Assembly: GCA_963922205.1 (NCBI GenBank)
Contig: CAWUHX010000295.1
Location: 124,001-188,000 of the forward strand
Direction: 5' to 3'
Length of the DNA: 64,000 nt
DNA from: Romanomermis culicivorax
Taxonomy: Eukaryota; Nematoda; Enoplea; Mermithida; Mermithidae
Of this stretch, positions 1-64,000 are shown in pieces; position 1 is the first letter of the stretch; each line of letters starts with the position of its first letter. Below the pieces are notes generated by a model. It saw only the letters and a program-made list of their open reading frames with translations. It did no database searches and had not been told where the DNA came from. The position numbers and the translations under genes are program-made.

Positions 1-2
1 TC

Positions 3-2811
3 AGCACGGGTGACGCTCGTCCAGTCCGCCGTTTCCCTTACCGCACCGCGCCCAAGGAAAAGGATCTCATCATACAAGAGGTCAAAGCGCTCCAAGAGAA
101 AGGTATTATTCGGCCTAGCACTTCTCCCTGGGCTACTAACACCGTCTTGGTTCGCAAGAAAAATGGGTCACACCGGATGTGTGTTGATTTTCGTGGTCTC
201 AACGAGGTCACGAAAAAGGATGTCTATCCTCTCCCACGGATTGATGACATCCAGGACACACTCAAAGGTATGAAATACTTCACTACCCTTGACCAGGCTA
301 ACACCTACTGGTCCATCCCTATTGCCGAGGCAGACAAAGAAAAAATGGCGTTTAATACACCTATTGGACTTTACGAGTTCAACTATCTGCCTTTTGGTCT
401 TTGCAATGCCCCTGGGATTCCAACGTCTAATGGACCTGCTTCTTACAGGACTGCAGTGGCGCACTGCACTGACCTATCTCGACGACATCTTGGTGTTCGG
501 GAACTCTCACACCCAGATGCTTGAGCGCCTGACGGATGTGTTTACGCGTCTCCGTCAGGGTGGAATGAAGCTCAGACTGAGCAAGTGCAAGTTTTCGCAC
601 TCTGAGGTAGAATATCTCGGGTACCGCATCTCACAGAAGGGGCTCGAGCCAGACAAAGTCAAATTGGCTGCCGTCCAGGACCTACCCATTCCACAAAACG
701 CTAAAGACATCAAGTCTTTTCTTGGTCTTGTGTCTTATTATAGGCGTTTCATCCCTGGTTGCGCCCGGCTCAGCGAGCCGCTGACCAAGCTCTTACGGAA
801 GGAAGTTACCTTCCAGTGGTCAAAACCTCAGCAATCGGCGTTCGACGAACTCCGAAGGCTGTTGTTGAACCCTCCTGTCCTGCGCCATCCGGACTTTACG
901 AAATTCTTTATACTTCAAACTGATGCAAGCATTTCGGGGATAGGAGCAGTTCTAAGCCAGTTGGACGAAAATGGATACGACCATCCTGTTGCGTACGCCA
1001 GTAGAGGGTTAACAGCAGCTGAGAAAAACTACACTATTACGGAGTTGGAGACTCTCGCTGTTGTCCATTTCGTCAAGCACTTTCGGCCTTACCTCTTTCA
1101 ACATGAGGTGGTCGTTCAGACCGACCACACTGCTGTTAAGGCTGTGTTGGAAAAACCGAACCCTTCGTCCCGGATAGCTCGGTGGGGCCTCGCGTTAGCT
1201 GAATTCAAACTGACTATTCGGCCGCGAAAGGGTCGGTCTAATGGTAATGCCGACGCATTATCAGGCCTTCCTGATCCTAATTCCCTTGCCGGGGAGAGTA
1301 TTGACGATATTCCCCTATACAGACCCGAGGGAGAAGTTATGATGATCTCCGATGGTGCGCAGCGCCTGGCGAACTCATCCCAAAGGACTACCAATGGTGC
1401 GCAGCACCTGGCCAGGTCTGAGTCTTATGCAGAGATATCACAGGACGCGCAGCACCATGACCTTCTCGCAACTCAATTCGAGGATCCGGACTTAGCCTCC
1501 ATTCTTAGGTCACTAAAACCCTACGGTGACCAGAATGATGTTAATGGCTACCACCTGTTGGATAACATCCTTCAGAAGTGGACAGGCGAGTCCAACAAGA
1601 TTGTTGTCCCTCGTTCAATGGTTACTACCATTATTGAGGCTCATCATAACGACATTCTTGCTGGACACTTTGGTGCGAAACGTACCGCAAGGCTTATAGC
1701 CCGTAGGTACCACTGGCATTCCCTCAGTGCGGACGTCAAGTCCTTTTGTCAGCAGTGTGATCTTTGCCAACGGAATAAACCTGCGAGACAAAAGACCCGT
1801 GCAACTCTGAAACCGATTTCCATTACGGGTCCGTTTCATCGAGTCGGTGTCGACTGTATGGGACCAATGACCACTAGTGAAAACGGAAACCGATTCATTG
1901 TAGTTTTCATAGACTACTTTACTAAATGGGTTGAAGCTTTCGCTACTCCGGATATTACTGCGCAAACTATAGCTCGACTTTTTGTTACTCAAATTGTCTG
2001 CAGACATGGGGCACCGCAGATTCTTCAGTCTGATTGTGGTACTGATTTCACGTCCAAACTGATGACTGAAATCACTGCCATTTGTTCAACTAAGAAAATC
2101 CACTCCACCGCTTATCATCCCATGACAAACGGCGAAGTGGAAAGAGCTAATCAAACGCTAGCCACACAGTTACGTATGTATGTCCACCAAGGTCATACTG
2201 ATTGGGATGAACACCTGCCCTACTCTGTGTTCGCTGTCAACATTAGCATGAATGAGTCCACAGGGTATTCACCCTTTGAACTCATGTATGGTCGTACTCC
2301 CATGCTACCTGTCGATGCAGCACTCTCATTCAACCCTCCGGCCCATATCATAGATGTTTCTACTTATGATATGGAGGTCAAACGGCATTTTACCAATGCC
2401 TTGACCTTGATCCAGAGCAGAATTGAGAGATCACAGGCGGCTTTTGCCAGGTCATACGACTGCATGGCAAGAGATGTCTCATACAAAGTTGGGGATCAGG
2501 TGCTCAAACTGCGCACCACCAGCCAATGTGGCCTAACACCTAAATTGCTGCCCATTTATGATGGGCCCTACTTTGTAACGAATGTGGCATATCCCAAAGT
2601 CACCATTCGACTTGAGACTGACCAAGAAGATACTGTGCATGTCAATCAGCTCAGACCCTACGTGTCACCAGCTCAGCCTACAGAAGAAGAGGAGATACCT
2701 TCCACTTCACAGGTCATCGAGACGGCACCTTTGTTGATCCCGTCAACAAATAGAGATTTTACACAAGATCCCATTGACCCACATCTTGATGCGGAGGTCG
2801 CCGACCTGTAA
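3..2811 (+). pseudogene. pol: Element I pol: Ty3/gypsy reverse transcriptase - RNase H - integrase, 5' truncated by window edge
   Basis: The frame is open from base 3 to about 413 and resumes in another frame to 2811, so one frameshift sits at about 410-417 in the RT palm. Visible in order are the RT N-terminal half (VDFRGLNEVTKKD), the RT active site YLDD at about 475-486, RNase H (FILQTDAS, about 905), the integrase HHCC zinc finger (about 1640-1780), and the integrase core with Asp in VDCMGP, Asp in QSDCGTDF and Glu in NGEVERANQ. There is no chromodomain. Element III carries a close paralogue on the other strand. These domains make cDNA and insert it. The copy cannot make an intact polyprotein because of the frameshift. 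Gag, envelope-like and protease parts, if present, lie outside the window. Confidence 0.95.
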
Positions 2812-3769
2812 TCAAGTAGCTCTTCTCTTCTTTACTTACGGACGGGGTCGTCCTTTTTCGAAGGACCGCCGTGCCCCTCAAAAAATACCCACTTCTGTTC
2901 CAAGCTGGAATAGCGGTGTAAAGAAGAGAATGAGCAGCGATCAATGCATCTAAACTAGGGTATTGCCTCACATTGCAGGCGCATCCATGCGATAGCCTAT
3001 ATCTCGCCTCTAAAATTTTTCTCTTAGTCTCGTTTCAGATTTCACAAATCAACCGACAATTGGCAACTTCAACGAAGGGATCAAATGACGTCAGCAACTT
3101 CACGCATCTCCGATGGACGTCAGCGACTCCACGCAACATTGACACAATTCCACAAACCAGAACATACTGAAAAACCACTGAACCAGCAACTGCTCGCCGC
3201 CACCCTCACCTGAACGTTTGACCGTCGCAGCCGGCACAAGGACGAGGACGCCCTTTTTCGAAGGACCGCCGTGTCACCTGCCGACGGATTTCGTCGAACG
3301 TCACGTGATTCACATCACAATTTTTCATTATGTTTTTCGTTATGTTTTGTGTTACAGTAATTTACATCAATTTTGCATTTCGTTTTTATACTTTTTTACA
3401 TGCAATTTATGTGTGTACTTTTTATGTTTATTTCTGTTGCTTTTGCGCACATTTATTTCCGTTTCGATTTATTATTTTCAATCGCACACGTAGACTACGG
3501 TATGTGCCCGCTAGTCAAGAATTTCCATTAGAGATAAGCTCTCCGAGCTCGTCGCTGTAATTAGAGCACAACGTGCACTTCTTATCAGTAAAAACTAGCG
3601 ACGTTTCACAACGTGAAACGACTAGTTGAAATTCTCACTAGTGACGTTCCTATGTTAAGCATGGAGAGTGAAAACTCGCCCCAATGCTTAACGTTGTGAA
3701 CTGAAAATGTCTATGTGATCATAGGCATCTTCTGCAACGATTTCCGCTGCAGAAGTTAGCTTGGGGGAG
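2812..3769 (+). other. Element I 3' noncoding region with hairpins and polypurine tract
   Basis: This stretch separates pol from the 3' LTR and holds no convincing gene. It contains a short internal repeat (a segment ending in tcgaaggaccgccgtg near 2854 and again near 3256). Three perfect-stem hairpins lie near its end: GTTTCAC/GTGAAAC at 3603-3619, GTTAAGCAT/ATGCTTAAC at 3654-3692 and CTTCTGCA/TGCAGAAG at 3729-3755. A G-rich tract (gggggag, 3763-3769) directly precedes the LTR and is the likely polypurine tract priming plus-strand synthesis. The same block recurs at 15229-15726, 30037-30540, 30541-30731 and 34923-35397. Confidence 0.75.
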
Positions 3770-4698
3770 TGTTAACTCCGCCCAAGGCATACTGTAGTCT
3801 ATGGAGCCCTTTAAAAGGGCATGTTTTGTGTGTTCTTGGCACTCCCTTTGAGCCTAACTGGTTTTTCGTCGTTTAGTTTCACGTCGCATCCGCCGTCGAT
3901 ATTTTTATATATTTTATTGTTGTCAACTGCGCCTTGCCGTACGTCGAATAAATTACCATATTTTCGTCCCCGACCTACACATACACACGTCGCCTACAGT
4001 AACCCGGCCGTAGGAACCCGTCACCGTCGCGGTTAGTGTAGAAACCCCTCGCCCCTCGCGGAGGAAACGTTAGTGACCGCCGCCTGCCGTTTAGCAGCCG
4101 CCGAATCCCCACGCCGAATCGCTCGGAGTTCGTTCCCACATCGCCGTCCATAGGACCCCGCGTTTGACCCCAAACCCGTCGCCCAGCACCGAGTAACTTG
4201 AGAAGAAGTGTCGTGAGTCTTCTCAGGGGTTATTGTTATTGAGGGTATATTTGTGGGAGTCTCCCCTAAGCTAGTTTTCCCTCCAAAGGACCCTCAGTTA
4301 AGAAAGCCCTCAGACCCTGAAGGTCAGGGCCAATAAAGGGGATTTAGGTTAACAATCGGGTCCCCTACAGTAAGCCATTCTCCGAATGGCACCGTCCCCC
4401 ATTCCGTAGAATGAGGATTAGGGATTGACACCCCCGACCTGGCCGCGTTGTCCATTATTCTACAGCATTAACCCCAGGACAAGGCCGAGGTACACCATAG
4501 GTTTACCTGTGGTAGTACCAGCTGGGTTGGGTTCCCGAAACAGAATACACCACTGGAGCCACCCCACGGGGTCACAGCATGTCACCTACCGTGTCATGGC
4601 CATGTTTCCTATGGGATATGGTACGGGTTTGCCCGTCAATGTGACTGATCACCAATTTCAGTTAATGTGACATGGCTCCACATCTGTTTAATGTGACA
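3770..4698 (+). repeat. 3' LTR of Element I (family A, 929 bp)
   Basis: The LTR runs from TGTTAAC to AATGTGACA. The ends are set by comparison with four other copies, which share TTAATGTGACA and then diverge at once. It holds a TATA-like CCCTTTAAAAGGG about 50 bases in and AATAAATT near 3947 as a possible polyadenylation signal, both in the sense direction. The 3' end abuts an inverted, truncated copy of the same LTR (4699-5134), so no target duplication can be read here. Confidence 0.85.
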
Positions 4699-5134
4699 TC
4701 CTCACTCACTGGGAATGAGGGATGGTGCCATTCGGGGAATGGCGTACTGTAGGGGACCCGATTGTTAACCTAAATCCCTTTATTGGCCCTGCCCCTAAGG
4801 GTCTGAGGGCTTTCTCAAATGAGGGTTCTTCCGAGGGAAACTAGCTTAGGGGAGACTCCCACAAATATACCCTCAACAATAATAATAACCCCTGAGAAGA
4901 CTTACTAATCCTCTTCTTAACCTAGGCGGCGATAAGCGACAGGTCCTGGGGTCAAAGCGCAGGGTCCTACGGACAGCGATGAACGGGTACAGGAATCCGA
5001 GCGATTCGGTGTGAGGTAATGCGGCTGCAGATCGGCAGGCGGCGGTATCAAGCATTTCCTGGGGGAGGGCGACGGGGTTCTTTGATCAACGGCGATGGGG
5101 ATGAGTTCCTACGGTCGGGTTACTATAGTGGCAA
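4699..5134 (-). repeat. Distal part of Element III 3' LTR (split by Element II)
   Basis: This is the reverse complement of family A LTR sequence and matches about 29378-29816 of the complete minus-strand LTR. The outermost roughly 280 bp of the LTR are missing, and the break lies exactly at the end of the Element I LTR. The right edge ends in gcaa. The missing continuation (tatatgaaggcc and onward) is found at 15008, on the far side of Element II. Confidence 0.85.
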
Positions 5135-5340
5135 TGTAACGACCAGATTTGGGTGAGGTACTTTACTTCCAAAGGACGGTCGATACGGCGGGAACAATGG
5201 GGGGCCCGGGCTGTATGGTTACAATAAACAACGGATGATCGACGGTCACTTGAACATCGACAATAAAAATGCGTTTCAATTTATAATACGAACGGGGCCT
5301 CGGTTTAAGTTGCTTTCGAACAATTGGCCGCTTGCAAATG

Positions 5341-5350
5341 TATAAAAAGG
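5341..5350 (+). promoter_or_regulatory. Antisense TATA box in Element II LTR
   Basis: TATAAAAAGG stands about 47 bases upstream of the ATG at 5397 and points away from the direction of the retroelement. The identical sequence is at 13738-13747 in the other LTR. Promoter activity is inferred only. Confidence 0.5.
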
Positions 5351-5396
5351 ACGGGGCGAGTGCGGAAGTCAAAAACTTAAAACCACAAGAATAAGA

Positions 5397-5792
5397 ATGA
5401 TCAAATCACGCTTTGCTTCTTCTTTTATACGGCGATTTTGGCCACTCCCTGGGCGTTGCGGGAGGTCGAGCTTCTGTCCATCTTCTTCCGCCAATCGTCG
5501 TTTCCTGCTACACTTTTTATGCTTACTTAGTTACCCCTCTCTAATGCTTTCCTGGTACTGTATGCTTTCTGTGCTTTGCTTGCTTCCTACGGTGGGCTTG
5601 GCCACACCTTTGTGCTTCTGTGCATGCTTCCTGTATCGGTTTATCTGTATACACATGTTTTGTGGGGCCGCCGCTACTGTTACACCTGAGACTACTGTCT
5701 GGCGGGGCTTCTACGTATTTTACTGTGTGCAGGTGTTGTGTACGATTTTTATGGGGGATTACGGTAGCTGTGGAATGTGTAGTTTAGTGTAG
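5397..5792 (+). CDS. Antisense 131-residue ORF inside the LTR of Element II (hypothetical)
   Basis: This is an unrecognised protein read opposite to the retroelement. It has a basic N-terminus followed by Cys-, Leu- and Phe-rich hydrophobic stretches (about residues 38-60 and 65-90), suggesting a membrane or small Cys-rich protein. A TATA box stands about 47 bases upstream and AATAAA signals follow at 5870 and 5933. The frame is intact in both LTRs (also 13794-14189). The two copies differ at about seven bases, six of which change the protein, so there is no sign of purifying selection since insertion. It may be a chance ORF. The combination of promoter, frame and poly(A) signal makes it worth listing. 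Confidence 0.35.
   Translation: MIKSRFASSFIRRFWPLPGRCGRSSFCPSSSANRRFLLHFLCLLSYPSLMLSWYCMLSVLCLLPTVGLATPLCFCACFLYRFICIHMFCGAAATVTPETTVWRGFYVFYCVQVLCTIFMGDYGSCGMCSLV
5422..5429 (-). promoter_or_regulatory. Sense TATA box in Element II LTR
   Basis: TATAAAAG on the minus strand, conserved at 13819-13826 in the second LTR, is placed suitably to start the genomic transcript of the element. It lies inside the antisense open frame, so transcripts from the two TATA boxes would overlap. Confidence 0.5.
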
Positions 5793-5972
5793 GTTCTAGG
5801 GGAACAGCTGCCGTTTGTGTAAATTAATTAGGGCATCTTAATTGGGCTACCAGGGTGTGAACGGATCAAAATAAAGTACTTCACGTAATTTTGTAGGAAT
5901 GTTTGGGTGTGAATCCCAGACACCCTTGAGACAATAAAATGTGAAAATAAAATAATATCTAATAAATGTCTA

Positions 5973-8900
5973 TCACATACAGTATGCTACATATTTACAG
6001 TACCGCTTTAGCAGGTACGTTACATTTTCCTCCTTCCGGAGTTGAACGTCCTCGTTCAAGGCTTTCGAGGTTGAGGAGAGGTGGGGGGTAGATTTGTTAG
6101 CTGCTTTCCGAGTGTAGAAAGGGGTTGTCTCGTTTACATGCACCGTAAATGTGGTATCCTTATGGGGGTGTTTGAGTGTAATGTTGGGGTACATGAAATT
6201 CGTAACTGTATAGGGCCCGTTTTGGCCAGGGAGGAATGTGGGAGTCAACCCTTGTTTACACAAATGATTTTTGTAGAGAATAAGATCACCTGCCTTGTAA
6301 TGTATGTTCTGAGCATGCTTGTTATACTGACAGGTAAAGTGGGCTTGGGCTTTTTGCAAACTTTTCTGCACGGTTGAGAGTGCTTCTGTAAAATGCGATT
6401 TTACACGAAGGGCATAATCGTCTAAATCAACCATGTAGGATGTGGGGAAAAAATTTAAAGCTGCATCTGACGGCAGATTAGCTTGCCTACCGTGGAGTAA
6501 TTCAAATGGGGGATACGAAGTGCTATCATTTTTATGAATGTTGATCGAAAAGGCGGCATATGGGAGATAAGTATCCCAATCAGTGTGATTTGAATTGATG
6601 TACATGCGGATATGGGTGGCTAAGGTTTGGTTGCAGCGCTCAACTTCTCCATTTGCAATGGGATGGTATGGGGCGGTATGAATTTTCTGAGTGTTGCATA
6701 AACTGGTGATCCGTGAGAAGAGATCGGATACAAAATCGGAGCCACGATCACAATGGATGATTTTTGGGGACCCATGACGGCAAACAATTTTGGTTACGAA
6801 TAGCTTGGCAATAGTGGCTGCAGTGATGTCAGGGGTCAGGAATGCCTCTACATACTTTGTGAAATAATCGATGAAGAGGACAATGAATCAGTTGCCATCT
6901 TCAGTGAGGGGTAACGGTCCCATGCAATCAACACCGACTCTATCAAATGGGCCAGTCGGCTGATATGGTACCAAGTTTGCATGCACTTTGTGTCGGAGGG
7001 CTTTCTGTGTCTGGCATGGGTGACAAGTTTTGCAGTAACGTTTGATATCACGGCTCATTAGGGGCCAAAAATATTTTTGTCTGAGCAAGTGTAAAGTTTT
7101 TCGGGCTGCAAAATGACCTGTGAATTTGCTGTCATGATGAGAGGCAATGAGATGCTGGACTTGTGACTTGGGAATGTATAGTTTTGCTTGTTTGTTGACT
7201 ATACCGAAGAGGATGTTTTGATGCACTGCAAATTTGATCAGAGTAAAGGGGTGTTTTTGGGCGATTTTTGCTAGAATGCTTTTGACAGTTGGATCAGTGC
7301 GTTGGAGTTCGGCGAAATTTTTCTGTTGTTCTTCTTGTTCAGTTGCTTCAGCTTCCAAAACCGAATTGATAGTGGATATTTCAGGGCGGGTTTCTAATTG
7401 CTCAATATCAAAGGATTGTTTTGCTGTCTGTGAGGGGAATCGAGAAACTGCATCTGCGTTGAGGTTAGCAGTGCCTTTCTTAGGTCGAATGTCTAGCTGA
7501 ATTCCGGAGAGGGCTAATCCCCAACAGGCAATGGGAGGGGATGGGTTTTTCTTCTGTAGAACTGCTTGAACTGCTGTTTGGTCAGTGTGTACAATAACAT
7601 GTTGCTGGAAAAGGTAGGGGCGGAAATACTTGACAAACTCAACTACTGCAAGGGTTTCCAACTCAGTTATCAGGTAGTTGCGTTCTGCGGGTTTCAATGT
7701 GCGGCTCCCAAAAGCAATGGGGCGATCCTGACCTTTACTATCTAGCTGACTGAGAATGGCGCCAATTCCGAGTTTTGAGGCGTCAGTTTGCAGAATAAAC
7801 AGTTTTGTGAAATCGGGGTGCTGCAGTATTGGGGCATGAATGAGTAATTCTTTTAGCTTAGTGAATGCATTTTGCTGTTCAGGGCCCCAGGAAAATTCTG
7901 AGTTCTTTTTGAGTAGCCATGTGAGTGGGCTAGAAACTTGAGAGCAATATGGGATGAATCTGTGATAATATGAGGGTAGGCCAAGGAATGACTTAACTTC
8001 TCTTGAGCTTTTGGGTGTGGGTATGTCATAGATGGCCTGTACCTTATGGGGATCTGGTGAAATGCCTTGCTGAGAAATGACGTGGCCTAAGTATTGGACT
8101 TGGGGCTGGCAGAATTTGCATTTTTGTATGTTTAGTTTAAGGCCTGCTTGTGAAAATCGGGCAAGAATAGTGTCTAAACGTTCCAGCATTTGGGCATGGG
8201 AATCTGCGAATACCAAAACATCGTCGAGATATACAAGGCATGTGTTCCATTGCAGACCCGAAAGAATAACATCCATTAACCTTTGGAATGTGGCTGGGGC
8301 ATTGGTAAGACCGAAGGGGAGGTAGTTGAATTGATGCTGGCCGGCTGAGCAATTAAAGGCCGTTTTTTCTCTGTCTGCTTGTGTTATGAGGATGGAGTAA
8401 TATGCATTGGATTGGCCAAGGGACGTAAAATATTTCATTCCACGTAGGGTGTCTAGAATTTCGTCTATGCGGGGCAGGGGGTATGTATCTTTTTTGGTTA
8501 CTTTGTTGAGGCCTCTAAAATCAATGCATAAACGATGGCCTCCGTCTTTTTTGGGAAATAAAACTGTATTGGCACACCATGGGGAATTGCTTTGGCTTAT
8601 GACACCTGCTGCTGCGAGTTGCTCAACCTCTGCTTGTATGATTTGCTTTTCTTTTAGGGAAGTCCGATAAAGTTGTCTACGTACGGGTTGGGAGCCATTG
8701 GTGTCAATGGTATGTGAAACAAGGGTGGTTCTACCTACGTCCATTTTGGATTTAGCATATAATGTAGGATACTTCAATAGGGCGCGTAGGAGTTGTGTTT
8801 TTTCTGCTTCTGCGAGGTCACTGAAGGCTAAATTAACATTTTCTCTTAACCATGTGAATGTATCAAACGGGTTGGGCTGGTTTTGCGTTGAAGGGGTTAG

Positions 8901-9242
8901 ATTAGCGGGAGCATTTTGTTTTGGGATGTAACATGAGACTGTACCAATGCATGTTCCAGGGTAAAGAATTTGGGCTGTTTCTTGTGTGTTCAGGACGAAT
9001 ATGTGTATGCGACTGTTTTGATTTTCAGAGACACAAGCTGCAAAATGGACTTTGGGATTCTGTTTGGGTTTCGGGGTGAATTCAAGCTGTTTGACCTGTA
9101 AGTACGATTTGGGCAAGGGGACAGTGAATTCAGTTACTGTACGTGGTGGTAATTCTAATTTCTCATCTAAATAAGTTCCACCACGGGTCGAAAGGGGGCT
9201 ATATTCTAGGCCATCCATCACAGGGTAGTATGACATTGCCAA
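5973..9242 (-). pseudogene. pol: Element II pol: RT - RNase H - integrase
   Basis: A 784-codon open frame (9242 to 6888) covers the linker after protease, the RT (LCIDFRGLNKVTKKD; intact YLDD at about 8231-8220), RNase H (FILQTDAS) and the integrase HHCC finger plus the first catalytic Asp (VDCMGP). It ends at a TGA at 6888-6890 where Element I has an Arg codon. The frame then carries on through the rest of the integrase core and the C-terminal domain (6605 to 5973), running through the polypurine tract into the LTR. The start overlaps the protease frame by 44 bases at an ATGG tandem duplication (about 9205-9212), which looks like a 4-bp insertion that shifted the frame. The order RT, RNase H, integrase is that of Ty3/gypsy. 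Confidence 0.93.
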
Positions 9243-9732
9243 ATTTGACCTGAGATTTTTGATTGTTGATAGTGTATTCCGAAAATTGACTGAGAAAGTT
9301 TTTGCCTAGAAGGATGTCTACTGTGCAATCTTTTTGGACATGGACCATGATTGTTTCCTGGATTGTTTGGGCTGTCACTGTGACAAAAGTGGTCCCTACA
9401 AAGTGAATTGGGAGATTATTTGCTGCTTTTGCTTGGACTAGCGGGGGTTTCATGTCTAACTGCAAAATTTGAGCGATGCTTGAATCAATGAGGGAGTAGA
9501 CTGCACCAGTATCAATCATGCCTTTTGTGATTAACTTGCCGTTAAGTGTGATTGGAATATGAGGGGTATGCTTCTCAGGTACATTTTGGGGTGACTTGTT
9601 TGATGCAGATTGCTGAATGTGATTAATGAGTTCGATTGCAGGAGTTCGGGGGGTATCAATATCGACGAGGACGTATTTCTGCTGCGTTTGTGCCCCACCA
9701 CGATTAGCTAATTCTAAGAGGGCATGGCCCAA
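9199..9732 (-). pseudogene. Element II aspartic protease (retropepsin)
   Basis: The active-site motif is MIDTGAVYSLID (Asp-Thr-Gly at about 9513-9505), with the second conserved block DILLGKNFLSQF near residue 140. This enzyme would cut the polyprotein. The frame lies between the envelope-like transmembrane tail (9828) and RT, and continues upstream without a methionine to an in-frame TGA near 9750. It runs out of frame at the duplication shared with the start of pol. It is clearly homologous to the second protease-like domain of Element III (18970-19953). Confidence 0.85.
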
Positions 9733-9827
9733 TGATGGGGGATGGTCTCATGTAAATGTCTGTTGTTTGATGGTATTTCATACGCGTGTTCATTTGTGGC
9801 ATGATGTTTTGGAGAGGGGAAATATTT

Positions 9828-10508
9828 TCAAAGAACGAGAAAAGAATAAAAGACGCCTGCAATAACTACAGTAATAATGGCTAGATTGATAATGATTTGG
9901 AGGGGTCCTTTGAGCAAATTGTTTAATCCGTCCGTGAGACTTTGGGTGGTACCGATTACTACATGTTCTATGCCTTGACCGGCGCCAGAGAGGGTATTTC
10001 CGAGTGCTTGGACAGTGCCTGAGATCATGTTGTAAACCGTATCGGAATTGAGAGACATTTGGGTGGTGTAATTGACGAGTTTTTTGACAACATTTTCGAG
10101 TGTGTGAGTTTTGTAAATGTATTGTTTCAAAAAGAGTAAGTTGGTTGAAATAGTTGCAAGTTGATCATGAAAAATGGCGGGGGTATTAAAATGGAAAAGG
10201 GAAAAATTTTGGTTCCAGACAATTTCTAAAGGTAAATTTGTGACATGCGGGGATCCTGTTTCACGGACCCATGTATTATTCTGTTTGTAAAGGGCTACAT
10301 GCATGTGATGGCAGTCAACGGTTTGTGAGAAAGGGGTCAAATGGTTGCCTCCTGGATTTGAAAACATGAGTTCGGTTCCTACGAGAATGGGCAAAAGTTT
10401 GTAGCATGTTTGGTTGATTTTGTGGTTGTAAAAGATTTTAGATGCATTTATCTGCTTGCAGGGCCAGACTGTGAGGGCTTCTCCTGTGAATTCTGCTATG
10501 ATGTCGGT
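9828..10508 (-). pseudogene. Element II envelope-like protein, C-terminal part with transmembrane anchor
   Basis: This continues the reading frame of the upstream gag-env ORF after a single in-frame TGA (10509-10511). It contains a Cys/Trp-containing ectodomain segment, a region conserved in Element III (PLEIVWNQNF and KQYIYKT against LELIWKQCF and KQYVYKT), a Gly/Ser/Thr-rich amphipathic stretch, and a strongly hydrophobic C-terminal segment of about 24 residues (LQIIINLAIITVVIAG...). The whole looks like a fusion-protein stem and membrane anchor. It ends right before the protease frame. Confidence 0.75.
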
Positions 10509-12515
10509 TCAATGTAGGAATGCACGTGCTCCAAGGGTTGCATCAAGGCGCAAAATTTGCCATATGAGATCAAGGTGACACTGTGCCTGTCTACATAATT
10601 CATTCCATACGTTTTTGAAATTTTGAATTTCGAATTCCTGGATTTTGTCTGCTAGATAATTTAGTTTCGCGTTAATGGGTTCGAAATCATCAAAATCGTA
10701 GAGTGTAGTATGGGTTTCATTGGTTTTTGGGGTTAAAAATGCGTTACCATGTGGGGTGCTTTTGTCTAATTGTATGATAATGCTTTGTTCGGTTAGAATG
10801 CTGTCTTGGATTTCTGGGTAATTGGGGTTCGAAAAAACTGTATTTTTAACCGAGAATGCACCTTGTAGCTCTTCTATTATCATGTGTGTTTGCGTGAGTT
10901 TGATGGGATGTGTATTTTTGTATTCGAAAGGGCATAAGTTTTCAAATGCTGTTTCATTCCAGATAATGGATCCGTCGGCTGTTACAAAATGACCTGATGT
11001 CAGTTTGCATGACCCTAGGTCACCTAATGTACCTGTCATAGATTTTCCATTCCAAGATGCTATTTGTCCTATTTCTATGATGATGTTAGTGACCGAAGTA
11101 CAATGGTCTGTACAACACCATGTGTATTCTAGGCTTAGGGAGTTATTTGTTGACCAAAATCCTGGTTGGGTTTCGTACAATTTTTGACCGTTGTATTCTT
11201 TGTCTATAATGATTGCCTTACAAACATGTGGGGTTAGATTTTGCATTTCGGTTTGGTCGAAGACAATACCTTTTGATCCAAAAAATCCTGTATTAGTACA
11301 AATTTTGCATTTGCGAACACTGCATTTGTATGCGTCTGTAATGTGGGGCTTAGTGGAGGGGATATAGATTTTTCCGAATGTCTGTACGGGTTTGTCTACT
11401 GTTGAAGGGGGCATGCATGATACAAGTTTTGGTATACTGACTGAGTGACCGCTCAATGAAGTTCCACACATCTGAAATTGGGCACTACACGATGTGGGGA
11501 TTATTATACAAAGAAAAATGCAAAACATCGGCCGATAGAATGTTTTAGTGGAAGCGGCCGGGCACTGTATGTTTTCGTTGTGGCCAGTTTGGTGTTGGGG
11601 CTTTTGGTGTTGTCGTTTTGCGATTTTGAGCTGGGGGGGTGGCCAGTTTGCAATCTGAACAGTCTGTAAAAGTTTGGAATTTGAGTTATGGGATGGGGTT
11701 TGGACTTGCTTACTTGCGGGGGTCGGTAGCAATGTTTGGCGGGGGCGAAATTGGTAGGGTTCAGGGGTCAGGCCGTGTAAGAGGGATAATAAGTTGCGAC
11801 CTGTTTTCGATGGGGTATCGGGGGCGGTGGGCGGCGTAGTGTCTTGCTTTCGGGGGATCTTGGAGCCTACGGGGATGGTGGGCGGCGATTTTTCGATCTT
11901 TGCGGCTTCAGGCGTGGGGGGTGGTGACATGGCGCACCAATCGGGTACGTTCAGATCAAGGACGTATTCGTCACTACGGCGATGGGTGTTGGGCATGATA
12001 GTTCCTAAAGTAGTCTGGGGGCCGTTAGTTATGGCGGGTAATTTTGAGTAAAATGCGGGGTCGTCAATGTCCATGAGGGGTTGGGGTTGCCTGTACTCAA
12101 TGCAATTTTGAATATTACGACTCTGCTGATTTGGGCAATACCTGCTTGTATGACCTCTCTGCTTGCATATAAAACATTGAAAATTTGAGTAGGGTTTTGA
12201 AAGGCAGTTATCTGATCTATGTCCTGTTTGGGAACAGTGGATGCATCGGCTTTTACAATCACGTGTACTGTGATTATTATGGAAACAGATTTCACATGAT
12301 TTTCGGGTGCCTACTGATTTACAATTACGAGCTACGTGTCCGATTTGTCCACACTGGAAGCATGTGGGTTGCCTGGGGGTGGTATTGTTCCTGTAAGCAT
12401 TATTCCTGCTGAAAGTATTGTTACTGAAATTGTTGTAGCTACTCTGTTGTGGGCGTTGAGGTTTTTGTTTGATCTGCAACTGTAAATCTTTTACTTGTTG
12501 TTCTAACTGATGCAA
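10509..12515 (-). CDS. Element II fused nucleocapsid (four zinc knuckles) and envelope-like ectodomain
   Basis: A 668-codon continuous frame. Residues 52-127 hold four CX2CX4HX4C zinc knuckles (starting at C52, C74, C91, C114), the nucleic-acid-binding part of Gag. A Pro-rich linker follows (about 195-320), then a hydrophobic segment at about 329-345 that looks like an internal signal sequence, then a Cys-rich ectodomain. That includes CTNTGFFGSKGI (about 406-417) and YTWCCTDHC (about 464-472), both conserved in Element III. The double-Cys pattern recalls phlebovirus-G2-like envelope proteins of nematode retroelements; I infer this without a search. The fusion of nucleocapsid to envelope in one frame, upstream of protease, is unusual. 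The frame ends at a TGA where Element III has Arg. Confidence 0.8.
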   Translation of the reverse strand: MHQLEQQVKDLQLQIKQKPQRPQQSSYNNFSNNTFSRNNAYRNNTTPRQPTCFQCGQIGHVARNCKSVGTRKSCEICFHNNHSTRDCKSRCIHCSQTGHRSDNCLSKPYSNFQCFICKQRGHTSRYCPNQQSRNIQNCIEYRQPQPLMDIDDPAFYSKLPAITNGPQTTLGTIMPNTHRRSDEYVLDLNVPDWCAMSPPPTPEAAKIEKSPPTIPVGSKIPRKQDTTPPTAPDTPSKTGRNLLSLLHGLTPEPYQFRPRQTLLPTPASKQVQTPSHNSNSKLLQTVQIANWPPPQLKIAKRQHQKPQHQTGHNENIQCPAASTKTFYRPMFCIFLCIIIPTSCSAQFQMCGTSLSGHSVSIPKLVSCMPPSTVDKPVQTFGKIYIPSTKPHITDAYKCSVRKCKICTNTGFFGSKGIVFDQTEMQNLTPHVCKAIIIDKEYNGQKLYETQPGFWSTNNSLSLEYTWCCTDHCTSVTNIIIEIGQIASWNGKSMTGTLGDLGSCKLTSGHFVTADGSIIWNETAFENLCPFEYKNTHPIKLTQTHMIIEELQGAFSVKNTVFSNPNYPEIQDSILTEQSIIIQLDKSTPHGNAFLTPKTNETHTTLYDFDDFEPINAKLNYLADKIQEFEIQNFKNVWNELCRQAQCHLDLIWQILRLDATLGARAFLH

Positions 12516-13594
12516 AAGGTCCTGTTGGTCTGTATTTTTGGTGAGGAAAAGATGGGTTCGGGTTTTGGGGGTATGAAGGGAAGGGCGTTGGACTTTAACT
12601 CATTTCTAAGGATTTGCTTTTCAATGTAAGCTGCTTCATCTGACATTTCTTTTAGAGTTGCCAACCTTCTATACTTAATTGCTTCTCTGATTTCGTTTTG
12701 CATACCTTCTACAAAGAGGGGTTTTATGATCATTTGTCATGCGTCTGTGTTAAAGTTAGGGTAGGCGAGGGTTGCGAGATGTTCTAGATCAAATAAGAAT
12801 TCAGTTACTGTTTCTGATCGCTTTTGCTTTCTTTCGCATAAGAATTGTTGATGTAGCTCATTATCTCGATTGTTTGGGAAAAATGCCTGTAATGCGACTT
12901 TATACTGCTCGTATGTGTGGGGAGGGTTTTCGGAATTTGCTAAACTTTTGAATTTTGCTGACGCGGCTCCTCCTAAATGAATTTCTAAACAAGCCAACTT
13001 TAACTGTACGTCTGTATCTTTCATGCCTTGGAGTGCCATGAATTGTTCTAATCTTTTGTTCCTTTCACCAAAATGTTGGGTCACGCCGCCCGTGAATACT
13101 GTAGGCTTCGCCTAGAAATTATTTGCCATGTTATTACGAATGTTTCTGTTCTTAGATCGTCTATTAGGGTAGGGTTTACTGTATTTTGATTCAATTTGTG
13201 TGCGTAGGGTACGAAAATGTTCCGAAAATAAATCATTTATCTGCTCTCTAACGATTTCTCCTAAATGATCTTGCGTTTGGTGGGTCATTCTTGGTTTACA
13301 CTGGGATTCCTGCTTAAATGCTTCAATTTTTGCTTCATGCTGTATTCGTTTAAATGTATGGCTTAATGTTTCGTTGGAGGGGATTTCCAGTTTGCTTTCT
13401 ACGAATACTGTCTTACTGTAGGAAATGATTACTACTGTATTATCTATAGCTTCTAAATGCCCAGATAAGAGTACACCTAATTGGGGGCAGGGAGTTCCAG
13501 TGGTTAACGTAACGGTACAGTCACCAAAATATGTAACGACCAGATTTGTGTGAGGTACTTTACTTTCAACCAATGGTCGATACCGCGGGAACAA
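12503..13594 (-). pseudogene. gag: Element II gag: matrix/capsid region
   Basis: One frame runs from 13594 to 12503, interrupted by TAG at 13112-13114 and TGA at 12737-12739. The capsid (13084-12737) aligns with Element III gag: FMALQGMKDTDVQLKLACLE, and later ERKQKRSETVTEFLFDLEHL against DRLQKPTESAIVYLEHL. It then shifts by -1 near a run of five A (about 12540-12550) into the zinc-knuckle frame. Upstream, the frame stays open through the primer-binding region into the LTR. The residues before the first internal Met still align with the region upstream of the Element III ATG, so the true start is uncertain. Role: virus-like particle shell. Confidence 0.85.
13508..13526 (-). promoter_or_regulatory. 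Putative primer-binding site of Element II
   Basis: On the minus strand the 5' LTR ends in CGTTACA at 13532. Five bases later TGGTGACTGTACCG begins. TGG complements a tRNA 3' CCA, as expected for a primer site. The tRNA is not identified. Confidence 0.5.
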
Positions 13595-14421
13595 CGGGGG
13601 GCATGGGCTGTATGGTTACAATAAACAACGGATGATCGACGGTCACTTGAACATCGACAATAAAAACGGGTTTCAATTTCTAATATGAACGGGGCCTCGG
13701 TTTAAGTTGCTTTCGAACAATTGGCCGCTTGCAAATGTATAAAAAGGACGGGGCGAGCGCGGAAGTCAAAAACTTAAAACCACAAGAATAAGAATGATCA
13801 AATCACGCTTTGCTTCTTCTTTTATACGGCCATTTTGGCCACTCCCTGGGCGTTGCGGGAGGTCGAGCTTCTGTCCATCTTCTTCCGCCAATCGTCGTTT
13901 CCTGCTACACTTTTTATGCTTACTTAGTTACCCCTCTCTAACGCTTTCCTGGTACTGTATGCTTTCTGTGCTTTGCTTGCTTCCTACGGTGGGCTTGGCC
14001 ACACCTTTGTGCTTCTGTGCATGCTTCCTGTATCGGTTTCTCTGTATACACATGTTTTGTGGGGCCGCCGCTACCGTTACACTTGAGACTACTGTCTGGC
14101 GGGGCTTCTACGTATTTTACTGTGTGCAGGTGTTGTTTACGATTTTTACGGGGGATTACGGTAGCTGTGGAATGTGTAGTTTAGTGTAGGTTCTAGGGGA
14201 ACAGCTGCCGTTTGTGTAAATTAATTAGGGCATCTTAATTGGGCTACCGGGGTGTGAACGGATCAAAATAAAGTACTTCACGTAATTTTGTAGGAATGTT
14301 TGGGTGTGAATCCCAGACACCCTTGAGACAATAAAATGTGAAAATAAAATAATATCTAATAAATGTCTATCACATACAGTATGCCACATATTTACAGTAC
14401 TGCTTTAGCAGGTACGTTACA
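13532..14421 (-). repeat. 5' (central) LTR of Element II, 890 bp
   Basis: It has the same ends and length as 5135-6024. It is shared between the full internal region to its left and the integrase remnant to its right, so two tandem copies once existed. It repeats the antisense ORF (13794-14189), both TATA boxes and the AATAAA signals. Confidence 0.9.
13794..14189 (+). CDS. Antisense 131-residue LTR ORF, second copy (hypothetical)
   Basis: This is the same length and start as the ORF at 5397-5792, with six amino-acid differences. Here the TATA box is at 13738-13747. See that entry for description and doubts. Confidence 0.35.
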   Translation: MIKSRFASSFIRPFWPLPGRCGRSSFCPSSSANRRFLLHFLCLLSYPSLTLSWYCMLSVLCLLPTVGLATPLCFCACFLYRFLCIHMFCGAAATVTLETTVWRGFYVFYCVQVLFTIFTGDYGSCGMCSLV

Positions 14422-14862
14422 TTTCCCTCCTTCTGGAGTTGAACATCCTCGTTCAAGGCTTTCGAGGTTGAGGAGAGGTAGGGGTAGATTCGTTAGCTGC
14501 TTTCCGAGTGTAGAAAAGGGTTGTCTCGTTTACATGCACCATAAATGTGGTATCTTTATGGGGGTGTTTGAGTGTAATGTTGGGGTACATGAAATTTGTA
14601 ACTGTATAGGGCCCGTTTTGGCGAGGGAGGAATTTGGGAGTCAACCCTTGTTTACACGAATGATTTTTGTAGAGAATAAGATCACCTGCCTTGTAATGTA
14701 TGTTCTGAGCATGCTTGTTATACTGACAGGTATAGTGGGCTTGGGCTTTTTGCAAACTTTTCTGCACGGTTGAGAGTGCTTCTGTAAAATGCGATTTTAC
14801 ATGAAGGGCATAATCGTCTAAATCAACCATGTAGGATGTGGGGAAAAAATTTAAAGCTGCGT
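14422..14862 (-). pseudogene. Integrase C-terminal fragment from a second, mostly deleted Element II copy
   Basis: The segment is nearly identical to 6025-6470: YMVDLDDYALHVKSHFTEAL, LILYKNHSCKQGLTP and the polypurine tract before the LTR. On its right it breaks at ctg/ttttgtagg into LTR sequence. It is the 3' end of a tandem partner whose gag, env and most of pol were deleted. Confidence 0.9.
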
Positions 14863-15001
14863 CTGTTTTGTAGGAATGTTTGGGTGTGAATCCCAGACAC
14901 CCTTGAGACAATAAAATGTGAAAATAAAATAATATCTAATAAATGTCTATCACATATAGTATGCTACATATTTACAGTACCGCTTTAGCAGGTATGTTGC
15001 A
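14863..15001 (-). repeat. Truncated outer LTR of Element II tandem
   Basis: The sequence matches the last ~138 bp (in + coordinates) of the 890-bp LTR. It ends in ATGTTGCA, a variant of the expected CGTTACA end, directly before the gcaa duplication. Confidence 0.85.
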
Positions 15002-15228
15002 GCAACGTATATGAAGGCCGGAGGCGAGAGTATGCAAATTTATTGGACAAGCGGCGAACGCAGTTGACAATAAAATATAATAATAATAAAGGCGACGAAC
15101 GGCAAACACGGAGACGCAAGGCTAAAAAGAGGCAACACCAGTTAGGCTTAATAATGAGTGACAAACTAACAAAACATGCCCTTTTAAAGGGCTCCATAAA
15201 CCACAGTATGCCTTGGGCGGAGTTAACA
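15002..15228 (-). repeat. Proximal part of Element III 3' LTR
   Basis: It is nearly identical to 29816-30036 of the intact minus-strand LTR and starts with TGTTAAC at 15228 (minus). It includes the palindromic TATA-like CCCTTTAAAGGG area. Together with 4699-5134 it forms one LTR interrupted by Element II, apart from the missing outer ~280 bp. Confidence 0.9.
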
Positions 15229-16215
15229 CTCCCCCAAGCTAACTTCTGCAGCGGAAATCGTTGCAGAAGATGCCTATGGTCACATAGACATTTTCCAGTT
15301 CACAATGTTAAGCATTGGGGCGAGTTTTCACTCTCCATGCTTAACATAGGAACGTCAACTAGTGAGAATTTCCAACTAGTGTTTCATGTTGCGAAACGTC
15401 ACTAGTTTTTACTGATAAGAGGTGCACGTTGTGCTCCAATTCCAGTGATGAGCTCGGAGAGCTTATCTCTAATGGAAATTCTTGACTAGCGGGCACATAC
15501 CGTAGTCTACGTGTATAACAAAATAATAAATCCAAACGGAAATAAAATGTGCGCAAAAGAAACAGAAATAAAACATGAAAAGTACACACATAAATTGCAT
15601 GTAAAAATTATAAAAACGAAATGTAAATTGATGCAAATTACTGTAACACAAAACGTGATGAAAAACATAAGAAAAATTGTGATGTGAATCACGTGACGTT
15701 CGACGAAATTCGTCGGCACGTGACACGGCAGTCCTTTGAAAAAGGGCGTCCTCGTCCTTGTGTCGGTAGGCGGCATGTCCGTGGGGTCAAACGTTCAGGT
15801 GATGGTGAAGGTGGGGGGTCAATGGTCCAGTGGTTTTTCGGTGCGTTTTGGCTTGTGGCATTATGTCAATGGTGCGTGGAATTGCTGATGTCAATTGGAG
15901 ATGCGTGGAGTTGCTGATGTCAATTGATCCATTTGGTGAAGTTGCCAATTGTCAATTGATTTGTGAAATCTGAAACGAGACTAAAAAGAAAAATTTTAGG
16001 GGCTAGATATAGGCTATCGCACGGATGGGCCTGTGATATGAGGCAATACCCTAGTTTAGATGCACTGATCCCTGCTCATTCTCTTCTTTACACTGCTATT
16101 CCAGCATGGAACAGGAGTGGGTATTCTGTGAGGGGCATGGTGATCCTTCCAAAAAGGACGACCCCGTCCATAAGTAAGTCGGCTTGTTGAAAGGACAACC
16201 CCATCCGTAAGTAAG
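15229..16215 (-). other. Element III 3' noncoding region
   Basis: This is the counterpart of 2812-3769 in Element I. It holds the polypurine tract (complement of 15229-15238, rich in G), the hairpin block and AT-rich sequence. No gene is supported. Confidence 0.75.
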
Positions 16216-18969
16216 TCAGTTTGTTGATGGAATCAACAATGGTGCCGTCTCGATGACCTGGGAAGCGGAAGGTACCTCCTCTGCTTCAGTAGGCTGAGCA
16301 GGTGACACGTAGGGTCTGAGCTGATTGACATGCACAGTATCTTCTTGGTCAGTCTCAAGTCGAATGGTGACTTTGGGATATGCCACATTCGTTACAAAGT
16401 AGGGCCCATCATAAATGGGCAGCAATTTAGGTGTTAGGCCACATTGGCTGGTGGTGCGCAGTTTGAGCACCTGATCCCCAACTTTGTATGAGACATCTCT
16501 TGCCATGCAGTCGTATGACCTGGCAAAAGCCGCCTGTGATCTCTCAATTCGGCTCTGGATCAAGGTCAAGGCATTTGTAAAATGCGGTTTGACCTCCATA
16601 TCATAAGTAGAAACATCTATGATATAGGCCGGAGGGTTGAATGAGAGTGCAGCATCAACAGGTAGCATGGGCGTACCACCATACAAGAGCTCAAAGGGTG
16701 AATATCCTGTGGACTCATTCATGCTAATGTTGACGGGGAACACAGAATACGACAGGTGTTCATCCAAATCAGTATGACCTTGATGGACATACATATGTAG
16801 CCGTGTAGCTAGCGTTTGATTAGCTCTTTCCACTTCTCCGTTTGTCATCGGATGATAAGTGGTGGAGTGGATTTTCTTAGTTGAACAAATGGCAGTGATT
16901 TCATTCATCAATTTGGACCTGAAATCAGTACCACGATCAGACTGAAGAATCTGCAGTGCCCCATGTCTGCAGACAATTTGTGTAACAAAAAGTCGTGCTA
17001 TGGTTTGCGCAGTAATGTCCGGAGTAGCAAAAGCTTCAACCCATTTAGTAAAGTAGTCGATAAAGACTACAATAAAACAGTTTCCACTTTCACTAGTGGT
17101 GATTGGTCCCATACAGTCGACACCGACTCGATGAAACGGCCCAGTAATGGTAATCCGTTTCAGAGTAGCAGGGGTCGTTTGTCTCGCAGGTTTATTCTGT
17201 TGGCAATGATCACACCGCTGACAAAAAGACTTGATGTCCCCACTGAGGGAAGGCCAGTGGTACCTGCGGGCTATAAGCCTCGCCGTACGTTTCACACCAA
17301 AGTGTCCAGCAAGAATGTCGTTATGGTGAGCCTCAATAATGGTAGTAACCATTGATCGAGGCAGGACAATCTTGTTGGACTCGCCTGTCCACTTCTGAAG
17401 GATGTTATCCAACAGGTGGTAGCCATTAACATCATTCTGATCACCGTAGGTTTTAGTGACCTAAGAATGGAGGCTAATTCCCGATCGTCAAATTGAGTTG
17501 CGAGAAGGTCATGGTGCTGTGCATCCTGTGATATCTCTGCATAAGACTCAGACCGCGCCAGGTGCTGTGCACCATCGGTGGTCCTGTTGGATGATCTCGC
17601 CAGGCGCTGCGCACCATCGGAGATCATTTGAGATGTTCTCGCCAGGCGCTGAGCACCATCAGAGATCATCATAATCTCTCCCTCGTGCCTGTATAGGCGA
17701 GTATCGTAGATACTGTCCCCGACACGGGAGTTAGGATCAGGAAGGCGTGATAATGCGTCAGCATTACCATTAGACCGACCTTTTCGTGGCCGAATTGTCA
17801 GTTTGAATTCAGCTAACGCGAGGCCCCACCAAGCTATCCGGGCTGAAGGGTTGGGTTTCTCCAACACAGCCTTAACAGTGGTGTGATCAGTCTGAATGAC
17901 CACCTCATGTTGAAAGAGATAAGGTCGAAAGTGCTTGATGAAATGGACAACAGCGAGAGTCTCCAACTCGGTAATAGTGTAGTTTTTCTCAGCTGCTGTT
18001 AACCCTCTACTGGCGTATGCAACAGGATGGTTGTATCCATTATCATCTAACTGGCTCAGAACTGCTCCTATCCCTGAAATACTTGCATCAGTTTGAAGTA
18101 TGGAGGATTTCGTAAAGTCTGGATGGCGCAGAACAGGAGGGTTCATCAACAGCCTTCCGAGTTTGTCGAACGCCACTTGCTGAGGTTTTGACCACAGGAA
18201 GGTAACTTCCTTCCGTAAGAGCTTGGTCAGTGGCTCGCTGAGCTGAGCGCAACCAGAAATGAAACCCCTATAGTAAGACACAAGACCAAGAAAAGACTTG
18301 ATGTCCTTGGCATTCTGTGGGATGGGTAGATCCTGGACGGCAGCCAATTTGACTTTATCCGGCTCTAGTCTGTTCTGTGAGATGCGGTACCCTAGATATT
18401 CTACCTCAGAGTGCCAAAACTTGCACTTGCTCAGTCTGAGCTTCATCTAACCCTGAAGAAGACGCGTAAACACATCCGTCAGGCACTCAAGCATCTGGGT
18501 GTGAGAGTTCCCGAACACCAAGATGTCATAGAGATAGGTCAGCGCCGTGCACCACTGCAATCCTGTGAGAAGCAGGTCCATGAGACGTTGAAACATCCCA
18601 GGTGCATTGCAGAGACCAAAAGGCAGATAGTTGAACTCGTAAAGTCCAATAGGCTTATTAAACGCCGTTTTCTCTTTTTCTGCCTTGGGTTATAGGTATA
18701 GACCAGTAGGCATAGCCTGATCAAGGGTAGTAAAGTATTTCATACCCTTGAGTGTGTCAGGATATCATCAATCCCTGGGAGAGGATAGACATCCTTTTTT
18801 GTGACCTCGTTAAGACCACGAAAGTCCACACACATCCAATGTGACCCATTTTTCTTGCGAACCAGGACCGTATTAGTAGCCCAGGGTGAGGTACTAGGCT
18901 GAATAATGCCTTTTTTCGGAGCGCTTTGACTTCATGTATGATGAGATCCTTTTCCTTGGGCCCGGTGCG
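16216..18969 (-). pseudogene. pol: Element III pol: RT - RNase H - integrase, degenerate
   Basis: The integrase (17412-16216) is intact from the HHCC finger to the C-terminus, with SDRGTDF and NGEVERANQ visible. The RNase H part and RT thumb are in another frame (18446-17292), with a 1-base loss near 17452 joining them. The RT N-terminal half (18447-18969) is broken by several frameshifts. The catalytic YLDD reads YLYD (about 18535), so the polymerase site is lost. A three-fold GAQRLAR-type repeat lies between RNase H and integrase (about 17540-17670) where Element I has two units. The products would copy and integrate the element, but this copy cannot. Confidence 0.93.
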
Positions 18970-19953
18970 CTAAGGGAAACGGTGGACTGGGCGAGCGTCA
19001 CCTGTGCTGATCTCGTGGTGCACGAGGTCAGTGGAACCTGTGTCCTTTTCATCAATAGCATTGAGGTCAGTGAATGCGACCAGTAGGTCGAGCAATGCCA
19101 TTTTATCCTGTGAGGAGATATCTGAAGATATCACAGCATTGGCTTCAACCGACTTACGGTCAAGAATGGTATCAGACTTGACCACCGATCCCTGTGAGGA
19201 ATCAGTGTGCATCTGCACATCACCGATGGTCGTGTGCGGGTAGAGAACCACGGAGTGTCTACTCGGGTTAACTACCTGTAGGGGTATGGGACCATTACTC
19301 ACAGCACTCACAGTACCAGCAAAGTACACACTGCGTTGCTGTCCCAAAAGAGGCTTAGGAAAGAAAGCTACCTCGGGTACAGTTGCGTATAATGCCGGTA
19401 CAGGTGCAGTAAATTGTGTCAATGAGCGAGGCTCAAGGACAATCAACTCCTGCAAGGGTAGTGCCCCACGAGTGGAAGGAGGATTGTGAATGAGGCCCTC
19501 ACAGGGAACCCAAAGTTCCTTGAACTGAAGAAAGGATTTCTCCCAGTTCAAGCTGACACAATTGAACCATCTGAGGAAGTTCGTCCCCAAGACTAGCTCA
19601 GCCGAACAATTCTCTCGAACTTGGACCTGAATCTGTTCGGAGACATCAGCCACTGTCACCGTGAGGTAGGCAGCTCCTAGCAGTATAATCGAAGACCCAT
19701 TGGCTGCTATGGGGCGAGCCCTAGTTTCTGTGAGCACCAAGTCGGGTAACTGAGCGGCCAACTTGTGATCCAGGAGCGAGAAAACTGCTCCTGTATCAAT
19801 TAGAGCTTTGGCCTCCACCCAATTGTTCAGTAGAACTCTGATATGAGGGGTCCGCATTTCAGTAGGGTAGAAAGCTGACACTACATGACCTGGGTCAGGC
19901 ATGGAGTCATCAAAACTCGACCCTGGCGCATCAGTTCGCCTCGGTATTGGCAA
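18970..19953 (-). pseudogene. Element III second retropepsin domain plus protease-RT linker
   Basis: The active-site motif is ALIDTGAVFSLLD (Asp at about residue 53), with the second block AELVLGTNFLRWF near residue 120. These match the protease of Element II, so this is probably the true protease. A linker follows (STRGALPLQELIVLEPRSL...) leading into RT, ending HHEISTGDARPVHRFP, which is where Element I enters the window. The frame is the same as 21123-19963 with only a TGA between, so both protease-like domains were once on one polypeptide. It ends at TAG (18970-18972). Confidence 0.85.
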
Positions 19954-19962
19954 ACCAGTGTG

Positions 19963-21123
19963 TCAGAGTAATCCTACCAGAGCATAACCAACTGAGGCTT
20001 CCAGATTGGTCCCAGGGGTGGGATGAACCTGAACAGTAAGTATATGATCGGATCTTTCTCCTGAGCTCTGAGTAGCTCCTAATGATTCCACCTCAGCATC
20101 AGAGAGTGGTGGCACCTCTAGGACGGGGGATGCAGGGGCATCAGAATCACTAGGCTCACGAAAACAGCCTTTCTCTAGTGTGACCGGAGAATCTCCAGGC
20201 GGGAATCGAGGACAGTTTGACCCTGACCTGGCCATGGAATGACCGCTAGCCCATCTAGAAGAGGTCCTACTTCCTCTGGTTGACCCACGGGATGAGGCAA
20301 TGGAGGAAGCTTGCGAGGGTGGCCGAGAAAGGGAGGAAGTCCTTGATCGTGATCGAGACCCGGACCTGTGGGAGGCCCTTGATAGTGAACGTGTGTTCTC
20401 CCACCAGGGTTCGATCTGATCAATCTCAGCTGCTGTCAACAGAAGTGGCAGTTCTACCGCATTCAATCGACAGACATTTTGTTGGTAGTCAAAGGTAATA
20501 TTCTGGAATTGTTCTAAAAAGTCCAATCCAAGAATCAGATCGACCGGTGCCCAGAAAGGAGACGTAGTCTTACACACATAAAGATGTATATCCACTCGTG
20601 TGTGTGGCTGACGGGTTCCAGGCAACATTATCTCATACGGTCCTGAAAGGAGAGTATGAACGGCTTTACCATTGATACTCATCAATGGATTAAAGTCGTG
20701 ATGTTGCTGGAAAGCCATCCCTGCCCTCGGACTTTCTTTAATCAAGGCTTTGTGAAGGCGTTGACTAATGATGGTCCGTGGACAACCAGTGTCAAGGAAA
20801 GCAGGAGTTTCCTTGTGGTCAACCAGTACGACAAAACACGGAGTGATCCTGTCTAACTGAGTTGGCACATCATTCTGTACGTAATGAAAACCTACCCAAT
20901 GCTGAACTTTCTGGAGGAGGTTCAAGGGAGAGTACTGGCTAACAAACCAAACCTGTCTTTTTCGCAGGCTGTAACTGAGGTAATAGGAGACCCCAACGTA
21001 GATGAGAAATCCTGTACCGGCGAGCACTGCCAGCATGATGAGTGTGTTAAAGATCAACTGCACTGGTCCACTCAAAAGAGACTGTAAGCCCTGTATGAGG
21101 TTGTGCTGCTGACCAGTAATCAC
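19963..21123 (-). CDS. Element III envelope transmembrane tail fused to a first retropepsin-like domain and Arg/Ser-rich linker
   Basis: A 386-codon open frame. Residues about 20-50 are a hydrophobic anchor (LIFNTLIMLAVLAGTGFLIY). Residues about 95-215 are retropepsin-like: FLDTGCPRTIIS with Asp-Thr-Gly at 111-113 and the second block DLILGLDFLEQF at about 195-206. Residues about 245-300 are Arg/Ser-rich. An acidic segment follows. The frame continues past one TGA (19963) into the second protease domain. Element II has only one such domain. Whether the first domain cleaves, or is a retired copy with another role, cannot be told from sequence. Confidence 0.75.
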   Translation of the reverse strand: MITGQQHNLIQGLQSLLSGPVQLIFNTLIMLAVLAGTGFLIYVGVSYYLSYSLRKRQVWFVSQYSPLNLLQKVQHWVGFHYVQNDVPTQLDRITPCFVVLVDHKETPAFLDTGCPRTIISQRLHKALIKESPRAGMAFQQHHDFNPLMSINGKAVHTLLSGPYEIMLPGTRQPHTRVDIHLYVCKTTSPFWAPVDLILGLDFLEQFQNITFDYQQNVCRLNAVELPLLLTAAEIDQIEPWWENTRSLSRASHRSGSRSRSRTSSLSRPPSQASSIASSRGSTRGSRTSSRWASGHSMARSGSNCPRFPPGDSPVTLEKGCFREPSDSDAPASPVLEVPPLSDAEVESLGATQSSGERSDHILTVQVHPTPGTNLEASVGYALVGLL

Positions 21124-21207
21124 GTGGTTTGCTGCCAGACCAACACCTTCCAGTGAGGCTTTGATGTCAGTCCCTACCCATGCAACCGCTTGATAAATAG
21201 TATCTGG

Positions 21208-22972
21208 TTAGAGGGATAGACCAGCGGTATAATTTACCAACCGGTTTAAGACTGCTTCAATTTGCTCAGTCTTGTAAACGTATTGTTTAAAGAAAGCAAA
21301 ACTTGAAGGGGTCATTGCCAACTGATTGTGAAAGAGCGCAGGAGCGTCAAAGTGAGTGACATTGAAGCACTGTTTCCAAATCAGTTCAAGCGGAATGTGG
21401 CTCACATGGACCGTGCCAGACTAAGTAAACCAGCCCGAGTGATTTCAGAAAATCCCCGTAAAGTGATGGTCACACCGCACTTTTGGGCTGAATTTAGTGA
21501 GATCTGGGCCAGCGGGGGTGGCAAAATAAATGGTACCGCCAACCTACCTGTACGGGTAGATACTTGTAACAGGTGTCCCCCACTCGGTACAAATGGTAGA
21601 CATGAGTGGCGTTGACCTTTTGACATGGCCATATCATCAGTGCTTCACCCGTAAATTGGGCCATCAGATCATTCCTTTGCAGGAATGCCCGGGCTCCTAG
21701 TGTGGGGTCAAAACGAAGCAACTGCTAAGTCATATCAAGGTAGCGTTGAGCGTGAGAACACAACTCAAGCCACATGAACCGAAAATTGTTAATCTTTGAT
21801 TCCTTGATCTGCTGAGCCAGGTAGTTCAGTTTGGCATTGACGGGGTCAGGGACAGAGTCCTTCGCCAATCCGAATAACCTTTGGGCCAAATTAAATCTTC
21901 CGTGGATGCGTAGAAGAAGACCCTGATCCATTCGCACTGTGTTCAACCGGAGGTCAGGACACAACCGAAACACGCGAGAGTTTCCCAGGATCTTCAGGGC
22001 AACCTGCAAATCATCCATGATGATATGGTTCCCTGATACAGACGCAGTGTAATTACCCTGAGGTCGATAATGACACTGTGCTGTAAGGTTTGCGGCAGGC
22101 CAAACAATTACCCCCTCAAGAGTAGTGCATTGACCTGCAGTGGGACTGCATCCACCTACATCTCCTAAGGTACTTAGAGCTGTAGTGCCATCCCAGGAAG
22201 CGACCTGTCCCTCCTCGATGAAGAGGTTAGTCACTGTCTTGCAGGCGTCATTGCAGCACCATGAGTACATCACCTCTTGTGTTTGGTTAGTGCTATAAAA
22301 GCCAGGACGTATCTCCACAAGCTTTTGTAAACCAAACACCTTTGTGCGATGTGCCAGTGTACACGCCGCAGGCGCTAGATGCTGAGTGGTAATGAAGTCT
22401 GCAGTAATGCCCCTAGATCCGAAAAAACCAGTGTTAGTACATACCTTATGGTTTGGCAAAGTACATTGCCATGCTAGAGTAGTGATTGGATCAGAAATAG
22501 GTACATATACTGTAACATTCATGCGTCATGGACTCCATGAAGATTTTGGTGGTTTGCATTCAACTTTTTGAGGTAACTCAAGTGGATGACCCCTTCTTGA
22601 AAGACCACAGCATTGGTATTGAGTAGCATGTATTGTGGAGCTCATTCCTAAGAACAGTAGTGTCACAAAGGCCCAATTTATTATATAAAAACTATTTACA
22701 AACAGTGCTCGTAAATATACACCAAAATTTACAGTTTTCACCCGTCTGGCGGCTTCATTCTTCGTCGTCATCATCATCGGACGATACCAGGTCCCCTCTG
22801 GGGAAGTCGATGACCAAGCCTCCGCATGGGTGGACTTCGCAAAGAACGCCAATCTTCGGGGACTGCGGGACGGTTGCCGTCGGAAATGGTGACGCCTTGG
22901 TGACGCTGATGTTGTCATTGACAGCGCACAACGGTTCTCCAAAGGGGTTGGCGACTGGTTGCTGTTGAGCAA
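21208..22972 (-). pseudogene. Element III envelope-like ectodomain
   Basis: This is homologous to the envelope region of Element II. It has a hydrophobic signal-like segment before QYQCCG (about 22640), CTNTGFFGSRGI (about 22440), YSWCCNDAC (about 22265), and the stem region LELIWKQCF and KQYVYKT (21400-21270). It is broken by in-frame stops at about 22526, 21725 and 21208 and by a frame change between about 21540 and 21405. It sits between Gag and protease, as in Element II. The role is inferred to be a membrane glycoprotein for cell entry or particle transfer. It is not functional as it stands. Confidence 0.8.
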
Positions 22973-23126
22973 TCCCCACCACTGTTTGGGCTCCCATTGT
23001 CGTTGTTGTCAGTGACGTGGCAACAACTGCTGTGGGCCGCACATTGGGACTGGCTTCCTCCACAATGCGGTGGACGGCGTCCACTGCCCGCAACCACGGT
23101 TCACCCTCCAACAGGATCTTGTCCAC
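22755..23126 (-). CDS. Small acidic-tailed ORF overlapping the gag-env junction (hypothetical)
   Basis: The frame is 123 codons. It overlaps, out of register, the Pro/Arg-rich N-terminal part of the envelope frame (22972 onward). It has no recognised domain, a Val/Ala/Thr-rich middle, and ends in Ser-Ser followed by a run of Asp/Glu. It could be the original Gag-env linker frame, an accessory ORF or chance. Two overlapping open frames in a decayed element are notable but not decisive. Confidence 0.25.
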
Positions 23127-23326
23127 TGGAGTGGGCCAATAGTTCCATCGGCGATAAACTCAAGCCCCTGTCAAGCGACGTTGGGTCCCAATATCTGCAT
23201 CGCTGCTGGCGCTGATAGCACCATGTCAGCAACCGTAAGCGCCTCAACCTCGAAACGGCTCATTGAATAGCGCCCATGGGAGGTGTGGATACTTTTTGGC
23301 CAAATCCATTGACCAAAGGGCCCGCA

Positions 23327-25098
23327 TCACGTCAGTGACGGATGAGGAATCTGTAAATGAGAAATCATTAAAGCCGGTGACTTATAAGGATATCTGATTT
23401 TCAGACCTGAAATGCCAGAAACAGAAGGTAGTTTACCTATCAGATTCATCGATTCCAATTGACCGACGACCTCCAACGCGGAGTCCGTAGGAATTCCAGG
23501 CGACAGTCCTTGGTTGATAAAACGGGCCGGGGGTGCCGGTGTACCTTCTGTCAGTCGATACGACGCGATTACGCTGATGTCGCCAGGCGTTTTCAGTGTC
23601 GTTGAGGGGTTTACGTTGACCGGCGTCACGTATTTCAGTGGTGGCGGCAGAAAGGCTGACGATGGAGTCCATGCCGAAACCACTGCGGCAGCTGAAAATC
23701 CAATAGTGATTACACAGACAGGATAACACAGTTGTGAGTGATCTGCCAGATGTTCAGCCAGAACTTCATCATCCAGATCAAACAGATTTGGATGAAGAAG
23801 ACCGTCAGTAGCCCCTACAGCATTATTTTGCTGTGGAGGTGACCAATATTGGTTCCCTGTCCCGTGAGGAGTTGGATTAGCATAACCCCAAAAACTTCCA
23901 CTTGCCCCCTGAGGAGAGTAACCAGAATTACCAAAGTTAGTCTCACCAGGCAATGTCGAAATTCGATTTGGGCAGGCCGAAGCCCTGTGCACTTGTAACT
24001 TTTGGCAATGCGGGCAAGTTCTGTCGCATCGGTTGGTTGGGTGCGCCCTTGTCGACAAAAATAGCAACAGCTGGCACCGGTGGTGGTGGCAGTGCTAGGG
24101 CCAACGCTATCGGGATGTTGGGCCCGGCAATTAGCGTCTTTGTGGGTGCAGCGTCCATGGTAGGAGCACATCTGTAAATGTGCCCCTGACGGGTGGTCGC
24201 AGGCGGTCTGGACACGCATCGACGGCGTCGATGACGGCGTCAAATTTCTCGAAGGCGGCGCCGATTGCTGAGCTGTAAGTCGGGCAACGTGACCCGTAAG
24301 CCGGGCCATCTCCGATTGTAAATGTCGAATTTCGTCGGACGGCGTTACGGACGGATGTTGAGCGGTGCCCCTTTGATTGGACATTGACCTGACATTGTCG
24401 GCAGTCCTTTGTTCTGAAGAGAAAACAGCATTAGATGGGGCAGTATACCTAATCTCATCCTGAAAAATTTGCGATTCCGCGTAACAGGCTGCTTTGAGAG
24501 TCTCTTCAAGAGTTGTGAACTCCCTGAACTTAATACTATCTCGAAGGACTGGTTTCAACCCTCTCAGAAAGATAGGTTTTACAATTGAATCCCTAATGTC
24601 AGTTGCGAGATCTGGATAAGCCACCCTGGACAGTCCCTTAAGGTGCTCAAGATAGACTATCGCGGACTCAGTCGGCTTCTGCAGGCGATCCTGGATCAAC
24701 TGCTGATGCAGATCTGAGTCACCCCCTACTGGAAAGTTTTTCCTCAGAAAAGCCGTGAACTCTTTGTGGCGGGTAGGCTGCGGAGTACCACTGCTAAAGT
24801 CCTGGTAGGATGCGAGAGCAGGACCTGTTAGGCAAGACTCCAGAAACGCGATTTTATATGCATGATCCGTTTCTGTTACCCCTTGAAGTGTAAAGAAACG
24901 GGTCAAGTGTGATATAAAATCAGTTATGGACTCACCAAAAGCACCTGAAAAGGCAGGAGGGGCCATGAAGCTGGACACAGGAGGGTGCCTTCTGCCATTC
25001 ATAGCCTCCAGCTTTTGGTTGAGCGGTCGAAGGGCATTCTCAAATGCAGCTTGGACCTTATTCTCAATCTGTGAAGGTAGATCAACTTCTGACTTCAT
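23327..25098 (-). pseudogene. gag: Element III gag with frameshifted zinc-knuckle region
   Basis: Frame one (25098-23815) carries a capsid-like region, FFTLQGVTETDHAYKIAFLE and later DLHQQLIQDRLQKPTES, then CSYHGRCTHKDANC. Frame two (24067-23327) continues the protein after a -1 shift near 24050. A CX2CX4HX4C knuckle spans that shift (first two Cys in frame one, His and last Cys in frame two), and a second finger CPHCQKLQVHRASAC follows wholly in frame two. The tail is Pro/Ser/Thr-rich. Upstream of the ATG the frame is open for about 150 bases and still aligns with Element II, so the true start may be farther up. Function: capsid and RNA binding. Confidence 0.88.
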
Positions 25099-26924
25099 AG
25101 TTGAGAGTTCATCTTCCTGTAAGAAAGCTAAGACTGATAATCGTGCCTGTGAAGCTATTCGATCAAACTGAATAGAGAGGGGCTCACTTGTCTGCTTAAG
25201 CTTAGTACTAAGGCGACAGAAACGTCTAGGTGTCTCTATTTTGTGAAAGTGAAGTAAGTGCTACTTTTGTAGTCGGGTGGGGAAGAGGCGCAGGAATTAC
25301 GAGATTGTTTACGCGACAGCCTTTTTGAGACTTTAACTCTTGTTCTTTACAATAACTAGCGGCCACTCAACGATGGGGCTAGAAAAGAACAAGGATTTAG
25401 CTCTCAGAACGGCCAGAAGGTAAGGTAGGTTGACTCAGAAGGGAATTTATCTGGTCACCTATGTACTTAGAGAGGGGCTAACCGGAGTGTAAGGAGAGGG
25501 AAAGTTATACCCAAACCTTAGAAATTATGGGGCTAGATCCGGTTATTTGAACCAAAAGTGAATAAATTTGAATAAAAATGGTGGTTTCCCAACCGTAAAA
25601 GAAAGGACGACGTGAGGACGTACAGATAAACCCGCTCAAAAGGGAATTTTATTTGGAGGTTAGGTCCGTTGTGCTAGTTTACAAACTTTGGATATGGGAG
25701 GGCTCGTAACGGACAAAGTCCTACTCACCAGGAGTAGCGCATGGAGTAGCTTAAGAATTAATAAGTAAAGGGGGACAACTTAAAGTAAACTTAATGGGCG
25801 TAAATAGATAGGGACAAAATTAGTTTACACACCAGATTACACAAAGGGGAATGTGCTATTACGCAATCAGCCTCACTCACTAGGAGCAAGTGCGAACTCT
25901 GAAAAGTGTGATGACTAGACATGAGGATCCCGAGGGGACGTCATTCGCATATATTCTACAACCGTGCCTAAAACGGGAATGCGCATCTTGAACAGAACGG
26001 GAACTCTCCAGAAGTATTATATACAGCTGGAGGCTGGGTTTCCAATCACTGAGATGAAGTGAGGATCGCAGGTCACCAGTTGGAGATAAAGAGCACCAGG
26101 TACCAAGGTGCTATTCTGACACACTCAGTCAGTAAATGGGTGGCATGGGGGTCCTTGGCCCAGCTGTGCCTAAATGGAGGTGGGGAAATGCAGGCTTCCT
26201 CCTATGAATCGAGGCTAGGCTCAACGCATTTTGAGATCAGGGGTACAGTCATTCTCGAATAAATGAGTGTAAAGTGAGGGGCTAAGGCGGACTTAGTTGT
26301 AATGTGTTTAGGCGGACTTGAACACCTTCGCTTAGGCAGACTAGCGGCATATTATGCTAAGGGACAAACCAACGGAGGTGGACTCAGGATTCAGAGCGAC
26401 TCTAGTGCGGACATTATTAGGCCAGCTAACGAAGGCATTTGAGTGTAAAGAAATGATTACAGGGGGGCCTTTTACACTTTAGGCCCAACCAGTGGCTGTG
26501 CCATAATTCCTGAGGAAGTATTCTGGTGGGGACACTAAAGAAGATCATAAATGAGAAAGAAATGCGAGAATTTAGATAAGAAATTTACAGGAAGATTGTC
26601 AACAGGCAGTACATGACTGCAAATGCCCAACGGTTGCGTATGTTGAACAACCAACCCAGCTGAGGCCAAGTGTAAACCCGTTCAAACCTGCAGTTAAAGC
26701 TTAGAAGGTAGTCACGTGCTGATCTATCAGTGCTGCTACCCTGGCGGACAACCTGATCAGTATCACCGACCGTGTGCATCTCAGGTTGCGTGAGCATGTA
26801 TGCTGATGTTTCCCAGGCATCAGTGACACACCGACACAACCCTTGGACAAGAGCCGTAGGTGAGAAGGTAATACTCCAATCATCACCTAAGACTCAAGTG
26901 GCATCTTGGAAACCCCCAGTAACC

Positions 26925-27750
26925 CGGTGCTGACGTCAAAAGATGTGATATACACCACCACACACTCGGTGCTGACCTCAGGTAACTGGGATGTGAGTGC
27001 CATAATCTCATATTGTAGTATGTACGCCAAAAAGTATGAGCCTAGGGCTACAGAATTCTTACGGCAATACGGGGCATTGCCGTTGCTGATGCCAGAATAA
27101 GACTGTAAAGTCTTAATTCCGATACTGGAATAGAGACTTATCATTGTGGACATCAGTAGATAGGGCCCTAGGCCAGCAGCCCTGATACGACAACATGGAG
27201 CATTGCTGTTGCTGACGTCAAAAGGTAATAGCTGAGTCTCAGTTATCCTACAAGAATGATATGAGATGCAGTTGTTGCACACGCCGGATGTGCAGTTTGT
27301 AAGGCCTCACATCACCGAACAACAATACGGTGCATTGTTGTTGCTGACATCAAGGACTGAAGCCAGAATAACCGACCAGTCATAGTGCAACAACATGAGC
27401 CTCTGCTGTTGCAGACGTCAGAAAGACAGTGCCATACGGTCACCATCCCGCAATAACAACCCGTTACATTGCCATTGCTGACGTCAGAGGTAGAGCCGGA
27501 GGGCCACCCACCTCTTAAAGCAACAGCAAGGGATGCAGCTGTTGCAGACGCAGGGGGAGGACACAGAGAACCATCAACCCCTTAAATGGCCACATGCTAT
27601 GCAGCCATTGCTGACATCAGAGGCTTGACCCCGCTAGTCACGCGTCAGTGCAACAGCAGCATGTGAGGTAGTTGCGGACGTCAGAGGGAGGGTCGCCAAG
27701 ACACAACACCTTATAACAACACCACTATAGTAGTTGTTGCTGACGTCAGT
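26925..27750 (-). repeat. Tandem ~65-bp repeats each carrying a TGACGTCA-like site
   Basis: Perfect TGACGTCA palindromes stand at 26931, 27213, 27479 and 27741. One-mismatch forms stand at 27345, 27413, 27612 and 27676. From 27345 onward the spacing is 64-68 bases. Each site follows a GTTGCTG-like word and an imperfect hairpin of the type caacaa...ttgttg. TGACGTCA is the binding site of CREB/ATF-type factors, so the array could act as an enhancer or insulator of the element. Confidence 0.7.
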
Positions 27751-29080
27751 GGTCACGATCGGTAAGATCCTCACCACGTGCAACCACCTAGAGAGAGAAA
27801 AGAAGGAGAGGACTGTACAGTAGTAGAAAAAATAATAAAAATGACCTACTGAATGGTTACCAACTATGACGTATGTGTGACTGGTGAAAGAAAATGTTTT
27901 TTTTTTGATAAATTTGAATAGAAGTGAAAAAGAGAATGTTTTTATTATTTGTTTTTGGTAAGAAGGAGAAAGAATGTTTGTTTGGAAAAAAGGATAAAAA
28001 AATGGGTTATTAGTTTTTATTTGAGTTGATTTTTGAGATAAGAAAACTTATTGGGTGAAAGAGTTATTATAATTGGGTCACACGTTACGCATAGAAGACC
28101 GAGAAAATAAAAAGTAAAGTAAATAAAATAAAATTTGAGGCCCAAGAGATAAGCGATGTGATCTGCTAAGTACAGTGTTATATGTGTCAACAGTAAAAGT
28201 TTGGCTTGTTTGGCCGGAAAATGAGCAACTTGGCAAGTGCTCAGTGAAGGTAAGAAAAGTTTGAAAAAGTGTGTTGACACACATACCGGACACAGATAAC
28301 AAATCACAACCACACTTGACGTCCAGAATCAAGAGTGGAAGGTGTACTGTACCTCGTGATCGGAGATCCCGAAACTCTCAGGGGCTGTGAAAACCTCATG
28401 AGCTGTGATACTCAAGTACCCGTACCCAGGTATACTGTAGTTAGAGTACATGTAAATCGCAGTCGTACTGTAACCAAATAGCCATACAGCGGTACAGTAA
28501 CCTATCCGATCACATGCAGTGGATGGAGCCCAATTGATGGAGAAAAAGAAAAATGGAAAAAGGAAAAACAAATTAAGCTCAGAGGAGATTTACGGCAGAA
28601 TGCCCTATTTACTCGACTCTGGGAATTTATGACTCTTTGGGACCAACACAACAGGGGGATTAATTAAAGCTTACGGGCATTACTATACTCATAAGGCATT
28701 AATTTACACGCAAGAATCATTAATTTAATCACACGTTGGGCAAATTCCGACCTACAGTAATTAAACTCTACTCAAATGCGGTGCTATCTGAGTTGGCCGT
28801 AAACTCGAACATAAGAGACTATTCCGACCTAAGGGGTAGTGTACCTTCTTACGGGCGTATCCCCTTACATGAGGGCATAAATTTTCATCCTAAGGGTCAG
28901 TAATCCCACTTTGAATGTGAATCAGCAGACCTGAGAGAAGTTTCCCCACTCAAGTGGCGATCCTCATGATCTGAGAGAGGTTTTCCCACTCAAACTGAAA
29001 TTTTACCTAATTGAAAGAGGTATCTCACTCAAAAGGGTAAAGGTTCGTTCCTAAGGACTGTGAAGTCAGACTTAAAGGTC

Positions 29081-29098
29081 GATTTTCCAGCCTCGCCA
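29081..29098 (-). promoter_or_regulatory. Primer-binding site of Element III
   Basis: Directly after the LTR end (ACA at 29099, minus strand) comes TGGCGAGGCTGGAAAATC. It starts with TGG, the complement of a tRNA CCA end. This marks 29099-30036 as a 5' LTR. The tRNA is not identified. Confidence 0.65.
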
Positions 29099-30036
29099 TG
29101 TCACATTAAGTAGAAATTGGGAGCCATGTCACATTAAATGAAGTGGTGATCAGTCACATTGATGGGAAACCCATACCATATCCCATAGGTAATATGGCCA
29201 TGTCACTGGAAATGGCATGCTGTGACCCCGTTGGGTGGCTCTGTTATGGTCTTCTACTTCGGCAACCTAACCCAGCTGGTACTCCCACAGGTAAACCTAT
29301 GGTGTACCTCGGCCTTGTCCTAGGGTTATGCTGTAGAATAATGGACAAAGCAGCCGGGTCAGGGGTGCCAATCCCTAGTCCTCACTCACTGGGAATGAGG
29401 GACGGTGCCATTTGGGGAATGGCCTACTGTAGGGGACCGGATTGTTAACCTAAATCCCCTTATTGGCCCTGACCCTAAGGGTCTGAGGGCTTTCTCAACT
29501 GAGGTACTTCCGAGGGAAACTAGCTTAGGGGAGACTCCCACAAATATACCCTCAACAATAATAATAACCCCTGAGAAGACTTACTAATCCTCTTCTTAAC
29601 CTACTCGGCGATGAGCCACGGGTCCTGGGGTCAAAGTGCAGGATCCTACGGACAGCGATGAACGGGTACGGGAATCCGAGTGATTCGGCGTGAGGTAATG
29701 GGGCTGCGGATCGGCAGGCGGCAGTATCAAGCGTTTCCTCTGGGAGGGCGACCGGGTTCTTTGATCAACGGCGATGGGGATGAGTTTCTACCGTGGGGTT
29801 ACTGTAGTGGCAAGGTATATGAAGGCCGGAGGCGAGAGTATGCAAATTTATTCGACAAGCGGCGAACCCAGTTGACAATAAAATATAATAATAATAAAGG
29901 CGACGAACGGCAAACACGGAAACGCAAGGCTAAAAAGACGCAACACCAGTTAGGCCCAATAATGAGTGACAAACTAACGATACATGCCCTTTTAAAGGGC
30001 TCCATAAACTACAGTATGCCTTGGGCAGAGTTAACA
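29099..30036 (-). repeat. 5' LTR of Element III, shared with a truncated upstream copy (938 bp)
   Basis: It runs TGTTAAC (30036, minus) to AATGTGACA (29099). A primer site follows on its gag side and a polypurine/hairpin block precedes it on the other side (30037-30540). One LTR therefore serves as 5' LTR of Element III and 3' LTR of another, mostly lost copy, a tandem arrangement like that of Element II. Confidence 0.88.
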
Positions 30037-30540
30037 CTCCCCCAAGCTAACTTCTGCAGTGGAAATTGTTGCAGAAGATGCCTATGGTCACATAGACATT
30101 TTCCAGTTCACAACGTTAAGCATTGGGGCAAGTTTTCACTCTCCATCCTTAACATAGGAACGTCAACTAGTGAAAATTTCCAACTAGTCGTTTCACGTTG
30201 CGAAACGTTGCTAGTTTTTACTGATAAGAGGTGCACGTTGTGCTCCAATTACAATGATGAGCTCGGAGAGCTTATCTCCAACCGAAATTCTTGACTAGCG
30301 GGCACATACTGTAGTCTATGTGTATAACAAAATAATAAATCGAAACGGAAATAAAATGCGCGCAAAAGAAACAGAAATAAAACATGAAAAGTACACACAT
30401 AAATTGCATGTAAAAATTATAAAAAACGAAATGCAAAATTGATGCAAATTACCGTAACACAAAACGTAACGAAAAACATAACGAAAAATTGTGATGTGAA
30501 TCACGTGACGTTCAACGAAATTCGTCGGCACGTGACAACC
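30037..30540 (-). repeat. 3' noncoding remnant of a tandem family A copy
   Basis: It matches 15229-15726 closely, including the hairpins and AT-rich part, and is cut at about 30540 where an inverted copy begins. Confidence 0.85.
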
Positions 30541-30731
30541 TCTTATCAGTAAAAACTAGCGACGTATCCCAACTTGAAACGCCTAGTTGGAAATTCTCAC
30601 TAGTTGATGTTTCTATGTTAAGCATGGAGAGTGAAAACTCGCCCCAATGCTTAACATTGTGAACTGGAAAATGTCTATGTGACCGTAGGCATCTTCTGCA
30701 GCAATTTCCACTGCAGAAGTTAGCTTGGGTG
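30541..30731 (+). repeat. Inverted 3' noncoding remnant preceding the + LTR
   Basis: This is the reverse complement of about 30037-30230, carrying the hairpin block and the polypurine-like end. It leads into the LTR at 30732. Confidence 0.85.
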
Positions 30732-31662
30732 TGTCTTAGCTCTGCCCAAAGCATACTGTAGATTACGGGGCCCTTTAAAAGGGCTTGTTTCGTTAATTTT
30801 CCACTCATTTTTGGGCCTAATCGTCTTTGCGTTTTTACAGCCTGCGTTCCTGTGTTTGCCTGCGTCGTTTATATTATAATTTGCATATTGTGCCTGCATC
30901 CGCCGCCTTTCTAATAAATTTACATATTCGCCTGCGGTCTCCTTTGCGTTGCCAGTTACCGTAACTCAACTGTAGGAGTTTACCCCGTCACCTGTTGACC
31001 AAGAACCCCTGTCCCCTCCCATAGGAACGTTTAGATACCATCGCCCGCCGACTCACATTTGCCTACCCTCCACGCTGAATTGCTTTGGGATTATCGAACC
31101 TGCTTCCCCGCCATCCGCAGGACCCACATTTGACCCAGGAACCCGTTGCCCAGTGCCGAGTACCTTGAGAAGAGGATTTAGTGAGTCTTCTCAGGGGTTA
31201 TTATTGTTGAGGGTATATTTGTGGGAATCCTCCTTAAGCTAGTTTCCCTTGAGGGTGCCCTCAGTTGAGACAGCCCTCGGACCCTTAAGGTCAGGGCCAA
31301 TTAGGGGATTTAGGTTGACAATCGGGTCCCCTACAGTAAGCCATTCCACGAATGGCACAGTCCCTCATTCTCAGTGAATGGGGACTAGGGATTGCCACCC
31401 CTGACCTGGCTGTGTTGTCCATTATTCTACAGCTGAACCCTAGGACAAGGCCGAGGTACACCATAGGTTTTCCTGTGGCAGTACCAGCTGGGTTAGGTTC
31501 TTGAAGTAGATACCCTCAGGGAGCCACCCAATGGGGTCACAGCATGTCACCTACCGTGTCATGGCTGTATTTCTTACGGGATATGGTATGGGTTTTCTCA
31601 TCAATGTGACTGATCACCTATTCGTTCAATGTGACATGGCTCCCAATTTACTTAATGTGACA
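30732..31662 (+). repeat. Family A LTR, plus orientation (931 bp)
   Basis: It begins TGTCTTAGC and ends AATGTGACA, followed by unrelated sequence (gaggtaac). The TATA-like CCCTTTAAAAGGG is near 30771. With the previous three entries it makes an outward-facing LTR pair in a large palindrome (29099-31662). Confidence 0.85.
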
Positions 31663-34005
31663 GAGGTAACAAAAAAATTAACAATCAGGAAAAAAGAAAA
31701 AACAACAAAAGCAAAAGAGAAAAGAAACAAAAAAGACTAAAAACCATAAACAAATAAAAAATAAAAATAAAAGGAAAAAAAGAACAAAGTAACAAAGAAG
31801 AAAAAATGAAACAAAAAAGAGACAAAAAACAAAAAAAAGAAAGGAGGAACAAAACGAAAGAAAAAAGCAAAAAGAGAAACGAAAAAGAAATAACAGAAAA
31901 GGAGCAAGAGAACAAAAAAGAAAAACAAACGGAGATTTTATCTCTTTATTCTTTAGTTCATACATTTCTACATCAGCTGTGAAAGTGACATCATTGTTGC
32001 GCACCGTTTTGGGAGCTGTAGAGATTTGCACTGCACTGTCATTCAAATATGTTTTTGAATCTGGATAAAGCCCAATCAATAAAGGTGAGGCAATGCGGGA
32101 TGGGTCACTCACTACCTGATGCATTAGAAGAAAAAATGTTGCTCAAAGTCACGATAAATTTTCATTGAACTAGGTTTGATGGTTGCTGAACGAAAGAGCT
32201 CCAAGTGAAAAATCGAAAATTTTAGAGATTTCCTCAAAATTTTAGAAATCAAGGGATTCTTTGAAATCCATTGACATGAAAATAGCAAGAGTTATTCTGA
32301 TGCCCTTCACTGCACTGGAAAGGCACTTCAATCTACTATAATTTGATGTATTTTCGTCTGACTAACATCACATGATGTGAAACCGGTGCATCCAACAGTA
32401 GAGCACTTCCTCAAAGCTTATGTCGGAGCCAGACAGCCGACATTTATTTTGTAACATTAAACTAGCAGCTCCGATTTTTTTCAATAAAATTCCTGATGGC
32501 ACCCTGTTGCAAAAACATTATAAATAGATGGATGAAATTTTGCCAGTGATTCGACTCACATTTTTTCTTTTTCTTCGCTTAACCTGAACGTTTTCAACTT
32601 TTCCTGAATCTCACTGATGGCATTTCGTGCGTTTAGTCATTTTATCAACTTTCAGAATGCGTGGACTCCTGCTGCTTCCAAAACAGTATACAAATTTGAT
32701 TGAAATTTTAACACAGTAGATTGGACATTAGTGGCTACAGAAATCAAAAGAAAAATTCTGTGGCGGAATCCAATTGGAGAGTGGCCAAATAAATCTCCAA
32801 ATCACTTTATAGGTTTATTTCGCAGTTCTTTTTGACTCTTTAAAATAGTATAAAAGTATAAAGTATCGAACTGAAAATTTGTTTTCATACCTGAATATAA
32901 AGCATGATGATATTCAGCAAGTAATAAACATATGGTTACAAAGTCACGTTTTTTCTGAGCTGAAACACATATAGGAACTGAAAAATGCCAAAAAATGTAA
33001 AAATTCCGAACTTTAGGTACTGTCGCTCTGCGAATTTTGACTTATGCAGAATGAATGCTGCCACAATACTCATCATGTAAAACTACCCTATAGTCTGTTT
33101 TTCTAGAAATGCTTCTAAATAATGAAAGTGAAAAGCAAGTAGTATTTTAGATTTTAACGATATTCTGATAAAGAATACACAGTATTGCACTAGAAATTTG
33201 AGAGCATATTGAACTCACCTTTAAATATTTTTTGAGTGAAAAATTTCACAGTAAGAGCTCTATGTAAACGATTTTGACGACAGTACTGATTTGTGTCACT
33301 TTTCTACTTGGAAGCATTTTATAAAAAACACATTATAAATACCTAATTTTAAGATATTATCAATTTTCTACTTATGATAGGAACAGAAGGTCAAATCTCT
33401 CAGAAATCGTGTCTTGAACGTCCTTGCAAAGTGTAAACTGTTCATTAGTAAAATAACTAGTACATCAAACTAAAGTCTTTTATTTATTTTATTATTCTAT
33501 AGTGCAGATAATAAATGTATCACAAGGGGTAAGGGCCAGCTGAAAAATGCCATGACCTGCGATTTCCACAAGTATGCCTTCTCCAGAGCTGTGCAGCTCC
33601 CCAAGCTATAAAATAAGAAAATAAAATTCTGGGGATCTGATGGGAAGGTGCTTGGGAGTGCTTTTCCTAACTTCATCTACTAACTTCATCATAAACTTTT
33701 CCATTTTTGACGGCTTATTTTCGACAGTTTAAACTCTCTTGCAAATGTAATATAAAATAATTTACTGTAAATGTTACACTAGAAGATAGCTTATCCTCTC
33801 CTGTGTAAAATGAATATACTTTTATCGAATAGGATCACTTCAATCCAACAGAAAAATGTGAAGAAATAATAAATTTTCAGACTTTGGCATTTGTGCAGCA
33901 TGAATTTTCATTTTTGAGCAAAACAAATGATATCATGGAACTTAGGGCACGAAAGTGCTCAAAATATCTCATTTTATGATATGATTAATTTTTCACTTAT
34001 CGTAG
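31663..34005. other. AT-rich spacer with A-rich low-complexity tract
   Basis: From 31663 to 31930 the plus strand is almost pure A/G/C-poor sequence (runs of aaaaga and aaacaa), giving long spurious Phe-rich frames on the other strand. Beyond that I see only AT-rich sequence, apart from the possible exon at 31935-32107 and a dispersed repeat at 33236-33345 that resembles 43918-44015. Confidence 0.6.
31935..32107 (-). CDS. Possible isolated exon of unknown function
   Basis: On the minus strand a pyrimidine-rich stretch ending in TGCATCAG leads into an open frame with ordinary coding composition: SDPSRIASPLLIGLYPDSK, then TYLNDSAVQI and TADVEMYELKNKEIKS. The frame then runs into the low-complexity tract, where a splice donor is not clear. 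I do not recognise the protein. It could be a gene fragment or a chance frame. Confidence 0.25.
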
Positions 34006-34922
34006 TGTCACATTAAACGAATTTGGAATCATGTCACATTAACTGAAAACTGGACAATCACATTGATGGGAAGAAAAACCCATGCCATATTGATTAAACA
34101 TGGCCATGTCACTGTGAGTGACATGCTGTGACCCCGTTGGGTGGCTCGCTGATATATTTGTTTTGGGAACATAACCCAGCTAGTGCTGGCTATAGGAGGG
34201 CCCATAGGGTACTATCTTGCTGTCCTTGGGTTCTGCTGTAGAGTAATGGACAACACCGCCAGGTTAGGGGTGGCAATCCCTAGTCTTATTCAGTGAGAAT
34301 GGAAGACAAGGCCATTTGTGGAATGGTTTACTGTAGGGGACCCGATTGTAAACCTAAATCCCCTTTTTGGCCCTAAACTAAGAGGTACAAGGGCCACTCT
34401 ACCTGAGGAAATTCTGAAGGGGAAACCGGCTTAAGAAAGGGTTCCCACAAATACACCCTCAACAACAATAATCCCCTGAGAAGACTTACCTAGTCCTTTT
34501 CTCAACTACAACTTGGCACGGGGTGATGGGTTCATGGATCCTGGGACGATGGGAATGGGGGTGACGGCAATTCGGTTTGGGTTTGGCGCAGTGGTGTACT
34601 GTGAAACGGGTCGGCGGGCAATGCAGGCAATCCACAAATAGAGCAATGGGCAGGTACTAGGTGAAAGGGTGGCGGGTAACTAATATTTAGAGGTACATGC
34701 AGCGAACGCAGTGGTGAACATGAAGTCATATGCAAATTTATTCAAAAATATAGGTGGCGGACGCAATGTATGTAAAATAATATAACAAAAGTTGATGGAG
34801 GCAAGACGCAGAGCTAAATGCAGAAGAAAATGATGTAGGCCCAAAAATGAGTACAAAACTAATGAAACAGGCCCTTTTAAAGGGCTCCATAGACCTACAG
34901 TATGCCCTGGGTGGAGCAAACA
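34006..34922 (-). repeat. Family A LTR, minus orientation, diverged (917 bp)
   Basis: The ends are TGTTTGCTC (34922, minus) and AATGTGACA (34006). It is more diverged than the other copies but colinear, and is followed to its right by the 3' noncoding block. No TSD is visible. Confidence 0.8.
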
Positions 34923-35397
34923 AAGCTCAAGCTAACTTAGACATTTTCCAGTTCAAATAATTTAAGCATTGGGGGGAGTTTCACTCTCCATGCTAAATAT
35001 GTGAATGTCTTTTAGAGAGAATCTCCAAACTAGTCGTTTCACATTGCGAAAGGTTGCTAGTTTTTACTGATAAGAGGTGCAGGTAATGCTCCGATTACGG
35101 CCATGAGCTCGTAGAGCTTATTTTGGTGAAAATTCTAACTAACGGGTTACATACCGCAGTCTACATGTGTGGCAGAAAAATAATAAAACATAACGGAAAT
35201 AAAAACACAAAATGAAACAGAAATGAAACACAAAAATTCACACAAAAATGCATGTAAAATATAATGAATGAAACGCAAAAATAAGAGTAAGTGACTGTTG
35301 AACAAAAAGTGGCGAAAAACATAAAGTATCAGTATGATGTGAATCACGTGACATTGGACAAAATTGATCCGCACGTGACAGTAGGAAAGGTCAGAAC
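34923..35397 (-). repeat. Family A 3' noncoding remnant
   Basis: A diverged copy of 15229-15720 ending in the cacgtgac segment. No coding part of the element follows; the element was truncated here. Confidence 0.75.
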
Positions 35398-37855
35398 TTC
35401 TCAGAAATCGTGTCTCAAGACCTTGAACGACATCCACAAGAGTTGGTAAAAGTCTGAGATTATTGAGCAAGGCCCAACTGGACCACTTGAGGTGGAATGA
35501 TCCGATGGTTTATGTTGTAATGTCTTTTTATGGAGTGTTAGTAAAGTGGAACATGAAAAGGTGGATGTCTTGATAACAATCATTCACATACTATTTACTC
35601 AAAATAATGTTAGGTTAGCTAAGCAAGCTCGCAGAGTTCCCGTCCTGTGCGACATGCGGAAAATAATGAAAACATGATAGTATGCTTGATTTCCAGTTTT
35701 ATCATTATATGCTTATCTCAATGGATGACACCAACGTCTGGAAAAGTTGTCTTTCGTGTACAGCTTTGACAATATACATCAAATGCTGCGGATATTCACA
35801 GTACATGTCAAAAATAAAAAGGGGGAAATGAATCATTTGGCAGATAAAAAAAATTACATGGTGGTGAGATCGTTGAAACATAAATCAAATAATAAAATCC
35901 AATATAAATGTCATAAATCTTCGGTAAAATCATTCGACCGTTCTCGCTGTTTGGTTTTTCGAAGAACTTGGCGCTCACGAAGCTTTTTTATATGGAAAAT
36001 TCATTATGAATAAGGTTTTGTCTTAGTGTGCGATGTATAAAGTTCATAGTTTGCATCATGTAGTCTAGTTTAATAATATCCTCGTAGTTGTTTACGCCCA
36101 GGTCTTACTGCTATAAGATTTTCCGCACAAAACTATTTTAAAGTTTAGGCAAGTATGCTCAGAAATTCCAGTCCTCGACACAAGGTTTAGCGATAATTTA
36201 GCAAGCATTAAAAATACGAACTATAATTTGTTCTCTAAAAAATGCTTCTTAAGTTAAAAAACGACACAAATTTGATTGATTTGAAAATCATGAACATCCT
36301 TCTGTAGAATTTTTCACTCTAAAAATATTTGAATGTTAGTTGATAGTTGTCACAAATTTTCAGTTCCATATGATATACGGTTTCACCCCTATTCAGCGAA
36401 ACACACTACAGCGATTCTCAAAACAGCGAAACTACAACGATTCTCAATTCAGCGAAGTCTCAAAACAGCGAATCTCGATTCGGCGAAGTCTCAATACATC
36501 GAAGTGTATCAGAACAGATTCTCAAAATAACAAATTTTCAAAACAGTTATCTTTAGAATGAAAAAATTGAGATTGGGCGGGGTAGACGTTTTGGCACATG
36601 GCCCATTAGGTCCTCCTTTTCGATCTGGTGGATGTCGGTTGTCACACATTTTGGCACCAATCGCCAGATTCTTGACACGGCTTTATATTTTCTTTTTTCT
36701 GGCACCGATCGCCATATTTCTGACACGGCTTTATGTTTCTTTATTTTTTTGTGTTTTCACGACATTACAGCTTTTTATTCTTTTTTCTTTATTAACATAT
36801 CCACATGCATGTTTTTTGTTTCTTTTTTCCTTTATCGATTTATTTCTTCGAATATTCTGATTTTGTGCTACCTTTTGTATGATTTTTTCAGGTTGTGTAC
36901 TTTTGTTCTATTTTTTACCTACTTTTTACTACATCATTTTACTTCTCATGTCTTTATCATTCGTTTTTTGTTCTGCTTCTACTGCTTAATTATTTTATTC
37001 ATTTCATCTTATTTGTTCATTTTATTTTATTTATTCCATCAATTTAATTTTTTTGTAATGCAATTAAGCTGCATACAAAACAACTTTAATGGAAAATCCT
37101 TTATGATAATTTTTTGCTTTTGTTTTTTTTCAACGTTTCAAAAAAATATTATTTTCATAGAAATTTTTTCGTGATTTTGGAATGGTCCGTTCGTGTGTAC
37201 GTACCGCAACCGCAGCACAAAAGCATGCGAAATTTAGATGGCCAAATGCAACTAAAAATAGATTATCTCGACCATCAAAACCATTTTTAATTTTCCTAAT
37301 TTGCATATTGTGCGCGTCAACTCTAATGCATAGAAATTTTTAGTATTTGCTGTATTGAGATTCGCTCTTCTCAGAATCGGTGTATTGAGATTTCGCTGTA
37401 ATGAGAATCGCTGTATTGAGACTTCGCTGTAATGAGAACCGCTGTATTGAGTCTCGCTATTTTGAGTTTCGCTGTGTTGGGGACACGTCTATATACAACT
37501 TGGTAGAAAATGCTGAAAATATAAAATGGTGCTTGCTTTCCAGAGTCATTATTTGGAAGCACTTCATGAAAAACAAACTGTAGCTTCCAATTTTGTTATT
37601 TACAAGCTAAAAAAATGGCTGTAATAAAAGTCATCTGTCTGTGAAGCGGAAGTAATGAAAATAATTATGATCAAAATCGATCATTTGACGCAAAGTTGAA
37701 ACTACTCGCAGAAAGATAGCAGCACACCCGAAAGATTACACGGAGTGATGAACAAATACTTATATTTTTAGTTCACCCATGATGGACGGCAAGTAAAATG
37801 ACCGACATGACCTAGTAATTCCATGATATCACTTTTCACACCAGTTCTTCATACA
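35398..37855. other. AT-rich intergenic sequence with an inverted-repeat element
   Basis: No gene is supported. From about 36385 to 37490 lies a repeat with inverted ends described separately; its inside (36740-37180) is T-rich and gives spurious Phe-rich frames. Confidence 0.6.
36385..37490. mobile_element. Nonautonomous element with inverted ends made of cagcgaaa/ctcaa subrepeats
   Basis: The left end has repeated units of the form cagcgaaact..caa (36390-36510). The right end carries the reverse complement (37365-37485, units like tcgctgtattgag). The T-rich interior shares long stretches with 48960-49720 in both orientations (for example ggttgtgtacttttgttct at 36889 and 49563). Such subterminal repeats resemble pogo/Tigger-like Tc1-mariner ends, but no transposase or clear TA duplication is seen. 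Confidence 0.5.
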
Positions 37856-40800
37856 TTATGGCAAATCGTTACTGTTCATTTCTGGTATTTCCCAATGCCA
37901 GAATCGTTGCCCGCAATTTTCTACTTGCCAGTCGTAGAGGTAATCTAAAACTGCGCCTATTTTCATAAGTATGCAAACCAAACAGTTCAATAGAAATTTA
38001 TAGGAGGGCCGATCTTCGTATTTCAACGAACGTACGTGCTCGACGAATGATCCCAAACCTTCCGGTAAAGCTTTGCATAGAACTTCCGGTGAAAACTTAA
38101 CTTTCAGTTCGTAGACGATATTAATGTCGCCATACATTTTCCAGGGTAAACGACCGGTCGTAAGTTCAAAAAGCCTAAAAGTCGAATCACAAAAACATAA
38201 TGAAATTATGCAAAAAGTTGAGAAATGATCAACAGCAGATGGGTGTCAGACATAAAAAAGTCGTAATCCTGATAGGGGAATCTATTTTGAAATGATTGCA
38301 GTTCTGAATGGACCTTTTTCCAAGCCATTTTTTACTATCAAGTGTGGACTCTCGCAGTTTTTTGCAGGTTAGCGGTTATTATGCATTACTAAGGAATGTC
38401 TTTTCGTTTCCCTTTCTCGAATTTCTCAACTACAGTCACTGCTCTCATCTTTGTATACATTTCAAAATTTCTCAGATCATTTTTCAAGAAATAGATCACC
38501 TACACGTCTCATTTTTTGAGGGAGTGAAGACCTCCTCCCACACATCCCTGTGTTTATGTCTGATAGGCATTCATTGAATGGAGGAGCAAACATCAAAAAT
38601 AATACAATTATAAGAGCAGTACCGTACTCAGGATTCGTCCAAGGAGGGAGCGGATTTTCAAGAATCATAAAAAATATCATTTTACGTAGCGTACTAAAAT
38701 GAGTATTGAAAAACAAATCATTTTCGTCAAAAGATTCATTCAAAAATATCGAACAAAATACCAAATTCAAATCAGAAAATCAATTTGCAGTCTTGAAATT
38801 CAACTAAATGAAGAATTTTATACAGATGTATATATATCAGCAAATAACGTGTAAGAATTCTTAGCAATAAATATGTGTATATATATTATATAAGTACGCA
38901 TTCAATAAAAAAATTTTCATTGCCAAGGGGGGCGACCGCCCCCTGCCCCCATGGGTACGGCCCTGTATAAGAGTAAGACAGAAATAGAAGTCCGGTATTC
39001 AAACAAAAATTTTAAAGTAGCTGCAAAGCAAACTAAAAAAATTTCAGTATAACCTACAGATGGAGTGATTTCGAAATATTTACATAATTACGTGAATACC
39101 GTAAAAATAAGATTAACTAAAAACTAAAGTATGTTGCACAAGATATTTATATTCAGAAGATTTTAAAATAATTTGAAGACAGATTTTAGAAAAAAATCTA
39201 TGCCAGACAAAGATTCATTTGAGCTTATTTCACATTGATTACCCTATTGCGATATATTGAAAAACTTACATGTAAAAAATTGACCACAAGTCATCTCTCC
39301 TCGATAGCTCCTCCTGTTGATGAGATGCTACTGAAGCGTATCTGAATGAAACAATACTAAATTCCGCAAAAATAAAATTATATCATTCACATTCAATAGA
39401 ACAAAAAAAAGCTGAATGGTGGCCCTCCGTCCACGAATAACACATCGTAGAGATACTCCAGAGACTCATTAACTGGTATATGGGTCCAGAGCATCGCTCG
39501 AATTAATCACCAAGCTTTACAACATTAAATATTGTGAGAAGTAAGCGAGCGTAACATTTTAAATAAACTGCTAAAGTACAGAAAACACACAGGGATATGG
39601 CGGTGTATTACCTCTACCAGGAATGGAAAAACATTTATTACACCGGGAAGATGTTGCACCACATGGTCGAATGTATTGAAAAATGGTGTGAGAAAACATA
39701 ACTCAGGGAATGGTGCAGCAGATGTACTTCAAGCATTGATCTATAGTTTTCGTCGTGATTAGAAAGACAGTTATCAAAGTATACTGTGAGAAAAGAAGTA
39801 AACTGAGCACAGAAACATCGCGATAGTTAAGAACATTTTTGTTCGATTTCCTCAGTTATGAAATCAGGTTACCTTCCCCAACTTGAAATCTACGTGCTGT
39901 TTTTCCCGAATTTATGGAAAACAGCCGATTTCTAGGCCAAATATTAAGTATTCAAGCTGGTTAACAGCACTAGCAGACATCAGGGCCACTGACAGGTCAT
40001 GTTTAGTAGCTTTTAGTGTCCAGCGACACTCCCAGCAGCTCACGCCGTTCACCGAAAAATATCACGGTATTCTACTATCTTGTCAAATGACGAATACGAG
40101 TATACCCCTATCAAAAGTACGGACCTTGTTGGTGTATGTTGCACTAGGATGGTGCGATATTTTTATGAAATTACTGAATGCTCAGACGCCTAATGCTGAA
40201 GATTCGAATTTTTCATACTATAAGAACGATGAATGGTATGAGAGTACCACCTACCTGACTGTGCCGCGGAAACCCAATTTCGATCGAGGAGGCCTTATCG
40301 CACCTTCTTTGGTCAAATAATAACGACACAATCCATAATCTAGCATGTAAATTATGCTATCATCATCTGGTTTCAGACTTATGGCAAAATTCGAGGGTTT
40401 TAGATCTCTAAATGTTCGAACAATGATGTTGTCAGAAAAAATGGGAATTACTATTTTACCTATGTAAATAGCCCAATGTATGAAGGCCCTCTACTGCTTT
40501 CAGACATTCCAATATGACGCGAAATGACGAGCTTATGGAAAGACGGTACGGTCTCAATGAGCATCGACGTCTTAAATCCGACAAATTGTGGCCGAGGTGC
40601 TGCATGACTACGAACCTTCAAATAAAGATTTAATCGGATGAGCCAATTTCTGAATATGAAACACTGTACGTCCCTTCTACAAAAACCTTAATTAAACGGT
40701 CTTTGGCGAACATAGATTAAGGTGGTTTCATCATTCTCACGTTTATCAAACTACGAAAACTTCTATCAACAGATTCGAAGGGAAGTATGATTTAGTTCTG

Positions 40801-42539
40801 CAACTATCGTAAGCATTGGGTTGACAAACTGAGATGCAAAAAAATAGAACGAGATGAAATGAACAATAATGGAAACAAAAACGAAGCAAAGGATAATTTA
40901 AGAATGAAAGCTGAAAATAAAAAAAAGGATTTAAAAATCTACAAAGTGAGCAATCAATACTATACTACTTGAAACAGGTCACCAGATATTAATTCTTTAG
41001 TCCATTCAGAAGTCTCTAATGTCAGAATTTCAGGTAGGGGTAAAATTAAAAATTTATGGGGATGGTGTAGCTAAGTATCCACTAAACACACTATTTTTTC
41101 TAAAATTAGGCATCCAGCGATCCATTTTTAGGACTTTGGATAGGAGTTATACGCCCATCATACCTCTACCTACGGGGCAGTTTGACTTCATTAAAAAATA
41201 AACGAAGATGGTCAGATGCAAAATCAGATCACTGAAAAAGCGTCAAGTTCAGTGCTACATGGAATTCATCAGGTGGAAGTTATATAGTTTCATTGCATAT
41301 GGAACAGCAATCCCATTGATGAATTTTTTGTTATTAATTTTGATGTCATAGTAAATAAAAACATTTGACAAAAATCAATAGTTATTACAACTGTACGTTG
41401 TTTTAACCCTCCAACTGGAATAAACTGCCTATGCACTCGCTGTGTTATTCATAAAGGCGAGTTAGCGTTAATCGCGATTAAATGACATAGGGGCATGGAA
41501 AATCGTCATGTAATTTCTAGGTGTTAGTAATTTTCCACCAAGCCCGGTTTCGCGATAAACATTACCACTCGTTTCTGTGAATACGGCCTTAAAACTCTAT
41601 TTAGGACAAAAAGATCCGAGAAAAAACAAATGACGGTTTGGCCATTTTTTACACCTGTAAATGGGAGTCGACCCGCTGGCGTACAACTTCGGACAGTGTT
41701 TGTTAATTTGGAAAACTTCCAAAACGTGGGCCTCCATTTCTGAGACAATGTTGTTGAGTTCCTCGACTTTTAAAACGACGGAATCTTTGGTCCGCAGATC
41801 GCAGGCCGTATAGATTTGGCCGAAACCGCCGCGACGTATTTTGTCCTTTATTTCAAAACGGTTAGCGATCAGTTCGCCAACCACGCAAAAATCGGCGGCA
41901 ATTTCGCCCTCTTGATGATCGAGTTCGTCGGTATGTTTAGCGCCATGTTTGGCGTCCGGGCTCATTATTTTAGACTGAAAAAGTATAGTAATTTTGCATT
42001 AGAATTTTTTTCTATTTGATATTGAAATGATGACCATACGTAATGAGGTACGAAAAAACCCATGATTTTCGACCTCTTACAGGAACTCATGCATGAGGAT
42101 TCCCTTACTGTAACTTTTTCCTCGGAGGATTGATCATCATCAACAGGGGGAGCGAGTTTGACCTTTTTAGTGTTTGTAGCTTTTGCTGCGGACTTGGCGG
42201 TAGCGGCGATTTTCACTTCGGAAGACTTTGTAACCAACGGTTTCAATTCCGTACCGACCGTTTTTGATACACTGATGGAAAGTTTCACTTTTATGCGACA
42301 CATTAAAAGTGAAGTTAATTACTTAATTTAATCCATTTTTTAAAAACAAAAACTATTCTCTCTTTCCCTCGAAAAAATTGACTTTAGCTCACCCTGCTTC
42401 TATTTTCTTGATCTTCTGAGGGTCAGATCGCGCTTCTTGACTTGAAAGTTCGTCTGGTGAGCTCACAGTGGCTTTTTTAAGTGCTTTTTTCGACGTTAGT
42501 TTTTTGTCAGTCTCGGTGTCCAAGTCAGCATTCGATTTC
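37856..42539 (-). CDS. Tau-tubulin-kinase-like Ser/Thr protein kinase, seven exons found (5' end not found)
   Basis: Exons (minus): 42539-42393, 42271-42109, 41974-41655, 40615-40460, 40407-40255, 39341-39270, 38174-37856. All introns are GT-AG and every phase joins without a stop. The first two exons give a Lys/Ser/Thr-rich tail. The kinase domain (from FEIKDKIRRGGFGQIYTACD, exon 3) has the Gly-rich loop, the lysine of VVLKVEEL, VVMQHLGHNLSDLRR, HRDLKPSNFA spanning a 52-bp intron, DYG in place of DFG (40332-40343), RPPRSKLGFRGTVRYASV, SRRDDLWSIFYM and LFELTTGRLPWK, and ends LYDWQ plus a short tail to TAA (37856-37858). This order is typical of CK1/TTBK kinases, which phosphorylate tubulin- and microtubule-associated proteins. 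The DYG change and missing start exon are the open points. Confidence 0.88.
38617..38965. mobile_element. hAT-type MITE in the last kinase intron
   Basis: The ends CAGTACCGTACTCA and TGGGTACGGCCCTG form an imperfect terminal inverted repeat. The 8-bp direct repeat tataagag flanks it (38609-38616 and 38966-38973). Length 349 bp, no coding capacity. An 8-bp duplication and CAG ends point to the hAT superfamily. Confidence 0.85.
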
Positions 42540-42699
42540 CTAGTTTGACACAAAGAATTATGTCGATACGAATATAGGCGGCAGTAATGAAGCCATTTTT
42601 ATTACTTCGTTAAAGCAAATCAATTCTGATGACATCATCAAAGCGACGTATTTACCTGATCACAAAGATCTGATTACCGAGGTGTCTTAATTCGCTAAT

Positions 42700-43060
42700 T
42701 TCGTTAGCTATTCATGCATGCACATAGGGGTGTAGGGGGGTAAACCTCTATACCTGAGACCCTGGCCACCCCCCTGGCCAAAAAAATCGTCAAACGCCCC
42801 CCTGAACTTTTTCCAAGACAGGTTTTTGACGATTTTTGTGCATATTTGCACGAAAAACAGGCTTTCAAAACTTTTTTTGTTTTTTGCTCACCCAGTCCCC
42901 CTACCCCCCTGGAAAAAAGTCCACGGACCCTCCCTCCTGGAAAATTCTTGCCGTGCATATCTGTAGCCAGGCCTATTCGTAGGAGGGTTGGGGGGGGGCA
43001 TGGCCCCCTCGAGGTGTTAAAAAAAGACAAAGGTTTTTTTAACACCTCAAGCATTTCGGG
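42700..43060. repeat. C/G-homopolymer-rich repeat related to the MITE families
   Basis: It contains runs of C and G with phrases like ccctggccacccccctgg and an inverted word gaggtgttaaaaaaag / tttttttaacacctc (43012-43049). The ends are unclear. It lies upstream of the identified kinase exons, perhaps in an intron. Confidence 0.4.
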
Positions 43061-43234
43061 TTTTTTTCCAAGTCAAATCAGAAAAAAGAAGGTCAAGTCA
43101 GAAATGCCAATTTTACGGTAATTTGTGTGAAAAAATGTGTGCAACTGTTACGACGTAATAAATTATTATTATTATTATTATTTTGGTTTCGAAGAGAAAT
43201 GTTTTAATGGCAAGAAAAAGAGAAATGGTTTTAC

Positions 43235-43469
43235 CTGCCTGGTCCAGGATTTTGCTAAAAACACTGGAATATGAACAGAAAATTTCTTCCCTGCATACTG
43301 ATTCCATTGGAAGTGAATCATGACAAACGTGTTAAACAGTAAATTACGGTCTTTGACACGGTATAAGTTCAAAAGATCATGCATCGGAGAGCAGAAATAA
43401 TTTTCCATAAAAAGCATGATAAATCGCACATACAGCATCATCAGAATCATGTCATCAACGAGATTGTCT
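43235..43469 (-). CDS. Possible exon of unknown gene upstream of the kinase
   Basis: A minus-strand open segment lies between a good acceptor (TTTCTTCAG at 43476-43470) and a good donor (CAG|GTAAAA at 43235/43234). It encodes about 78 residues rich in Phe, Met, Leu and Tyr (MDLL-like helices such as MILMMLYVRFIMLFMENYF, and NLLFNTFVMIHFQWN). I recognise no domain. It could be an upstream exon of the kinase gene, another gene, or chance. The frame joins in phase to a candidate exon ending at about 43521. Confidence 0.35.
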
Positions 43470-45318
43470 CTGAAGAAATTCAGAAACGATGAGGGTTTTT
43501 ATTGAACTTTCGGTACTTACACACTTAAGCTATTACGCCAAGATTTTTTTCTCGAAGTTCTTTGACTTGAAGGTACAAACGTATCGGAAAATATCCATGC
43601 CTTTTCCCACCTCCGGCGCTAAACCGCCCACTTGTGAAATTAACCGATGGTATCAAAAAGATCAAATTGAATGTAAGAATTATAAATTCGCGCGCAGCCA
43701 GGCATAGACGTGCCTTTGAAGACACTTGAACGGATTGTGTCATTCACCCACCCGCCTACAGTGCTTTGCTCACCCAAGCAAAGCTGAAATAATCTGTTTT
43801 TACTTCATAAATAAAAAAATTGGAAAGCAAATACCATATTTTTACGATTTCCCGCTTAAGCATATGTCACAGAGGTCTGCAAATTTGTGGGATTACACGA
43901 CTGACGATAGCAATTTTTAGAGCGAAAAATCTTACTGTTAACGCTTTGTATAAAAAATTTTGACGATAATACTGATTTTTGTCATTTTCAAATTTGGAAG
44001 CATATTTTATAAAAAAAAATAGGTCAATATTTAGTTTGCTACATGTTGATGAACTTGAAAAAATAGGGTGCAAAGGTGCACAGCTAAAGTGCAAAGTGAC
44101 AAAACAGAACTTAATGTCAATGCGGTCACAACAGTTGATGTGTTGATTTTTCAAAAATGTGAATGACAGCACAATTTTACACCTGGTACAAATTGTTTAG
44201 GCATAAAAACCTCACAAATAAGGCATAAAAAATCATAGAAAAATCGGGCAGAAAAATACTTGCACGAGTTAGGAAGGGCTCGCTTGCACCTGCACAGGAG
44301 TTCAGGAGTCCTAGGAGGATAAATGTCATTACCATCAACAACCCATTATCGATTTTCTTAATTTTTGTGTGTCTATCGTTTCTTGCGGGTTTTATTGATT
44401 TCAGTTGACGTTTTAAAAAAGCAAAAACTATATTTTTTGATTTATAAGAATGATTTTTTTTCAACTCCCTCATGGATCATAGCCTACTTGTTTGAACTAG
44501 ATTAGTAATTATGCGTCAAATTATTCCGGAGGCCAAAAAACCTTGCTATTGAGTATTGACGGAAATTTGGAAATATTAGATCATTTCCGGCGCCTGCGAT
44601 TGTATTACGAAGGAAAAAAGTCTACTCGAATTTTCGTCATCCAGTACTCGAAATCATTTTTGAGAAATGAAAAAAACATTTGATAACAAACGGGACAACA
44701 CAACTTTCTAAGAAGTGAAAGAGTGATTCCAAAAGATTACACACATAAATTTTGTTTACTTGAACTACATAGATTTTTGGTGTGACCCCCTTCTTTCTTG
44801 CACACGGATTTTTCGACTCTGGAACTCCCGAACTTCACTAACTTCTGAACTCCGCGGGCCTAGAAGTTGAAATTATAACACTCCGACTGACCAGCATTAC
44901 GTGATTTTGTTGCTGTCGTTTGTCAATCGATCCCCACAGTTCGTCGTCGTTTTGATCCTTGGGAGCTTCATAAATGTTGTAGTTGTGGAATAATGTTGTG
45001 GAATTTGTTGTGTAAAAGGAAAAAAAATGAGATTAAACCTGCCGCTACATTAATGTAAACTATTGATGACTTCCTCATACCCCTAGCGGACTATTCGCAA
45101 GTGTGATGTTAGGTTGAGTGTAATCCCAAGGACAAGTGTCGAAAGCTCACTTGCGTACGCAAGGATTACTTGTGGTATAGTTTCTATTGCAGATGGGATA
45201 GGTTTTCATCGCGTTCTACTGTATGTTGAATTATTGAACCGTCGTCGTACTCCCGGCTACAGTTCTAGTTCGTTAGTCGTCTTGTACGGTGTAACAGTTG
45301 ACAACGTAGCTCTGAAAA
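43470..45318. other. AT-rich intergenic region before RPL12
   Basis: No gene is supported. It contains a dispersed repeat (43918-44015, like 33236-33345). The RPL12 promoter should lie just left of 45319. A run of weakly GC-richer sequence from 45070 to 45318 is the likely promoter and 5' UTR. No TATA box is evident, and a pyrimidine-tract start (as usual for ribosomal protein genes) cannot be fixed. Confidence 0.5.
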
Positions 45319-48248
45319 ATGCCGCCGAAATTCGATCCAAATGAAATCAAAATTGGTGAGCTTGTGTTTCAATACATGTTTTTCAAAAATTAATTCTTGA
45401 ATTTTCTTTGGTTGTTCCTGCTATTTGAAACTTGAATTTTTCTGGTGAACTTTGAACATCCGCGCCGTGAGTTTATCTAATATGGATTCACTTTTTAGTT
45501 TATCTACGATGCGTTGGTGGCGAAGTTGGTGCTACGGCTTCGTTAGCTCCAAAAGTCGGTCCTCTGGGTCTGGTGAGTTGTGATAGCGTTCGTTCTCCTG
45601 ACGCATAAGCATACCAAGGACATACCTGTAATCGGGCAGGGGTTGGGAGGGTCCCGCCAGACTTGACAAAAGTAGAAAAGGTTAGCAAGAAAGTGCCTTT
45701 TGTGGGGACAATATCGACTTTTTTCGACCCTCCCTCAAAATTCCAAGTTTATCCCTCCCCGCCCAACTGATCGGCAGGGTCGGCAAGGCTTTGGTTTTTT
45801 GGTTTTTTTGGTTTTTTAAAAAATATGGGTATGGTATGCCTGAGTGCTGCTAAAGTTTTGTTATACCAACTGCTCACAGCCATCAGCATTTTGTGAGCTG
45901 ACTTGAGCAGCTCAAAAATTTTGAGGGAGTCACCATTCAAAATCACACAAACAACTCAATGACTAAACGATCTCGGCAAGTGAAGATGAAGCAAAAATAC
46001 GTTTCGTTACAAAATGCTAGAGAATGATCAAAAATCTGCTATGCAATATTGGTTGACGGAAAGCAAAACGTGACCTTCGTTCCAAAAAATTGCCCTGGAA
46101 GAACGTTTAAGACTACTAATGGCAAGCAAGCAAATTTTTTAGTCATGTTATAATCAGGTGTTCTCCATTTCATACCTGTAAGACCTCCGACCAGTTGGAG
46201 GAGGGGTCGAAAAGAGTCAATATTTTTTCCAAAAAACATGGAAATTTTTTTAATTTTTTCCAAAATGGGGGGTGGGTGATGTTGGGTACATAGTTGGCCA
46301 AGTTGGGGGGTTTCCTCCCCCCCCCCCCCCCCCCCCAGTACAGGTATGCTCCATTTTGGTGTTCACTGTCATCAGAACGTTATTTTTCAACATCTGGCTT
46401 TGTTTACACCAAGTTGCATAATCGATTGTCGTCTTCATCGGTCGAAAAGCTAGTCTTCATAAAATTCAATGCCAAAAATATTCTTTATGGTGCATTAGTA
46501 TATGATCTTATTTGTTATGATGAGGAATCTGTGTATTTTTGCTTAAAATCCGGGAAAATGATATGAAAATGTTTTGCTTCATGAAGGATAAAAGTTTAGA
46601 GATGTTGCATTTGCTTCTGTTCTATACTTAATTCAGATCCACAATTCTGAAATGAAAAAAAGGTATGAAAAGATAATGTAAATGAAGTATGTTATCGTAA
46701 ATATCAGCAGAACAGTATGAAAATGTGAATCATTGACCAGTATGTGTAAAATGCACGACAAGATTGTAATATCCTGATTCTCAAATCATAAAATGAGTTG
46801 ACAAATTGAGGAGTAAGATTAGACTAGGCCAAGTATCGTGCGGTTGAGAGGAATGAGATTTAACAAGTAAAGATTGTTATTCTGTCAACTCAAATTCATA
46901 ATTGGATTAAAAACTCACTTCTCGATTTTGAGACTACATGTCAAAATGTATTCCGTTTTATGACGTCTAATTTCATTATTATGAAAATTTATCAATAATT
47001 GAAACGGGTACCTGAATTACCTGGGTAACATTTTTATTTTTGTACCCGGGTATACCCGTGTTCAGCACTACGACTGAGCGGGGGTGGACCCCCTTTTCCC
47101 AAAAAAAAATCAAAAAAGTTACATTTTCCCAATCCTATTGAGTTAGAGGCCGTCCCGACATTCGGGTATAGGATTCGAGTTCGAACAAGTTGTAGGGTCC
47201 CACATTTACAGATATGAAAAGAGTTGGATGAAGTTGAGAGTTAATGAACGAGAAATACATTTGTATCCTCATATCGCGCTGCCTATGGTGGATAGATTAG
47301 AACACGACAAAATACATTATACACTAAGCTTATTCCTACGTATTCGGTGGAAAAGAGTGTTTGGTTTTTATCGTTTCCCACTTTGGTTTCGAAAATTCCT
47401 ATCCAGATCAAGAACTTTTTACGTAACCAGGAACATACTCTTTTACTCTTCCACATCGAACATATTTGTTATAGGTTCGACTGGTTAGGGGAAGTAAACA
47501 CAACATTTTTGGGGTAGAGGTTCTAGGCTCCCTTGAGTTTTGGATATCCCCAAAAAACAGAAGTTCTACAATCGAAAAATTTGCTTGAAAGGAACACTTT
47601 TCTTCAAGTTTTTTTAAGTTGTGGGGTTCATTTAATTAAATCTTTCCTACCCGTGGCATTCTGCGCTATTTTATCGGTTTATTTCTTTTCAGTCGCCTAA
47701 AAAAGTCGGTGAAGATATTGCTAAAGCCACTGCGGATTGGAAAGGTTTAAAGATTACTGTCAAGTTGACGATTCAAAACCGTCAAGCTAAAGTGGAGGTA
47801 GTACCGAGCGCCGCTTCATTAATCATCAAAGAATTGAAGGAACCTCCGCGTGATCGAAAAAAACAAAAGAACAGTATAATTTTACAACATTCTTATATTT
47901 TGAAGCTATCGGGTCGGGCTTCGTAGCGAGCTCATCCCACTTTGAAATATAAGTGGAGAGTTTTTGTAGATATGATTTGCATTCTCGGGGGCGACTTCTT
48001 TCTTGTTGTTTTTCCTCTGAATTCATACCTTTTTTCTTTCAGTTAAACATAGCGGCAATCTAACTATCGATCAAGTGATTAATATCGCACGAACGATGCG
48101 ACCCCGATCAATGGCCAAGCAGTTAGAAGGTACAGTTAAAGAAATATTAGGCACGTGCCAGTCTGTCGGTTGTACCATCGAAGGACAACATCCGCATGAT
48201 ATCGTTGAAAAGATTCGTAGCGGCGAAATTCAAGTTCCTCAAGAATAA
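45319..48248 (+). CDS. RPL12: 60S ribosomal protein L12 (uL11), four coding exons
   Basis: Exons: 45319-45355, 45499-45572, 47693-47873, 48043-48248; introns GT-AG with consistent phases. The product is 165 residues, the usual eukaryotic length. It starts [12 protein letters not shown] and contains [49 protein letters not shown] and a C-terminal domain with [15 protein letters not shown]. The protein binds 28S rRNA at the GTPase-associated centre (stalk base) of the large ribosomal subunit. It is intact and looks functional. Intron 2 (2.1 kb) holds a MITE and older repeats. A donor GTAAGT starts one base after the stop codon, suggesting a 3' UTR intron. Confidence 0.97.
45621..45775. mobile_element. 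Degenerate CATACCTGTA-family MITE in RPL12 intron 2
   Basis: The left end CATACCTGTAATCGGG and the inner block ttcgaccctccctc...ccaactgatcgg match 50906-51116. The right terminus has decayed and no target duplication is visible. Confidence 0.5.
45840..46640. repeat. Dispersed repeat copy 1 (in RPL12 intron 2)
   Basis: It is colinear with 50830-51806, with shared words gatctcggcaagtgaag, atgcaatattggttgacgga and aagttgcataatcgattgtc. The MITE 46171-46348 is extra in this copy and 50906-51116 is extra in the other. Family unknown; no coding frame is kept. Confidence 0.8.
46171..46348. mobile_element. hAT-type MITE (178 bp), CATACCTGTA family, in RPL12 intron 2
   Basis: Perfect 10-bp inverted ends CATACCTGTA / TACAGGTATG, flanked by ctccattt at 46163-46170 and 46349-46356. 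The duplicated segment near 51550 has the same flanking sequence without the insert, so both insertion and TSD are confirmed inside the window. It carries a long C run (46314-46336). Confidence 0.93.
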
Positions 48249-48725
48249 TGTAAGTATGTCGTAAAAGTTTCATTTCGTCTCCACAGTTTACTTAATCGAC
48301 ATTTGAGCAAATTGAGAAAGATTCTTGTATTTTTTTTTGTTTATGGGTATGCTTGCAGTGTCATCTTCAACATCTGAAAGCCGCAGAACAGATAATAATT
48401 TTTATTTCTTCTGAATTCAACTTCCTCATTGTCTCTCGCGTACCTTACCTGCCTCCGCAAGGGTCAGCATAGCATACTGCCGCTATTCTGTCTAATTCGG
48501 CGGCCATATTACTTATCATTACCTACGACTGATTCAGTTTGCAATGCTGAAATCGGTAACTGAACTTTGATGTAACAACCTTCATTGATACACTGATCTT
48601 TATAGAATATACTTCCTTTTTCAGAATCGTAGAATGACGTTGTGGAAGAAGTTAACAGGGACTCACAGATGTCAAATGTTACCTTATTTTGTTTGTTGTG
48701 AAATAAATGATCATAACTTATTCTC
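48249..48725 (+). other. RPL12 3' UTR with probable intron and poly(A) signal
   Basis: A donor GTAAGT is at 48250 and a good acceptor (cctttttcag) ends at 48624. AATAAA at 48702-48707 would end the transcript near 48725. An intron this close to the stop would not trigger nonsense-mediated decay. This assignment comes from the sequence signals only. Confidence 0.55.
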
Positions 48726-48849
48726 TGGACATCGAAACCCGTAACAGTAAAAAGATATGAGAATCTGTTTCTATTAAGCCTGAGCGTTCGCTTTCTAAAA
48801 TGTACGTGTGGTTCTTGGCGTGAAAAAAACTTGAAAAAGCGAGACTAAA

Positions 48850-50240
48850 CTGCAAATCTCGATACAGCGAATGTCAGAAGTACGCGTTAGTGAACGTGCA
48901 CAATATGTTAACTAGGTATATTAAAGTCGTTTTTGGTAATTTTTGGTTGCATTTGGCCATCTAAATTGGACATGCATTTGCGGTAGGTATGCACGAACGA
49001 ACCATTCCAAAATCAAACAGTTTTCTGTGGGAAAAACATTTGATCCATTAAAGTTTTGTATGCAAAAAATTCAATTGATGGTATAAATAAAATGAACAAA
49101 TGAGATGAAATGAATAAAATAATTAAGCAGTAAAGGCAGAACAAAAAACGAATGATAAAGACATGAGAAATTAAATAGTGTAAAGAATAGGACGAAAGTA
49201 CACAGCCTGAAAAAATTATAAAAAAGGTAGCGCCAAGTCAGAATATTCAGAGAAATAATTCGATAAAGTTAAAAAGAAACAAAACATGCATATGGATGTG
49301 TTAATAAAGAAAAAAGAATAAAAAGCTGTAATGTCGTGAAAACACAATGCTATAAAGCCATGTCAGAAATCTGGCGATTGGTGCAAAAATATGTGACAAC
49401 TGACATCCACCAAATCGAAACGGAGGACCGAATGGGCCATATGCCCTTTATTCTTGTTGGCTTAAACATATCTATACTGCATGTTTTTTGTTTCTTTACT
49501 GACTTATTTCTTTTTATATTCTTATTTTGAGCCAATTTTTGTTCTTTGTGTTTCATTTTTTCAGGTTGTGTACTTTTGTTCTATTTTTTACCTAATTTTT
49601 ATTACATTATTTTAGTTTTCGTTTCTTTATTGTTTGTTCTGCCTTTACTGCTTAATTATTTTATTCATTTCATATTTCCTGCTTATTTCATTTTGTTTTA
49701 TTCATTCTACCAAATCTAACTCTTCGCTCCCACTATATTTTCGACCAAAGCATATATACGTCAATATTGGAAATTTGAGGAGCTATTTAATTAATTCTTA
49801 CTATTTTTAAGAATAAAACCGTGGTGTTAGACACGACAACCGCATTTATTGTTTGTCATGTCTTGATTTAGAACCTTTTATGAAAAAACGTATAAAGGAT
49901 GGAAGATCGCTACCACCGATGGTCTTTTCACCTGTTTAAGGTTCTCTGCTTCGGTATTGAAATGAGGAGACGACTGAAACTTTATTTCTTCCACATAATT
50001 TTCTCGCTCATTCACTATAGTGTTTGTTTTGGGATTCTTTCCAAAAGTCCTTGTTTTGAAGATTGGTTCTCTTTTCGAGGTAGAGAGAAATTCGCTTTTT
50101 TTTGTTTTTTTAGAGATTCGATATTTTGAGAATTACAATGACATGACTTACGTTGTTTAAAGTGTCGACGGATTCAATTTCTCCAAAGCTGAAGTCTTTT
50201 GAGATTCGCTGTTTAAACATTACGGGGTGACCATTACGGT
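48850..50240. repeat. Repeat related to the cagcgaa element of 36385-37490
   Basis: The left part (48860-49330) is the reverse complement of the 36860-37290 interior, and 49340-49720 is in direct orientation to 36630-37010, so the copy itself is an inverted pair. Words like gagattcgctg near 50203 echo the subterminal units. No transposase is seen. Confidence 0.5.
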
Positions 50241-50445
50241 ATTTCCTCTATGGAAGTGTAGTGATGTTCTAAATTACACTAATAATTTATGACAGCATTA
50301 TAGTGTACTGTACATCGATTCTCATCATCAGACTAGGCGCGCGTCCGCATCACCGATTTTTTCCTCAAATAGGGTTTTCTACTTTTCTTTTGTGTAAATA
50401 TTTGGAAATGAGGAAAAAATGAAGCGTTATGATGGACTTTAAAAG

Positions 50446-50565
50446 CATACCTGTAAGAGGTCCGACCAGCTAATCGGGGAGGGGCAGGGGATAAACCCGA
50501 AATTTTTGGGGTGGGGGTCGAAAAAAGTCGAGAAATTTCCCAAAGGGCACTTTTTTGCCAATTTT
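50446..50565. mobile_element. Truncated CATACCTGTA-family MITE
   Basis: It starts CATACCTGTAAGAGGTCCGA and continues with the ggggtcgaaaaaagtcg block in the orientation opposite to 50906-51116. The right inverted end is missing. Confidence 0.6.
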
Positions 50566-50829
50566 TTTCTAGTGCACACAACACATCAATCAAATCAAAT
50601 GCTATCGTATATTTTAAATTCAGGAGACCTTTTAGGCGCTATTCAAGTCGGTTCCTATGACTGTTCTGTTAGTTGAGTTATTCTAATCAAAAAGCTAAAG
50701 ATTCATATTCAATAAATTTAACTCATGTTTGAATTGTTTTTTGAATGAAAGTGATTTGATTCGGTAGTTCATCTGAATATTAGACAGATTTGACTACTCA
50801 TGAGTCATGAGTACTACTTATGAGCAGTG

Positions 50830-51806
50830 CTAGTGAGCAATAAACAGCATTACTTGTAACTGATGAAGCTTTTGTTATACACCTACTGTTCACCGCCATC
50901 AGCAGCATACCTGTAATGGGGGTGGACCCCCCCCCCCCCAACTTGGCCAACCATATACTCAATCCCCCTCTGTTTGGAAAAAATTAAAAAAATTGGCAAA
51001 AAAGTGTATATGTTTTTTAACCTTTTTTGGGAAAATTTTCAACTTTTTTCGACCCCCTCCCCCAAAATTTCGGATTTACCCCCCTCCCCCAACTGGTCGG
51101 ACCTCTTACAGGTATGAGATCAGCAGTTCGTGATTTAACTTGAGCAGCCCTAAAATTTTGAGATAGGCAACAGACCCACTGGAGAGAGAGAGGCAGTTGG
51201 CGGCTTTTTTAGTCCAAAAATTGGCCGAAAATGGACCGCCAAGTATGTTGGTTGAATGGCTGTAAGCAGTATAAATGTTGAAGAAAGAAACATCAAGCTT
51301 TTTTCAGCCAGCAAAGTCACAATTCACGAACAACTCACTGAATGTATGATCTCGGCAAGTGAAGGTGATGGAAAAATATGTTTCGTTACAAAATGTTGGA
51401 GAGCAGCTAAAAATCTGTTATGCAATATTGGTTGACGGAAGGCAAAACGTGTCTTTCGTTCCAAAAAATTGCCTTGAGAGTACATTTTTTCAAGACAAAT
51501 AATGGCAAACAAGCGAAATTTGTTTTGTCATGTTATAATCAGGTGTTTTCCATTTTGGTGTCCAATGCGTCATCCGAACGTAAATTTTGAACATTTGGCT
51601 TTGTTCACATCAAGTTGCATAATCGATTGTCATCTGCATTGCTCGAAAAACTAGTCGTCATCAAATTCAATGCCCAAAATTCTTTTGACTGTGCAGAAGT
51701 ATATGATTTTATTTGTTATGGAGTTTGTGTATTTTTGCTTAAAATCAGGAAAAATTATTTGAAAATGTTTTGCTTTATGAAGAATAAAACTTTATTTGAA
51801 AAATAG
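50830..51806. repeat. Dispersed repeat copy 2
   Basis: Partner of 45840-46640. It supplies the empty site for the MITE in RPL12 intron 2. It ends close to the SINE-like unit at 51811. Confidence 0.8.
50906..51116. mobile_element. hAT-type MITE (211 bp), CATACCTGTA family
   Basis: Inverted ends CATACCTGTA / TACAGGTATG. The flanking word atcagcag is at 50898-50905 and 51119-51126, with two extra bases (ag) between the right end and the second copy. The related segment at 45840-46640 lacks it. The interior is rich in C runs. Confidence 0.85.
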
Positions 51807-51912
51807 GGTATAGCCAGGGGTCGAACCTGGGTTACCAGCATTCCGGGCTGATGTCCTGCCACACCACGAGGTGAACCCAGATTAAGGTGCTCCCGTTGGT
51901 TATGATTTTTAG
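51807..51912 (-). repeat. tRNA-derived SINE-like unit, first half (interrupted)
   Basis: The minus strand has a tRNA-like block with the B-box-like GGTTCGACCCC (complement of 51817-51827) and a D-arm-like segment. The unit resumes at 53267 after a hAT element. Its counterparts are at 53415-53600 and 53715-53880. Confidence 0.6.
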
Positions 51913-53258
51913 TAGTGATGCGTCCAGTACCGGCACCGTTACCATGGTGGTACTGGTGCTGGTACCTAAAATTTTACAACAATATTAATATAATAATTGA
52001 GACTCATAATCGTGACTATATTCAATCAAAAAGTCTGAATCATAAGATGAACTTTATTAATCAAACTAATGTATTCTAAGTTGTAATTAAAATCAAACTA
52101 TATAATGTATTCTAAATTTCTCATTCCGGCGCGAACCGGAAAAAAATTTGAATTTTATATTTTAAAACGCTAGAAAATGAATCTTCGCTACAGCTATTCC
52201 TAAGCCTTTATCGTTTTTCAATGCACAAGTTTATGTTCAAAACGTTTGGAAAACTCAAACCCAGTGAGAGAAAAAAGGAGTGGAATATTTTTTGGGTGCT
52301 AATTTCAAAAACTCAAGAGGACACATATTTTACGGCAACTCCTGGAATGATTAATAGACACGACAAGAAGGTGCGGAAACCAACTAGAGGCTAGATTATG
52401 CCAAGTTTGTAGTAAGGGAAAAATATTTTTTTTCGCCTTTTCACCGAAATCATCTCCTCTTGCTCTTAAAGCAACCTAAGCTTAAACTTGAAACTAAGCG
52501 TCAGCCTGAACCAAAGCCCAAGCCTGAGTGTTTACGCCTAAACCTGAGTTTCAGCCTAAGCCTAAACTTAAGCACAGTGCATCTATATCTTGTCGATTCC
52601 TTTTCTACACTAAATTCCCTGAAAATTTTGTCAAAATTATATAATTTCCACCAGCATCGCGTGCCTTGAGGAATCGGTACTGCTCACTGCACAACTGAGC
52701 ATTGCCGAGCGAGACTTGTCATTAAGTTGATTGGTTGGAAAAAATTTCATCAATTTGATTGTTTGGCAGAATATAGTTTACTGCTTCCTTACCGTAAGTC
52801 TATGCCTTAGTTCAAGACTATGCCAGAAACTTTTTCAAAAAACTGCGAAAATCGATAAATTTTCTGATCGTTTGTACCAGTACAATACAAAAAAAACAAT
52901 GATTGGAAGCTAATTTTAAAAATAAAAGCATGACTTTTAAAATTTAAAAATGCTATTTTTTAAAACCAAGAAGTACAGTATTTTTTGTTGTTTGCGTATG
53001 CAAAATTGACAAATCATATTTTGAATCTTCCCGAATAATTTGGATTTATTACTTTTCAAAAGGTTTTTGATATAAACTCAATCTATAATGGCTTTTTGAG
53101 TTTCGATGTAAAATATACAGATTCGTTTTTCAATACTAATGACATGTATATGTGTAGTTTACTATGTTAAGAATAAAAGTACATGTTTATTTACTCTTTA
53201 TTACATGTTGTATAAAAGTACCAGTACCGGCTGGAAAAGCGGTACCGGAACATCACTA
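51913..53258. mobile_element. hAT-type element (1346 bp) inserted in the SINE-like unit
   Basis: The ends TAGTGATG and CATCACTA are inverted, followed inward by cagtaccggcaccg and its counterpart ggtaccgg. The 8-bp duplication atttttag is at 51905-51912 and 53259-53266. The intact sister units downstream show the uninterrupted site, so the insertion is certain. No intact transposase frame was found. A stretch at 52460-52580 encodes only repetitive Lys/Pro/Glu. Confidence 0.9.
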
Positions 53259-53266
53259 ATTTTTAG

Positions 53267-53414
53267 CATACAATTGCAATTCTTGGTGGTCGTGAACCTA
53301 TAACCTTTGGCAAGTAGCAGTGTATCTGCTGTGAACTGCCGACCAATGAAGTTGCTGACTTTTTAGAAATGAAAATTATATGGAATTTTTTGGTGTGAAA
53401 ATAAATTTGAAAAA
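53267..53414 (-). repeat. SINE-like unit, second half
   Basis: Continuation of 51807-51912. It is the reverse complement of about 53567-53715, so together they make a 150-bp inverted repeat. Confidence 0.65.
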
Positions 53415-53714
53415 TAGGGTGTAGCACAACCACCAAGCATTGGAGTTGTATGCTAAAAATCATAGCCAAGGGAGCACCTTAATCTGGGTTCACCTCGTGG
53501 TGTGGCAGTCTAGTGGTGAGGACATCAGCCCAGAATGCTGGTAACCCAGGTTCGACCCCTGGCAACATCCTATTTTTCAAATTTATTTTCACTCCAAAAA
53601 ATTTCATATAATTTTCATTTCTAAAAAGTCGGCAACTTCATTGATCGGCAGTTCAAAGCAGCAGGTACGCTGCTACTTGCCAAAGTCGCAGGTTCACGAC
53701 CACCAAGCATTGGC
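53415..53714 (+). repeat. tRNA-derived SINE-like unit 2
   Basis: A-box-like TGGCAGTCTAGTGG at 53503-53516 and B-box-like GGTTCGACCCC at 53549-53559, with a CAGC/GCTG anticodon-like stem between them, then the shared AT-rich tail. The spacing fits an internal RNA polymerase III promoter. The arms do not form a clean tRNA, so it is not called a tRNA gene. Confidence 0.6.
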
Positions 53715-53895
53715 GTTATATGCTAAAAACCATAGCCGAGGGGAGCACCTTAATCTGGGTTCACCTCGTGGTGTGGTGGTCTAATGGTGACAACATCAGC
53801 CTGGAATGCTGGTAACCCACGTTCGACCACTGGCTACATCCTATTTTTCAAATTTATTTTCACTCCAAAAAATTCCGTATAATTTTCATTTATAA
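53715..53895 (+). repeat. tRNA-derived SINE-like unit 3
   Basis: A second tandem copy with D-arm-like tggtggtctaatgg and a diverged B box (cgttcgaccac, 53820-53830), followed by the same tail (catcctatttttcaaattta). Confidence 0.6.
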
Positions 53896-56071
53896 AACTT
53901 TGCTTTTCTTTCATCTAATTCAGATCTACAATTATGAAATAAAAAAACCCTGATTAAATCCAAAAAAAAACCCCAAAAAACCCTAATTTGAAATTTTGAA
54001 AATGGGTTATTTCCCAACCCTGGCGCATCAACTTCCACTTACTAATAAATTTTCAACAGTTTCTATCAATGTACTTAGCTCGCCTCATTTTCTAATCGTC
54101 AACAGTCAGTATTTCGCGGCAAGAGATTTTTCATCAATTCTCTCAATTTTTTCTCTCGATGCTTAGAATTTTTCAAACGTTTGCAACATAGACTTTTGCG
54201 TTTATTAAAAATGGAAATTGAAGACATCATTCCAGGCCCAGGCTGTGATTTTAAGACTTCTGTTCACGAATATTTGTTGGAGATATTTATTTTCCAGCAT
54301 TTTAGAACATAAAAGCCCGAAAGTTTTCCTTGCGCTTCGCGCCGGAATGGGGATCACATTACAGTTCAGTTCGATTTTAATTTTCAAATTTTTTATCATA
54401 CCTGTAATTAGTGGGGATTGGTGAGCAAATGTTCACATATTTTGTCTTTAAAATTTTGCTTAGGCTTAGGGCGCATCGGCTGCACCTGAAAGGCACAGTG
54501 CAGAGCACATGAGTGGGCGTGAAGCGCCCGTCCTGTTGCGGCTCTTCGAAATGAATTTGTTAGTTGAGATAACAACAAGGGTCTTAATGGTGGATACTTA
54601 GTATTGATAGTTTGTGCTGTAATGTAGGTCTTCAGGCTCATGGACTATGTTCGATAACTGAAGATCAGGATTTTCATTAGTTACAAAGAAAATATGACAT
54701 GTGAATAGATTTTATGCAAATAAGCCTCTGAATGCACCGAGCGCATGGAATTTTGAACTGATCTAAATAAGCTGAGATCTTGAGGAGTCGGAAACGACAC
54801 ATTAATGAGTCAATTATTAATTATTATCAATCAATTAATTAATAAATTCCCGTTTTTTTCACATTTGAAGTACTATATTGCGGAAAAAATCTGGAATATG
54901 AAAAAAATGTGACGTCATTTCACGGATCTGAGGAAAAAATTTGGTTGTCAAGTGCATATTGGCTCCATCTTAGCTGTCGAGAGAGCACTCAGAATACTGT
55001 AGCTAAAGAACGAAAAATCACGTGTTATTCTATCCCCTTAGCTTTCTCCTCTATACGGACGAACAAAACGTACTAAATTGTTTTCGCCACTCAGGATTGA
55101 CATACTCCAGATTCATTACTTTACGTTTAGCTCCTTGCCTATCTTTTGTTTTTTAGAGCCATAAATTTGATTAAAAGATTCAAGAAACCCCAGTCCTCCT
55201 CAAATCGCACCCTTGAATTTAGATAAACAGATAAAAGATTTAGATTCTGCTGCTACCACTATTGATCCAAATAATAATTTTATGGATATCGATAGTTTAG
55301 CCGAAACGCCTGCTTATACTGTAACCTCAGAATACAAGAATCGTACGACACATTCTAGAATACAATCCAGGAAATTTTGGAAGCTTCCAGTGAAATTGAT
55401 GTAAAACAACAATGCCTACTTATCATATTGTGTGTTCAAGCTATAACTTATGTGCTTCTGATAAAGCCAAGTTGTCATAGTTTATAAGACATCAGCATGA
55501 CCAGCTTCGAATCTGTATGCTAAAACAGGCGTCACGCACAGTAAAACATAGGGGTATTTTGAGGCAAATAATAACCTTTACATGAAAAAATACATTTTGC
55601 TTCAACTTGATTCCTGAAGGAAAAAATGTGCTCTTTACAATGGTGATGAAAATTAAAAGGTTAAAGGCGGACCCAACAAAAAAATTTGGCTTAGAAAAAT
55701 AGCATAAATTTGCTCTTTCATCGAGTTCTTGCCATTGAATCTATTAACTTTTGATGTACTTGCTCGAAAATTATGATACTGCTCAAGTACCCTGATATCC
55801 TGACAGTGAATCTTTTTAAAAATCAGAACGTTATAGCTACTTTTGTCTTTGAGCTAAATATAGCCATAGTTTGATTCAAGTTCACTGCGGCAAATTTTGT
55901 GTGGCACTTTTAATCCAAATAGTACAAAGGCTGGAATTTTCCGCCTGATTTGCATAGTGTAGCCGTGTTTTGGGTCGAAAGTTGTGCTTGTACAAAAAAA
56001 TTTCAAACCAATTGATAAGTAGCTTATTGTACAAGCGCTTGTCAAAGTTGACCAGATTTTTGTGCGGGGAG
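53896..56071. other. AT-rich region, no supported gene
   Basis: One stretch at 55190-55404 (+) has an ordinary-looking coding composition (MDIDSLAETPAYTV). No start or splice context is convincing. A lone CATACCTGTAA at 54389 may be a relic MITE end. Nothing else is recognised. Confidence 0.5.
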
Positions 56072-56248
56072 CAGGGTTTGTTTCCGCACCGGTCGTTCCG
56101 CATCTTGCGGAAATCGGCCAGAAAAATTTCCGCACCACCATTATAAACCACTAAAAACATTAAAAAATTTCCGTTCCGTGCAGAAAGCTCTCAAAAAATT
56201 TTCCGCACGACCACAAAAAAATCCGCACTGTGCGGAAAAAAATCCCTG
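56072..56248. mobile_element. hAT-type MITE (177 bp), CAGGG family
   Basis: The ends CAGGGTTTGTTTCCGCAC and CTGTGCGGAAAAAAATCCCTG are inverted. The flanking 8-mers gcggggag and gcgggaag differ at one base. Internal repeats of ttccgcac are present. There is no coding capacity. Confidence 0.8.
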
Positions 56249-56296
56249 GCGGGAAGTTCTTTTGACCCAGTATGAGTCTACAAAAAGTGCCATAGC

Positions 56297-56756
56297 CAGT
56301 GTTTTTTTGTACTCGGTCTATTTGTACTAGTACAAACGACCTCTCAAAAACCGTTTGTACTCCAAAATTTGCAAAAAATTGCTGAAAAAAGGATTCATTG
56401 TTATAAAATGCAACAAACATGCTGTGAAATATGAATACGTTGGCTATTTCCACGAGACACATAAGAAGGCTACAAATTTAGACACATAAAACATTTGATC
56501 ATGAGGCACATAACATGCACTAGTGAAATACTGCACAAAAAGCCTTTATTATTATGCCACAGCTGCTAGTTTGTCGTTTTCGATGTGGACGCATAACAAA
56601 CAAGTCCTACAAAGTCCATTGATACTGAATACTGACAGCTGTTGAGTAACAAAAAATTTTTTTGTCCAAAAATTTTCGTTTGTACCGGTACAAACGAAGC
56701 CCAAATTTTCGTTTGTACTCTGGACCGTTTGTTTGTAAAGTACAAAAAAAACACTG
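56297..56756. mobile_element. hAT-type MITE (460 bp), CAGTG family
   Basis: The inverted ends CAGTGTTTTTTTGTAC / GTACAAAAAAAACACTG are flanked by a perfect gccatagc duplication (56289-56296, 56757-56764). Internal repeats of gtttgtac are present. CAGTG ends with an 8-bp TSD are classic hAT signs. Confidence 0.92.
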
Positions 56757-56764
56757 GCCATAGC

Positions 56765-58189
56765 TCCTCGAATGCTTGACAAATCGAGCTGAAATTTTGT
56801 TTAACATCCTAGCACATGTTTATGTAGACCCACGAAAATTTTGAATAAAATCTGAGATGGTCTAGCGCGGACCATTTCTGATATCTAATATCAGAACAGT
56901 TGACGCGGAATGATCCACTCCCCCCAACTTATGCACTTAAGGGATGCCTGAATTTTTTCCAAGTTTTTAACGCGTAAGATATATACAGTCAGTATGAAGT
57001 TGAGATCAAGTGAAAGTTGTACACTTCGGTATTAGTGGAGCTAGTGGAGCCGATAAACACCCGTTTAACACGCGCAAGTTATAAGATATACGTACAATAG
57101 AAAAGATATAGCACTGATTTACATTTTAACGGGCAAGCTGTGCTACCATCAATAGAAGGATGCGGCCCGCGGGCTATTGGCCGATTGTCTCACAAATGTA
57201 ATGTTATACATTACTTGGGATCGTTTGTCCAACATTAATTTCCATAAATTGAGTGTGCAATTCGTGCTTTTTAGGTATCTTGACAAGATTTATTATCTGG
57301 CATGAAAATATAAATGTGTGTAGTTTCTTTTTAATATTTTAATAGAGTAAATTGGGGATTTGCATTTGACGCGACAATTAGTATGGACAGCAGAAAAAGG
57401 CGCGCCGAAGTTCCGAGAAGCTGCTCAGACGCGCTGTCGACAAATTTCACTGATGTTGCTGTTGCAAGCATGTCGACAGTGTTACAAGAAGAACTTTCTT
57501 GGTAATAAATATTGGTCTCTTCGCCTATTGTATCATTAGGGGTGTTCCAGATATACATAGGTACTAGAACGGTATAATTATAAGAATGGGCCGGTATCGG
57601 TATCTATTCTTCATCTTTAAAACATGCAATTTTCACACATTTCCCTGGTTACTGATACTGTCTCCTACGATTGTCGCTATTTATCAAAGTGCTTAACTTC
57701 ACAAAAAAGGCATGCTAAATTAAGAACAGCACTCAAAAATTTGTTGTAATGTTTATTGATATTCGGCTCCTCAAAAATGCGATCTCGGTATCAGGTTCGT
57801 GAAAACATTACGAAATTGATTCATTGCTCACATTGTTCCATGCCCTATTCAGATACAAAATAGTATCAAGAAAAGTAGTTTCGAATTCTCGTTTCTGACC
57901 AATATATTTTATATGATTTTTAATTGAAATTTAACGATAAATTATCTCCAAGAAATTTACGGCACCCTGGAGCGTAGGCTGCGTTTTCGAAGTTGTATTG
58001 AGCGGCAAAAAAATTAATTTCAAACTGGTAAATTCCAAATTAAAAGGGAAAGCACGATTGCTAATAATTAATGCAATTTTACTTTTATTTTTCTTGAACA
58101 GTAGCCCAATTTTCAAAAATAATTGAGGTCATCCAACCTTTTTGAAGTCATAAGCAACTGGTGAAGATTTAACGTGTATTTCTATCCCT
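56765..58189. other. AT-rich region, no supported gene
   Basis: A minus-strand frame at 57331-57558 reads acceptably as protein (CNTVDMLATATSVKFVDSAS) but has no recognised domain and no clear splice context. I see nothing else. Confidence 0.5.
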
Positions 58190-58455
58190 GAACAACAAAA
58201 CCAGAAAAAATCGTTATTCTTCGTGCAAAGAAATTTTAATAACGCCGTCTTCATTCATTAACCGGAGTGAATTAACATTACAGTATATACACAAAAAAGC
58301 ATTAGGCGTCTTCATTATGCATTATCCGAGTTTTCATTAACCAAGATATTGCAGTATGTTTTAACATACAGGTTTAGCCAGATCCGTCCTAAATGTCTTC
58401 ATTAGCCGAGGGATTTCATTATCCCGGGTCTTCATTATCGGCTTTGGACAGTATA
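58190..58455. repeat. Repeat of cttcattatc/ccgag units, DNA-transposon-end-like
   Basis: Multiple units such as gtcttcattat, ccgagttttcattaacc and gccgagggatttcattatcc follow one another and end in ggacagtat. Such arrays of attaaccgag words are typical of subterminal repeats of pogo/Tigger-like elements. No second end was located. Confidence 0.45.
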
Positions 58456-58569
58456 AGCAAAAATAAATATTTGTGTCAGTAAATGCATATCGGCGTCGTG
58501 GTGTTTCATTTTCAGTCGAATTCTAAGGTTTTCCAAACATCTAGCGGAGCGAAACTTGCGCATCGAACT

Positions 58570-58926
58570 CATACATGTTACGGAGCTCCGAGGTCGGGGG
58601 GGGGGGTTTGGAGCACTTTTTGGGGCCGGGGGTCAGTAATTCCCCAAATTTTGGGGGAGGGGTACCTGAAGGAAAAAAAATTCGATTTTTCCATGAAAAA
58701 TGTCCGAAAAACGGTTTAAAAAGTAGTATTTTTTGTTCAAAAATTGACATTTTTCAGTATTTTTCCGACTTAAACTATGGGGGTCCCTAGGGCTACCATA
58801 TGGCTAGCCATAGGATTGGAAAATTCTGGGGGGGGTCGCCCAATGGCTAGCCATATGGTCGACGATTTCTGGAGGGGGGGGGGGGTTCGCATAGCACTTC
58901 CCCCCCCCCCCCCAATTACATGTATG
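58570..58926. mobile_element. hAT-type MITE (357 bp), CATACATGTAA family
   Basis: The ends CATACATGTTA / TTACATGTATG are flanked by a perfect atcgaact duplication (58562-58569, 58927-58934). The interior has long G and C runs and a repeated ggctagccatatgg-like motif. Related to the copy ending at 59898. Confidence 0.9.
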
Positions 58927-59534
58927 ATCGAACTTACATCTGAAGTTTTCTTGTTTCATTTTCCTTTATTCAAATACCTTATTAACAAGCTCGTATAACT
59001 GATTATTATGGCTGGGACCGATTTATTTGTTCAGTTTTAACTCTTGAACGCCTTCAAATTTCAAATAAAGTTATTTGCTCCTTTTCAGCCCAATATGTCT
59101 ACAAATAATGCAGGACCCGTATGTGACAATTTGCGGCCATAATTTCTGGTATCTGAATCGTTCAAACTGTTTGTATTGATATATGCAAAAGTGTTTCGTT
59201 TAATTTAGTGCCACGTGTTTAAAGAAAAGCCTAGTCGATAGACGGAAATGTCCATCTTGTAACGAAGGTTTGCCCAACGACAAGAGTATTTTCATGAATT
59301 TTTCATGTAAGACAGACTTATGTGATGATGCGTTCAATCAGCTAAGTAGCATTGTAAGATACACAGAAAAAATCACTAAAAATTGATTCGTCGTGTTTCA
59401 GTAATATTGTATCAGCTCACATCTAAAAACAGAAAACCAAAAATCAAGCAAACTGAACAAAAAATTCAATGAGTTCAGGGTTTCAAGCAGAACTGGGCGA
59501 TGCATTGATGTTTTCAGTCCACTAGGCAGTTTCG

Positions 59535-59898
59535 TCAACCAGGTTTTTTGTACATGACCCATTTGCGGGGAAGGGGTCTCTCAAGAAAAAAATCGATCTT
59601 TTCACGAAAAAAGTCCGAAAAATAGTTCAAAAAATAGTAATTTTTCCCTAAAAAGACCGAAAAAATGCATCCATGGCGCGAAGCGCCAAGAAAATTCACA
59701 TTTTTGACCACTTTTCGTTCAAAAATTGACATTTTTCAGTATTTTTTCGACCAAAAGTATGGGGGTCCCTACGGCTACCATATGGCTAGCCATTGGATTG
59801 GAAAATCCGTGGGGGGCGGTCGCCCAATGACTAGCCATATGGTCGACGATTTCTGGGGGGGGGGGTTCTCATAGCACTTCCCTCCAATTACATGTATG
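59535..59898. mobile_element. Related MITE copy, left end decayed
   Basis: The right end TTACATGTATG and the interior (catatggctagccat, gtcgacgatttctgg) match 58570-58926. The left terminus and target duplication are not recognisable. Confidence 0.6.
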
Positions 59899-61565
59899 TT
59901 GGAAACACTGGTCCTTCTTCTGCTACATGTTTACCAGTGTTTGTGTTGTTACACATGAATTCATTGTTGATATTGATGATAGAGCTGTACGTATACTTTA
60001 TATATTTTCAGATAACATAGAGAAATCTGTTCAGTTGTTTTAAAGCTACACAGATTAGCACAGTTTCCAGTTTCGCAGTCTCTGACCCAAATTCCAGCGA
60101 CAGTGATGTAGCACCACATGATTTCAGATTTCACGTTATGGAAGTGAAATTTTTCTCACAGTGCACAAATTTTTTGACCCTATTTGTGCAGCGTGCACAC
60201 CACGTAGTGCATAAAAAACCCTGAGCTTGATTGTCATTTCTACAAAAATGTTGGTCATGTCATCTGATAGCTGATCTTTAAGTGAACCCAAGTCGAGAAA
60301 GCTACCATTAGATATCGGTCGATGCGAAATTATGGCGAAAATTTCGTGTTGCATGAAATTTATTTATACTATATTAGGAATGGTGGAAGCACCAGGACCG
60401 GTGCTTAGGCAGCGGTACCGGGCCTGTGCCAATGTAGTTTTTTCCAGGTTCCAATAATTTTTAGATGCAGTATATGTCATATCAGACAATCATGAAACCT
60501 GTAAATTAAAGGATGTATGTTAATGTTAATGTTAATGTATGTTAAGTATGTTAATGTGTATGTTAATGTATGTCAAGTGATGACCAATTAAGTTCACTGT
60601 TTTATTCTATCAAAAATGCAGTGAAATACTTAATCAATGTTAATCAGCGGCAAATTCTTTGACAAGAAAACCAAAATTTCCACTTTTTTTCGGGCGAGAA
60701 ACGGCTGCGTTTTTCGATTAATCTCTTTCAAAAATTGTGTAAAATTCTCAAACAGCAGACACTAAATATTAATTAATATAGTAAATCATCTGTAATGCTG
60801 TAAAGAAAGAATGAATAAGCATCGGGATTCAAGATACATAACTACAAATAAACACAACAATATATTATTAAAAATAACAAACAATGAGCAACAAAAATGA
60901 ATAAATGTTATCAGTGCCAAAACGTGATTTTCGGAACAAAAAAATTTTGGAATGGCATTAAAATTTTTGAGCGTTTGCGCCGTTCGGCAGAAATTTTTTG
61001 AGCGGTCGAAGACTAAATTATCTTGATTTTCAGATATTTTAGGGGCTGAAAACGCAAAATATTCTTGGCGCTTTGCGCCGAGTCAATGAGTGTAATATTG
61101 ACTACTTTTATTTGCCTCCAACGCGGTCGAATTTTATTCAAATAGTATACTTGTATTATGACAACAAACTTTAAGATTGTCAATGACTGGTGAATGAATG
61201 GAAATTCTCAATTTCGTCTCTTCATTCAGTAGGATTGTGAATTTAAACTTTTTTTACTTTTGATTCAAACAGAGGAATTGACATTGTTGGCACAATTTTT
61301 CAACCAAAGACTTACGCCATTTTTGACTTTAATTTTCTTTAATAGAAAGCAATTACAGACATTCTTAGTGTAGTCTTTACATCGTTGTTAGAAAGAAACT
61401 CGCAGTCGAAAATTAAAGAAAAATATAAACTTTCTGACGAAGTCTATCGAAATATTTGGATTCTCGCAGCATTCGATTCTTTCTCGAATCGTTCAAGCCG
61501 TTTTCTCGATCAAATTTTCCTATCTCACTGACGTGGTTACATCAAAGTAGGGTAGGTACGATTTT
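59899..61565. other. AT-rich region with a tgttaatg microsatellite
   Basis: 60515-60580 is an irregular (tgttaa/tgta)n simple repeat. Elsewhere I see no gene. Confidence 0.5.
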
Positions 61566-63174
61566 TAGGGATGGGCCGGGTATCCGGATCCGCGGATATC
61601 CGCCTAAATTTTAGGATCCGGATCCACTAAACCAGATTTTTTTGGATCCGGATCCGCTGAACCAAATTTTTTAAGATCCGGATCCGCTGTTGTCAATGGT
61701 TAAGATCCGGTCATAATCGGATCTTTATTCATTATTATTCACATAAAATTTTGCAGTACTAGAACACACGAAAAATTTTCCGGCGCTCCGCGCCGGATTT
61801 TATAATTCTTTGCAATACTATTTTTCTACAAATCGTGCTTTCTGGACAAAAAATTTCCAGTAAAGGAAAAAATGTTGGCAGTCCTCTTGTATGGAAAAGG
61901 CGAATTTTGTATGGAAAACTGTATGGGTATGGAAAATCTGATGTATGTTTGAAAACGCACCTGTATGGAAAAGGCCATTTCAGAACGTCAAAATCTATTT
62001 TTCCATCTTCTTTGCAACTGTAATTTTTAAACATGAAGCCGATTTTGAATTGAGAAGCATTGTGGAACTAATTTTCAGAAATTTCAGGTTTAATTCGAAG
62101 TTTTTCAGATTTATGAAAGTTATGAGTATATTTTCCTAATTTTTTAAGATGATTATGAAGGACGGAAACTCGAGTGCTAGATCATGCTTTTTCAGTGTAT
62201 AAAAAAATTCCTTCATGCAAAGACTTTTTGGCCGATCTTTGTACAGGTACGAACAGGCTTGTACAAAAAAAAACACTGCAATGGTAGCAAAATTATACTT
62301 GAGAAACATTAATTTTTCAGCAGTATCACCCTTCAAACGATTTTTGGTAGGATCATAAATTTGACCAGCACCACTGAATAGCTGTTCATAGGGGACACTT
62401 TTCGCTGGTGCTAATTTAAATTTACTTTCTGAATGAAGCAATTCCAGAGACATTTGAGATTTGAGTTCATGCTCTAATTTGGTTTTGAAGTTGCTAGGTT
62501 CATTTTTTGGTAATCTTCAAAGAGAACACAAAAATTAATTCTTTAACATTTCTATACTAGTAGCAATTTGCTCCACAATTACTTCTATTTTCATTGTCTT
62601 CCTTTTATTTGGCCGCAAACTGCTTATACTTGTATATCGCCATATGTTTCCTCTCCAAATGTTTTCTCTGACATCCAGTTGCTCAACTTTTTCTGGATAA
62701 CTATATTCTGCATTTATTGCACTTTGCCTTTTCTTCATCATCTGGGGACACTGTTAAGTAGTCCCATACTCTGCTAGTTAAAGAAGAACTTGAATCCATA
62801 ATTTCTGAAAAAAGTTTCCTTTTCTATTTATTTCCTTTCTGATGAAACCAATATTAATCTAAGCATGGATACAATTTAATGAATAAGAATTACTAATTAG
62901 TACATGTTAACTATCTCAATAAACGAACACTTCAATCATTAATAATCATTAATCTATTAATCTATTGACACCAATGAATATAAATTCATGCAACTCAATT
63001 TTAGACAAATTAGACATAGTACATATACTTATTGAAAGATCCGGATCCGCTCGGATCTGTTCCTCAAGATTCAGATCCGATGAACCAAATTTTTTTGCAT
63101 CCGGATCCGCTGAACTAAATTTTTCAAGATCCGGATCCGCTGTCGCCAAAAAAGTCGATCCGGCTCATCCCTAA
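61566..63174 (-). mobile_element. hAT transposon (1609 bp) with transposase remnant
   Basis: The ends TAGGGATGGGCCGG and CCGGCTCATCCCTA are inverted and flanked by a perfect 8-bp acgatttt (61558-61565, 63175-63182). Both subterminal regions carry tandem ggatccggatccgctgaacc units (61605-61690 and 63040-63145). The minus strand at about 62453-62290 encodes the C-terminal hAT dimerisation motif (YEQLFSGAGQIYD, then NRLKGDTAEKLMFLKYN), which pairs transposase monomers. The frame at 62741-62535 may be more of it. The catalytic part is missing, so the copy is dead. Confidence 0.88.
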
Positions 63175-63182
63175 CGATTTTT

Positions 63183-64000
63183 AATGTAAATTAGTGCGGT
63201 GAAAGTATTTTTAATTATGTTTCTATCAAGTTTTTGGCATAAAACTTCTCAAAAATTTTCAGTATGTTTTTACGGAGAAAATTTTTTTTATTTCATTGGT
63301 ACAATTTTTTTGGACTTTTTGTGCCAGTTGGCACAAATGTCCGTGCACAAAAACACGGAATAGTCCTCTTAACGTCTAGTGATATCCAACAAATTGAGCA
63401 ATTTCATAACGTGTGTAGCACCGGTACCGGTTAAAAAGTCGTTACTGGAATATGTCTATACTTTATATTCGGCCAATTTCCTTCGGCTACTTCCTCAGAA
63501 ACGCGAACATGCTCTGATTCATAAATCTTGACTCATTCAGCAAAAATTCCCAACAATTTTGACAGGCAAATCGACACACTACGGTGATCTAAATATTGCG
63601 CAATAAACTGTAAAGCTGGCCGTTGGTTGGAGATAAAAGTATCGGCCGCCGACCGATCATTATTATTATTAGGAAAAATTCAATTTTTTTCTCCGATGCC
63701 GATACGTCGGTCGTTCGTTAGTATTAATCGATGTATCGCATTGGGACCTACTCAAAAACACTTCGTTTAAATCAATTTTTAGCTCATTTATGGATGGCTA
63801 AAACATCAATTGCTTTTCTGTCATAGCCATTGATCATTTTTGCGACAGGGTCACTGTTCTGTATGATTGAGTGTATCATTACTATTAGATTCGCAAGAAT
63901 GGAAAGTATTTTCGGGAACGTGATTGTCATGCGAACAACATGATCAACGATCGTGACATAAAATTACAGAACTAAAAACATAAAATAAGAGAATAATCAA
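63183..64000. other. AT-rich end of window, nothing recognised
   Basis: No open frame of note, only a short att repeat near 63660 and general AT-rich sequence. Confidence 0.5.

What the first reader, a model, noticed from the sequence alone, without database searches (positions are those of the whole stretch)
5973..13594. Envelope-like region lies between Gag and protease in Element II
Reading the minus strand, capsid, four zinc knuckles, signal-like segment, Cys-rich ectodomain, transmembrane anchor, retropepsin, RT, RNase H and integrase follow in this order. In retroviruses and the known env-bearing Ty3/gypsy (errantivirus) and BEL/Pao elements, env follows pol. Here the nucleocapsid and the ectodomain are one 668-codon frame, which suggests that Gag and envelope were made as one chain, with the anchor placed before the protease.
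Basis: partly seen in the sequence, partly recalled or inferred. Interest (0 to 1): 0.88.

Follow-up and report, generated by a model that had tools for sequence, protein, structure and literature searches.

The report
Retroelement with envelope before enzymes
A virus-like jumping element in a worm's genome carries its envelope (cell-entry type) protein in the middle of one long protein frame, between the shell and the enzymes, instead of at the end where envelope genes of such elements are described to lie.

Summary
Confirmed, and stronger than claimed. The window copy is broken, but belongs to a young Ty3/gypsy-type family in a genome whose size and contig count match Romanomermis culicivorax v2. 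In other copies one stop-free frame runs capsid, zinc knuckles, signal segment, ectodomain, anchor, protease, RT, RNase H, integrase: 69 of 150 scored protease places lie in frames of at least 2409 codons. Pol stops 31 nt before the 3' LTR in 7 of 7 pieces, leaving no room for a later envelope. LTRs are 99.3-100% identical with 4-bp duplications in 6 of 6. The ectodomain resembles class III fusion glycoproteins: Monjiviricetes_fusion in 16 of 16 members, gB fold. It is under purifying selection. The order recurs in 36 of 36 env-selected loci (35 places) and four database proteins. ICTV places Metaviridae Env after integrase. Best reading: a membrane-threaded Gag-Env-Pol polyprotein. Expression, processing and infectivity are untested; env-less relatives were not surveyed; one key paper could not be read.

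The parts
13532..14421 (-). 5' LTR of Element II (TGTAACG...CGTTACA)
   Evidence: blastn of the family LTR, 90% identity over 899 columns, and LTR end motifs
5135..6024 (-). 3' LTR of Element II
   Evidence: blastn of the family LTR, 90% identity
12545..13288 (-). Gag, N-terminal and capsid part (broken here)
   Evidence: tblastn 90% to intact copy L009; Retrotrans_gag in 12740-13084
12135..12362 (-). nucleocapsid, four CCHC zinc knuckles
   Evidence: zf-CCHC E 8.5e-8; coordinates counted by hand from the ORF
9750..11531 (-). Envelope: signal-like segment, ectodomain, anchor, tail; interrupted in this copy
   Evidence: tblastn 94% over 594 aa; PF24664 in intact copy E 5.4e-19, in the window fragment 4.8e-5, below the curated cut-off
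9831..9884 (-). membrane anchor of Env, just before protease
   Evidence: last 18 residues of ORF 9828-10394 (counted by hand); hydropathy 2.78 in L009
9250..9729 (-). retropepsin
   Evidence: tblastn 94%; gag-asp_proteas
7896..8555 (-). reverse transcriptase
   Evidence: tblastn 96%; RVT_1
7476..7895 (-). RNase H
   Evidence: tblastn 96%
6084..7202 (-). integrase
   Evidence: tblastn 94%
24448..25041 (-). Gag of a second, divergent element with the same order
   Evidence: tblastn 33%, E 2e-33; Ty3_capsid, below the curated cut-off
20926..22681 (-). Envelope of the second element, again between Gag and protease
   Evidence: tblastn 39%, E 3e-97
19492..19860 (-). protease of the second element
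   Evidence: tblastn 40%, E 1e-26
16270..18856 (-). RT, RNase H and integrase of the second element
   Evidence: tblastn
156..2700 (+). RT, RNase H and integrase of a third element whose gag, partial env and protease lie just outside the window in that order
   Evidence: tblastn; L035 hits gag 2343-3545, env 3929-5055, PR 6151-6519

Best explanation
Element II is a degraded member of a young, high-copy Ty3/gypsy-type family that encodes Gag, Env and Pol in one frame of about 2409 codons. Env resembles class III fusion glycoproteins and is flanked by two hydrophobic segments. Proposed working: Gag is made in the cytosol; the first hydrophobic segment (after the zinc knuckles) acts as an internal signal and threads the ectodomain into the ER; signal peptidase frees its N-terminus; the second segment brings the chain back to the cytosol, where protease, RT and integrase are made. 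Protease then cuts the cytosolic linkers. Gag and Pol thus reach the same membrane as Env without a spliced env mRNA or a gag-pol recoding step, laid out like a flavivirus polyprotein. Shown: order, single frame, class III resemblance, purifying selection, recent insertion. Inferred: translation as one chain, topology, cleavage, fusion and infectivity.
Confidence: 0.68

Rival explanations
1. Env sits in the middle but is handled by splicing: an in-frame intron removes env to give Gag-Pol, or a leader-to-signal splice gives an Env-led mRNA. The single frame keeps all products in register.
For: It would solve the equal-amount problem. Acceptor-like matches lie near codons 20, 189, 287, 604 and 626 in 9-12 of 12 five-prime pieces. 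Donor-like GTATGT occurs near the LTR start (3' LTR copy) and once in pol, 7 of 7 three-prime pieces each. Cer1 uses a spliced mRNA for its extra protein (PMC10309623, passages).
Against: No GTRAGT or GTATGT match shared by 6 or more of 12 five-prime pieces, which cover most of the 5' LTR through protease but not the LTR start; a consensus scan is weak evidence.
Confidence: 0.22
2. The class III-like protein no longer serves infection: it works inside the worm, for instance in vesicle release or cell-to-cell spread in the germ line, in an element that is only vertically inherited.
For: High copy number (at least 150 places at 93-99% identity) and endogenous life; no particle is known to me; fusion was not tested.
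Against: Ectodomain length, cysteines (15-17) and anchor are kept across families, as expected of a working fusogen.
Confidence: 0.2
3. Env is a passenger: a dead glycoprotein insertion copied along.
For: The window copy itself is broken.
Confidence: 0.02
4. The order is an assembly or nesting artefact.
For: Tandem copies exist.
Against: Order seen in 12 five-prime pieces and 35 further places on many contigs, target duplications in 6 of 6, and in proteins from other sources.
Confidence: 0.01

Closest known systems
Atlas virus, hookworm belpaovirus (PMC9094657; passages seen)
   Same: Nematode endogenous element with a single uninterrupted Gag, Pol and Env polyprotein and a captured RNA-virus glycoprotein.
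   Different: Belpaovirus, class II phlebovirus-like Env; its GC-like part is the last 498 residues, order Gag-Pol-Env.
Anakin, mosquito BEL/Pao with chuvirus glycoprotein (PMC7642597; passages seen)
   Same: Chuvirus-type glycoprotein in an LTR element.
   Different: BEL/Pao, not Ty3-type pol; the passages seen do not place the glycoprotein between Gag and protease.
Errantiviruses and other envelope-carrying Ty3/gypsy elements (ICTV profile PMC7879559; PMC13172572; passages seen)
   Same: Ty3-type pol plus Env; some gypsy regions in mosquitoes are said to have type III glycoproteins (PMC13172572).
   Different: [quoted passage not shown] gag, pol and env are listed as genes.
Flavivirus polyprotein (recalled, not tested)
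   Same: Capsid, signal, glycoprotein, anchor and enzymes on one membrane-threaded chain.
   Different: Unrelated proteins; likeness of layout only.
Cer1 of C. elegans (PMC10309623, PMC3315495; passages seen)
   Same: Nematode Ty3/gypsy element with one long Gag-Pol frame.
   Different: Extra protein CERV lies between pol and 3' LTR, comes from a spliced mRNA, and does not resemble an envelope.

Membership tests
Metaviridae (Ty3/gypsy) | LTRs with target-site duplication | tested here: met
   4-bp duplications 6 of 6
Metaviridae (Ty3/gypsy) | pol order PR-RT-RNase H-IN with Ty3-type RT | tested here: met
   best PDB RT match is Ty3, E 1.5e-94; PDB only, no RT tree made
Metaviridae (Ty3/gypsy) | Env, where present, downstream of integrase (ICTV profile) | tested here: not met
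   Env is upstream of protease; 31 nt from pol stop to LTR in 7 of 7; rule
Errantivirus | monophyletic RT clade | not tested
   No errantivirus RT set was at hand
Errantivirus | F-like (class I) Env (recalled) | tested here: inconclusive
   Pfam lists only Monjiviricetes_fusion, BDV_G and Glycoprotein_B for Env
Anakin-type BEL/Pao | BEL/Pao pol | tested here: not met
   RT is closest to Ty3 among PDB sequences; Pfam scans list RT_RNaseH, RT_RNaseH_2, Integrase_H2C2, rve and no BEL/Pao-named family
Anakin-type BEL/Pao | Monjiviricetes-type glycoprotein | tested here: met
   16 of 16 members match PF24664
Atlas-type belpaovirus | single Gag/Pol/Env frame | tested here: met
Atlas-type belpaovirus | Env C-terminal and phlebovirus-like class II | tested here: not met
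   Env internal, class III-like
Class III fusion glycoproteins | gB-like fold with long central helix | tested here: met
   [not shown]
Class III fusion glycoproteins | trimeric, membrane-fusing | not testable with these tools
   needs biochemistry

The most novel reading that the evidence does not exclude
A deep lineage of enveloped Ty3-type reverse-transcribing viruses, rampant in a mermithid nematode and present in other sources, builds itself from one membrane-threaded Gag-Env-Pol polyprotein: capsid and enzymes are tethered through the envelope protein, so neither recoding between gag and pol nor env splicing is needed. It would be a third layout for retro-like viruses beside gag-pol-env genes and Gag-Pol-Env polyproteins.
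Probability: 0.5. Interest if true: 0.9.

Novelty: new variant of a known kind. Interest (0 to 1): 0.82.

Why it matters
ICTV describes Metaviridae Env, where present, as encoded downstream of integrase. A conserved, selected, recently mobile lineage with Env inside the frame, ahead of its own protease, points to another way to bring capsid, envelope and enzymes together. It makes testable how such a chain is threaded, cut and balanced. It also documents a Ty3-type element with a jingchu/mononegavirus-type glycoprotein; a 2023 survey found no clear capture of these glycoproteins by Gypsy elements (PMC10084718, passages).

Tried and rejected
First AF2 model on six sequences was poor (pLDDT 47.9) and was not used. 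IMG/VR scans with Env gave no relative. The GTDB scan gave one 57-residue, 30% match in a bacterial MAG (L034), taken as chance. A profile search with six Env sequences found only the R. culicivorax protein P0001, so the donor virus is unknown; the fold hits do not rank donors. Single-sequence PDB search of Env found nothing. In one search only model residues 25-428 are well covered; the anchor region was barely tested. Papers: searches for env between gag and pol (20 of 33 listed), gag-env-pol (none), gag-env (one, on spumaretroviruses), and on Ty3 env, chuvirus, Romanomermis, Metaviridae and nematode envelopes showed me no paper describing this order; I saw listings and, for some, passages, and part 1 of 5 of the Troyka paper. 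Chary and Hayashi 2025 (eLife 108449), the most relevant paper, is not held; I know it only from citing passages, so a prior description there cannot be excluded.

Full report
WHAT WAS CHECKED. It is broken into several frames, so I went to other copies. The window lies in G000, 359,112,060 bases in 595 contigs. These figures match the published Romanomermis culicivorax v2 assembly, 359.1 Mb in 595 scaffolds (PMC10879605, Table 1 passage), a mermithid nematode that parasitises mosquito larvae. The identification is an inference from the two numbers, helped by the only named env relative being from that species.

ONE FRAME. A protease search scored 150 places out of 2987 candidates, 93-99% identical. 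Of these 150, 69 lie in a stop-free frame of at least 2409 codons. Of the 74 best-scoring env places (4221 candidates), 40 do; all 74 match the full query and 73 have no stop inside. I fetched 12 five-prime pieces and, from other copies, 7 three-prime pieces. All 19 were chosen because one search gave them frames of 2484 codons or more, so their openness is no survey; they show what the frame contains. The 12 run from the leader through gag and env into protease; the 7 run from protease for 3666 nt, then stop. After the stop come 31 nt with a purine tract and then the LTR, 7 of 7. No post-pol envelope fits there.

YOUNG AND MOBILE. In the 6 copies whose two LTRs were compared, the LTRs are 846-916 bp, 99.3-100% identical, and flanked by 4-bp duplications.

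TOPOLOGY. In 16 sequences (several from one family) a hydrophobic segment precedes the ectodomain and another follows it. The ectodomain is 519-571 residues with 15-17 cysteines and 5-9 N-glycosylation motifs. K/R after the anchor exceed those before it in 16 of 16 (25-residue windows); K/R before the signal segment exceed those after it in 16 of 16, but with windows of 25 and 15. This predicts Gag and Pol in the cytosol and Env outside.

SELECTION. Summed pairwise dN/dS over 12 copies: gag 0.104, zinc-knuckle part 0.179, linker 0.352, signal plus ectodomain 0.067, anchor and tail 0.261, protease 0.032; over 7 copies protease 0.034, RT-RNase H 0.037, integrase 0.060. Env is constrained about like the enzymes. 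The copies were chosen for long open frames, which biases towards intact ones.

BREADTH. Two more elements of this window show the same order: one inside at 25041-16270, whose relatives include 3018-codon frames, and one across the left edge with a partial env. In 36 of 36 loci fetched by env match (L037-L072; L044 and L061 are one place, and L047 is the window's second element, so 35 places) protease lies directly downstream of env on the same strand. Dereplicated env sequences fall into about eight R. culicivorax families more than 30% apart. Four database proteins at 31-40% identity carry env before protease: P0004 has zinc knuckle, fusion glycoprotein, protease, RT, RNase H, integrase on 2293 residues; P0003 has gag (E 0.0017, below cut-off), env, protease; P0002 env, protease, RT; in P0005 the protease match between env and RT is weak (E 0.006). 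Their hosts are not named. Env and protease distances correlate (Mantel r 0.85, p 0.0002, 12 sequences), as expected if env is inherited with pol; two close pairs contribute.

COMPARISON. ICTV states that Metaviridae Env, where present, is downstream of integrase (PMC7879559). Atlas virus has a single Gag-Pol-Env polyprotein with the GC-like part last (PMC9094657). Anakin is a BEL/Pao element with a chuvirus glycoprotein (PMC7642597). A 2023 survey found no clear capture of such glycoproteins by Gypsy elements, and two nematode copies flanked by simple repeats (PMC10084718). Gypsy regions in mosquitoes are said to have type III glycoproteins (PMC13172572). The Metaviridae rule on Env position is not met here, though the pol is Ty3-type. 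I call it a new variant of a known kind. Chary and Hayashi 2025 could not be read.

HOW IT MAY WORK. The simplest reading is one chain threaded twice through the ER membrane. Open questions are the balance of Gag to Env and Pol, and whether a spliced form exists. No shared consensus donor was found in the five-prime pieces, but donor-like matches occur near the LTR start and in pol, and acceptor-like matches in gag and env; this settles nothing.

LIMITS. No expression data; no RT tree; env-less relatives not surveyed; the genome search lists are capped, so counts are lower bounds and favour good copies.

Noticed in passing
window 14456-14911 next to 14421: The integrase tail of another copy abuts the 5' LTR. 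Pairs or triples of copies spaced about 8.4 kb on one strand, as if head to tail with shared LTRs, occur on C149, C2, C81, C26 and C180.
   Followed up: partly
window 5397-5792 and 13794-14189, + strand: Both LTRs carry a 131-codon open frame antisense to the element.
   Followed up: no
G000 C122:529106-530887: One env place lies in a 3612-codon open frame, longer than the other 73 scored; unexplained.
   Followed up: no
window 9242-8559, and P0002-P0004, L021: The stretch between protease and RT gives weak matches to the spumavirus protease family and, in the window, to a herpesvirus dUTPase family, all below or near cut-off.
   Followed up: no
window 53499-53570 and 53770-53841: Two tRNA matches on the + strand.
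   Followed up: no
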